Positions 1 through 64,000 of a DNA stretch of 64,000 bases are shown one piece after another. The notes beneath the pieces were generated by a model. It was given only the letters and a program-made list of their open reading frames with translations. It had not been told where the DNA came from and made no database searches. The first letter of the stretch is position 1, and each line of letters begins with the position of its first letter. Origin of the DNA: Lunularia cruciata (Eukaryota > Streptophyta > Marchantiopsida > Lunulariales > Lunulariaceae); contig OX419762.1 of NCBI GenBank assembly GCA_948567375.1, forward strand, positions 25,859,465-25,923,464, written 5' to 3'. The position numbers and the translations under genes were made by a program.

Positions 1-5
1 CATTT

Positions 6-935
6 TTGGGTAGTTGGGCTCTCTCGGCACCTCTACTTTCCTCTCGTTTTGTGGTTGCTGATAGGCCGGTTTTGGAGACTTATGTGACAAAGGTGGAGGG
101 AGGATCCTTTTCTCTCCAGATGTTATTGCGGCAGACAAGAGATTGTCTATCCCCACGAGCACAAGAGTATTTTCCACCTCTTGCTTCACTATTGTCAGAT
201 TGGACTAGAGGTTTACAGTCTTCCTTGATGGAGCAATAGTGTGAGCATATGCTACATTCTCTCTTAGTCGACTCGTCCATTCCTTTGGCTACTAGAGCAC
301 GTCTTTGCTCTTGCTCCGGCAAGGATGCAGGCTCTTGGATTCTAGCTTGACCGTGCATTAGGGCTTTCCGACTCGCACCAGCTACTTTCTCTACAGCGAT
401 GAGGTTTCACCTAGGTTTGGTCCACCCATCTGCATCTTCATTACTCACTTGTGAGTGTGGTTCTACACTAGATGCAGCAGTGGTCCACATGACACGGTGT
501 CCTTTTGGAGGACAAAGGATAACTACCCATGATGCCATTAGAGACATAGTGTTTGCTATGGCACGAGAGAGTGGATACTTGGCTCGGATGGAGCATTCGC
601 ATGCTTTGCAGACTACATGTGTCAGGGCAGACTTATACTTGGTCCGAGATGATCAGTTGATAGTAGCGGATGTAGTGGTTACGGACCTTACGCGAGATAC
701 AGTTTCGGAGGGAGTGATTACCTATCCACTTGGATGGGCGGTGAGTGCAACGGCAGGTTGCAAGGTCTCCAAGTATAGGGGCATGCAGCGAGGTCACCTC
801 TTTGTTCCTCTAGCCTTGGAGTTATATGGAGCAATGGACACGGCATTTGACACATTTGTTAGTGAGTGCGCGAGAGCTTATCATGTTAGGCGTCGGGGTA
901 CCACTCTCACTCTCATACTTTGTAGCATATTTTAG
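6..935 (+). pseudogene. C-terminal fragment of a retroelement protein with a restriction-like endonuclease (broken)
   Basis: Two open stretches (6-239 and 399-935) read as one decayed protein with stops near 237 and 349. Around 435-500 there is a zinc-binding pattern (CECG ... HMTRC), followed by THDAIRDIVF and then RADLYLVRDD and VADVVVTD. The order Cys/His cluster, H-D, A/P-D, D-V-V resembles the C-terminal CCHC plus PD-(D/E)XK (restriction-like endonuclease) region of R2-like non-LTR elements and related mobile proteins. No reverse transcriptase lies inside the window, which starts in mid-element. The family assignment rests on motif order only; a captured nuclease gene is possible. Confidence 0.4.
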
Positions 936-3301
936 CCAGCGTGTGTCCATTGCTCTACGGAGTGCGGCAGTGGCTGGTGCAATCCATTGGAGAGCAATCA
1001 CATTAGATGATGTTTCTTTGGATGCTCCAATTGTGTGTAGACAGTGAGATTTGCATAGCCCGGATATCTTAGGTGCGGTGGGGCAGATTTCTCATATAGA
1101 CTCTATTGGGGCTTAGCCACATGTTATCTTTTTTTTTTGTCTCTCCCTTATGGGGGTCTTCCCATCCTTCGTTTTTCCTAAGCGGTCGCCTTTCAAATTT
1201 TGTTCCCCCTATTCAAATACTTGAAGAACGAACAAAGTCTGTGGACGAAAATGTGTTCTTAAACAAAGAGGTCAACGGGAGTTGCATGGGAATAGGAACA
1301 GTAATGCTTTCAAATAAAATCGAATGCAAGTGGCGGGACAAGAGAGGTTTGTGTGTATGCAGGGCAAGCATCTGAATGGAGTACTCTAATCGGTTTGATT
1401 CCCTCCTATTCGTGTAAATACTTCGAAGTCAATTACAATGTCCCCGAACTACTCACTAGATTTGTCCTGAGATTCTGGCACTTTTATATCGTACTACTGT
1501 AGTCTGATACTTTTGCTTCCCCCTTCGAAGCTCCTCTATGTCACCTTCAATATTCCTCGGCTCCTGTGACTTGAGCTCTGGGATTGGCTTGAGTGATATT
1601 CCCGAGAAACCTTTCTTTGAGGTCAAAATCACCTTTCTGTTCTGTCTCGGACATGTGGCAGAGTTGCCTTTCTGAGTTATCGGAGATGATTTCAACCGGG
1701 ACAAGAGGAGTTTGACCTCTGCGGGTGAGTGCGAAGATCGTTGGCCAGTTGAAATCCGTGGATCAGTACTCGCAGTTACAACTGTGAGTTACTGTTCTTC
1801 CAGTATATCTAGCTTGCACGTCGTTGTCATGGTTATGCCTGGTTAAATTGATCTGTAAGGGCCACTTGGAGTTGAGTTTCGCTTAATAAGGACTCAACCC
1901 TAGTGCATCTAGTAATCGCCAATTTTCTGTTTCTGTGAAGCGCATGAATTCAGTGCACAATAAGCTTACAGGACTACTGTAAGTTTGCAGTCTCTCACAG
2001 ACTAGATTTTTCTTATCCGCGAATTGATTGGAAGCCATTATTTGTTGATCAGTCATGTCCACTTTTGTGAGGAGTACTCTCTCGCGGGTGGGATATTGGG
2101 GACCTTTGTACGTTCTGCTTACTATTTTCACCTCTTTGAATGCGAAGTTATTGGCAATAGGCCCACTTAGTACAGAGTATTGATTCAGGCGATCTCAGTT
2201 GACAACTATATTTTCAATGCAGATTTGAGGGAGCTATATGCTTGTATTCAGCTGTATGGGTTGTATGTACACCGAAAATATACATTAGTTGAGTATGCAG
2301 TAGCTTTTCCAATTTGGTGTCATCTGTATACCTCAATACAGGTTAACTGCACTCGGACTCAGGATGAATCCTGGTCCAGTCAAGAATATGATGACAGGAT
2401 CAGTTACCTCTGGAATGGAGTGGAGCCAGTAACAAGTGAACTCTGATCTGAGTCACATGCGATCACTTGTATATATAAGGTCAGATACCTAGTAAATGAA
2501 CGAGTTTGAGGCTCAATAAGGGTGCCACATTAGCAGCCAACCATTCTTATTGGAACAACCCCATTAGGTCTCAGAGAACCGCTTCGATCCATCAACTTTT
2601 TCTATTCCATTATTCTGTGAAGAACTATAGAAAAATCATTGTTACCTCTGAGAGGAAGTGTCTTTGAAAGGTATCAGACCCAAAGAAAACAACTGTTCAA
2701 ATAGCCTCTGAAACTTCTCATGTTTTATTATGATATTCGTATACAGTTGCATAGATGAAGAAAACCCCTTCGTTGAACTAGGAAGGTAACGGTATTCCGC
2801 TTGTAGTGAAGCCAGTTTTCGGTGGTCGAATGCAAACATGATACATCCCTGATCTTGCGCTAATATCATAGTCCTTGAAAAGTATATCATGCTGGCTTAA
2901 GCAAATGCAGACTACCTTACGGAGATTGTGCCATGCTGTGACCTTATGGTCGCTTTACGCCGCCTGACATGACATTGATCTGTAAATATGATAAGGAGAA
3001 ACAGCAGAACGTGAATAAGACAGAAATCATGTATGGATTCTGGTAGAAGTGGCGAGGCTTAGTTCATTGTTCTTTTGTTGTCTTGTGGGTATCTACATCT
3101 TCCTCTTTGACGAAGAATTAAATCAAATCAACGACCGAAATTCTGTTTTGTACCCTGAGGTGTTTTGATTATGATCTTGTTTGTGGCAGCGACTCATCTC
3201 ATTATCGATATTACTCTGGACGAATGGTGGAGCCAAGTACTGTTAGAACATCGACCTTAGAAGAAACATGGAGACATGCATGAGCTAAGCTACCTGGCAC
3301 A
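936..3301. other. Region upstream of GCN5 with no recognised gene
   Basis: Only short open stretches occur on both strands and none shows a domain I recognise. The last few hundred bases before 3302 should hold the GCN5 promoter and 5' UTR. An ATG at about 3223 is closed by a stop within a few codons, so it could be a short upstream ORF. I see no repeat copies of the downstream families here. Confidence 0.5.
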
Positions 3302-9835
<6,534 letters not shown>

Positions 9836-11011
9836 CGAAAGTAATGGACATGCAGATTGGAGACTTTCTTCAACAATAAGCTCCAACAAGGCATACAGGG
9901 AAGCGGAAAGCAATGACATATTTCGCCTTTGCTTTGCTTGATTGTCCGAAGGACTTGGATGTCTATCCTCTCAGGTCCTGTAAATAGTGACAGAACAACG
10001 TTATACGAGAGGATGGCAATACGGGAGAAAGAATTTTGGAAAAGAATGTGATCTGATTGGACCACAAATCTTGCAAATGGCTCGCAGAAAAGTGCACCAC
10101 TATTTGATTGCATGTACATATTAATGTGATCCAATTGGATAAAGTCACGTAGGGTTGAGTATCTACATCAGCTTTCTTAAAATCATGTATTTATCAATGG
10201 AGTTCCATTTACGGATGAGTATGTCAAGTCGAATTATCGGTAGTTGTCTCGTCTTTCTTAATACTTATGAAATCTCTTTCTTGCTTGGAGCTACTTCCCT
10301 ACATTAGAGTCCGAAATTTTTTTCGTTCCAATTTATCGTCAGTTGTCTTGCATTTGACTTTTGAGCTATGTCTCAAGTTGTCATCGGAAAATTGATTCGC
10401 ATCAAATACATTGGATGACGTGCTTTTCGTCTGTCCTTTTGGGGAATGTCAATTACCAATACAGAAAAGTCTCGATCAGTTTCTTGGGAGTTGTGTTTGA
10501 CGTTATCCTGCGAAAAGGTTGAATTCCGTACTGACATGATCTTATGAACTCCCTCCTTCGATTCTCTGGGAAGAGAAGACAATTCTAAATATTGATTAAT
10601 TTTAAGATTTCATCATGTGAAATACCCGGGAACACGGACTCTCCCCGATCCTTTTCCAGTGGCCGCAATTTCAAGTTAGTTCTTTGGAAATCAAAGTGTG
10701 AGTCTTCATGCTCATTATTATGCTAACATTCTAGTTTAACGTAGCTCGAAATTCTCTTAAGCATAGGTCAATATTCGCCCGAATCGGAATATCGCTTTTG
10801 CGCAATCGCTTTTTGTTTAGAGCGGATATGGTATGGTACAATAAGATTATACATTTAAGTTGCTAGTAACCTTTAGAATAAATATTTTAGTTTTCACGTG
10901 GAAAGAGTTGTCATGTCATTTGTAACGTCGCATTTAGATTGCTCGGACATTGGAGTTCCGATGATAACAATTAGAAGTATTTTTGATATTTATTCATAGA
11001 TTATCTTTTTC
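9836..11011. other. GCN5 3' flank, no further gene seen
   Basis: Contains the alternative GCN5 C-terminal frame up to 9879 and the presumed 3' UTR. Short open stretches after that show no recognisable domain. Repeat DNA begins near 11,012 with the 3'-truncated end of a minus-strand LINE. Confidence 0.5.
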
Positions 11012-11169
11012 AATTCCCATGTGGTAAGATAAGCAAGTCTAGAGTAATTCATGAGTGAATATAAAGCACTAAACTTTACATTGATTCTCATCTTCACACA
11101 AATAGATAAATTATAGTCATGAGAAAACTCAAGGCCCAAGTATTTATAAGAAGAAACTTGCTCCAAACA

Positions 11170-12534
11170 CTATCCATAAAAAAAGAAAGGTGTGACACCT
11201 TTAGAACCCACCACAATCACCTTGGACTTGTCAAGGTTCACCTCTATCTTTATTTGATTGCAAAACAAGAGAAGAGAATCAAACAACTTTTGTAAACTCT
11301 GTGGATTGGTAGAGAGGAGCACTACATTATCTACATAAAGGAGTGCATGTATCATCAAAGAGCCAACCTGTACACCAGTAGCTCCAACTTCCATGAGTAT
11401 TCTCTCTAGATCATCGATGAAGATTCCAAACAAAGTTGGGAATAGAGAGCAACCTTGAATCACACCCATTGTACTAAGGATATATTGAGAGCTCAAAGAT
11501 TAAAGTTTCACAACCACTTTCTCATAGAGTCTAGAGATAGCACCAATCAGATTAGCTAAAACACCAACTTCAGTGAGTCTCTCACTTAGAGATTTCCTAA
11601 GCACCTTATCAAAGGCCTTATTGAAATCAGTAAATGTGACATAGAGAGCTCTCCCAAGACCCTTAGATGTCTACCACAAGACATGGAGTACCAATAGGTG
11701 GTCCAAAGTACTAAAGCCTGATTTGAAACCAGCTTGGCACTTAGCTCAAACTTTGTACTTTTTAGCCCAAGTACTCAACCTAGACTCCAAAATTTGACCA
11801 TACAACTTGGCAAAGATACTACCAAGTAGTATGGTATGGTAATTGGTGACAACATCTCTCTTGCCAGACTTGTGAATAGGAACTACCTTCTTCAAGCACC
11901 ATCTATCAAGAAAGCCACACTTGATTGCCTCATTCAAGAGAGAAGTGAGTATTGGAGTCAGATGACTACCGCCTCACTTAAGTAGTTCAACACATAGTCC
12001 ATCAAGGTCTTTAGCCTTACCGTTTGCCAATTTCTTGAGTTGATACTTGACATCAACTTCAGAGATGGTGAGAGCAGATCCAACGCTAGGTGCCATGCTT
12101 GGAGCATGAGGGGAAAAGTATAGATCCTTCACATAGTTACAAAGCTCCTTTAGGTCCAATGATGGAGATGGTGATCTGATTGTTACCTTCTTCTAGAAAG
12201 CCTTAGGATTTCTCCTCAATTTAGTGCTCAACTCAACCTCCTTTAGTCTCAAAAATGCCCGCTTTTTGCACTTCACCAACTTTTTGTACGAAACAAAGGC
12301 TTGATATTGTGCAATCTGATCAAGAGACCTATCCATTGCTTTGATCCTTGCCATTTTACAATCAGCATCAAACCAACTATTGCAAGGGAGGCCAAGTATC
12401 TTCCTATGAGAACCTCTTGGAAACAAAGTAATTGATGTAGATTGAAGAAGTTCAACCAACTGATCACTATGTTGTTGAAAATCAGAACTCCACTCCATAC
12501 AACTCAATTTCTCTTGGATAGCTTGTTGGTACAA
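11170..12534 (-). pseudogene. LINE reverse transcriptase (broken), copy a
   Basis: Non-LTR reverse transcriptase region split over several frames. Visible blocks on the minus strand: KKLANGKAKDLDGLCVELLK near 12,000-12,060 (the N-terminal 'NGKAPGPDG'-type block), KKVVPIHKSGKRDVVTNYH near 11,850, VIQGCSLFPTLFGIFIDDLE near 11,430 and the active-site block LLYVDNVVLLSTN near 11,320. The usual YADD is YVDN here, so one catalytic aspartate is lost. The block order matches L1/Jockey/I-type elements. Confidence 0.85.
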
Positions 12535-13411
12535 ATATCTCTTGTAAGAAATCTAGAAGAAGTTTCCCACTAAAGGCATGGTCAATAGGTAATGTGGTTC
12601 TATTGAGGCAAGGAAGAAGGATGGTACAAGATAGAGGTGCGTGGTCAAATTCTGGTTGAGGATCTAAAATAGCAAAATCTGAGACAATGTGGATATTATT
12701 AGTTGAAGTAAGCATATAATCTATGGTGCTTGATCCACCTGAAGCAAAGCATGTACTCTTACAAGTTTTTAGAGATTGAGCAAGGCCATTCAAGATCTTC
12801 AAGCTACAATTGGTACCAAAACTCAAAAAGTGCTCACTCATGGGGTTGGACATATGATCTTTGGAAGAGCGGGACCAGGCACTAGAATGGTCTATCAAGC
12901 TATGGAAAGAGTCATTCTCAAGGTCACTCAACTCAAGAATCTGAGAGTTTTGGATCCTAGCAATGAAATCAACAAGAACAAGTACTGCACCTTTACTTTG
13001 AAACTCCAACACATCCTTTGTCAAGGAGTGGAAAGGCTGCATGGTGTTGAGAGCTCCACTTGAGTAGATTGGTGATGTCAATGGAGCAAAGTAACAAACA
13101 GCAAGGAAGCAAGGTGTAACAACTCCTCCAATCTTCAACAATTGGTATTGTCCACTTGAGTCTTGGCCTATCAAAGAGACTGATTTCTAAAAGCCAAATC
13201 TGATGTAAGTATCGATACCTCCAAAGCTCCTTCCTCTATGTTGCCTCCACTTGCTCCAAGTTGAACTGACGAGAGTGAAACCTTCAATGTCTTGAATGAT
13301 GTTTCCTTCATGTTCCCATGTCTCCACAAGATTGATCAAATCAACATCATCCCACAAAGGCTTAGCGCTTGAGTACTTGGTATGTATGAGCTCATGCACA
13401 TTCCAAAACAA
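12482..13411 (-). pseudogene. LINE apurinic-type endonuclease (broken), copy a
   Basis: The exonuclease-endonuclease-phosphatase fold that nicks target DNA for LINE insertion. Minus-strand blocks in order: LVETWEHEG near 13,330 (the LQETW block), RGRSFGGIDTYIRFGF near 13,200, LVLVDFIARI near 12,980 (the GDFNAR block), SSTIDYMLTS near 12,730 and FDHAPLSCTI near 12,640. The last block should read SDH, so Ser is replaced by Phe. A stop separates 13,187 from 13,174. Plus-strand copies in this window carry the same blocks. Confidence 0.85.
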
Positions 13412-13432
13412 CTTTCTAAGGGTATGGAATTG

Positions 13433-14424
13433 CTATGCAATAGTTGATAATTTATTTTGAGTAATCATAGCTCTATTATCTTTCAAGAATGCAAAAAAAC
13501 CTACTTGTTGAGCCTCCTTCACTTTTGCTAATTCTCCCTTCTTTACTTGCCATTGGAGAGATGTAAGATCAGGGTCCAACCAGATGCGCCGCCCCTTCAA
13601 TATAAACTTGTTTCCAATCAATGAATTCCTCTAAGTTTTTGAGCCAAACCTCACCAAAATGCTTCATGGTTGTGTACCTTTCTGCCCCAATCTATATGTT
13701 TGCATAATTTGAGGATCATGGACTCTCAAAGAATCAGCAATAAACTCACCAAATATGGCCTTGGTGTCTTCTTTCTCTATCTATAGTAAACTTGAAATCC
13801 TCAAGTTCTTCATTCTCACTTGTTGGTTCTCCTTCTCAACCTCGTGCTCTTGCAAGTAAGAGATTTGAGCCACCTTAGTAGCTTCAACATATGACTTCAT
13901 CTTGACCTCTAATGTCTCAACCATCTCTTGCAGCCTTCCATTTTGTGAAGCAATGTTGGTGGCTTGTGCTCCCAAGGAAGCAACCTTCTCAGTAGCATCC
14001 ATCATACCCTTCATGGAGTCTAACATCAAACTGTTGCTGTTCTTGAGTTCTTGGATATCTCGGGTGATCTAATTCAAAGATTCTTTCACAGTCATGACAT
14101 CTGATCTTATGGTTTCCAAATCTGCCATAAGAATGTTCATGCATTGAGACACACGGGCAAAAAAGCTCTTGAGTTCCTTGTGGAAGTCATTTGCTTTTCT
14201 ATACATTTCAGCAAGTTGTTGCTATTTTGAAGCTATATCAACAATGTCTTGCACCATCTTGGAAGCTTGTATTCTGGAGGATCCAAAGTGATAGTATGAG
14301 AATATATCCTCTACTTCACTCAAGCTCTATGAGTTTTTGGAGAACTCTTGGAATTTGGGTTTGCAAAATCTTAAAGAAAGTTTTACAGATTTCAAATTCC
14401 CATGGTTTCTGTTTCATAGAGTAA
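13433..14424 (-). pseudogene. LINE ORF1-like region with coiled coil (broken), copy a
   Basis: Open stretches 13,433-13,621 and 13,781-14,029 on the minus strand lie just upstream of the endonuclease. The second is heptad-rich (ATEKVASLGAQATNIAS, LQEMVETLEVKMKSYVEAT) and the first holds FILKGRRIWLDPDLTSLQ. Position and coiled-coil character fit the chaperone-like ORF1 of LINEs. There is no clear zinc knuckle. Confidence 0.5.
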
Positions 14425-14429
14425 GACTT

Positions 14430-15420
14430 TCATAATCTATATCCACTAATAGCTCTACAAATATTTTTTCTAATGAACCAAAAATCTACTCATTTGGACT
14501 TGTAAATCAAAAGTTATACTTTTGAATTTGCACTTTCCTACATGAAAATTTTGAAATCCTACAGATTTCTAAAATTCACAACCTTGGCCACATTACTTCA
14601 AAATCTACAAGTGAGGCTTGAATCAAAAGCTCTTGATTACTTCTTTCAAATGAACCAAAATGAACTCATTTGAGCAAATACATATTGAGTTATGGACTCT
14701 AGAGTTTTCTACGCTAAACTAGTAAACCTCATTGAGTCACAAAATTCAAATGCTTATAACTTCAAGCACAAATCTTTAAGTTATATGAAAATAATTTCAA
14801 TCAATAGCTCTTGACAAGATGCTTCTAATGTGACCAAGATCACCTCATTTGAAGATGCGAGTCCAAAGTTTCAATCTCTAAAAGTTGCAGATTTGAGCAC
14901 CACCAACCGCACAAGATCACATATTGATGAGATTTGGAACTTGCTCCACATAAATCCAACTTCAGAAAGTAGGTATTCAAAAGAAAGCCCCCTTCATAGG
15001 TGTTGCCAATGAGCCCAAGATTGATACATTTGGGTATGGAACCAAAAAGTTACAATGTGTTGAAATTTGAGCTCAAACCCTAAAATCTCCCAAAGATGAC
15101 AAAATTTGAATCTTCATAACTTTTTGTGTGTATGTGATTTTCAAGCTTGCTTAATATCAATCAAAAGAGCTTCCCAAGTCACTTCTAATGTCACAAAAAT
15201 CATTCCATTTGGACACCATATGATGAAGATTCAAACTCCCAAATCTGGATTCTTTGGTAAAAATTTCAATCACTCATAAAGTTTTGCACAAAGCTCAAAA
15301 TAATGTAATCTTGAAGACTATAGCAAGCTTTTGGCAAGGCGCTTCTAACAAGACCAAAACCACAGTGTTTTGACATGTATATAATGAGTTATGGCTTGCC
15401 AAACTTTTGGGACTCCTCTC
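14430..15420 (-). repeat. ~177-bp degenerate tandem monomers, array 1, upstream of LINE ORF1
   Basis: A core like CTTCTAATGNNACCAAAATC followed by CTCATTTGGA recurs with the AATG at about 14,472, 14,649, 14,827, 15,008, 15,187 and 15,347. Spacings are 177, 178, 181, 179 and 160 bp. The monomers are strongly diverged. The array ends directly 5' of the LINE coding region, as 5' UTR monomers do in some mammalian L1s. A second array with the same core lies at 28.9-34.2 kb. Confidence 0.7.
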
Positions 15421-15479
15421 TTTTCAAACTTGCGAATCCTCTCCTCCTCACTCCTCCTCAATTGTGCACCACCAGCTAG

Positions 15480-15628
15480 TTTAGAAATCACTACAGGTAA
15501 TCTAATGCCTAGCTCTGATCTGCATGTAACAAGGGAAATCAACAAACACATGGTTCTCATCCTTAATTTTGCTCGTAGTACACAATTTGCAAAGTTGCAT
15601 GGAGTGCTCTATTTGCTGCAAACATCCG
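15480..15628 (-). mobile_element. LINE C-terminal zinc-finger fragment, minus
   Basis: On the minus strand it encodes the Cys/His C-terminal motif seen in other copies (LCKLCTTSKIKDENHVFVDF, then CYMQIRARH). It is fused at about 15,629 to a plus-strand endonuclease fragment, so the pair is a rearranged chimera of two LINE pieces. Confidence 0.7.
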
Positions 15629-16005
15629 CTCTTGATGATTTCAATGCTAGGATCCAAGCTTCTTAGATGACTGAATTTAGTGACCTTGAGAATGACCCTT
15701 TCTATAGCTTGGTAGACCATTCTAGTGCTTGGTCCTACTCTTCCAAAGATCTCATGTCCAACCCCATGAGTGAGCACTTTTTGAGCTTTGGTACCAATTC
15801 TAGATTGAAGATCTTGAATGACCTTTCTCAATTTGCTAAAAATTGTAAGAGCACATGCTTTGCTTCTGGTGTATCAAGCATTGTAGATTATATGCTTACC
15901 TACCTCACCTAACAATATACACCTTGTCCTAGATTTTGCTATTTTAGATCCTCAACCTGAATCTGACCATGCACTTCTATCTTGTGCCATCCTTCTTCCT
16001 TGCCC
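15629..16005 (+). mobile_element. LINE endonuclease fragment, plus
   Basis: Encodes DDFNARIQAS, SLVDHSSAWSYSSKDLMS, MSEHFLSFGTNSRLKIL and SSIVDYMLTYLT, matching the middle of the endonuclease of copy a. It ends next to the 3' tail of a minus-strand LINE fragment at about 16,006. Confidence 0.75.
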
Positions 16006-16513
16006 CAATAAAATAATGAAATAATGAAACAATGAAATATAAAGCTCCGAAGACCCAAAGAGTCAAAAGGTTCAAAAAAAATACAAAAAGCATGAAATGC
16101 AAGCCTAAGCAAGAGCTTGCGGTATCTATCCAATCTATAACAAATTTGTCCGATGTAAACTAATCTCGGTTATATACTTCCCTAACGCTAAAGCTTCAAT
16201 CTGTAAGAGAGTTGAGAAATCACTACAAGTAATCTGATGTCTAACTTTGATCTACAATGTTACAAGCATACTCAACAAGGACATGGTGCTCATACTCAAC
16301 TTTGCTCATAGTAATAATATGCAAAGCCGCATGGACTGCTCTATTTGTTGCCAATGTCCTTGTTCTACTTCTAGTCTATGATAGTTCTATACTGAGCAAT
16401 AACATGTCTAAGTGAAGTAGAGATGCTAGCCAAGAGATAATCTTACTCACAATACACCAACATAGGATTTACAAACTGTTGATAGAACACCATCTTGGTA
16501 CCTGGTTGCTGCC
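16006..16513 (-). mobile_element. 5'-truncated LINE 3' end, minus
   Basis: On the minus strand: C-terminal coding tail, a 3' UTR with a CTTTTGACTCTTTGGGTCTT block, and a terminus of short ATTTCATTGTTTCATT-type repeats at 16,006-16,040 instead of poly(A). It is cut at its 5' side at about 16,513, where the tail of the next LINE copy begins. Confidence 0.7.
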
Positions 16514-18478
16514 ATAATGAACAATGAACAATGAAATATAAAGCCTGGAAGATGTAATACCAAGAGCTAGCCATATGATCTAGATGTGAAATTTGGTTTG
16601 GTAACATCTAGAATGATGTTATACATGATGGTCAAATTAGATCAGATAGAAGTATCACCAAAAGAGTACTTCTACTAATAGAGCAGAAACCAAAATAGAC
16701 TTGAGAACCTTAGAACCAATAGCTAGACATATGATTTAAAGGTGAGAATTGGTTTGGTAACATCTGGAAGGATGTTACACATGATGGACTAAATAGATCA
16801 GAAAGAGGTATCACCAAAAAGGGACTTCTACTAATAGAGTAGGAACCAAAATATGCTTGCAATATGCATGAAGGCAATTTCGGAGGCCTAAACGGATGAA
16901 TTAGGCCTAAAATATGTGCAGATTGCCCCCCCAATGGAGGAAAGGCTGGCCTTCCCTCCCCCCTAGTTTGTCTCATTGAGAGCTTTCCAACGGTACCTTA
17001 CGTGATTCTGAGACTCCTACAAGAAGATTCTCTAAAAGATTCTCTATGGTCAAAGCTTGTTTGACCAACCAGATAGAACTTAGACCAACATGTCACCCAT
17101 CCAAGTAAGTAATCCAAGGGTGGAGCTTGCTGACATGTCACCTATCTGTGTGCCTAATCCTATGGTGGAGCTTCCTTGGAAAAGATCCTCTTTGTCTATA
17201 TAATAAAGAGAAGGTGCTCCTTTGGGGCACCAAATGTTGAGTGTGTAATTTGTGTTTCTCTCTCTTCTCTTGTCCTTGGAGTATTATAGAAGACCCAAAG
17301 AGTCCAAATGCTGAAAACACAATTCAAAACACATGAAATGTGAGCCTAAGCAAGAGCCTAGGACATTTGACCAACCTCTAATAAATTGGTCTGATGTAAA
17401 CTAATCTCCGTCATATACTTCCCTAATGCTAAAGCTTCAACTTGTAAGAGAGTTGAGAAATACTACAAGTAACATGATGTCTAACTCTGATCTACATATA
17501 ACAAGGGCAATCAACAAACACATGGTGCTTATCCTCAACTTTGCTCATAGTACACAATTTGCAAAGTCGCATGGAGTGCTCTATCTGCTGCCAACATCCT
17601 TGTTCTACTTCTAGTCTATGAGAACTAGTTCTATATTGAGCAATAATATGTCTAAGTGAAGTAGAAGTCCTAGCCAAGAGATAATAGGTGCTCACAATAC
17701 ACCAACATAGGATTTACAAACTGCTGATAGAACACCATCTTGGTACCGGGTTGTTGCCATAAGCAAAGTAAGAACTGCTCCTTGATCACTTCTCATAGTG
17801 CAATAGGCTCCAATCTCCAATGTCACTCACAAACATTCCACCTTGTGGCCCATGCAATCAGATTTGTATACCAAACAATAGATAGAGTGGCACAAAAAGC
17901 TTGGTAGGGAAGTCTCTTGTGCTCCATAGACCTCACCTTAGTGGCATATATGAGAGCTAAAAACAAAGCTTCAGCATCAAGAGGCAAAAACCATGTTTCA
18001 GCAAGCAGCAATACATAAGGAGTTTGAGTCCTCACCCGAAGTTCATCACACAAAAATAGTTTTTGAACTTTCTCCACCTTTTGCCACCATGTCTTCTTAG
18101 TACTTTGACCCCAAATCTGAGCACCACAAAGAACCGTCGGCTGCACAAGAGATCTAAATAACACCTTTTTCAACTCCCATGTAGTAAGATGAGCAAGTCT
18201 AGAGCAATTCATGAATGAATACAAAGCTCTAAACTCTGCAGTGATTCTCATCTTCACACAAGTAGACAAACTATAGTCTGAGAAAAATCAAGGCCCAAGT
18301 ACTTATAAGAAGAAACTTGCTCCAACTACTATCCATAAAAAAAGAAAGGTGTGACACCTTTGGAACCCACCATTATCATCTTGGACTTGTCAAGATTCAC
18401 CTCCATCTTTGTTTGATTGCAAAAACAAAGAAGAGAATCCAACAACTTCTGTAAACTCTTTGGATTGTGGAGAGGAGC
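16514..18478 (-). mobile_element. LINE 3' half, minus, interrupted by a solo LTR
   Basis: On the minus strand it carries the end of the reverse transcriptase region (17,823-18,269, WELKKVLFRS, VQKLFLCDELRVRTQTPY), the zinc-finger C-terminus (17,492-17,695, CKLCTMSKVEDKHHVFVDCP) and the 3' UTR ending in CATTGTTCATT repeats at 16,514-16,535. A 736-bp LTR sits in the 3' UTR. At about 18,478 it meets a plus-strand LINE head-to-head. Confidence 0.8.
16553..17288. mobile_element. Solo LTR (736 bp) with GAAGA target duplication
   Basis: It interrupts a LINE 3' UTR whose intact form is seen in other copies. It is flanked by GAAGA at 16,548-16,552 and 17,289-17,293. Ends are TGTAATAC and GTATTATA, so the terminal CA has probably become TA. 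A TATAATAAAG box lies near 17,198 and is followed by a pyrimidine-rich stretch, as in plant LTRs. Inside, a ~145-bp segment is duplicated in tandem (about 16,555-16,700 and 16,700-16,855). Superfamily not determined; size fits Copia. TATA orientation suggests plus. Confidence 0.75.
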
Positions 18479-18499
18479 CCTACATCTGCACTATTGCTA

Positions 18500-19360
18500 C
18501 TTATGTCAGATTTGGCTTTGAAAAACCAATCTCTTTGATAGGCCAAAATTCAAGTAGATACCAATGGTTGAAGATTGGAGGAGTTTCTTTCAGTGATTTC
18601 TCAACTCTCTTACACATTGAAGCTTTAGCATTAGGGAAGTATATGGCCAAGATTAGTTTACATTGGAACAATTTATTACAGATTGGTCTGATGCCCTAGG
18701 CTCTTGTCTAGGCTCACATTTCATGTGTTTTGTATTGTGTTTTGAGCCTTTTGACTCTTTTGGTCTTTTGGGCTTTATATTTCATTGTTTCATTGCTACA
18801 CCTTGCTTCCTTGCTGTTCGTTACTTTGCCCCATTGACATCACTAATCTATTTCAAGTAGAGTGTTCAATACCATGCAACCTTTCCATTCCTTGACAAAT
18901 GATGTCTTAGAATTTTAAAGTGAAGGTGCATTACTTGTTCTTGATGATTTCAGTGCTAGGATCCAAGCTTATCAACTTCTTGAGTTTAGTGACCTTAAGA
19001 ATGACCCTTTCCATAGCTTGATAGACCATTCTAGTGCTTGGTCCCACTCTTCCAAAGATCTCATGTCCAACTCCATGAGTGAGCACTTTTTGAGCTTTGG
19101 TACCAATTGTAACTTGAAGATCTTGAATGACCTTTCTCAACTTCCTAAAACTTATAAGAGCACATGCTTTTCTTCTAGTGGATCAAGCACTATAGATTAT
19201 ATTCTCACCTCATCCAGTGATATAAGTCTCAGATTTTGTTGTTTTAGATCCTCAACCAATCTTACCATGCACTTCTATCTTGTGCCATCCTTCTTTCTTA
19301 CCTCAATTGAACCACATTACCTATTGACCATACCTTTAAAGGGAAACTTTGTCTAGATTT
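18500..19360 (+). pseudogene. LINE endonuclease (broken), copy f
   Basis: Encodes ATYVRFGFEKPISLIGQNSS, then after the nested insert LVLDDFSARIQAYQLLEFSD, IDHSSAWSHSSKDLMS, MSEHFLSFGTNCNLKILND and SSTIDYILTSS. These align with the same blocks of copy a. Frames shift at the insert and stops occur, so it is not functional. The first third of the domain is missing because the copy is 5'-truncated. Confidence 0.8.
18583..18797 (+). mobile_element. 215-bp 5'-truncated LINE 3' end nested in a LINE endonuclease
   Basis: Copy a reads straight through GATTGGAGGAG and then TTACACCTTGC. Here those two blocks are separated by a 3' UTR segment with GCCCTAGGCTCTTG, the CTTTTGACTC block and an ATTTCATTGTTTCATTG tail. 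It is a very short insertion of the same LINE family and defines the 3' end of the element. A clear target duplication is not visible. Confidence 0.7.
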
Positions 19361-20057
19361 TCACAAGCAAGATCTGTACCAACAAGCTATCCATGAGAAA
19401 TTGAGTTGTATGGAGTGGAGTTCTAATTTTCAACAATGTAGTGATTAGTTGGTTGAACTTCATTAATCTACATCAACTACTTTGTTTCCAAGAGGTTTTG
19501 ATAAGAAGAGACTTGTTCTCCCTTGTAATAAGTGGTATGATGTAGACTTTAAAATGGAAAGGATCAAAGCTATGGATATGTCTCTTGATCAAATTGCACA
19601 AAATCAAGCTTTTGTCTCTTATAGAAAGTTGGTGAAATGCAAGAAGCAAGCATTTTTGAGACTCAAGGGAGTTGAGTTAAGCATTGAATTGAAGAGCAAT
19701 CCCAATGCTTTTTGGAAGAAGGTAACCATCAGATCTCCATCTTCATTGTTGGACCTGAAGGAGCTCTGTACTTTTTCCCTGATGCTCCAAGCATGGCACC
19801 TAGCCTTAGATCTACTCTCACCATCTCTAAAGTTGAAGTCTTGTACCAACTCAAGAAGTTGGTCAATAGTAATGCTGAAGACCTTGATGGACTATGTGTT
19901 GGACTTCAGAAGTGGGTGGTAGCCATCTGATTCCAAAACTCACTTCTTTCTCAAGTATGGCTTTCTTGATAGATGGTGCTTGAAGACGGTAGTTCCTATT
20001 CACAAGTCTGGCCAGAGAGATGTTGTCACCAATTACCATACCATACTAGTTGGTAGT

Positions 20058-21952
20058 TGTGGTACCCATATTTTTCATTTTGGACGAGTTTTAAAGAAGA
20101 AATGCCTTGCTGAAACCAAATTGAAACTAAATTGAAATCAAATGGAGAAGAAATGAGGGGAAACTTGTGTTTTGATCCAGCTTGAGGAAGTCAACTTTGT
20201 ATTGAAGGAAGAAGGAACCGGATTTGATCAGACCCAAAGAAGTTAACTTCGTGTCAGAGGAGGAAAAAAATCGGATCAAACGCTGAAGAAGGGTTTCTTT
20301 GCATCGGAATGGAAGTTACAGGTCAAGATTACTGCAGGGGCTGTATCTCATTGAAAAAAATTCCAAATCATATATGCTATATTTCATTAGAAGCTTCTCG
20401 TTTAGGGCTTTCCACTGCCACCAAAATTGCAGAGTTTGAAGGTTTGTAGCAGAAGTTACAAGCATTTGAAGTTTAGGGAGTAGATATATAGAGTAGTTGA
20501 GTGACTTCGGACTTACATGACTTTGGGTTACAAAGACTTTGGGTCAAGAGACTTCGCCTTGGGTCAAAGATGACTAAATCCGAGGTAGTCGGACCTTGGA
20601 GTGCAGTGAAGGTGACTTTGGGAATCTTGCAAGAGGCATTAAAGGAAGTTAGAGTAGGGAAAGAAGATATTTAGGATACGCATGATTTCAATTTCAATTC
20701 TGATTGAAGATGTGATAGAAATTGAAGAAGAAATAGAAGTAGTGAATGAATCCAAAGTGCAAGATCAAACTATAAGTGTCTTTGGGTCAATTACATGAGC
20801 AATTAAGTGAAAGTGGGTTACAAATTGAAGGCGTAGATAATGTACTCATGCTTTCAATTACAATTCTTGATGGAGATGTAGTAGAATTAGCAAAGGAATT
20901 GATAGTAGTGAAACCCAAAGTAGTAGGAGTAGGAGTAGGAGTAGGAGTACAGGTGTCTTTGGAGTTGTCCTTTGAGACATTGGAGAGGAGTGGGTTGCAA
21001 GATAAGGAAGTAGATAGGTTACCTACTAGTGTAATTGTAGATATGAGTGAAGATGTAGTAGAAATAGTGAAGGATTTAGCAAAATCAGATATACTTGAAG
21101 AAGGAGAAGTAGTAGGAAGATCATCAGGTTTGGAAGCCAATAAAGTGGTTGACATCAAATTGGAGTAGAAACAATTTTGAGATATGAAGAGGTAGATATG
21201 AAGAGGTGCATTGTCATTTTGGATTTGTAGGTTTGTAAAGTTGTTGTAGAATAGTATAGGTTTTAGTAGTTGTTGTTTGCTTTACTATTTAAAGGAGGCA
21301 TTTGTAGTCATATGTTGTTCAGTATTCACAATTTCTAAGACTAGATAAAGCAAAGTGCTATGAAGCAGTGCTCATTGTTTGAGCTTAATTCTAGGTAGCA
21401 ACATTGTGTTTATGTTTGTGAGTGTTGGGAGAATTTCAAAGTGCAAGTCAGTGTGTTTGTTGGATGTTAGATTCTGTAGCCTTGATCTTCATTCTGTGTG
21501 TTTGATCTTGATTGAAGTGCAATTGGAGCAATGCCTTCACAAATTTAAGAGGAATTGTAGTGTTGGTGGTATTTTGCATTTGTGAGTGCAATGCAAAGTT
21601 GATGTGAAGCAATTTTGATTGAGGAAGTTGTGCCTTCAATGGAGGGGTGGAACACAATTCTGAGGCAAAGTCGTTTTGTAGTGAAGTGTTGTTTTTGGGA
21701 GAAAATAAATCATCACAATCCAGATTTTTTGGAAAGATTTGATAGAGTTGTGATTAAGTGTGACAAATTCTTGTGATGATGCTACAAGTTAGAGCTTGTT
21801 ACCCTCTTTTGGGTGTAGTTGCTACTTGAGAGACCAAAAAGAACTACTTGTTACTGTTTGACTTTGTATTTGACCAATTCTGAATTGTATCTCTATGGGA
21901 ACAAATTTACTTCACTGATATCCGCAAAAGTAATATTTGCTAGGTTGTCACA
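20058..21952 (+). mobile_element. LTR copy 1, short variant (1,895 bp), solo, in a LINE
   Basis: Starts TGTGGTACCC and ends GTTGTCACA. Flanks are GTAGT (20,053-20,057) and ATAGT (21,953-21,957), a 5-bp duplication with one change. Its 3' 1.2 kb matches the long LTRs, including the C-terminal part of the LTR-borne ORF and the TATTTAAAG box near 21,285. Its 5' part is shorter and diverged and lacks the N-terminal and coiled-coil coding parts. It also has CTTTGGGT(T/C)-type repeats near 20,520-20,570. Confidence 0.85.
20776..21168 (+). pseudogene. C-terminal remnant of the LTR-borne ORF (copy 1)
   Basis: 130-codon open frame ending in SSGLEANKVVDIKLE. It matches the tail of the long ORF in other copies (VEVGVQVSL..., then GEVVGRSSGL). 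A run of GVGVGVGV codons near 20,930-20,950 comes from a GTAGGA microsatellite and is specific to this copy. It has no coiled coil. Confidence 0.7.
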
Positions 21953-23689
21953 ATAGTATCTTTGCCAAGTTGTATGGTCACATTCTGGAGACTAGGTTGA
22001 GTACCTGGGCTGAAAGGTACAAAATTTGAGCTAAGTGCCAAGTTGGCGGTTTCAGATCAGGCTTTAGTACTTTGGACCACCTATTGGTACTCCATGTTTT
22101 GTGGTGGAATATAAGGGTGTTGGGAGAGCTCTCTATGTTGCATTTATTGATTTCAAGAAGGCCTTTGAAAGGTGCTCAGGATATCTCTAAGTGAGAGACT
22201 CACTGAAGTTGGTGTTTCAGCTGATCTGATTGGTGCTATCTCTAGACTCTATGAGAAAGTGGTTATGAGACTTTCATTTTTGAGCTCTCAAGGTGTCCTT
22301 AGCACAATGGGTGTGATTCAAGGCTGCTCTCTGTCTCCAACTCTGTTTGGAATCTTCATTGATGATCTAGAGAGACTACTCATGGAAGCTAGAGCTACAA
22401 GTGTACATGTTGGCTCTTTGATGATACATGCACTCCTTTATGAAGATGATATTGTGCTCTTCTCCACCAATCTTTATAGAAGAGAGTTTATAGAAGTTGT
22501 TGGATTCTTTTCTTTGCTTTTGCAATCAAACAAAGATGGAAGTGAACCTTGACAAGTCCAAGGTGATTGTGGTGGGTTCTAAAGGTGTCACACCTTTCTT
22601 TTTTGATGGAAAGCAGTTGGAGCAAGTTTCCTCTTATAAGTACTTGGGCCTTGAGTTTTCTCATGACTATAGTTGGTCTACTTGTGTGAAGATGAGAATC
22701 AATGCAGGGTTTAGAGGTTTTTTTGCACTCATGAATTGCTCTAGACTTGCTCATCTTACCACATGGGAGTTGAAGAAAGTGTTATTTAGATCTTGTGCAG
22801 TAGGTGGTTCTCCATGGTGTTCAGATTTGGGGTCAAGGTACTAAGAAGACATAGTGGCAAAAGGTGGAGAAAGTTCAAAAACTATTTTTGTGTGATGAAC
22901 TTCGGGTGAGGACTCAAAATCCCTATGTATTGTTGCTTGCTGAAACATGGTTTTTTCCTCTTGAGGCTGAAGCTTTGTTTTTAGCTCTCACATATGCCAC
23001 TAAAGTGAGGTCCATGGAGCACAAGAGACTTTCCTGCCAAGATTTTTGTGCCACTCTATCTATTGGTTGGTATATAGATCTGATTGCATGGGCTTAGAAT
23101 GTTTAGAATGTTTGCAAGCGACATTGGAGATTGGAGCTTATTGCACTATGAGAAGTGATCAAGGAGCAGTTCTTAGTTCGCTTATGGCAGCAACTTGGTA
23201 CCAAGATGGTGTTATATCAGCAGTTTGTAAATCCTATGTTGGTGTATTGTGAGCACCTATTATCTCTTGGCTAGGATTTCTGCTTCATCTAGACATATTA
23301 TTGCTCAATATAGAACTAGTTCTCATAGACTAGAAGTAGAACAAGGATGTTGGCAGCAGATAGAGCAGTCCATGAGACTTTGAAAATTGTGTACTATGAG
23401 CAAAGTTGAGGATGAACACCATGTGTTTGTTGATTGCTCTTGTTACATGCAAATCAGAGTTAGACATCAAATTACTTGTAGTGATTTTTGAACTCTCTTA
23501 CAAGTTGAAGCTTTAGCATTAGGGAAGTATATGATAGAGATTAGTTTACATCAGACCAATTTGTTAGAGATTTGCCAGATGCCCTAGGCTCTTGCCTATG
23601 CTCACATTTCATGTATTTTGTATTGTGTTTTCAGCCTTTTGACTCTTTGGGTCTTCCGGGCTTTATATTTCATTGTTCATTAAAATCTG

Positions 23690-24721
23690 CAAACTCTTTT
23701 ATAAGAGTATCCAACTTGTTGTTTTCCTTATGTAAAATTTTTGCTGGGGGTGTCAATAATTTCTTTCCTCCATGTCTTTGTATTCTTCTTGGCTTTGATT
23801 CTTCTTTGGACTCCAAAGAACTTGAAGATGTGGAGGATTCCTCCAAAGAAGGGGATCTACTACGAGAAGCTCTTTGTCTAGGCTTCTTGCCTTTCTTCTC
23901 CCAATTTTATTGGTTACCAAAAGAATGAGAGTGGGTTGCCTCGTGTTGGATGACATGTTTGAGGACTTTGTCCAAGGAAGTTACATTCCTCTCCCTAGCA
24001 AAGATACAAATATTTGATGACAGTCCTCCCAAGAACCAGGTAATGACTTGGGCATTGGAGTAACCCACTACACCTGATTGCTTTGGGACTCGGTTCAAGA
24101 GCGCCATGAACTGCTCAGAGTAGTCTCTCAACTTCTCCTTCTTTCCTTTGTCTAGATCATTGAGTGCTATGAAGACATTTGTGTTGTAATCAACTTCTTG
24201 GAATTGTTCTAGGAAATTGTTCCTCAAGTCTGCCCAATTTGCTGGTACAAACCCCTTCTGGGTTACATGCGTATACCAACTCCAAGCCTTCTTTTGAAGC
24301 AGATTGGGGAAAATCCACAGGTGATCCGTCTAGTCATGTTCCTTATTGGCAAAGAAAATGACTTCAAATTCTTTGATGAATCCATTGGGTCTTCATCTTG
24401 TTCCGTCTCCTTATACTTTTGCTAGGCGTGTCGGGTGATAGGTAACAAAGTCATTGTTTGACTTGGTGGAATTGGCTGAGGTAAGGTTGAACTTGATAGA
24501 ACCAAGGAACTGGCTAGTAGTGACGCTATGTTGACACCCCAAGGGTTCCAATTGGTCAAGTTCAACGTGGGGTCTTCTTTGACAATTACATCTTCTTTGA
24601 TTGTGCTGACTTCAACCCGAGTAGAAGCAAGAGTTTCAACACTCTTGGAGTGTTCTTCAAAATTCCTTTGAGAGAAGCAAGGAATCGTGCATAGAAGGTG
24701 TTGATACTCTTCTTCTGTCAA
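23690..24721 (-). pseudogene. Ty3/gypsy gag fragment (element 2), broken
   Basis: The minus strand encodes a retrotransposon gag core: NNFLEQFQEVDYNTNVFIAL, then GKKEKLRDYSEQFMALLNRV, then ITWFLGGLSS and DKVLKHVIQHEATHS (23,907-24,227). An upstream segment (24,422-24,721) includes FEEHSKSVETLASTRVEVST. It aligns with the gag of element 1 at 44.5-45.6 kb. The gene is cut at 23,690 by the 3' end of a plus-strand LINE. The pol part is not present to the left. Confidence 0.85.
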
Positions 24722-25120
24722 ACTTTGTGCTATCTTTTCATGAATAAATCCCTTAATTAACTCAACTTCCTTGACAGCTTTTGGGGAGTCGGGGTACTAG
24801 GTTGTAAGGAATATGTCTACCCACTCAAGTCTTTCTTCTTCTTGGAATTAGGAGACACAAAGTATCCATGCTACCCAACTTCACGTTTCTTGTGTTTGAG
24901 CTCTAGCAGGGATTCTTGAACTTTGTGAAGGAGTTATAAATCCAATGCCTCTCTTTTGGCCTTGTCTAAATTGATGTGGCCCTTCTAATATTCTTCTTCT
25001 TCACGTTGCAATGTTTGTCTTTGAGCTCTTTCTTCCCATTGTTCCCTCAATGCAAACATTCATGTTGCTTTAACACTTAGTTTCAAACTTATCTTTGTAT
25101 TCTTCCACTTCCAAGATTTG
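24722..25120 (-). other. Gypsy element 2 leader and start of gag region
   Basis: Lies between the primer binding site and the recognisable gag. It aligns with 45,642-45,931 of element 1. No intact reading frame. Confidence 0.6.
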
Positions 25121-25140
25121 TATCCTTGGCAGTGGTGCCA
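25121..25140 (-). other. tRNA-Asp-type primer binding site (element 2)
   Basis: On the minus strand it reads TGGCACCACTGCCAAGGATA, seven bases after the LTR end. With the element 1 site it points to an ancestral TGGCGCCGCTGCCGGGGA, nearly complementary to the 3' end of plant tRNA-Asp. The differences between the two are mostly at CpG sites. Confidence 0.75.
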
Positions 25141-25925
25141 AAAATCATGTGACAATCCAGCAAATATCACTAAGTAAAGTTTGTTCCCACAGAGATACTA
25201 GTTAGAAATGTCTAAATACAAAGTCAAATGTCACAAATGTGGTCCTTCTTGATTTCTTCTTTAATCTCTCGGGTATAAACCACACTCGGAAGAGAGTAAC
25301 AAGCATTGACTTGTAGTCTTGTCACAACAATTTATCACACTCAATTACAACTCCATCAAATCTTTCCAAACAATCTTGATTGTGATGATTCAGTCTCTCC
25401 CAAAAATGACACTTCATTGATAAAACAACTTCGCCTCATAACTATGTTCCACCCCTCCACTGAAGCCACAACTTCCTCAATCAAAATTGCTTCACATCAA
25501 CACTACACTACACTCACAGCTATAGAATACTACCAACACTACAATTCCTCTCAGATCTGTGAAGGCATTGCTTTGATTGCACTTCACTTAAGATCAAACA
25601 CACAAAATGAAGATCAAGCCTACAAAATCCAACATCCAACAAACACATTGATTTGCACTTCAAAATTCTCCAAACACTCACAAACACAAACACAACATTG
25701 ATACTTGAAATCAATCTCAAGCGACAAACACTAAAATCAGCACTTTGCTTTATCTATTCTCAAGAAAAATGAATATTGAACAACAATACTTTGTGAATGC
25801 CACCTTTAAATAAGAAAATTCTTTAGGAGTTATCTAACAACTATACCGCTCTACAACAACTCTACCTACCTGCAAAATAACAATGCACCTTTTCATATCT
25901 GCCTCTTCAAATCTTAAAACTATTA

Positions 25926-28270
25926 CTACTCCGATCCGATGTCTACTTCTTCCTTTGCTTCCAATCCCAAAATAAGCTCACATACTACTCTATCCTTGGG
26001 TTTCACAACTACTAACTCTTCTACCAATTTTAACACTTCTTCTTCCTTATTTGCAATTCCCGTCATGGGTAACCTACATACATCTTCTCCCTGCAACCCA
26101 TCTTTCTCTAATACCTCCAATGTAAACTTCAAAGATATTTGTACTCCTACTTCTTCTACTTCAGGTTTTGCTCTTACATCCTTCCAAAGTTTATCTATTT
26201 CTACTTAACTAAATCTAATCTAATTGTGATATTGTCTTCCACTTCCAATATCTTCCTATCTACACAAGTTCTAAGGCTAATCAGTAAAGCATTCAAGTCC
26301 TTATCCTTTGCATTTCTTCTTCTTGTCTCTTGCAACAACAATCTTAACGCATGCAATCTCGTTTCTTCAACTCTTACATTGGCTTTAGTACTCAACATTG
26401 CATTCATCTTTGCTACTATCTCCTTCAACAACTCAAGCATCATTCTTCGCTCATGTTCCCGATCTGCTTGCCAATCTTCCCGGTACATTGCCAACTCTGC
26501 CTCAAATTTGGCCTTCACATTCTCCTTCTCCTTCTCTTTCTGCACTATCTTCTCTTCCAATTTATGAAGTAACTCCCTCAATTTCTCTTCTTCTTTATAC
26601 CTCACTATTAATTCTCTTTGCCAAAGCTACTTCTTCTCTTCTTCACTCTGCATCACTCTATTGAGCTCTTGCTTCTTCTCTGCTACCCTTGCCATAGCAT
26701 GGATGCTTTCTACTCAAGAATCAACAAACTTCTATTTCAACATTCCATACTCAGCTATCTGTTGTTCCCTAACTATGGCATTTTGCTCTATTATTCTATC
26801 TCTACTCCCCACTTCTCTCTTTAAATTCATAATCACCTGATTTTGGATTACTGCATCTACTTGTATACCTCCTTTTTCTCCTCTCCTTGGGTATTACTCT
26901 CCTCCAAATCCAAGTTCTCTTCTTCTAACCACGCTAATACTTGCAACACAGTCTTTACATCCGGATACTTTGATTGCATTTCTTTCTTCTTCTCCTCCAA
27001 CTTCATCAACAATGGACAAACAATCTCTTGCAGATACTCCACTCCTCCAATCTGGTTCTCTTCTGCTTGCGGGCTTTTCTCCTTCTTTGCTTCTTCTTCA
27101 CCGGACACTCTTCTCCTCAGCCAAAGTTGCCTAATTGGAATTGATTTCTCGCTCCCCAAACTTTCACTTTCTGTTTCTCTTCTTTTGCTTGCCTCACCTC
27201 ATATGTTGCATTTCTTTTGGATCAGATATCTCTCTGAATTATAACCTTCTTCTCCTCTATCTCTAGAACTTCCTCTTCTTCCTTCATGTTATCTTCTTTT
27301 ACCATCTCCAGCTTTCCCTTCTCTTCCTCTGGTACCGGTTGCATCTCCACTCCATCCTCACTCTCACTACTTGCTTCACCACTTTGCAATGTGAGTTTTG
27401 GTTCTTCTTCTCTCTCCAAGTCTTCAGACTTGTACTCGGTTTCTCCTTCTGATTTTTCTCCCAAAAATGCTATTACCACCAAGTCTTTCTTTGGGTTCAC
27501 TTTTGTGGTCTTTTGTGGTCTCATCGCCACTACTTCTTCTTTAGGTTGACTCCTCTTCTTTGACTTTGGAGCATTCATTGCCAATTTCACGCTCTGCCCC
27601 ATCTGTGTATAGTACTTGTCACTACTTTTGATCTGAAGAATGTATTGCTGCTCATCTGCATCATCATCTCTCCTTAAGTCGGGATGGAAGTGCGACACCA
27701 TCTTGTGTTGTTCTGCCGCATTCAATAGATTCAATCCCAAGTAAAAAGGAGCTGCAAATGGCACAATGTAGTGTGAAGGTGACTTATCCCACAAATTCCA
27801 CGCCATTTGTCTTGTGCGCTGATGGAAGCACTTCACCCAATTGATTGGCTCCCTTGCAAACATCTTATGGAAAAACACCACTTGATGTTTCATCACATAA
27901 GTGGTTCACTCCGGCTTGAAGATGGCCATCATTGCTCCTATGATGCCTCTCCTCACAAGGTCCTTATAACTCAACCTTATATCCATTTTTTGTGTATTTT
28001 GAAGAAAAGGCATCTTGTACTTCTTGTTTCTTCAGCCACCTCTCCTTTCGCTAAGAATATGGCTCCATGCTCCTCACCCGCCTCTCTTCTAAGTACTAAC
28101 TTCCAATCCCACTCTATCTATTGAGCCAGATTTCCTCTCTTACCCTCTGCCTCGGGTCCATCCAGACACTTATGGCTCTATTATTTTGGTCATGAAGCCT
28201 AGAAAACTCAGATTCCAATTTCATGCCAAAAATGTGATCCAAAGCATAGTCAAGTGATCACATCTAGACT
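25926..28270 (-). pseudogene. LTR-borne coiled-coil ORF, subfamily II (copy 2)
   Basis: Unrecognised protein in sense orientation in the U3 part of the LTR. The longest open piece (27,222-27,896, 224 aa) has VVFFHKMFAREPINWVKCFH, HYIVPFAAPFYLGLNLLN and MVSHFHPDLR, then a linker alternating lysine-rich and acidic residues. Next comes GVEYLQEIVCPLLMKLEEKK (26,857-27,159), then a long heptad-rich coil (26,201-26,605, KLEEKIVQKEKEKENVKAKF, then REDWQADREHERRM), then a conserved tail ending near 25,926. Several stops break it. No catalytic motif or zinc finger is visible. It could be a structural or gag-like protein, or a captured host gene. Expression would come from full-length RNA reading through the 3' LTR. 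Confidence 0.7.
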
Positions 28271-28779
28271 CCAAATTGCATGATTGCTCACTACAAATTC
28301 CAAGTTCTTCTTTCCACCTCCCATCTTACTCTCCTCTACTCTGGGTTGGTGACTATTCTTCCGCCCGACTCCTAAACTAACAATCTTGACTTCCTCTCAA
28401 TGCACAAGTGCATCTCTTACTACAATCCCTTTTCCCCAATTTCCCTTAGGACAACTCCTTAATGGCGATGGGAAGTTACTTGTCATCTCTTTGTCTCAAT
28501 CCTGAATTTTATAGTGGCACGTCTCCTCAATCTTTCTTCACTTTGAGCTTCTACCAAGAACTCACACCTTTTGCATGCTCTTGTCAATGTCAATTTTCCC
28601 CTGCTCATAGGCCAGCCAATTTTTTGTGTGTGGTACCTTCTTGAATGTCCAACCCCGAAGGAAAGTTTTACACTATCCTTGCCTCGGGTTAAGCACCCTG
28701 AGACAAAGTTTCCTTACTTTGGGTTGAATGCTGACAAGACCAATACGAGTACTTTGTCTTCTGACACAAAGTCACTTTA

Positions 28780-28799
28780 CTTTGGGTTACAACCCAAAG
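28780..28799. promoter_or_regulatory. Palindrome CTTTGGGTT-AC-AACCCAAAG in U3
   Basis: A perfect 9-bp inverted repeat with a 2-bp spacer near the 5' start of LTR copy 2. The same place in copy 4 (near 35,245) has a near-identical form, and other copies repeat CTTTGGGT several times. This looks like a dimeric protein-binding site, for example an enhancer in U3. The function is inferred. Confidence 0.4.
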
Positions 28800-28899
28800 A
28801 CACCATTCTTCACTTTTTGATGCCATATAGGTACAATACAACTTTGTCTGTACACTTCTTCTTCAAAACTAGGAAAAAAACAAAAATGTGGGTACCACA

Positions 28900-30049
28900 A
28901 CTTCCAATCCCAAAGAATACTCCTTCATCTCTTGTACCCTGGGTCTATCTAGTTCTACTAAATCCTTGGCTATTTCTACTCACAATCAATCTAGAAGTTT
29001 TACTTCCAACACCAAGAATTCCAGAATTTCAAGTGGGCATAGCTTTTGTTTTAAATCACTAAGCACTACTAGCCAAATATTCAAGTTAGGACTTGGAGAA
29101 GCTGGTTCTAATGAGATAAGAATCACCTCATTTGGACATGGGAATGTCCAAATGATACTGATTCTAAATCAAAAGCACACAAAGCTACCAAAGGCTGCAA
29201 AAATTGAGGTACCTAGAGCTTCAAATCTATCCTCTAAACTCTATCAATAAGTTTTCAATGTAAATTTCTGAGTGAGTTGATTATAATTATGCAAAGATCA
29301 CTTCATTTGATCATTGAGTACAAAGATACAATAGCTTGAATTTACACTTCACAATGTTGTGATGCGCAAAGAGTCACAGATTTCAAATTGTCACAACTTC
29401 TTTGTCTGACCTCCAATTGCAACAAATCAGACCCCAATAGAAACCTTGCACAATACTTGTTTTTTTGCCACAAAAAACACTTGATTTAGACCTATAAGTA
29501 TAGAGCAATTCTATTTCACATGTGCAGATTTAACACCAAGTACTTGGAAGTGTCAGAGTGAAACAAATGGTCATATCATCTACCTTGGATATTAAGAATT
29601 TTAAATATGGATTCAATCAGAAGCTTACAATTATGGTTCTTATGACACAAGAATCACCTAGATTGGGCCTGTGAGTGTGGAGAATCGGCCCTGCAAAGTT
29701 GGTACTCCAAACAAAAAGATGCATGAGATGTGACAAAATGAGAATTGTCACCACTACTTGCTCAGACCTCCATATGATGCAAGCTTGGCCTTGAAAGAGA
29801 TCTTGTAAGTCACAAATTTTGATACAAAATTTTTCATTGGATTTGCACTTGTGACTGTAGAGCAATACCCCTCCAAATTCTTGCACAATCACATAGACTG
29901 CTCAAAGCTTCCTTACAATTCAAAAATCCAGAACTCTTTGTGTACTACTCCAAACTGCACAATCTTTACCTTGAAAGAAATCTCTTAGCATGGGGCTTCT
30001 TGTGAAACCCCAATCACTACATTTTCTAAATTGTTGGCAGAGATACAAC
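28900..30049. repeat. ~177-bp tandem monomers, array 2 (left part)
   Basis: The core recurs near 29,110, 29,288, 29,464, 29,641, 29,821 and 30,003, spacing about 176-181 bp, strongly diverged. Clearest unit: GGTTCTAATGAGATAAGAAT then CACCTCATTTGGACATG at 29,105. It shares the core with array 1 at 14.4-15.4 kb. LTR copy 3 is inserted at 30,050. If the insert is removed, the next core at about 33,930 keeps the ~180-bp phase. Confidence 0.65.
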
Positions 30050-33000
30050 TGTGACAACCTGGAAAATATCACTTTTGCGGTAATCGGGTAAGTAAAGTTT
30101 GTTCCTGTAGAGATACAATTCAGAATTGGTCAAATACAAAGTCAAACGATAACATGTAGTTCTTCTTGATTTCCTCTTTAATCTCTTAGGTAGCAACTAC
30201 ACCCAGAAGAGAGTAACAAGCTCACAATCTTGACAACTTGTCACGAATACACACACATATAATTACAACATAGCAAATTCTGTCCAAACAAATCTTGATT
30301 GATGATTCAGATTCTCCCAAAGACGGCACTTCACTATGAAAACGACTTTGCCTCAGAATTGTGTTCCACCCCTCCATTAAAGGCACAACTTCCTCAATCA
30401 AAATTGCTTCACATCAACTTCGCGCTCCACTCTCAAATGCAGAATACTACCAACACTACAATTCCTCTCAGATCTGTCAAGGCATTGCTCCGATTGCACT
30501 TCACTCAGGATCATATACACAAAATGAAGATCAAGGCTTCAGAATCCAACATTCATAGACACACTAACTTGCACTTCAAAATTTTCCCAACACTCACAAA
30601 CACATACACAAAATTGATACTCGGAATCAAGCTCAAGCGACGAGCATTGAAAATAGCACTTCATTTTATCTATCTTCAGAAATATGAATACTAAACAACA
30701 ATTCACTACGAATGCCAATCTTAAATAGTGAAGCAAACGACAATTCTTCCTACTGTACTGCTTCCTAACATCTCTTTGTACCTGCAGATCTGAACTGACA
30801 ATGCACCTCTTCATATCTGCCTCTTCCTATCTCAAAACTATTTCTACCTCAATTTGATGTCTACCTTGTCATTGGCTTTCAAATCCAATGATCTTCCTAT
30901 CACTTCTCTTTCTTGAGGTATATTTGATTCTACCAATTCCTTCATTATTTCTACTATCTATCCTTCTCTACAATCTACAATTGAAGTTATGGGTAATCCA
31001 TCTACTCCTTTATCTTCCAACCTATTCTTCTCTAATGTGTCAAATAACAAGTCTGAAGACACCTGAATTCCTACTTCTGCAACATCGGACTTCCTCTCCT
31101 CTGTCACACCACTCCTGATTTGCTCTAACTCTGACTTGACTAAATCTAATCTGAGACTCACATTATCTCCTACTTCTAACATTGTCTGATCTACTCGCTC
31201 CTTAATCGGATCAGCAAAGTGTTCATATCCACATCTTTGGCTTTTCTCTTTCAAATTTCCTGCACAAGCAACTTTAACTCATGTAGATGTGCTTCTTCCA
31301 ATCTCCCTTCAGCCTCTGTGCTCAAGATTGCCTGCAACTTTCCTCCAACTTCTCCTATTGATTTTGACTCATAACCTTGAGATTGCTCTGCCTTCAACTC
31401 TTCACGGTACATCTTCAACTCATCTTTGTACTCAATAGCAAGCATCTTTTTCTCCTCCACATACTATGAACTCTATAACTCAGCACTTTGTACCAACTTG
31501 TGCAATCTTTCTTCTTCTTGGTGCCTGACTGCCAACTCTCTCTGCCATGCTTGATCCTTCCCAGCTACACTTTTCCTAAAGCTTTCCAACTCCTGCTCCA
31601 TTATTGCGGCCATCGCTTTCACATGACTACTCTTGATGTGCACATCACTGACCTCCTCTTTCATCTTGGTCAGCAACATTGCCTGCTCTTTCAATTCTTT
31701 GGCTTGCTTATGCAGTTCCTCACCTCTTGACTCAAAACTCTCTTGCAACTTCTAGAAAGTCTTCTTCTTCAAGACTACATCCACCCCAAGTTCTTCAACT
31801 TCCTCGTCTCTTCAGACTACTTGCTCCTGCAAACCCTTCACTTCAACCAGCAGATACTTCACCACCTACGACTCATTTGTCACTTTCATATGATCTTGGG
31901 GAATTACCTTCTGGTGCTCCTTCAATAGTTCCAACAATGCAGTGACAACCTTTGATAGATATTGTATTCTGCCAAATTTCTCTTTGGCTCGGCCCCATCT
32001 TTGTACTTCGCCTCTTCCATAGGCTCCTTCTGCCAAAGTTGCAATCTTTGTATCTTCAAAGACATTGCTTCTGAGCTTCCTTCTTCCTTACTTACTGAAC
32101 TCGGACCCGCAGGATACTCCTTCCGTCTTTCAGCCCCCTTCTCTTCCACAACCAGAGCTACGTAATGATTCTTCTTTTCTGATATATTGTCAATCATTGC
32201 ATGACAAGCTTCACATGACAAGCTCCAACCAATTGCTGAACCTTATGTTCCCCCTCACTCTCACTTCCGAGTTCCTCACTTTGTAAAGTGAGTTTGTCTT
32301 CTTTTGAGTCCTCTCCTTGAGACTCTGTCTCCCTTTTAGACTCGGTTTACGATGGTGCTTCTCTCACCATCTTCTTACTTTGTATAACCAGTCTTCGGGT
32401 CTTCCGTTGTGCTGGAGGTGACCTTGCATCTTCAGGCTTACTACACTTCTTCTTCTTTGGACTTGTGACTTCTTCCATCTTCCACTGTCCCGTCTTCAAG
32501 AAGTGATCATCACTGGCTCGCAAGTGTGCCATATATTGTTGCTCTTCTTCATCCGCCTCCCATCTCAAATCAAGATGGAAATGTGACACCATGCGACGCC
32601 TCTCTTCTGCTGTAAGCAAGTTCAACCTGAAGTAGAAGTGTGCTGCAAATGGTGCAAAATCATGTGGAGGTGAACCTGTCCTCCAATTGACCACCATCTG
32701 CCTCATTTGTTGGTGAAAACACTTTGCCTAGTTCACCTTCATTCTTGCAAACACCTGGTGGAAAAAGACCGCCTGCTGCATGTTCACATAAGTTGTTTGG
32801 TCTGATTTGAACATGGCCATTATCATCCCCATAATACTTCATTTAATTGGGTCCCGATAGGACTCCACCTTGTAACCATTTGTTGATGCAGAGCAAAGAT
32901 CAAATTTCAGATCTCCGCCGTCTCCTCTATAGCATCACACTTCCGATAGAAGGTGATCCCCATCGATTCTCTTGCTTCCTTCCACAACACTAACCTCCAA

Positions 33001-33797
33001 TCTGACTCAGTCCATTGAGCTGGATTTCCTCTCTTCCCCACAACTTTGGGGCCTTCCTCACAATTACTGGAAGCTATCTTTGCCATGACTCCTGGGAAAG
33101 TGAAATTCCAATTCCATGCAAAAAAGGTAATACAAAGTCTATTCAAGACTTTGATCCTTGCTACAACATCTAACCTACAAATTGCAAAACTTTGCACTAC
33201 CAGAGCATTTGTGACCTTCTTTGCCATGATCTGCTCTCTTGTTCTTTGGCACTTGAAAACTATTCCTTCTCTTGGACAAGACACTTAAACCCCTTCTGGA
33301 TTTCGGAAAATTTCACTCTCAATTGGGTTCTTGACATGCATTATTGGAGGACGACTACTAAGAGGGATTGGGAATCTACTTGACATATTCAACTTGTCCC
33401 TATGCAATTGCAATTTTATATTACTCCGAACTGCAATCATTCTTTAGTCAATTTCAAAATCAACTTCTACTTTGTCTGCGTGTTGCTATCTTGTCACTAT
33501 CAAGACATGCTTATTCTGCCTCCGCTGTTTCTTGAAGTGTACTTTCTTGCCACGTACCAAGGTTGTTAGACGGTCTTTGTATTGGCCTTCGCTTCCCGAT
33601 CCAAAGACAATGCTCTTTGGACTTCTTTCTTTGTACCCCTCTCCTGAGTACCTCTATCATTGGACCCGATCTTGACTTCTTTGGATTTCCTCCAAAGTCA
33701 CTCCCGTTCATTCCTTCTTTTGCAATTCAGCTTTCTTTGTTTACTTCTTCTCCCAAATACTAATAAACAGAAAATAAAATAAAATGTGGGCACCACA
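30050..33797 (-). mobile_element. LTR copy 3 (3,748 bp), solo, in tandem array 2
   Basis: Minus-strand ends TGTGGTGCCC (33,797) and GTTGTCACA (30,050). Flanks ACAAC (30,045-30,049) and ACAAT (33,798-33,802), a 5-bp duplication with one change. There is no PBS or gag beside it, so it is a solo LTR. The phase of the surrounding 177-bp monomers continues across it. It carries the subfamily I ORF. Confidence 0.88.
30844..33386 (-). pseudogene. LTR-borne coiled-coil ORF, subfamily I (copy 3)
   Basis: Begins at an ATG (33,384-33,386) giving MSSRFPIPL, the same start as copy 9. Blocks on the minus strand: VVQSFAICRLDVVARIKVLN near 33,190, FAWNWNFTFPGVMAKIA near 33,110, WTESDWRLVLWKEARE near 32,990, FAPFAAHFYFRLNLLTAEER near 32,620, an acidic/Lys linker, and LWQKEPMEEAKYK near 32,030. 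The coil follows at 31,473-31,748 (FESRGEELHKQAKELKEQAM) and 31,251-31,460. The tail is at 30,958-31,254. Frameshifts and stops are present. The coil is unrelated in detail to subfamily II although the flanking parts align. Confidence 0.7.
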
Positions 33798-34195
33798 ACA
33801 ATCATTTGAAATTTCACTTCAAACCCTAAAATCTACCAAAGATGACAAAATTTGAATTTTTGTAACTTTCTTTACAAATGTGGACTTTAACCATACTTGA
33901 TATCAATCAAAAAAGCTATTCAAGACGCATTCAGTGGCTTAAAAATTACTCTATTTGGACTCCAAATGATGAAGAAACAACTTCTAAAATCAAGATCCTC
34001 TATAAAAAAATCATCACTTATTACTTATGGTACAAAGCTCAAAATGGTGCAATTTTGGTAATCCTAGCAAGGCACTTCTAACAAGACCAAAATTGCAAGG
34101 TTTGGACAAGTAGGTGATGAGATATGACATGCTAAGATTTTGTGAAATCTCTCTTCTCAAAATTTTGGAATCTCTGTCTTCATCTCTTGGCCTAT
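33798..34195. repeat. ~177-bp tandem monomers, array 2 (right part)
   Basis: Two more diverged cores at about 33,930 and 34,079. Beyond the last one the sequence (ATCTCTCTTCTCAAAATTTT) matches the end of array 1 near 15,420. So both arrays end at the same point, presumably the start of the LINE or of the original repeat unit. Confidence 0.55.
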
Positions 34196-34341
34196 CAATG
34201 TGATAACTCAAAAGAAATTGTCTATTACTGCTATTACATGAGTGAACACTTTTTTAGCTTTGGTACTTATTGTAGCTTGAAGATCTTGAATGGCCTTTCT
34301 CAATTTCCTGAAACTTGCAAGAGCACATGCATATCGCTTGA
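34196..34341 (+). mobile_element. LINE endonuclease fragment, plus
   Basis: Encodes MSEHFFSFGTYCSLKILNGL, then FPETCKSTC, matching the endonuclease of copy a. It ends abruptly at 34,341, where the truncated 3' LTR of gypsy element 1 begins. Confidence 0.7.
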
Positions 34342-35369
34342 TGTTTCATCACATAAGTGGTTTTCTCTGGCTTGAAGATAGGCATCTTGCTCCTATGATG
34401 CCTCTCCTCACAGGGTCCTTATAACTCTCAACCGTATACCCATTCTTCATGCGTTTTAAAGAAAAGGCGTCTCGGATTTCTTGGGTTTCTTCAGCTACCT
34501 CTCCTGACCCCAAGAATGTGGCTCCCTGCTCCTCACTTGCTTCTCTTTTGAGTACTAACCTCCAATCCAACACTATCCATTGAGTCGGATTTCCTCTCTT
34601 ACCCTCTGCCTTGAGGTCCATCTAGACACCTACTCTCTTTTATCTTGGTCATGAAACCTAGAAAAATAAGGTTCTAGTTCCATGCCAGAAATGTGATCCA
34701 AAGCCTACTCAAGACTTCAAGTTTTGCAATCACATCTAACCTCCAAATTGCATGATTTCTCACTACAAATTCAGAGTTCTTCTTTCCACCTCCCATCTTA
34801 CTCTCCTCCACTTTGGGTTAGTGACTACCCTTCCGCTTGACTCCCAAACTAACAATCCTGACTTCCTCTCAATGCACAAGTGCATCTCTTACTACAATCC
34901 TTTTTCCCCAATCTTCCTCAAGATGACTCCTTAATGGTGATGGGAGTTACTTGTCATCTCTTTGTCTCAATCCCAAATTTTATAGTGGTACGTCCCTCAA
35001 TCTTTCTTCACTTTGAGCTTCTACCAAGAAATCACACCTTCTGCATGCTCTTGTCAATGTCAATTTTCCCAGCTCATAGGCCAACCATTTTTGTATGTGG
35101 TACCTTTTTGAATGTCCAACCCCAAAGGAAAGTTGTTACACTATCCTTGCCTTTGGTTGAGCACTCTCATACAAAGTTTCCTTACTTCAGGTTGAATGTT
35201 GACAAGACCAATACGAGTACTTTGTCTTCTCACACAAAGTCACTTTACTTTAGGTTACAACCCAAAGACACCATTCTTTGCCTTCTAATGCCATACAGGT
35301 ACAATATGACTTCATCTGTACACTTCTTCTTCAAAAATAGGAAAAAAAAACAAAAATGTGGGTATCACA
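34342..35369 (-). mobile_element. LTR copy 4, partial 3' LTR of gypsy element 1
   Basis: On the minus strand it starts TGTGATACCC at 35,369, directly after a polypurine tract, and continues 1,028 bp into the N-terminal part of the LTR-borne ORF (WIVLDWRLVLKREASEEQGA near 34,560) before it is cut at 34,342. The missing ~2.7 kb includes the promoter and U5 parts. Confidence 0.85.
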
Positions 35370-35383
35370 TACCCCTTCCCTCA
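35370..35383 (-). other. Polypurine tract next to the 3' LTR (element 1)
   Basis: On the minus strand it reads TGAGGGAAGGGGTA immediately before TGTGATACCC. A purine run at the 3' LTR boundary primes plus-strand DNA in LTR retrotransposons. It independently fixes the LTR start. Confidence 0.8.
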
Positions 35384-36501
35384 AATGTTAGTGTCCTTGT
35401 GAACATAAACCTTGGGTGTCTTAGAGACCTCCGAGTCTATCGTCCAATATTTTTGAACTCTCTTGGCAAATGGTTGCCCTTCCAAGTCTGCAAGTTGAAT
35501 GAACCCATTTTCATAAATATGAAGAGCTCAATAGAGCCCCATCCATCTCAAATGTAGTTTTCTTGGAAAAAATATTTGGCGATTGTCATATAACAAAACC
35601 AAATCTCCTTCACAAATAGTAATAGGCTTGATGTGCTTATCATGCTTGACTTTTCTCTATTCTTGTACTTCTTTTGTGGTTTTCATTGCATAATCTCTTT
35701 TCTCTTCTAACCACATCAATTGATGGATCCAAAGATCCTGACTTTCTTCTTTTAAAAGTTGTTCCTTACACAGAATCCAATACATTGGTACCTCAAATTT
35801 AATTGGTAGGATGGGGTGCAAGCCGTATGTCAAGAAGTATGGAGTTTGCTTGTTGTGATCCTTTCTATCATTTGATATGCCCACAACACGATTGGTAGCC
35901 TTGTATCCCAATCATAGGGATAATTGACAGTCACCTTATTAAGAATTTTATAGAGTAACCCATTTTCTTTCTTTATTAGGCCATTTGCTTTGGGATTATA
36001 AGGTATCATTTTCCGATGTTTAATCTGAAAGTACTTGGTTAATGCCTCTATCACAAAGTTCAAGAAATGTGTCCCTTTGTCACTGACCAATTCTAGAGGA
36101 CATCCATATTGGGAGATAATATTTCAAAAGAAAAATTTTGCCACTATTTTTGCATCATCTCTATGAGTTGCTTCGGCTTTGATCATTTTGGTAGCATAAT
36201 CAGTGCAAACCAAAATATATCATTTTCTTGTGACTCAAGTTACCGGTTGTATTGGTCCCACAAAATCAATTACTTATTTCTCAAATGAGGCCAATGGTAA
36301 AATTGGTCTCAAAGGCCATTGGGAAGTAGCTGTTGACTTTCTTGTTCTTTGACAAGCATCACAACTTTGGATATGGGCATGTGTGTCTTTATACATTGTA
36401 GGCCACCAGTACCCCGAGGAAAGAATCGTCTTTAGAGTATTCTTCAAGACATAGTGTCTCCTTGATGCTTTGGAGTGTAAAGACTCAATTATTCCTCCCA
36501 A
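35384..36501 (-). pseudogene. Ty3/gypsy integrase (element 1), broken
   Basis: Read on the minus strand: N-terminal zinc-binding segment (36,274-36,501: SKASRRHYVLKNTLKT, then SCDACQRTRKS), catalytic core with a DFVGP block near 36,260, VSDKGTHFLN near 36,080 and NPKANGLIKKENG near 35,990 (third acidic residue present). The C-terminal part has GDLVLLYDNRQIFFPRKL near 35,600. The order D-D-E and the GDLVLLYDN tail fit plant Athila/Tat-like gypsy elements. Stops break the frame in the core. Confidence 0.85.
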
Positions 36502-36589
36502 CTTTTTATGCCTCCAAGCATCACCAAAGTACTTTGTCTTTGCCCATCTTGAATAAAATGTTGTGTTTAAGCTGATATGGCCCTATTTT

Positions 36590-38060
36590 CTTGAGAAAGA
36601 TTGCCCTCTGCTCCATGTCCAACCCATCAAGACACTAGAGAGTATGCAGATAGTGATATTCTGCTACATACCTTGTACTTTGCATTGCTATCAATTGATA
36701 CAACTCTTTGTCAAGGAAGCAATCATCAACCTCCGATTCTTGGTCTTGAGTTTCAAATTTGGATAGGAAGTCCACATTTGAATGCAAAGCTTTCTTCCTT
36801 ACTTGTACAATATATGTGAATTCTTGCAATAACAAGATCTATCTTGCAATTCACTCAGACAAATCTGCCTTCTTGACCAAATGTTGCAAGGTATAATGGT
36901 CCACATAGAAAACAAATTTGTAACCCAACAAATAATGGTGAAACTTCTTGCAAGCATACACCATTCCAAGTGCTTCCCATTCAGTTGTAGAATAATTTCT
37001 TTTTGAAACCGAAAGTTGTTGGTTGGCGTAATAAATTGGGTAATCCTTCTTCTTGTTGTCCTTCTGACTCAAGACCACTCCAATTGCCATGGACAAAGTA
37101 TCCACATATACATGAAATAGGCACTCCCAATTTGGAGCCCTCAAAACTGGTGCTTCAACCAATTTCTTCTTCAATACCTAGAAAGCTTCTTCTTGACTTG
37201 CTTCCCACAGGTAGTCTTTGGACTTCTTTAGATGCTTTGTCAGGGGTGCAGCAAGCACCGCATAGTTTGATACAAAGTGTCTATAGTATCTGATATGCCC
37301 CAAGAAGGCTCTCAGCTCCTGATTTTTTTTAAGGGATCCCAAGGTTGAGATAACTTTAACCTTCTCAACATCGACTTCAATACCTTGGCTTGACATCCGA
37401 TGCCCCAGAAGAATTCCCTCCATCATTGCAAAGAAGCATTTCTTTGGGTGGAATGACAAACTAACACCTTCCAAAAGTTTGGCGTAGGTAATCTAAATGT
37501 ACATCCCTTTGCCCAAACACACAAAAATCATCAATGAAGACTTATACAAATTTGCACAAAAAACCCTTGAAGATTGCATTCATCATCAGTTGGATAGTAG
37601 TGGGGGCATTACACAACCCAAAGGGCATTTGATTGTAAGCAAAAGTGCCCCAATTGGTGGTGAGTGTAATTTTATCCTTGTCTTCTTCTCGGATGGATGC
37701 TCAATTATACCTTGAAAATCCATTGTGAAAACTGTAGCAAGGATGACTAGCTACTTGGTCCAAAATTGTATCGGTAAAAGGCAAGGGATGATGATCCTTC
37801 CTTGTAACAACATTTAGCTTGCAAAAATCTTGGCACACTTGAATCTTCCTAATTTTCTTCTTTGTGACAATGATAATGGGTGAGACCCACTCACTACTTA
37901 AGACAAGAAAGATTTTTCCGGCTCCTAAGTACTTTTTGATTTCATCTTTTACTAAGAGCGAGTACTTTGGGTTCAAGTGGTACTGTCTTTGCCAAACCGG
38001 AACTGCACCTTCAACCATATCAATCCGGTGTTCTCTAAATTCTTGTGGAATATCCGACAT
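36590..38060 (-). pseudogene. Ty3/gypsy reverse transcriptase and RNase H (element 1), broken
   Basis: Minus strand: RT begins at 38,060 (QYHLNPKYSLLVKDEIKKYL, WVSPIIIVTKKK, then VCQDFCKLNVVTRKDHHPLP). The first catalytic block reads SFHNGFSRYN in place of the usual FLDGFSGYNQ, so the catalytic Asp is Asn. The second block, VFIDDFCVFG, near 37,540, keeps both Asp. The connection domain (37,178-37,474) has FHPKKCFFAM, LLGHRMSSQGIEVDVEKV and LRAFLGHIRYYRHFV. RNase H (36,851-37,174) has FHVYVDTLSMAIGVVLSQ and NYSTTEWEALGMVYACKKF, then FYVDHYTLQHL. Frameshifts between 37,475 and 37,700. Confidence 0.9.
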
Positions 38061-38549
38061 TTGATCAATAGACCAAGTGAATACATCCTAAAATTCTATA
38101 AATAGGGTAGTGTATCCTACCAATTCCTCCGAAGTGACCATCTTTGAAATTTTTAAGATTCTTCCTTCACCCAAAACAACATCTTGACAGTCATTGGGGT
38201 TGATATCCCCTTCGACATGACTCACTTGCCTCAATCCAAGTTGAGCTAACATCAAACCTCCTTCCTCCAAGTCATCTTCACCCGAGGTGAGGTCATATGG
38301 GTCTTTGTCGTTGATGTCTACTTTGTAACATTCCAAGTAATTGACTTGGACTTCATTGTCAGAATCTTTTGAAGATGAAGATGAAAATGATGAATCTTTG
38401 GATTCATCTTCATCTTTTGATGAAGTTGTTTCCCCGGGGTGGGGAACCTTTGTCCAACTTATGGTCACAAGCTTCTGGTCCTTGGACAAAATGTCCTTAA
38501 ACTACAACTTCTGCTAGTGCCAATCCACCACAACTTGGGCACTATACAA
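38061..38549 (-). pseudogene. Gypsy element 1 protease-RT linker, acidic
   Basis: Minus-strand open stretch 38,088-38,489 with a serine/acid-rich segment (DEDESKDSSFSSSSSKDSD) and then VNYLECYKVDINDKDPYDLT. It sits between the aspartic protease and RT of element 1. Function unknown; such linkers are variable in plant gypsy elements. Confidence 0.6.
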
Positions 38550-38808
38550 CTAGGGTCTTGCGATCAATAGTGGGTAACCCGTCTTTGATACTGGTCTTAA
38601 TACAATATGGTTCAATTTGAAAGGTACTTCTCCAATGATCTTGGTAATGTTTGACAACATGCCCAATGGCCATCTCTTGGTTCGGTCTGCAAATTTCAAA
38701 ACTTGGGGTGTTGGTTCAAACGTATGATACCCCAACCAATTTGCAGTAATTTTGGTCATGACACTCACACCAAAACCCAAATCAATGGGTATTGATGTGA
38801 TCATGCAC
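38550..38808 (-). pseudogene. Aspartic protease C-terminal part (element 1)
   Basis: Continues, after removal of the inserted LTR (38,809-42,465), the frame from 42,663-42,466. The active-site block is IPIDLGFGVSVM, i.e. D-L-G, the form seen in Athila/Tat-like plant elements, in place of D-S/T-G. Later residues include WPLGMLSNITKIIGEVPFKL and PLLIARP. Confidence 0.75.
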
Positions 38809-41800
38809 TGTGACAACCCAGAAAATATCACTTTTGCGGTAATCAGGTAAGTAAAGTTGTTCCCGCAGAGATACGAGTCAAAAATGTCCAAATACAAAGT
38901 CAAACAATAACATGTAGTTCTTCTTGGTTGCATCTTTAATCTCTTAGGTAGAAACCACACCCAAAAGAGAGTAACAAGCACTGATTCTCAGTCTTGTCAC
39001 AAAGTAACACTTCTTAATCACAACTCCTTCAACTCTTTCCAAACAATCTTGATTGTGATGATTCAGGCTCTTCCAAAAACAACACTTCACTACAAAATGA
39101 CTTTGCCTCAGAATTGTGTTCCACCCCTCCACTGAAGGCACAACTTCCTTGATCAAAATTTCTTCACATCAACTTCACACTGCAGTCACAAATGCAAAAT
39201 ACTACCAACACTACAATTCCTCTCAGATCTGTCAAGGCATTGCTTTGATTGCACTTCACTCAAGATCAAACACACAGAATGAAGATCAAGGTTGTGGAAT
39301 CCAACATCCAACAAGCACTCTGAGTTTCACTTTGAATTTCTCCACATACTCACAAACATAATTGCAAAGCTAATAGTCAGAATCAAGCTCAAGCGACAAG
39401 CACTGCTTCATAGCACTTTGCTTTATCTATTCTCATAAATAATGAGCACTGAACAACATAAGATTTCAAATGCCACTCTTAAATAGTGAAGCAATCGACA
39501 ATTATCTTCCTAATGTACCTCTTCCTTATGACTCTACAAACCTGTAGATCCAAAATGACAATGCACCTCTTCATATCTACCTATTCAAATCTCAAATTGG
39601 TTACTAATCCGATCCGATGTCTACTTCTTCTTCAGCTTTCAAACCTGATCCCAAAGTAACTTACTTCCTATTGCTCTGTCCTCGGGTTTCATAATTCCTA
39701 CATCTTCTACCAAATCTAATAGTTCTCTTTCCCGATCTAACATTTCACTAGTGGGTAATTTATCTAACTCCTTATCTTTTGACCCACTCTTCTCTAACGT
39801 CTCCAATGGTAACTCCAAAGACATCTGCACTCCTACTTCATCTACTTCGGGTTTTGCTCTAACATCTTTCCAAAGTTTATCTATCTCCAACTTTACCAAA
39901 TCTAATCTAATCATGATATTATCTTCCACTTCTAATATCTTCCTATCTACACAAGTTTTGAGACTAATCAACAATGCGTTCAAATCTATATCCTTTGCAT
40001 GTCTCCTCCTCATCTCTTGCACCAACAACTTCAACTCGTGCAGCCTCATCTCTTTGATATGCACATTAGCCTCTGTACTCAGCATTGCATTCATCCTGAT
40101 TATGATCTCCTTCAATGGCTCCAATCTCATCTTCCTTTTGTGCTCTCGATCTGCAAGCCAATCTTCCCGGTACATTGCCAATTCTGCTTTGAACTCGGCT
40201 TTCACAGTTTCCTTCTCCTTCTCCTTCTCCTTCTGTACAACCTTCTCTTCCTAATTACGAAGTAACTCTTGTAATCTCTCTTCTTGAATCAACAAATTGC
40301 TGCTTCAAGATTTTGTACTCAGCTACTTGTCTTTCCCTTGCTATGTCACTTTGCTTCACAAGTTCCTCTCGATACCTTGCTTCTCTCTTCAATTTCTCAA
40401 TCACTTGACTCTGCACTATTGCATCCACTCGCTGTACTTCCCTTTCCTCCTCACCTCGGATTATATGCTTCTTCAACTCCAAGTTCTCTTCTTCCAGTCT
40501 TGCTAATACCTACAACACAGTCTTTACCTCCGGACACTTTGACTGCATCTCCCTCTTTATGTGCTCTAGCTTTGCCAATGGAGGACACACAACTTCTTGC
40601 AAGTACTCCACTCCATCAGTCGTGACTACTTCAACTTGCGGAGTGATCTCCTTCTTTACCTCTTCTTCTCCCAATACTTGCCTTCTTCTTTGCAGTCGTC
40701 GGATCGGAATAGACGCTTCACTTCCCAAATTGGCATTCTCATCTTCCCTTGCCTTGCTTGGACCCGCTTCACACTTTGCCTTGCGCCTTGACCAAAATCC
40801 TCTCTGAATAGTAATCTTCTTCTCCTCCGGCTTGGGCACTTTGTCCTCCAACTTTGGGTTACTCTCTTCCTTGAGCTCCACCTGAACTTCTTCTTCTTCT
40901 GCAAGCACGATGTCATCTCTCCACCTTCATCGCTATCACTACTTGTATCCCCACTTTGTAATGTAAGCTCGGGTTCTTCCTTGTGTTCCGAGTCTTTGGA
41001 CTTGCACTTGGCTTTGCCCTCCAAGTCTTCTTCCGACCACATGATCACCACCATACCTTTCCTCGGGTTTCCTCTCTTGGTCTTCCAAGGTCTCGTCTTC
41101 TCTATGTATTTGCCTTCTCCTTGTCTACTCTACTTCTTCAACTTTGGAGTACTTACTTCTACCTGCACACTCTTCCCCATCTACGCATAGTACTCATCAC
41201 TGCTTCAGATATGAAGAATATACTATTGCTCCTCCGTGTTGACTTCCTTTCTCAAGTCGGGATGAAAGTGCAACACCATTCTATTGCGCTCTGCCGCATT
41301 GAGCAAATTCAACCCGAGGTAAAAATGTGTTGCAAACGGCACGATGTAGTGTGGAGGCAACTTATCCCACAAATTCCACACCATCTACCTTATTCTCCCA
41401 TGGAAGCACCTCACCCTGTTGATAGGTTCTCCTGCAAACATCTTATGGAAGAACACCGCTTGGTGTTTCATCACATAAGTCGTTCTCTCCGGCTTCAAGA
41501 TTGCCATGAGAGCACTCACGATCCCTCTCTTGACCGGATCTTTGTAACTCTTTACTTTGTACCCATTCTTTGTCCTCTTCAAAGAGAAGGCATCCCTCAC
41601 TTCTTGGGTTTCTTTGGCTACCTCTCCCTTTTCCAAGAATGTGGCACCCTGCTCCGCACCTGCCTCTCTTTTGAGTACTTATCTCCAATCTGACTCTGTC
41701 CAACAAGCAAGAGTTCCTCTCTTCCCCTCTTCCTTGGGGCCATCGAGACATTTACTCTCAATTATCTCGGTCATGTATCTTGGAAAACTCACGTTCCAAT

Positions 41801-42465
41801 TCCACACCAAGAATGTGATCCAAAGTTGGCTCAAGACTTTGATTCTTGCAATCACATCTAACCTCCAAATTGCATGATTTCTCACTATGAATTTGGAGTT
41901 CTTCTTTCCTCCTCCCATCTTTCTTGCTTCCTCATTGTCTCTTGAGTTAACTCTCTTCAATTCTCCTCTACACACTAGCGTGTCTTCAACTCTACTTCCC
42001 TTCCCATGATCTCCTGCAGGATGACTCTTGAAGACAAAGGAAAATTGCTTGACATTGCTTCGTTGTCAGCCCAATTTTTATAGAGTTGCGCCTTCTTTGT
42101 CTCTCTTCAATTCGAGTTTCTACCAAGAAATCACACCTCTTGCATGTGCCTATCATTGCCAAGTGTACTTCACGCATATGACTGCCGGTTTTTGAATGGT
42201 CCCTTCTTGAATTTCTCACCCTGAAGAAAAGTTGTTACACTATCTTTGCCTCGGGTTGAGCACCCCCGATATGAAGACTTCTTACTTTGGGTTGTTTGTT
42301 GACAGGGCAAGTCCGAGTACTTTGCCTTATGACCTGAAGCCATGTTACCTCGGGTTTCATCCCGAAGACTCTTTTCTTCGCCTTCTTTGGCCATACAGGC
42401 ACAATCCGACTTCTCTATACACTTCTTCTCCATTTAAAATAAAAACAAAAAATGTGGGTACCACA
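38809..42465 (-). mobile_element. LTR copy 5 (3,657 bp), solo, in the gypsy protease
   Basis: Minus-strand ends TGTGGTACCC (42,465) and GTTGTCACA (38,809). Perfect 5-bp duplication TGCAC at 38,804-38,808 and 42,466-42,470. The protease frame of element 1 is continuous across it, so this is a clean insertion. No PBS or gag adjoins, so it is a solo LTR. It carries the subfamily II ORF. The TATTTAAGA-type box lies near 39,480 on the minus strand. Confidence 0.92.
39604..41975 (-). pseudogene. LTR-borne coiled-coil ORF, subfamily II (copy 5)
   Basis: Minus-strand blocks: IVRNHAIWRLDVIARIKVLS near 41,880, FLVWNWNVSFPRYM near 41,800, AVFFHKMFAGEPINRVRCFH near 41,440, an acidic/Lys linker (40,656-41,054), GVEYLQEVVCPPLAKLEH near 40,600, then coil segments at 40,255-40,482 (EVQRVDAIVQSQVIEKLKRE) and 39,639-40,205 (EFKAELAMYREDWLADREHK). 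The tail ends at 39,604. The 188-codon open piece at 39,639-40,205 is the best preserved coil and tail of this subfamily. Stops and frameshifts separate the pieces. Confidence 0.7.
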
Positions 42466-42680
42466 TGCACGTTGCAATCTCTACATCCACTTTGGGAGAT
42501 CCCAGATCTTCTTGTTTAATACAATAAATGGTTGGCAGGTCGTTTTGGACATTGCCCTTACTTTCTTGAGGGAGGAACTTAGTTGCTTCTTATACAACTT
42601 ATTGTCTTCCCACGGTTGCTTGAATGTAACGTTTGCACTCATGGATGCCAAATTTGCTACCATATCATATTGAGGTACTC
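42466..42680 (-). pseudogene. Gypsy element 1 region between gag and protease
   Basis: Minus-strand open frame (42,481-42,663) MVANLASMSANVTFKQPWED, then QPFIVLNKKIWDLPKWM. It reads into the protease frame on the other side of LTR copy 5. A stop lies just upstream near 42,675, at the edge of another inserted LTR fragment. Confidence 0.7.
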
Positions 42681-42689
42681 ATCCCAATT

Positions 42690-43925
42690 CACCTAAAAGA
42701 GAAATAGTAGTAGTAAATGAACCCAAAGTGTAGGATTAGACAGTAAGTATCTTCTGGTCAGTTACATGAGCAATAAGGAGAAAGTGGGTTACAAATTGAA
42801 GGTGTAGATAGTGTACACATGCTTTCAATTACAATTCTTGATGAGGATATAGTAGAATTAGCAAAGGAATTGATAGTAGTTAGACCCAAAGTAAGAGAAG
42901 TAGGAGTGCAGGTGTCTTCAGATCAGTTATCTGAGATATTATAGAAGAGTGGGTTGGGAGATAAAGAGTTAGAAATGTTACCTATGACCTCAATTGTAGT
43001 TCATAGTGAAGAAGTAGTAGAAACAATGAAGGATTTAGTAGAATCAGATAGACCCAAAGAAGGAGAAGTAATAAGAGTATCATCGGGTTTCCAAGCCAAA
43101 GTTGAAGTAGACATCGGATCAAAGTGGTAACAAATTGAGATATGAAGAGGTAGATATGAAGAGCTGCATTTTCATTTTGGATCTATAGGTTTATAGAGTT
43201 GTTGTAAAACAATATAGTTGTTAGCAACTATCAATTGCTCTACTATTTAAAGGGGGCATTTGTAGTATTGTGTTGTTCAATATTCATAATTTTTGAAGAT
43301 AAATAAAGCAAAGTGTTGTGAAGCAATGCTTGTTGCTTGAGCATGATTTTGGGTATCAACTCTGTTTGTGCAGTTGTGAGTGTTTGAAGAATTCTAAAGT
43401 GCAAGTCAGTGTGTTTGTTGGATGTTGAATTTCACAGCCTTGGTCTTCATTCTTTGTGTTTGATCCTAAGTGAAGTGCATTCAGAGCAATGCCTTGACAG
43501 ATCTGAGAGGAATTGTAGTGTTGGTAGTATTTTGTAGTTATGAGTGTAGTGCAATGTTGATGTGAAGCAATTTTGATTGAGGAAGTTGTGCCTTCAGTGG
43601 AGAGGTGGAACACAATTCTGAGGCAAATTTGTTTTGAAGTGAAGTGCCGTCTTTGGGAGAATTTGAATCATCACAATCAAGATTTGTTTGGACAAAATTT
43701 GCTATGTTGTGATTATGAGTGTGTGAATTAGTGACAAGTTGTCAAGATTGAGTGCTTGTTACTCTCTTCTATGTGTGGTTTCTAGCCAAGAGACTAAAGA
43801 AGGAATCAAGAAGAACCACATTTGTGACATTTGACTTTGTATTTGACCAATTCTACATCGTATCTCTGCAAGAACAAACTTTACTTACCTGATTACCACA
43901 AAAGTGATATTTCTGGGTTGTCACA
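42690..43925 (+). mobile_element. LTR copy 6, 3' part only, plus strand, in gypsy element 1
   Basis: About 1.24 kb matching the 3' part of LTR copy 1 from GTAGTAAATGAACCCAAAG onward, through the ORF tail, the TATTTAAAGGGGGC box near 43,243 and AATAAAGCAAAG near 43,303, to GGTTGTCACA at 43,925. The 5' part is missing and the left junction (42,670-42,695) is not exact. No target duplication was found. It separates the gag zinc knuckles from the protease of element 1. Confidence 0.8.
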
Positions 43926-44470
43926 GCCGGGCTCCCTTCTTGAGGTCTCTCCTCCTCAAGTGTTATACAATTTATAGTTGTATCCTCTTTTGTCTGAAGT
44001 GCAACACGCTTAGCTTAGGCTTGTACATATTTCATAGGCGGCTTTGGGTTTGGTGGATGAGGGCATTGGTTGCCCGTATGACCCAATCCTTTACAGCTCC
44101 TACATAAAGGAACATACACAATTTGCCGTCTTGGCTCTGGACAATTTGGAGACCAATGTCCCATCAAGCCACAATTATAACATGCTACTGGTGCAACATT
44201 TTAAGGTCAATTTTGGTTGCAGGTCGGTGGTCTTCATGGGAGAGCATTTGAGTTATACTCCCTTGGTACAATGTGCTTGCTTGAGGTGATACCTCTAGAG
44301 TTTGGTACACCGCCTTCTCTTCCTCTTCTTGGTTCCATCCAGGGACCCAATCAATCTGCTACATTAGGAATGCAGTACAAGTATTGCATTCCATATTTGC
44401 ATGGCCTGACTTGCCACACATGGTGGACCATACATTGGATCTACCAAATGATGGATGCTTTCTTTGGTCC
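43926..44470 (-). pseudogene. Gypsy element 1 gag C-terminus with two zinc knuckles
   Basis: Minus strand near 44,182-44,064: CYNCGLMGHWSPNC, then VPLCRSCKGLGHTGNQC. Both fit the CX2CX4HX4C nucleocapsid knuckle that binds retrotransposon RNA. The surrounding frame is interrupted, and the region downstream is cut at 43,925 by LTR copy 6. Confidence 0.85.
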
Positions 44471-44484
44471 TTTGCCCTAATCAT

Positions 44485-45641
44485 CTAGATCTTAAAATCC
44501 AGAAACTCTTTTATAAGAGTATCCAACTTATTGTCTGCCTTATGTACACTCTTCACTAGGAGTGTCAGTAACTTATTTTTTTGTGTCTTCATATTCTTCT
44601 TGGCTATGACTCTTTTTTTTATTCCAAAGAACTTGAAGATGTGGAGGATTCTTCCAAAGAAGGAGATGTACTGCAAGAAGCTCTCCATGTAGGCTTCTTG
44701 CCTTTATTCTCCGGATTCCATTGGTTATTGGAAGAATGAGAGTGGGCCTCCTTATATCGGGCGACATGTTTGAAGACTTTATCTAGGGGAGTTATATTCC
44801 TCTCCCTAGCAAAGATACAAAGCTCTGGTGATAGTTCTCCCAAGAACCAAATAATGGCTTGGGCATCGGAGTAACCCACCACACTTGATTGCTTTGGGAC
44901 TTGGTTCAAGAGAGCCATGAACTGCTCAGAGTAGTCTCTCAACTTCTCCTTCTTTCCTTTGTCTAGATAGTTGAGTGCCACAAAGACACTCATGTTGTAA
45001 TTAACTTCCCAGAATCATTCCAAGAAATTGCTTCTCAAGTTTGCCCAATCTGCTAGTACAAACCCCTTTTGGGTTACATGCGTAAACCAACTCTGAGCCT
45101 ACTTCCGGAGCAGATTGGGAAAAATCCGTAGGCAATCCGCCAAGTCATGTTCCTTATTGGCAAAGGAAATGACTTCAAATTCTTTGATGAATTTCTCATA
45201 ATCTTTGTCTTGCTTTGTCCCCTTATACTTCTGATAGGCGTATCAGGTGACAAGTAATGAAGTCATTGTTCAACTTGGTGGAATCAGCTATGGTAAGGTT
45301 GAACTTGATGGAACCAAGGAATTTGCTGGTATTGACGTTGTGTTGACAGCCCAGGGGTTCCAATTGGTCAAGTTCAACATGGGGTCATCTTTGACAATTA
45401 CTTCTTCTCTGATTGTGTTGACTTCAACCTGAGTGGAAGCAAGAGTTTCAACATCCTTGGAGTGTTCTTCAAAATTCCTTTGAGCCAATTGAGGAATCAT
45501 GCATAGAAGATGTTGACACTCTTCTTCTATCAAACTTTGTGTTTTCTTTTCATGGATAAATTCTTTAATAAACTTGACTTCCTTGATAGCTTTTGGGGAA
45601 GTCGGTGTACTGGGTCGTAAAGAATATGTTTTCCTGCTCAA
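44485..45641 (-). pseudogene. Ty3/gypsy gag core (element 1), broken
   Basis: Minus-strand pieces: 45,288-45,641 (KFIKEFIHEKKTQSLIEEEC, FEEHSKDVETLASTQVEVNT), then 44,619-44,993 (SVFVALNYLDKGKKEKLRDY, then AIIWFLGELSPELCIFARER and DKVFKHVARYKEAHSHS). This is the capsid-like core that packages element RNA. The two pieces are separated by stops between 44,993 and 45,288. It aligns along its length with the gag fragment at 23.9-24.7 kb. The 44,485-44,688 stretch adds a basic, leucine-rich tail. Confidence 0.88.
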
Positions 45642-45931
45642 GTCTTTTTGTTCTTGGAATTAGGAGACATAAAGTATCCATACCACCCAACTTCACGTTT
45701 CTTGCATTTGAGCTCTTGCAAGGATTCTTGAACTTTGTGACGGAGTTATAAGTCCAATGCCTCTCTTTTGGCCTTGTCTAAATTGATATGGCACTTCTGA
45801 TGTTCTTCTTCTTCACATTGCAATATTTGTCTTCAAGCTCTCATCTCCCATTGTTCACTCGATGCAGACATTCATATTGATTTGACATCCAATTTTGAAA
45901 TTGGCTTCTATTCTTCCACTTTTGAGATTTG
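45642..45931 (-). other. Gypsy element 1 leader between PBS and gag
   Basis: Non-coding leader that aligns with the same region of element 2 (24,722-25,120). Contains no intact ORF. Confidence 0.6.
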
Positions 45932-45951
45932 TATCCCCGGCAGTGGCACCA
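45932..45951 (-). other. tRNA-Asp-type primer binding site (element 1)
   Basis: On the minus strand it reads TGGTGCCACTGCCGGGGATA, seven bases after the TGTCACA end of the LTR. It is complementary to the 3' end of plant tRNA-Asp except at a few positions, two of them at CpG dinucleotides. The same primer is used by plant Athila/Tat-like elements. Confidence 0.8.
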
Positions 45952-45958
45952 AAAATCA

Positions 45959-46585
45959 TGTGACAACCCAAAAAATATCACTTTTGCAGTAATCAGGTAA
46001 GTAAAGTTTGTTCTCACAAAGATATGATTCAAAATTGGTCAAATACAAAGTAAAGTAACCAGATAAGCTCTTATTGGTTGCGTCTTTAATCTCTTAGGTA
46101 CAAACCACACCCAGAGTAACAAGCACTACTCACAGTCTTGTCACAACACTTTGTCACCCATAATCACAACTCTATCAAATCTTTCCAAACAATCTTGATT
46201 GTGATGATTTAGTCTCTCCCAAAAATGGCACCTCATTGCAAAATGACTTTGCCTCAAAATTATGTTCCATCCCTCCACTAAAGGCACAACTTCCTCGATC
46301 AAAATTGCTTCACATCAATACTACGCTACACTTACAATTGTCGAATACTACCAACACTACAATTCCTCTCAGATCTATCAAGGCATTGCTTTGATTGCAC
46401 TTCACTTAGGATCAAACACATAGAATGAAGATTATGGCTATGGAATCCAACATCTAACAAACACACTAATTTGCACTCAAAATTCTCCACACATTCACAA
46501 ACACAAACACAATGTCGATACTTGGAATTAAGCTCAAGTGATGAGCACTGAAATCAGAACTTTTCTTTATCTATTCTCAGAATTA
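45959..46585 (-). mobile_element. LTR copy 7 (segment a), 5' LTR of gypsy element 1
   Basis: The 3' 627 bp of the 5' LTR, ending TGTCACA at 45,959 beside the PBS. It is cut at 46,585 by plus-strand LTR copy 8. The LTR resumes at 55,106 and, after copy 9, at 60,165. Adjoining text matches uninterrupted copies across each break. Confidence 0.85.
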
Positions 46586-46926
46586 TGTGCATATATTTTT
46601 TGTTTTTTTCTGCTTTTTTAGCATTTGGAGAAGAAGTAAGCAAGAAAGCTGAATTATGAAGAAAAGAATGGACGGGAGTGTCTTTGGATGGAATCCAAAG
46701 AAGTCAACTTTGGGTCAAAGAATGGAATTACTCAGAAGGGGAGTACAATGGAACAAGTCCAAAGACCATCGTCTTTGGATTGGGCAGCGCAAGCCAATAC
46801 AAAGACCGTCTAACAACCTTTTTATGTGGCAAGAAAGTACACTTCAAGAAATGGTGGAGGCAGAAGAAGCATGTCTTGACAGTGATGGGACATCAACACG
46901 CAGAAGAAGGGGAAGACTCAGTCAAT

Positions 46927-47653
46927 ATGAGATTTTTTTTCAGTGTTTTCTCGTAGAGAGAGATGAAACGGCCCAAGGCAGAGCGGACCGCAACGCCAAC
47001 TCCCTGTCAGGAGTTGGCACGGATCCAAGCGCCGAGGGGAGGGGATAGCACTCGGCACCCATGCAGGACAACACATCCCGCTTACCGGCACCGCACCTCC
47101 CGCAAAATCCGAGCTTCTCAAACCCAGCACTCAAACGAAGCAAAGGGTTTGTGCAAGCCCCTCGCCAACTGAGGGGATCTCACACCACAAGCCCAAGACC
47201 TCGTCGGAGCGCCAAGTCCGATCACCAAGTCATTTGCAGGAACACGCGATGCCCGCTAATGAGACTCGTCGTCCCGCACAGATGCGAGTTGAGAAGTGCC
47301 ACCACTCACCGACGACGTGCGATGTGCTTGAGCACCTCACATGCAGGCCCCGGGGGGACCCCATCACCAACAAACTGAAACACACCGGCGCCCCATTGAG
47401 GGCGCCGGCCATCTGAATTGCTAGATCCATGGGAACTCCCGAGGCTGATCACTAATGCTGAACCCGACCAAACCCCAAGTCGCCAAGCGCCGAGCAAGTC
47501 CTCGCCACCTCACTAACGATGGAAAGTCCAAGCCGGCGCTTGGGAAGGAGCCCGAGCGGTTGATGAGCGCCGCCGGTGACCATGCCTCCGGATGCGGTTC
47601 CTCAAATTTTACAATGTTTGGTATGTTTGCATTGGATGTTTGCTTGTGTGTTC

Positions 47654-47654
<1 letters not shown>
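46927..47654 (-). other. ITS1-like segment
   Basis: Follows the 18S 3' end on the minus strand. Near 47,020 it contains GGCGCTTGGATCCGTGCCAA, close to the conserved green-plant ITS1 motif (GGCRY, spacer, GYGYCAAGGAA). The 5.8S gene is not present. Confidence 0.6.
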
Positions 47655-47722
<68 letters not shown>

Positions 47723-47837
47723 TTAAGAACTTCTCACAATGTCACCGGTGGCAAACCGCCGGCATCGCCGCAATCCAAACTCTTCACCGGACCATTCAAT
47801 CGGTAGGAGCAATAGGCGGTGTGTACAAAGGGCAGGG
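47655..47837 (-). rRNA. 18S rRNA 3'-end pseudogene fragment (~183 nt)
   Basis: The plus strand reads GATCCTTCCGCAGGTTCACC and then GGAAACCTTGTTACGACTTC, the complement of the universal 18S 3' end. Later CATTCAATCGGTAGGAGC and GGCGGTGTGTACAAAGGGC are recognisable. Several expected CpG positions are changed to CpA or TpG, so the copy is a decayed pseudogene. Confidence 0.93.
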
Positions 47838-47915
47838 AGTCAATTTTGAAATTGATTGAAGAATGACTGCAATTTGGGGTAATATAAAATTGCAATTGTG
47901 CAAGGGAAGTTGAAT

Positions 47916-50449
47916 ATTTCAAGTAGATTTCCTGTTCCTTTGAGTAGTCGTCCTATAGTAATGAGTGTCAAGAAGCCAATTGAGAGTGAAATTTTCTGAA
48001 ATCCAAAAGGGGTTAGAGTGTCTCGTCCAGGAGAGGGAATAGTCTCCAAAGAGCAAGAGAGCAGATCATGGTGAGGAAGGTCAAGAACACCCTCGCAGTA
48101 TGAAGTTTTGGAATTTGTAGGTTGGATGTCGTAGCAAGGATCGAGGTCTTGAATAGACTTTGTATTACTTTTTTAGCGTGGAACTAGAATTTCAATCTCA
48201 TAGGAGTCATGGTAGAGTTAGCTGCCAATAATTGTGAGGAAGGTCCTAAAGTCAAGGGGAAGAGAGGAAATCCGGCTCAATGGACTGAGTCAGATTGGAG
48301 GTTAGTGTTGGGGAAGGAAGAAAGAGAACCGATTGGGATCACCTTCTATTAGAAGTGTGATGTTGTAGAGGAGATTGCGGACATACAAAATTTGTTCTTT
48401 ACTCTGCGTACAATGAATGGTTACAAGGTGATGTCCTATTGGGACCCAATTAAACAAAGCATCATGAGGACAATAATAGCAATGTTCAAACTAGAACAAA
48501 AGACTTACGTGAACATGCAACATGCGGTCTTTTTCCACTAGATGTTTGCGGGAAAGAAGGTGAATTGGGCAAAGTGTTTTCACCAGCAAACAAGGCAGAT
48601 GGTTGTCAATTGGAAGAAAAATTCACCTCCACATTATTCTGCATCATTTGCAGCACATTTCTACTTTGGGTTGAATTTGTTGACAGCGGAGGAGAGGTGT
48701 CGCATGGTGTCACATTTTCATCTTGATTTGAGACGGGAAGTGGATTAAGAAGAACAACAATACATAGCACACCTACAAGCCAGTGATGATGACTTCTTGA
48801 GAACGGGACAACAGGAGATGGAAGAAGTCATAAGCCCAAAGATGAAGAAGCAGAATAACTCCAAAGCAGCAGAGTTGCCTCCAGCACAAAGAAAGACCCA
48901 AAGACTTGTTCTGTGGAGTAAGAAGGTAATGAAAGAAGAACCTTCGGAAACCAAGTCTGAAGGGGAGACAAAGTCTAGAGGAGAAGACTCAAAAGAAGCA
49001 GAACTCACGTTACAAAGTGGGGAATCCGGAAGTGAGAGTGAGGGTGAAGACAAAGTTCAGCAATCGGCTGAAGCAGAAGAAGATGAAGCATTTCATGCAA
49101 TAATTGACAATATACATAGAATGTGAATCACTGTGTAGCCCTGGTCATGGAAGAGAAGGAGGCTGAGAAAAAGAAGGAGTACCTTGCGGGGCCAAGTTCA
49201 GCAGGAAAGGAAGAAGGAAGCTCAGAAGTGTCGCTGAAATCAAGAAGATCGAGAGTTTGGAAGAAAGAGCCAATGGAAAAGGCAAAGTATGAAGATGGGA
49301 CCAAAGACAAAGAGAACTTTGGAGGAATACAATACTTATTGCATGTTGTAACTCCATTGTTGGGACTATTGAAAGAGCACCAGAAGGTAATCCCACAAGA
49401 TCATATGAAGGTGATGAATGAGTTGTAAGTGTTGAAGTATCTACTGGCTGAAGTGAAGGGATTGCCGGAGCGTGTAACCTGAAGAGACGAGGAAGTTGAA
49501 GAGCTTTGGGTGGATATAGTCTTGAGGAAGAAGACTTTTGAGAAGTTGCAAGAGATTTTTGAGTCAAGAGGGAGAGTAATGCAGCGGCAAGCCAAAGAGT
49601 TGAAGGAGCAGACGATGTTGCTGACCAAGATGAAAGAGGAGGTCAGTGAAGTGCGCATTGAGAGTACTCATGTAGAAGCAATGGCAGTAGTGATGGAGCA
49701 TGAGTTAGAAAGCTTGAGGAAGAGTGCAGCCGGGAAGGATCACGCATGGCAGAGAGAGGTGGCGGTCAGACATCAAGAAGAAGAAAGATTGAGAGAGTTG
49801 GTACAAAGTGCTGAGTTACAGAGCTCTCAGTATGTGGAGGAGAAGAAGATGCTCGTTGTTGAGTACAAAGATGAGTTGAAGATGTATCAGGAGGAGCTGA
49901 AGTCAGAGCAATCTTGAGGGTATGAATCAGAATCAATAGGAGAAGTTGTGGGAAATTTGAGAGCTATGCTGTGCACTAAGGCTGAAGGAAAATTGGATGA
50001 AGCAAGATTATACGAGTTAAAGTTGCTTGTGCAGAAAACTCGGAAGAGGAGAGCCAAAGATGTTGATATGAACACTCTACTAATCCAATTGAGGGAGCAA
50101 GTAGATAGGAAGATGTTAGAAGTAGGAGATAATGTCAGTTATCAGATTGGATTTAGTGAATTCAGAGTTAGAGAGAATTAGGAGTAGAGTGACAAAAGAG
50201 AAAAAGTCCAATGTTGTAGAAGTAGGAGTGCAAGTATCTTTGGGTTTAACATTCAAGACATCAGAGAAGAGTGGGTCAGGAGATAAAGAGATAGAAAGGT
50301 TACCCATGACCTCAATTTTAGTTCCTAGTGAAGAAGTAGTAGAAATAGTGAAGGATTTAGTAGAATCAGATATAACCAAAGAAGGAGAGGTAGTATGAAG
50401 ATCATTGGGTTTGAAAGTCAATGAGGAGATTGATATTGGATTGGAGTAG
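47916..50449 (+). pseudogene. LTR-borne coiled-coil ORF, subfamily I (copy 8)
   Basis: The start codon of the family (ATG in copies 3 and 9) is ATT here. Blocks: WTESDWRLVLGKEEREPIG near 48,290, KVNWAKCFHQQTRQMVVNWK then ASFAAHFYFGLNLLTAEERC (48,542-48,748), an acidic/Lys linker (48,797-49,126), SRVWKKEPMEKAKYEDG near 49,260, then a well preserved coil (49,510-49,917: EIFESRGRVMQRQAKELKEQ, SLRKSAAGKDHAWQREVAVR) and tail to 50,449. Several stops and a length not divisible by three show decay. The rDNA piece sits in the leader just upstream. Confidence 0.7.
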
Positions 50450-50869
50450 AAATAGTTTTGAGATAGGAAGAGGCAAATATGAAGAGGTGGTTTGTCATTA
50501 TGGTGTCATCGGGAAAATAATCTACACATAGTATTGGTGCCATTTGGTGTGAGTTTTCATGTTATTGAACTCAAGGGTTTATGTTTTGGTGAAACTGGTA
50601 GTTGTTTTGTGTTCTTGTCAGCTCAAGGATTTTCTCTTGTGTTGAGGGAGGGAGGAAATTGAGTGGTGGATTTTCTTTAATGTTACATAAGCTTGGGGTT
50701 TATTTGCATGTCACTTAAGCGCTGGAGTTTGTTTATGTTATAGAGGTCTCAAGAGTATTTTAATTAGCGGCAGTAGTAGAGGGTATTTGTGAAATTTGGC
50801 AGAAAACAGCCAAGATTTAGGAAAGGAAGTGCAGGGTTTTGGAGAAGAAGAAAGAGACCTGAACAGAGA

Positions 50870-52080
50870 GGATATTTTTGAGAGAAAGAGGTCTGGACAG
50901 GGAGAGAGGAATTTTGGAAGGGTTTGTGACTGGTGTGAATTGAAGGAGAGGAGATTTTTGGGAGAAAGAGGCCTAGAAGGAGAGGAGATTTTTGGGAGAA
51001 AGAGATCTGGAAGGAGAGGAGATTTTGTGAGAAAGAGGCCTGGAAGGAGAGGAGATTTTTGGGAGAAAGAGGTCTGGAAGGAGAGGAGATTTTGGGAGAA
51101 AGAGGTTTTGAAGGAAAGGAGATTTTTGGGAGAAAGAGGTCTGGAAGGAGAGGAGATTTTGGGAGAAAGAGGTTTTGAAGGAAAGGAGATTTTTGGAAGA
51201 AAGAGGCCTGGACAGGGAGAGAGGAATTTTGGAAGGCTTTGTGACTGGTGTGAATTGAAGGAGAGGAGATTTTTGGGAGAAAGAGGCCTGGACAGGGAGA
51301 GAGGAATTTTGGAAGGGTTTTGTGACTGGTGTGAATTGAAGGAGAGGAGATTTTTGGGAGAAAGAGGCCTGGAAGGAGAGGAGATTTTTGGGAGAAAGAG
51401 GTCTGGAAGGAGCGGAGATTTCAGGAGAAAGAGGTCTGGAAGGAGAGGGAGTTTTTGGGAGAAAGAGGTCTGGAAGGAGAGGAGATTTCGGGAGAAAGAG
51501 GTCTGGAAGGAGAGGAGATTTTTGGGAGAAAGAGGCCTGGACAGGGAGGATATTTTTGGAAGAAAGAGGCCTGGACAGGGAAAGAGGAATTTCAGAAGGG
51601 TTTGTGACTGGTGTGAATTGAAGGAGAGGAGATTTTTGGGAGAAAGAGGCCTGGATAGGAAGGGTATTTTTGGAAGAAAGAGGCCTGGACAGGGAGAGAG
51701 GAATTTTGGAAGGGTTTTGTGACTGGTGTAAATTGAAGGAGAGGAGATTTTTGGGGGAAAGAGGCCTAAACAGGGAGAGAGGAATTTTGGAAGGGTTTTG
51801 TGACTGGTGTGAATTGAAGGAGAGGAGATTTTTGTGAGAAAGAGGTTTGGAAGGAGAGGAGATTTTGGGAGAAAGAGGTCTGGAAGGAGAGGAGATTTTT
51901 GGGAGAAAGAGGCCTGGACAGGGAGGATATTTTTGAAAGAAAGAGGCCTGGACAGGGAGAGAGGAATTTTGAAATGGTTTGTGACTTGTGTGAATTGAAG
52001 GAGAGGAGATTTTTGGGAGAAAGAGACCTGGATAGGGAGGATATTTTTGGAAGAAAGAAGCCTGCACAGGAGAGAGACGA
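50870..52080 (+). repeat. Higher-order purine-rich tandem repeats
   Basis: A short unit, GAGGAGATTTTTGGGAGAAAG followed by AGGYCTGGA, is repeated dozens of times. It alternates with a longer unit that includes CAGGGAGAGAGGAATTTTGG and GTGACTGGTGTGAATTGAAG. Units are 36-45 and ~100 bp long and arranged in variable order. Two overlapping long frames result (50,796-51,722 plus, repeats of GRKRSGR and GERGLEGE; 50,973-52,130 minus), but both follow from the periodicity and are not evidence of a protein. Confidence 0.85.
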
Positions 52081-53040
52081 GAGAGGTTTTGTTTCGAGAG
52101 AAATGACTGCTTTGAGGAGAAGGGCTTCAAGGGAGATGATGTGAGCTATAGGGTCTACAGGGAATGAGTGTGCTTTGAAGGTGGTTCAGGAAGAGAGGTG
52201 AAATTTGGAAAGGATTTTGACTGGACTGTGCTTCGAAGAGAAAGGCTTTAGGAGAAATACAATGAGAGGGATAGTGTTTCGAGAGGAATGACAGTGCTTT
52301 AGGGACAGTGCATCGAGAGGAATGACAGTGTTTTAGGGACGTGCTTCAAGAGAAATGACTGTGCTTTGAGGAGAAGGGCTAGACAGGGAGATTTCACGAT
52401 GAGAAGAGTTTATGCCTGGAGAGAAAGAAAGGGAAAATTGCTAGGGTTTTGACAGGGAATTTGCTGCAGGGGAATTTTCAAAGGAAAAGCTTGGCTGTGA
52501 AGGAGCATTGAAGTCTAGACAGGAAAGCAGAGATTTTCAAGAGAGGCTTGGGCTTGTGCAAGAACAGCAAGAATTGTGGGAGAAAAGCCTGCACAGGAGA
52601 AATTTTTTAGAAGAGAAGGGTTTGGACAAAGGAACAAATAGGAGAGAGAAAATTTTGAGAAGAGAAGGGTTTGGACAGAGGAAGAAATAGGAGAGAGAAA
52701 TTTTTGAGTGGAAAGGGTTCTGGACAAAGGAAGTTGTAGGAGAAAATTCTTGAGAAAAGGCTTTTGCCTGAAACAGACCAGAGGAAGGATTTTCTTGCAG
52801 AGGAGGAGAATGACATAGCAAAGAGTTTAGGGGAATGCCAAAGAAGGGAGTGGAAGAGAAGGAAGTGACTTGTTTTTTGAGAAAGGTGTGAGCAATGTTT
52901 TCAGGAGAATGACATAACAAAGAGTCCGGGTGAATGACAGGGAAGGAGGTGAATAGTTTCAGGAAAAGAATAAAGAAGAAGTGGAACGAGAACCTATTGA
53001 CCAGAGAATAGACTTGGAGAAGATCTCAAACAGAGTCACA
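52081..53040. repeat. GA-rich, strand-biased tract
   Basis: The plus strand stays strongly purine-rich after the regular repeats end, with degenerate units such as AGAGGAATGACAGTG and AGAAGGGTTTGGACA. With 50,800-52,080 it makes about 2.2 kb of purine bias. No gene seen. Confidence 0.6.
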
Positions 53041-53350
53041 ACAGAACGGAGGGCTAAGAATTGTAAGGGTTTGGATGTAGAACTTGCTTAGTTCTCCTCC
53101 TTTGTGTACATGCTTCATCGTTGAAGATTTAGTCAATCATTGTAATGTTTGAAGCTGCTTAGGTTTCCCTTGAAAAATTTACAATTGCAAGGCTTGGGAT
53201 TACAATAAATATATACTTCCTTGATGAATGTGAATCTTCAGTCCATGAATAGTATAAATGAGAAGACTCTAGTCTTGGAGCTCTCAATCTTAGTCAAGCC
53301 GCACTTCCAAGACCTATCACTGACCTGATCATGATTATCTGAACCTGGCC

Positions 53351-54042
53351 TGTTACACCCATATGTGCATGTGTGTGGTATTGTGATATTTAACTTGGTA
53401 TTACAAGTACTTAAGAGATATTATTTATATAGAGATAAATGATGGTTCTATATTAGTCATGGTTAGCTAAAGTTAGTCATAGCTAGGATAGAGGGGATCT
53501 TACTTTAGAGGAAGTAGAAAAGATGAGCACCACTATTTTGGATTTTAGTGTGTTGACTTGGTATTATTCCTAGGTGTTTGGCTTTGAGGAAAGAGTTGAG
53601 AACTCTTGGGCCTGTAAGCCTTTTTGTTTTGGATTCTTCTTTAGTCCAAGGATAGCCCATGTGAAGGAATCCTTGACTTAGTGGTTGGGTCAAGATAGGA
53701 CCACATGCTTAGGGGAATATGCCCATGTGAATGGATATTCCTTTCTACTTTTTGACTTTACTTGACTTTTAGTCTAGTAACTTGAGTTACTATGGTAATT
53801 AGTAACTTTAGTACATAACTATTTCACAAGTATATAAACAAGGGGTGAGGAAGTACTCATCATCCTTTCATTTGCAACTATCTCTCTCTCATTGAGTTCT
53901 CTAGTGAGCAATGTCTTGAGTCTTGGAGTGTTAGCCTTGGAGGAGTATGATGGAGTTGGGGTTCCTTGCCTTCTTAGTCCATGGTGCGCTACCATAATAG
54001 CCATCAGGGGTTCATCTTGAGTGAGAGACAGGCCGGTTCACA
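53351..54042 (+). mobile_element. Solo LTR (692 bp) nested in the 3.86-kb insert
   Basis: Starts TGTTACACCC and ends GGTTCACA, flanked by GGCC (53,347-53,350 and 54,043-54,046). A TATATAAACAAGG box near 53,833 is followed by a pyrimidine-rich CTATCTCTCTCTC stretch, typical of plant LTR promoters. The surrounding host reads AACCTGGCC then ATAGGACTG if it is removed. Superfamily not determined; size fits Copia. Confidence 0.6.
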
Positions 54043-54046
54043 GGCC

Positions 54047-54360
54047 ATAGGACTGTGATTCGTTAGAGGAATTACATCAAAACCCATTGAATGCAACTTA
54101 ATATGGACAGAACTTTAACATTGTCAATGAAGCTTGAAGAATACGATTGCGCCAGTGAGGCCAATCCAAGAAGCCATTTACCATGAGCCTACATTTAGAA
54201 AGATTGGTAGCAAGCTGCTCTAGCAAGAAGGACTGCCAGCCGAGCAAGTAGGAAGAGCGTCTGATTACAAAAAGGCTTTGAATAGTTGACAAGCCAAGCA
54301 GTTTGAGCGCAAGCAGCTAGGTGCCTGGCGCACTCCTGAGACCAACCAATCCCCATGACA
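54047..54360 (-). pseudogene. Coding-like terminal segment (GWSQECARHLAA) of unknown origin
   Basis: On the minus strand from 54,360 the sequence encodes VMGIGWSQECARHLAACAQT, then NYSKPF, overlapping a 64-codon open frame (54,098-54,292) in another frame. The insert at 60,481-60,874 encodes GVVGFFWSEECVRHLAAS at its equivalent end. The shared W-S-x-E-C-x-R-H-L-A-A suggests homologous coding ends. I do not recognise the protein; a captured plant exon or the start of a long-decayed element protein are possible. Confidence 0.35.
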
Positions 54361-55105
54361 ATGGATCTGCAAGTAGGAAGAGTTGTTGTAGAATAGTATA
54401 GTAGTTAGTTAACTGTCAATTGCTCTTCTATTTAAGGGAAGCATTTGTAGTCTTATGTTGTCCAATATTCACAATTTCTGAAGATTGCTAAAGCAAAGTG
54501 CTAATTTCAGTGCTTGTTGCTTGAGCTTAATTCCAAGTATCAAATTTGCATGTGTGTTTGTGACTATGGAGAATTTTGAAGTGAAAATTAGTATGTTTGT
54601 TGGATGTTGGATTCCACAACCTTGATCTTCATTTTATGTGTTTGATCTTGAGTGAAGTGCAATCAAAGCAATGCCTCAACAGATCTGAAAGGAATTGTAG
54701 TGTTGGTAGTATTCTAAATTTGTGAGTGCAGTGTTGAGTTGATGTGAAGCAATTTTGTTCAAGGAAGTTCAGCCTTCAATGGAGGGGTGGAACAAAATTC
54801 TGAGGCAAAGTCATTTTGCAGTAAAATGCCATCTTCAGTAGAATCTGAATCATTGCAATCAAGATTTGTTTGGACAGAATTTGTTATGTTGTGATTATGT
54901 GTGTATATTTGTGACAAGTTGTCAAGATTGTGAGCTTGTTACTCTCTTTTGGGTGTATTTTCTACCTAAGAGATTAAAGATGCAACCAAGAAGAACTACT
55001 TGTTACTATTTGACTTTGTATTTAGACATTTTTGACCAATATCTCTACGGGAACAAACTTTACTTACCTGATTACTGCAAAAGTGATATTTGCCAAGTTG
55101 TCACA

Positions 55106-56428
55106 ACTGAACAAAAACATACTATGAATGTCTCCTTTAAATAGGCAGAGCTCTTCAGTATTTATCTAACAACTATACTGTTCTACAACAACTTTTCCTA
55201 CCTATAGATCCAAAATGACAATGCACCTCTTCATATCTACCTCTTCAAATCAAAATTGTTACTACTCTGATCCGATATCTACTTCTTCTTTGGCTTCCAA
55301 ACCCAAAGTATTCTCACATACTACTCTATCCTTGGGTTCCCCAACTACTAATTCTTTTACCAATTCTAACATCTCTTCACTCAAATCTTCAATTCCCATT
55401 ATGGGAATATACACACATCTTCTTCTTGCAACCCATCTTTCTCTAATATCTCTAATTTCAACTCCAATAATATTTGTACTCCTAGTTCTTCTACTTCTGG
55501 TTTTGCTCTTACATCCTTTTGAAGTTTATCTATTGCTAACTTAACTAAATCTAATCTGATTGTGATATTGTCCACTTCTCATATCTTTCTATCTACACAA
55601 GTTCTGAGACTAATTAGTAAAGCATTCAAGTCTTCAGCCAACTATTATTTCAAGATTTCATACTCCGCTATCTGTCTTTCCTTGGCTATGATATTTTGCT
55701 CTATTATTCCCTTTTTACTCCCCACTTCTCTCTTTAAATTCTCAATCACCTGAGTTTGTACTATTGCATCTACTCGTAGTACCTCTTTTTGCTCCTCTCC
55801 TTGGGTTATACTCTCCTTCAACTCCAAGTTCTCTTCTTCTAACCATGCCAGCACCTGCAACACAGTTTTTACATCAGGACACTCCAACTGCATTTCTTTC
55901 TTCTTCTCTTTCAGCTTCATCAACAACGGGCAGACAATATCTTGCAAATACTCCACCCCTCTGATCTGGTTCCTTTCTTCTTGTGGGCTTTTCTTGTTCT
56001 TTGCTCCTTCTTCACCGGACACTCTTCTCCTCAGCAAAAGTCGCTTGATTGAAATTGATTTCTTGCTCCCCAAACTCTCACTTTCCATTTCTCTTATTTG
56101 ACTTGGGCCCGCCTCATGCATCATGCTTCTCCTTGATCAGATACCTCTCTAAATGATAATATTCGTCTCCTCTTTCTTTGGAACTTCCTCTTCTTCCTTC
56201 TAGTTATCTTCTTCTACCATCTCCAACTTTCACTCTTCTTCCTTTGGTATTGGTTGCATCTCCATCCCATCCTCACTCTCGCTACTTGCTTCACCACTCT
56301 GGAACGTAAGTTCAGGTTCTTCTTCTCTCTCCAAGTCTTTTGACTTGCACTCGGCCTCACCTTCTCATTGTTCTTCCAACAATGCTATTACCACCAGGTC
56401 TTTCTTTGGGTTCACTTTTCAGGTCTTT
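55106..56428 (-). mobile_element. LTR copy 7 (segment b), 5' LTR of gypsy element 1
   Basis: Continues copy 7 from 46,585. Contains the leader, promoter part and subfamily II ORF tail and coil (55,645-56,124: GVEYLQDIVCPLLMKLKEKK, VLRVDAIVQTQVIENLKREV). A deletion near 55,635 removes much of the second coil compared with copies 2 and 5. It is cut at 56,429 by copy 9. Confidence 0.82.
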
Positions 56429-59400
56429 TGTGGTGCCCACATTTTTTGTTTTTTTTTTGTTTTGTTAGCATTTGGAGAAAAAGTAAGCAAGAAAGTTGAA
56501 TTGCAAAAGAAGGAATGGACAAGAGTAACTTGGGAGGAAATCCAAAGAAACCAACTTTGGGTCCGATGATGGAAGTACTCAAAAGAGAAGTCAGAAGAAG
56601 AAGTCCAAAGATCATCTTTTGATTGAGAAGCAAAGGCTGATACAAAGACCGTCTAACAACCTTTGTACATGGCAAGAAAGTACACTTCAAGAAACAGCAG
56701 AGGCAAAAGAAGCATGTCTTGATAGTGACAAGATAGCAACACGTAGAAGAAGGGGGAATAGATTTTGAAATCAACTAAAGAATGACTGCAATTTGGGGTA
56801 ATATAAAATTGCAATTGTGCAGGAGAAAGTTGAATATGTCAAGTAGATTTCCTGTCCCTCTGAGTAGTCGTCCTGCAGTAATGCATGTCAAGAAGCCAAT
56901 TGAGAGTGAAATTTTCCAAAATCCAGAAGGGGTTAGAGTGTCTCGTCCAAGAGAAGGAATATTCTTCTAGTGCCAAAGAACAAGAGAGCAATTCATGGCA
57001 AAGAAGGTCACGAACGCTCTGGTAGTACAAAGTTTTGCAATTTGTAGGTTGGATGTTGTAACAAGGATCAAAGTCTTGAATAGACTTTGTATTACTTTCT
57101 TAGCATGGAATTGGAATTTCAGTTTCCCAGGAGTCATGGCAAAGATAGCTGCCAATAATTGCAAGGAAGGCCTTGCAATCAAGGAGAAGAGAGGAAATCC
57201 AGCTCGATGGACTAAGTCGGATTGGAGGTTAATGTTGGGGAAAGAAGCAAGAGAATTGACAGAGATCACCTTCTATTGGAAGTGTGATGCTGCAGAGGAG
57301 ACGTCGGGCATACAAAAATTGTTCATTGCTCAGCGTACCACGAATGGTTACAAGGTGGAGTCCTATCGGGACCCAATTAAAAAAAGTATTGTGGGGACGA
57401 TAATGGCCATGTTCAAACCGGAACAAATGACTTACGTGAACATGCAACAAGCGGTCTTTTTCCACCGGATGTTTGCAAGAGTGAAGGTGAACTGGGCAAA
57501 GTGTTTCTACCAACAAACGAGGTAGATGGTGGTCAATTGGAGGACAAGTTCACCTCCACATTATTTTGCACCGTTTGCAGCACACTTCTACTTTGGGTTG
57601 AACTTGCTGATAGTGGAGGAGAGGCGTCGTATGGTGTCGCATTTCCATCCTAATTTGAGATGGGAAGTGGATGAAGAAGAGCAAAAATACATGGCACACT
57701 TGAGAGCCTGTGATGATCACTTCTTGAGGACAAGATAATGGAAGATGGAAGAAGTCACAAGTCCAAAGACAAAGAAGCGCAATAAACCCAAAGAAGTAAA
57801 GTCACTGCCAACACAAAGGAAGACCCAAAGACTGGTTTTGTAGAGTAAGAAGGTGGTGAAAGAAGAACTGTCAAAAACCGAGTCTGAAGAGGAGTCATAG
57901 TCTAGAAGAGAGGACTCAGAAGAAGCGGAACTCATGTTACAAAGTGAGGAATCTGGAAGCAAAAGTGAGGGTGAAGACGAGGTTCAGCAATCTACTTGAG
58001 AAGAAGAAGGGGATGAAGCTTGTCATGCAATGATTGACAGTGTACCATGAAAGAAGAATCATTGCATAGCCCTAGTTGTGGAAAAGAAGGGGGCTGAACA
58101 ACAAAAGGAGTATCTTGCGGGTCCGAGTTCAGTGGGTAAGGAAGAAGAAAGCTCGGAAGCAGTTTCGTGGAAGATACAAAGATCGCAACTTTGGCAGAAG
58201 GAGCCGGTGGAAGAGGTGAAGTACAAAGTTGGAGCCAAAGACAAAAAGAACTTTGGAGGAATAAAATATCTATCAAAGGTGGTCACTCCATTGTTGGGGC
58301 TGTTAAAAGAGCACCAGAAGGTAATTTCCCAAGATCATATGAAGGTGACAAATGAGCTGCAAGTGATGAAGTATCTACTGGCTGAAGTGAAGGATTTGTA
58401 GGAGCATGTAACCCAAAGAGATGAGAAAGTTGAAGAACTTCGGGTTGATACAGTCTTGAAGAAGAAGACTTTGGAGAAGTTGCAAGAGAGTTTTGAGTCA
58501 AGAGGGAGACAAATACAACATCAAGCCAAAGAATTGAAGGAGCAGGCGATGTTGCTGACCAAGATGAAAGACAAAGTCAGTGAAGTACGCATTGAGAGTA
58601 TTCATGTGAAGGCCATGGAAATAGTAATGGAGCAGGAGTTAGAAAGCTTGAGGAAAAGTGCAGTTGGGAAGGATCAAGCATGGCAAAGAGAGTTGGCAGT
58701 CAGAAATCAAGAAGAAGAAAGATTGCACGGGTTGGTACAAAGTGCTGAGTTGCAGAGTTCTCAGTATGCGGAGGAGAAGAAGATGCTTGCTATTGAGTAC
58801 AAAGATGAATTGAAGATGTACCAAGAAGAGTTGAAGGTAGAGCAATATCAAGGGTATGAGTCGGAATCAATAGGAGACATTGCGGGAAAATTGAGAGCTA
58901 TGTTGTGCACTAAGGCTAAAGGAAGATTGGAAGAAGCAAGATTACACAAGTTAAACTTTCTTGTGCAGGAAACTCAGAAGAGGAAAGCTAAAGATGTAGA
59001 TATGAATACTTTGTTGATCCGATTGAGGGAGAGAGTAGATTGGAAGATGTTAGAAGTAGGAGACAATGTCAGTCTCAGATTAGATTTAGTCAATTCAAAG
59101 TTAGAGAAAATTAGGAGTAGTGTGAAAGAGGAGAAGAAGTCCGATGTTGCAGAAGTAGGAATTCAAGTGTCATAAGACTTGTTATTTGACACATTAGAGA
59201 AGAGTGGGTCAGGAGATAAAGAGTTAGATAAGTCACCCCTTAGTGCAATTGTAGTTCCTAGTATAGAAGTAGTAGGAGTGAAGGAATTAATAGTTGTAGA
59301 TATACCCAAAGAAGGAGAAGTAGTAGGAAGATCATCGGGTTTGAAAGCCGATGATGAGGTAGACATCGGATCAGAGTAGAAACAAATTTTGAGATTTGAA

Positions 59401-60164
59401 GAGGCAGATATGAAGAGGTGGTTTGTCAATTTGGATCTGCAGGTAGGAAGAGATGTTAGGAAGTAATATAGTACAAAGAATTGTAGTTTGCTTCACTATT
59501 TAAGAGTGGCATTTGCAGTGAGATGTTGTTCAGTATTAATATTTCTGAAGATAGATAAAGCAAAGTGTTGTTTTTAGTGCTCGTTGCTTGAGCTTAATTC
59601 CGAGTGTCAATTTTGTGTTTGTGTTTGTGAGTGTGTGGAGAATTTTGAAGTGAAAGTTAGTGTGCCTATTGGATGTTGGATTCCATAGCCTTGATCTTCA
59701 TTTTGTGTCTGTGATCCTGAGTGAAGTGCAATCGGAGCAATGCCTTGACAAATCTGAGAGGAATTGTAGTGTTGATAGTATTCAGCATTTGTAAGTGCAT
59801 CACAAAGTTGATGTGAAGCATTTTAGATCAAGGAAGTTGTGCCTTCAGTGGAGGGGTGGAACACAATTCTGAGGTGAAGTTGTTTTGCAATGAAGTGTTG
59901 TCTTTGGGAGAATTTGAATCATCACAATCAAGATTTGTTTGGACAGAATTTGCTACATTGTGATTATAAGTGTGTATTTGTGACAAGTGGTCAAGATTGT
60001 GAGCTTGTCACACTCTTTTGGGTGTGGTTTCTACCTGAGAGACTAAAGAAGAACTCAAGAAGAACTACATGTTATTGTTTGACTTTATATTTGACCAATT
60101 CTGATTCAAGAACAAACTTTACTTACTTGATTACCACAAAAGTGATATTTGTTGGGTTGTCACA
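56429..60164 (+). mobile_element. LTR copy 9 (3,736 bp), solo, in gypsy element 1's LTR
   Basis: Starts TGTGGTGCCC and ends GGGTTGTCACA, flanked by TCTTT (56,424-56,428) and TCTTC (60,165-60,169). Uninterrupted copies read GGTCTTCCAAGGTCTC at this site, so the 5-bp duplication is real with one change. There is no PBS or internal region. It carries the longest subfamily I ORF, a TATTTAAGA box near 59,503, a GATAAAGCAAAG block, and the common 3' part. Confidence 0.92.
56836..59379 (+). pseudogene. LTR-borne coiled-coil ORF, subfamily I (copy 9), best preserved
   Basis: From ATG at 56,836 (MSSRFPVPLSSRP) to TAG at 59,379 is 848 codons with only a handful of internal stops, e.g. near 56,968, 57,523, 57,736 and 59,173. 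Order: N-terminal globular part (VVQSFAICRLDVVTRIKVLN, FLAWNWNFSFPGVMAKIAAN, FFHRMFARVKVNWAKCFYQQ, FAPFAAHFYFGLNLL), acidic/Lys linker, YLSKVVTPLLGLLKEHQKV, then a coil of about 200 residues (58,456-59,175: LQESFESRGRQIQHQAKELK, YKDELKMYQEELKVEQYQG) and a tail (GEVVGRSSGLKADDEVDIGS). The high hydrophilic coil content suggests an elongated multimeric protein. No enzyme motif seen. It lies in U3, upstream of the LTR promoter. Confidence 0.78.
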
Positions 60165-60480
60165 TCTTCCATGGTCTCACCACCGCTTCTTCTTCTGTGG
60201 GTCGACTCCTCTTCTTTGACTTTGTAGCATTCACCGCCAATCTCACGCTCTGCCTTGTATGTGCATAGTACTTGTCATTGCTTCTGATCTGAAGAATATA
60301 TTGTCGCTCGTCCATATTAGCATCTCTTCTTAAGTTGGGATGGAAGTGCGACACCATCTTATGTCATTCTGCCACATTCAATAGATTCAATCCCATGTAG
60401 AAATGGGCTGCAAATAGCACAATGTAGTGTGGAGGTGATTTATCCCACAAATTCCACACCATTTGTCTTGTGCATTGATG
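60165..60480 (-). mobile_element. LTR copy 7 (segment c), 5' LTR of gypsy element 1
   Basis: Continues segment b after copy 9. On the minus strand it encodes VSHFHPNLRRDANMDERQYI and VLFAAHFYMGLNLLNVAE of the subfamily II ORF. It stops at 60,480, after GTGCATTGATG, where unrelated sequence begins; the remaining ~1.5 kb of this LTR is missing. Confidence 0.8.
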
Positions 60481-60874
60481 TTTGATCGTGGTTAGTTTGC
60501 TTGTGACTATTCTATAAGTCTCATCAGAACCCGTTTGAGAAATCTGTCTGATCCAAAACCATAAACCCGAGCTTAAAAGAGAATTGGAAATGAGACTATA
60601 TAAGAGTAGATCCACGAGGCCAAACACAACTGAACACAACAGTTCTACAAAGATCAGCATTAATCTGCAAGATCCAACATACAAACCTAGGAGAAGCCTA
60701 CCCTTGGGAGCGATTAGAACAACCTGCCCTATCAAGGATGAGATTGCAGACCATACCAGAGTAAGAGAGAGAGTGTCAGCTACAAGAAGTCTCAAGTCAT
60801 CGACAAAAAAAGCAATCTAAGGACTAGCAGCCAGGTGCCTGACACACTCTTCAGACCAAAAAAACCCCACAACA
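60481..60874. mobile_element. 394-bp segment sharing one end with the 3.86-kb insert
   Basis: Its right end (AGGTGCCTGACACACTC, then AGACCAAAAAAACCCCACAA) matches the right end of the insert at 54,320-54,360 (AGGTGCCTGGCGCACTC, AGACCAACCAATCCCCATGA) over about 55 bp. The remainder differs. The minus strand has a hydrophobic open frame (RLLVADTLSLTLVWSAISSL). It separates the truncated LTR copy 7 from an unrelated integrase fragment, so it marks a rearrangement or insertion boundary. No target duplication found. Confidence 0.45.
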
Positions 60875-61292
60875 CCAGTTATCTCCTTCAATTCCTACTC
60901 ATTTTTTGAAAAGTTTTACTCTTTTTCTTGTATATGGCAATTGATGCTTTGCACTATCTAGCTCCCACACACTATAGGTTGCATTCTCATGAACTTTGAT
61001 GACTACAAATAGTCCATGCCAACGATGAGCAAACTTCTTGAGTGCTGAGTGTTGCACGTCTAGGCTATTATTTGAAATCAGCACCTAACCTCCTTCACTG
61101 ATAGGCATTGGTTGTAGTCGGTGAGTCTTATTAAAATATACCTTGTTCTTCAACCATGCCTCCTTCACCTTCTCTCTTGCCACTTGTATCTTCTATGGTG
61201 TAAGGTCAAAGTGCTCAATCTGGCACAAGATCAACTCCTTTGTAGGCATGTTATCCTCCTATTGAACAGTCCTCCAGCTTGCAATGTCCTCC
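60875..61292 (-). pseudogene. Integrase C-terminus of a second Ty3/gypsy lineage
   Basis: Minus-strand reading: EAWLKNKVYFNKTHRLQPMP near 61,140, VLISNNSLDVQHSALKKFAH, RWHGLFVVIKVHENATYSVW, and ELDSAKHQLPYTRKRVKLFK ending near 60,899. The K-F-x-x-R-W-x-G-x-F/Y and E-L-D blocks are typical of the tail of gypsy integrases of the Tf2/K02A2.6 kind. It differs clearly from the integrase tail of element 1 (GDLVLLYDN...), so it belongs to another lineage. The rest of that element is missing; it is cut at 61,293 by an LTR. Confidence 0.7.
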
Positions 61293-64000
61293 TATGACAA
61301 CCCAACAAATATCACTTTTACGGTAATCAGGTAAGTAAAGTTCATTCCCATAGAGATGCTAGTCAGAAATGTCCAAATACAAAGCAAAGTAACAATTTCA
61401 GTACTTCTTGGGTTCCTCTTTAATCTCTCAGGTAGAAACCACACCTAGAAGAGAGTAACAAGCACTGACTTGTAGTCTCGTCACAACAATTTATCACACT
61501 TAATCACAACTCCATCAAATCTTTCCAAACAATCTTGATTGTGATGATTCAGTCTTTCCCAAAAATGGCACTTCACTACAAAACAACTTCACCTTAGAAT
61601 TGTGTTCCACCCCTCCATTGAAGGCACAACTTCCTTGATCAAAATTACTTCACATCAACACTGCACTGCACTCACAATTGCAAAATACTACCAACACTAC
61701 AATTCCTCTCAAAACTGTCAAGGCATTGCTCCGATTGCACTTCACTTAGGATCAAACACATAGAATGAAGATCAAGGCTGTGGAATCCAACATCCAACAT
61801 CCAACAAGTACATTGATTTGCACTTTGAAATTCTTTACACACTCACAAACACACACACAATGTTGATACTTGGAATCAAGCTCAAGCAACGAGCACTAAA
61901 ATCAGCACTTTGCTTTATCTATTCTCAGAAATTATGATCATTGAACAAAAACATACTATGAATGTCATCTTTAAATAGGCAGAGCACTCAATAGTTAACT
62001 AACAACTATTCCGTTTCCTAACAACTCTTCCTACCTACAAATCTAAAATGACAATGCACCTCTTCATATCTGCCCTTTAAATCTCAAAATTGTTACTACT
62101 CCAATCTGATGTCTACCTCTTCCTTGGCTTCCAAACCCAAGGTTACCTTACATACTAATTTATCCTTGTGTTTCACAACTACTTACTCTTCTACTAATTC
62201 TAACACTTCTTCTTCCTGATCTACAATTCCCGCCATGAGCAATCTACACACATCTTCTTTCTAAAACTTATCTTTCTCTAATATCTCCAATGGTAACTCC
62301 ACGGATACTTGTACTCCTATCTCATCAACTTTGAGCTTTGCTCTTACATCCTTCCAAAGTTTATCTATCTCTCACTTAACTAAATCCAATTTAATTGTGA
62401 TATTGTCTTCCACTTCCAATATCTTCCTATCTACATGAGTTCTGAGACTAATCAACAAAGCATTCAAATCTTTATCCTTTGCATTTCTCCTCCTCGTCGC
62501 TTGCACCAACAACCTTAAATTGTGTAATCTTGTTTCTTCAATCTGCACACTGGCTTCTATACTCAGCATCATGTTCATCTTGATTATGATCTCCTTTAGT
62601 GGCTTGAGCCTCATCCTTCTCTCCCGTTCTCAATCCGCCTGCCAATCTTCCCTATACATTGCCAATTCTGCCTCAAATTTGGCTTTCATCGTCTCCTTCT
62701 CTTTCTCCTTCTGAACAATCTTGTCTTCTAAATTACAAAGTAACTCCCTTAACCTCTCTTCCTCTCTATATCTCACTGTCAGCTCTCTTTGCCAAAGTTG
62801 CTTCTTCTTTTCTACACTCTCCATCACTCTATCAAGTTCTTGCTATTTCTTTACTACTCTTGCCATAGCATGAATGATTTCTAATTGTGAATCAGCAAAT
62901 TGTTGTTTCAAGATTTCATACTCAGCTATCTATCTTTCCCTTGCTATAACATTTTGCTCTATTAATCACTCTTTACTTCCCACTTCCCTTTTAAGATTCT
63001 CAATTACTCGGTTTGTACTATTGCATCTACTCATAGTACTTCCTTTTGCTCCTCTCCTTGGGTTATGATCTTCTTCAACTCCGAGTTCTCTTTTTTAACT
63101 TAACCAATACCTACAACACAGTCCTTTACCTCCGGACACTCCAACTGCATCTCTTTCTTCTTTCCCTCCAACTTCATCAGCAACGGGCATACAACCTCCC
63201 ACAGATACTCCACTCCTCCGCTTTGGTCTACCTCAGCTTGCGGGCTTTTCTCTTTCTTCACTTCTTCTTCACTTGACACTCTTCTTCTTAGCCACAATCA
63301 CCTGATTGGGATGGATTCTTCACTTCCTAAACTTCCACTTTCCACTTCTCTTCTTCTTCTTGGCCCTGCCTCACACATCACCTTCCATCTGGAATGGACA
63401 CCTCTCTAAATGGTCACCCTCTTCTCTTCCTTCTCTGGAACTTCATTGTCTTGACTCAGGTTACCTTCTTCCACCATCTCCATCTTTCCTTCTTCCTCCT
63501 CTGGTACAAGATGCATCTCCTTTCCATCTTCATTCTTGCTACTCCCTTCACCACTCTGTTATGTGAGTTTAGGTTCTTCCTCCTTCTCCAAGTCTTCTGA
63601 CTTGTATTCGGCTTCCTCCTCTAATTCTTTGCCTGACAATGTAATCACCATCAGGTCCTTCCTTGGCTTTATTTTTTTGATCTTCCAAGGTCTTGTTGCC
63701 GCTACTTCTTCTTCTTCTCCTCTTTGACTCCTCTTCTTTGACTTTGAAGTATTCAACCCCAAACACACGCTCTGCCCCGTCTACGCATAGTACTTGTCAT
63801 TGCTTCTGATCTGCAGAATGTACTGCTGCTCCTCCACATCAGCATCTCGTATCAAGTCAGGATGGAAGTACAACACCATCTTGTATCTTTCCGCTATGTT
63901 CAGCAAATTCAGTCCCAAATAGAAATGGGCTGCAAATGGCACAATATAGTGCACAAGCAACTTGTCTTGCAAGTTTCACACCATTTTTCCTTTGCGTTGA
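61293..64000 (-). mobile_element. LTR copy 10, minus strand, runs off the window
   Basis: The low-coordinate end reads TATGACAACCC, i.e. the family end TGTGACAACCC with one change. 2,708 bp are visible, covering U5/R, the promoter region (box near 61,970 on the minus strand) and most of the subfamily II ORF. The adjacent host is an integrase tail, so it is an independent insertion. The candidate 5-bp duplication CCTCC (61,288-61,292) cannot be tested without the other end. Confidence 0.85.
62110..64000 (-). pseudogene. LTR-borne coiled-coil ORF, subfamily II (copy 10, partial)
   Basis: Minus-strand blocks: IVPFAAHFYLGLNLLNIAER (63,781-63,972), acidic/Lys linker near 63,560-63,768, GVEYLWEVVCPLLMKLEGKK near 63,200, coil segments at 62,630-62,827 (LEDKIVQKEKEKETMKAKFE) and 62,372-62,614. 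The N-terminus lies beyond the window end. Frameshifts break it as in the other copies. Confidence 0.7.

What the first reader, a model, noticed from the sequence alone, without database searches (positions are those of the whole stretch)
56429..60164. A 3.7-kb LTR that encodes its own ~850-codon coiled-coil protein in U3
Seen: ten copies in 44 kb share TGTGGTACCC...GTTGTCACA ends. In copy 2 and copy 7 the end is followed by a PBS and gag; in copy 4 the start follows a polypurine tract. So the whole 3.7-kb unit is an LTR. Inside, in sense and upstream of the TATA-like box, lies a reading frame of ~850 codons, still recognisable in at least five copies. Known parallel: genes in the 3' LTR of some retroviruses, such as the MMTV superantigen gene; large ORFs in plant LTRs are rare. 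Inference: the protein was translated from a 3' reading frame that extends into the LTR, possibly as an accessory or structural factor.
Basis: partly seen in the sequence, partly recalled or inferred. Interest (0 to 1): 0.88.

Follow-up and report, generated by a model that had tools for sequence, protein, structure and literature searches.

The report
Long protein gene inside retrotransposon LTR
In a liverwort genome, the 3.7-kb end repeats of an old retrotransposon family carry a conserved gene for a roughly 800-residue coiled-coil protein, which is unusual because such repeats are usually taken to hold only control signals.

Summary
Ten copies of one LTR family lie in 20-64 kb. B1 (25148-28899, uninterrupted, 3,752 bp) and E2's 5' LTR run into a PBS. 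In E2, gag (Retrotrans_gag 4.9e-7) and pol remnants in the order RT-RNase H-integrase follow, and the pol stop overlaps the PPT directly before the 3' LTR. B2 is a 3,657-bp solo LTR with a perfect 5-bp TSD. So the 3.7-kb unit is an LTR.

The reading frame lies wholly inside it: from 56836 (ATG1), or more likely the invariant ATG at 56995, to a TAG at 59377-59379 found in 7 of 7 copies examined. A1 has nine premature stops; no copy here is intact. Two subfamilies, about 40% identical in protein, share it. dN/dS between them is 0.26-0.29 (0.62-0.64 with transitions weighted); shifted frames give 0.78-1.22, unweighted. Gag gives 0.44.

The host is a liverwort, judged by its GCN5 gene. No homologue was found. 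I read it as a selected U3-encoded accessory protein, probably nuclear and oligomeric; expression and function are inferred. New variant of a known kind.

The parts
56429..60164 (+). A1: complete 3,736-bp solo LTR (TGTGGTGCCC...GTTGTCACA), flanks TCTTT/TCTTC
56836..59379 (+). U3 reading frame of A1 from ATG1 to the invariant TAG: 847 codons, nine premature stops, no frameshift relative to the other copies
56995..56997 (+). ATG54, Met in all five full-length copies aligned; likely true start (coding signal before it is weak)
56802..56808 (+). TATAAAA, 30-37 nt before ATG1 in the 6 copies whose leader is in the window; candidate promoter of the ORF
   Evidence: longest invariant run, permutation P 0.064
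56995..57756 (+). N-terminal domain, residues 54-307, the best-conserved large part between subfamilies; fold unknown
   Evidence: AF2 pLDDT 42
57763..57777 (+). basic motif PKxKK, residues 310-314, four invariant residues in five copies; NLS-like by my reading
58261..59115 (+). helical region, residues 476-760; heptad signal significant in 476-580, not in 581-690 or 691-762 taken alone
59497..59503 (+). TATTTAA, invariant in 9 of 9 copies that hold it; likely promoter of the genomic RNA, so U3 is about 3.1 kb
30050..33797 (-). A2: full-length LTR copy with the ORF; flanks ATTGT/GTTGT
46586..55105 (+). A3: full-length LTR copy with the ORF, interrupted by 46913-47834 and 50504-54361
25148..28899 (-). 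B1: full-length uninterrupted LTR (3,752 bp) with the ORF, followed by a PBS and gag-like sequence (element E1)
25123..25140 (-). PBS of E1, TGGCACCACTGCCAAGGA
38809..42465 (-). B2: 3,657-bp solo LTR with the ORF, perfect TSD GTGCA
61293..64000 (-). B3: LTR copy cut by the window end; ORF residues 226 onward
45959..60480 (-). 5' LTR of element E2 from LTR position about 1076 to its end, in pieces 60165-60480, 55108-56428 and 45959-46586 around nested A1 and A3
45934..45951 (-). PBS of E2, TGGTGCCACTGCCGGGGA
44045..45236 (-). gag of E2: capsid stretch 44622-45236 and two CCHC knuckles 44045-44188
35381..38501 (-). pol remnants of E2 in the order RT, RNase H, integrase; stop codon at 35381-35383
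   Evidence: 4 of 8 pieces scanned match Pfam
35370..35382 (-). polypurine tract GAGGGAAGGGGTA directly before the 3' LTR
34335..35369 (-). start of the 3' LTR of E2 (truncated), with ORF residues 57-207
20058..21952 (+). C1: short LTR variant (1,895 bp) that keeps only the C-terminal end of the ORF; flanks GTAGT/ATAGT
42700..43925 (+). C2: 5'-truncated LTR copy similar to C1

Best explanation
Shown: an old Ty3/gypsy family of a liverwort has LTRs of about 3.7 kb whose U3 is almost filled by one sense ORF (794-847 codons). That ORF kept its reading frame and amino-acid sequence while two subfamilies diverged. From established LTR replication, U3 is copied to both ends, so a complete element carries the gene twice; solo LTRs carry it here too. 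Inferred: the protein is an accessory factor made as a separate product. The route is either the conserved TATAAAA just before the ORF with polyadenylation in R of the same LTR, or a spliced RNA from the 5' LTR. Inferred: the conserved N-terminal domain, the basic NLS-like motif and the long coiled coil point to a nuclear, self-associating protein that acts on the element's own RNA or particles (export, packaging or assembly), as CERV does in RNA export for Cer1. Inferred origin: a former env-position ORF became part of U3 when a PPT came to lie directly behind pol.
For: LTR identity: two LTR-PBS junctions, one PPT-LTR junction, and a solo LTR with a perfect TSD; gag and RT-RH-INT in E2. Coding: stop depletion; NG dN/dS 0.26-0.29 for the six pairs of A1-A3 with B1 or B2, 0.35-0.43 within A, 0.21-0.29 among B1, B2 and B3; over all 26 pairs, 0.14-0.43 in 23 and not computable through saturation in 3. 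In A1-B1 third codon positions differ by 0.56, second by 0.34. On alignments made from DNA alone, A1 against B1 and B2 gives 0.33 and 0.36 in frame, 0.78-1.22 in the two shifted frames. U3 ORF B1-E2 0.35, gag E1-E2 0.44. Ends: Met54 in 5 of 5, TAG in 7 of 7. Coiled coil: residues 476-760 have a period of 3.50, none of 2,000 permutations as strong; AF2 helices of 195 and 96 residues, mean pLDDT 79. Invariant P310 K311 K313 K314. TATAAAA in 6 of 6.
Against: No copy in the window is intact. With transitions weighted, dN/dS rises to 0.44-0.64; the shifted-frame controls were not rerun with that weighting. Within A the contrast is modest: 0.38-0.47 in frame against 0.60-0.87 shifted. One antisense frame gives pN/pS 0.61-0.68 in the four comparisons. 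An MK-like count does not show the excess of nonsynonymous singletons that neutral decay after insertion should give (fixed N/S 2.09, singletons 1.51). Four premature stop positions (9 of 69 stops) are shared by two or three copies, so some may descend from broken sources. The heptad signal is not significant in 581-690 (P 0.49) or 691-762 (P 0.43) alone. The TATAAAA run is weak alone (P 0.064) and lies so near ATG1 that only ATG54 would have a leader. C1 lacks the ORF. No transcript, no homologue, no usable N-terminal model.
Confidence: 0.6

Rival explanations
1. The ORF is the usual plant env-position ORF (eORF-3'F) with an env-like or movement-type role, now lying inside the LTR; nothing nuclear.
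For: Position directly behind pol and sense orientation; most OTA elements are reported to have eORFs (PMC6317226, passages).
Against: It lies wholly in U3, not between pol and the LTR. The helical coiled coil and the basic motif do not suggest an envelope. No transmembrane predictor was run.
Confidence: 0.2
2. The ORF is a captured host gene or another element's gene that rides in the LTR as a passenger and was constrained by host or trans function only.
For: C1 lives without it; a related 60-residue fragment lies in a GCN5 intron at 4716-4895, outside these LTRs.
Against: No homologue among the candidates scored in a collection that holds Marchantia and Riccia proteins. Two subfamilies kept it through their divergence.
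Confidence: 0.15
3. It is not a gene: purine-rich LTR sequence is open by composition.
For: The strand is rich in G and A at 58-60 kb, and purine-rich sequence stays open more easily.
Against: The other two sense frames have 52 and 79 stops; codon-position divergence and dN/dS follow the frame; Met54 and TAG are invariant.
Confidence: 0.03

Closest known systems
Extra ORFs in sense between pol and the 3' LTR of plant Ty3/gypsy elements (eORF-3'F, aORF-3S; Athila env-like ORFs)
   Same: Sense ORF downstream of pol, without a conserved domain; reported in most OTA elements, some of which also have LTRs up to about 5 kb (PMC6317226, passages; PMC7264820, first of three parts).
   Different: There the ORF is placed in the internal region (PMC7264820). 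Here pol ends at the PPT and the ORF is wholly in U3.
Retroviral genes in U3: MMTV sag, lentiviral nef, foamy virus bel2/bet (recalled)
   Same: Accessory gene in the U3 of the LTR; works alike in position and duplication.
   Different: No sequence link seen in Pfam or PDB searches; host kingdom differs.
CERV of C. elegans Cer1 (PMC10309623, passages)
   Same: Accessory protein of an LTR retrotransposon with a nuclear role in genomic RNA export; analogy for function only.
   Different: Made from a spliced mRNA; the Cer1 LTRs described are 491-492 bp; homology was not tested.
Retrosat2 of rice (PMC3485330, passages)
   Same: LTRs over 3.2 kb and an extra ORF of uncertain function.
   Different: ORF0 lies upstream of gag-pol; that paper states that LTRs do not code for replication enzymes.

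Membership tests
Ty3/gypsy LTR retrotransposon | LTR with TG...CA, PBS, PPT, short TSD | tested here: met
Ty3/gypsy LTR retrotransposon | gag, and pol in the order RT-RNase H-integrase | tested here: met
   RNase H and integrase zinc finger are above Pfam cut-offs, RVT_1 (3.3e-4) and rve (0.019) below; 4 of 8 pieces scanned had no match, among them 37701-38087, which I read as RT
OTA (Ogre/Tat/Athila) lineage | RT-RH-INT phylogeny | not tested
Plant eORF-3'F class | sense ORF of at least 250 codons downstream of the polyprotein | tested here: met
   length of the frame read through its stops, since all copies are broken
Plant eORF-3'F class | location in the internal region, before the 3' LTR (as in PMC7264820) | tested here: not met
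   it lies inside the LTR
Plant mobile domain, Transposase_28 or Athila ORF-1 proteins | Pfam match | tested here: not met
   no such match, E up to 10, 10 and 1 (HMMER filters drop most matches above 0.1)
U3-encoded retroviral gene (sag/nef type) | ORF within U3 of a bona fide LTR | tested here: met
   analogy of position, not homology
U3-encoded retroviral gene (sag/nef type) | own transcript and protein product | not testable with these tools
   no RNA or protein data

The most novel reading that the evidence does not exclude
The LTR is itself a self-contained gene: a U3-internal promoter (TATAAAA), an 800-residue ORF and the R poly(A) site. Every solo LTR left by recombination would then stay a potential gene for the element's helper protein, acting in trans on ORF-less relatives such as C1.
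Probability: 0.25. Interest if true: 0.82.

Novelty: new variant of a known kind. Interest (0 to 1): 0.62.

Why it matters
Plant LTRs are usually treated as non-coding, and solo LTRs as inert. A conserved gene inside the U3 of a bryophyte gypsy element would be a plant counterpart, by convergence, of U3 genes of animal retroviruses. Annotation that looks for extra ORFs only between pol and the 3' LTR could miss or mislabel such genes. It would also explain why this family has LTRs of 3.7 kb, and it offers a testable origin: a shift of the PPT.

Tried and rejected
Conifer origin, my first guess, was dropped: the GCN5 control matches two liverworts with 448 and 445 bits (64-66% over 98% of the query), against 254 bits or less for the other listed plants (120 of 1,679 hits listed). 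Motif patterns from recall found gag knuckles and LINE-like RT but missed the gypsy pol, which one search then showed. Relation of the ORF to the element's own gag: no blastp hit better than E 0.23. The AF2 model of the N-terminal domain (pLDDT 42) was too poor, so no fold search was run. Spliced expression: by eye, with no predictor, an AG that could serve as acceptor between TATAAAA and ATG1 is present in A1, A2 and B1 but not at one place in all six leaders. An ORF end at 59466 was dropped for the TAG at 59377-59379. I first counted 60481-61292 as part of E2's 5' LTR; one search shows that it is other DNA.

Not in print: ten answered paper searches, open-licence PMC only, several with capped lists. 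None of the listings named a plant LTR with a coding ORF. I saw passages or parts of nine papers: PMC7264820, PMC6317226, PMC10508981, PMC3485330, PMC2996948, PMC3762812, PMC10309623, PMC12885004 and PMC9985172; no whole text.
Full report
What the unit is. The 3,736-bp stretch 56429-60164 (A1) has a full-length relative at 30050-33797 on the other strand (84.6% identity) and eight further full or partial relatives in 20-64 kb. A1 and A3 sit inside the 5' LTR of one element, E2. Ends are TG...CA. B2 (3,657 bp) is flanked by GTGCA on both sides; A1, A2 and C1 match in 4 of 5 flanking bases and A3 in 3 of 5.

E2 can be followed on the minus strand. Its 5' LTR is present from LTR position about 1076 (60480) to its end at 45959; its first third is not in the window, and 60481-61292 is other DNA. 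A PBS follows (45951-45934), then gag (Retrotrans_gag E 4.9e-7, above the cut-off) and two CCHC knuckles. Beyond C2 and B2 lie pol remnants: RVT_1 weak (3.3e-4), RNase H 1.6e-26, integrase zinc finger 2.4e-11, integrase core weak (0.019), in the Ty3/gypsy order; 4 of 8 pieces scanned had no match. That gag and pol belong to one element is inferred from order and strand. The pol stop TGA overlaps the PPT GAGGGAAGGGGTA, and the 3' LTR starts at 35369; about 1 kb of it is left. B1 is an uninterrupted LTR (3,752 bp) with a PBS and gag-like sequence behind it. So the long unit is the LTR of the elements themselves, and no room is left for an ORF between pol and the 3' LTR of E2.

The reading frame. 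In A1 it runs in one frame. A frameshift-tolerant alignment finds it end to end in A1, A2, A3, B1 and B2 and partly in B3, E2 5' LTR and E2 3' LTR; protein identity to A1 is 72-74% for A copies and 35-49% for the others. Every copy is broken: 8-13 stops and 4-8 shifts in A2, A3, B1 and B2, 20 and 2 in B3, 6 and 1 in E2 5' LTR, 1 and 2 in E2 3' LTR, counted to A1's 59466. The frame's end is a TAG at 59377-59379, aligned in 7 of 7 copies examined; beyond it the copies fall into different frames. Met54 is invariant in the five rows, and the stretch before it shows little coding signal between A1 and B1 (codon positions differ 0.53, 0.51, 0.64). I take ATG54 as the likelier start.

Selection. On alignments guided by the protein, Nei-Gojobori dN/dS is 0.26-0.29 for the six pairs of A1-A3 with B1 or B2 and 0.35-0.43 within A; over all 26 pairs it is 0.14-0.43 in 23 and saturated in 3. 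Synonymous sites are near saturation between A and B. On DNA-only alignments of A1 with A2, A3, B1 and B2 the ORF frame gives 0.47, 0.38, 0.33 and 0.36; the shifted frames give 0.60-0.87 within A and 0.78-1.22 against B. Limited to codons 54-847 and with transitions weighted fourfold, values are 0.44-0.64; the bootstrap upper bound is at or below 0.80 in all 13 pairs tried. The shifted frames were not rerun with that weighting. One antisense frame gives pN/pS 0.61-0.68; the antisense frames of A1 have 34, 22 and 36 stops. As a yardstick, gag between E1 and E2 (203 codons) gives 0.44 (0.27-0.78), and the U3 ORF between B1 and E2 (334 codons) gives 0.35. Codons fixed between A (three copies) and B (two copies) number 74, with N/S 2.09 against a site ratio of 3.85; singletons in A copies have 1.51. 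Decay after insertion should have raised the singleton ratio; it did not, either because synonymous changes between A and B are saturated or because the A copies come from separate living lineages.

Protein. Residues 54-307 form the best-conserved large part. Scanning 13 fragments against Pfam at E up to 10 gave only two weak matches, one fragment each (PRS7_OB 0.073, DUF1104 0.17). PKxKK at 310-314 is invariant and resembles a nuclear signal (my reading). An acidic, serine-rich linker follows (26% D+E, 13% S in A1). Residues 476-760 show a hydrophobic period of 3.50 (0 of 2,000 permutations as strong); 476-580 shows it alone, 581-690 and 691-762 do not. AF2 gives helices of 195 and 96 residues (mean pLDDT 79, pTM 0.32). 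The N-terminal model is unusable. No homologue: 7,996 candidates scored in each of two searches of 5.8 billion proteins, none at E 0.01 and 0.1, and none in the PDB at E 1. A GCN5 control in the same collection returned 1,679 proteins with two liverworts first, so plants are held there; no near-identical host protein was listed.

Signals. TATAAAA lies 30-37 nt before ATG1 in the 6 copies whose leader is in the window and nowhere else in those leaders; as the longest invariant run it has permutation P 0.064. TATTTAA follows the ORF in 9 of 9 copies that hold this part. This fits two start sites, one for the ORF and one for the genomic RNA, but no RNA data exist here.

Short variant. C1 is a 1,895-bp LTR that keeps only the C-terminal end of the frame. 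It suits a factor that acts in trans, or one that is dispensable.

Second family. A 60-residue fragment in a GCN5 intron (4716-4895) matches residues 209-269 at about 38% (alignment score 102 against a best of 48 in 12 shuffles). So the domain is wider than this LTR family.

Comparison. A review places extra plant ORFs in the internal region (PMC7264820, first of three parts and passages); a survey describes OTA elements with eORFs and LTRs of up to about 5 kb (PMC6317226, passages). Its eORF search would call this one eORF-3'F without saying that it is in the LTR, so earlier sightings under that name are possible. MMTV sag, nef and bet are parallels from recall. Liverwort genome papers (PMC12885004, passages; PMC9985172, 12 of 29 places shown) report Tat domains and gypsy bursts but, in the passages seen, no LTR gene.

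Limits. One 64-kb window; no genome-wide copies, because the genome search was unanswered seven times; no species name; lineage not placed by a tree.

Noticed in passing
window 3302-9731 (+): Gene for a GCN5-type histone acetyltransferase in at least ten exon pieces; best matches Riccia and Marchantia, so the host is a liverwort.
   Followed up: partly
window 4716-4895 (+): 60-residue fragment in a GCN5 intron about 38% identical to residues 209-269 of the LTR ORF: a more distant family with the same domain.
   Followed up: partly
window 46913-47834: 922-bp insertion in LTR copy A3 that holds the 3' end of 18S rRNA (minus strand, Rfam 117 bits) and, by my reading, ITS1: a stray piece of rDNA.
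   Followed up: partly
window 60481-61292 (-): 812 bp beside E2's 5' LTR fragment that are not LTR; one frame reads like the C-terminus of a gypsy integrase of another element (my reading).
   Followed up: no
window 50942-52074: Tandem array of a 34-bp G-rich unit (31 copies) with overlapping long frames on both strands, inside the second insertion in A3.
   Followed up: no
window 11006-13122 (-) and 18793-22777 (+): Two copies of a LINE-like element: endonuclease-like Pfam hit below cut-off at 12482-13186 and FIDDL motifs at 11421 and 22355; the second copy is split by LTR C1.
   Followed up: no
window 59398-59421 and aligned places: Purine-rich stretch behind the ORF stop, largely conserved in the seven copies aligned although out of frame; could be a relic of an older PPT.
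   Followed up: no
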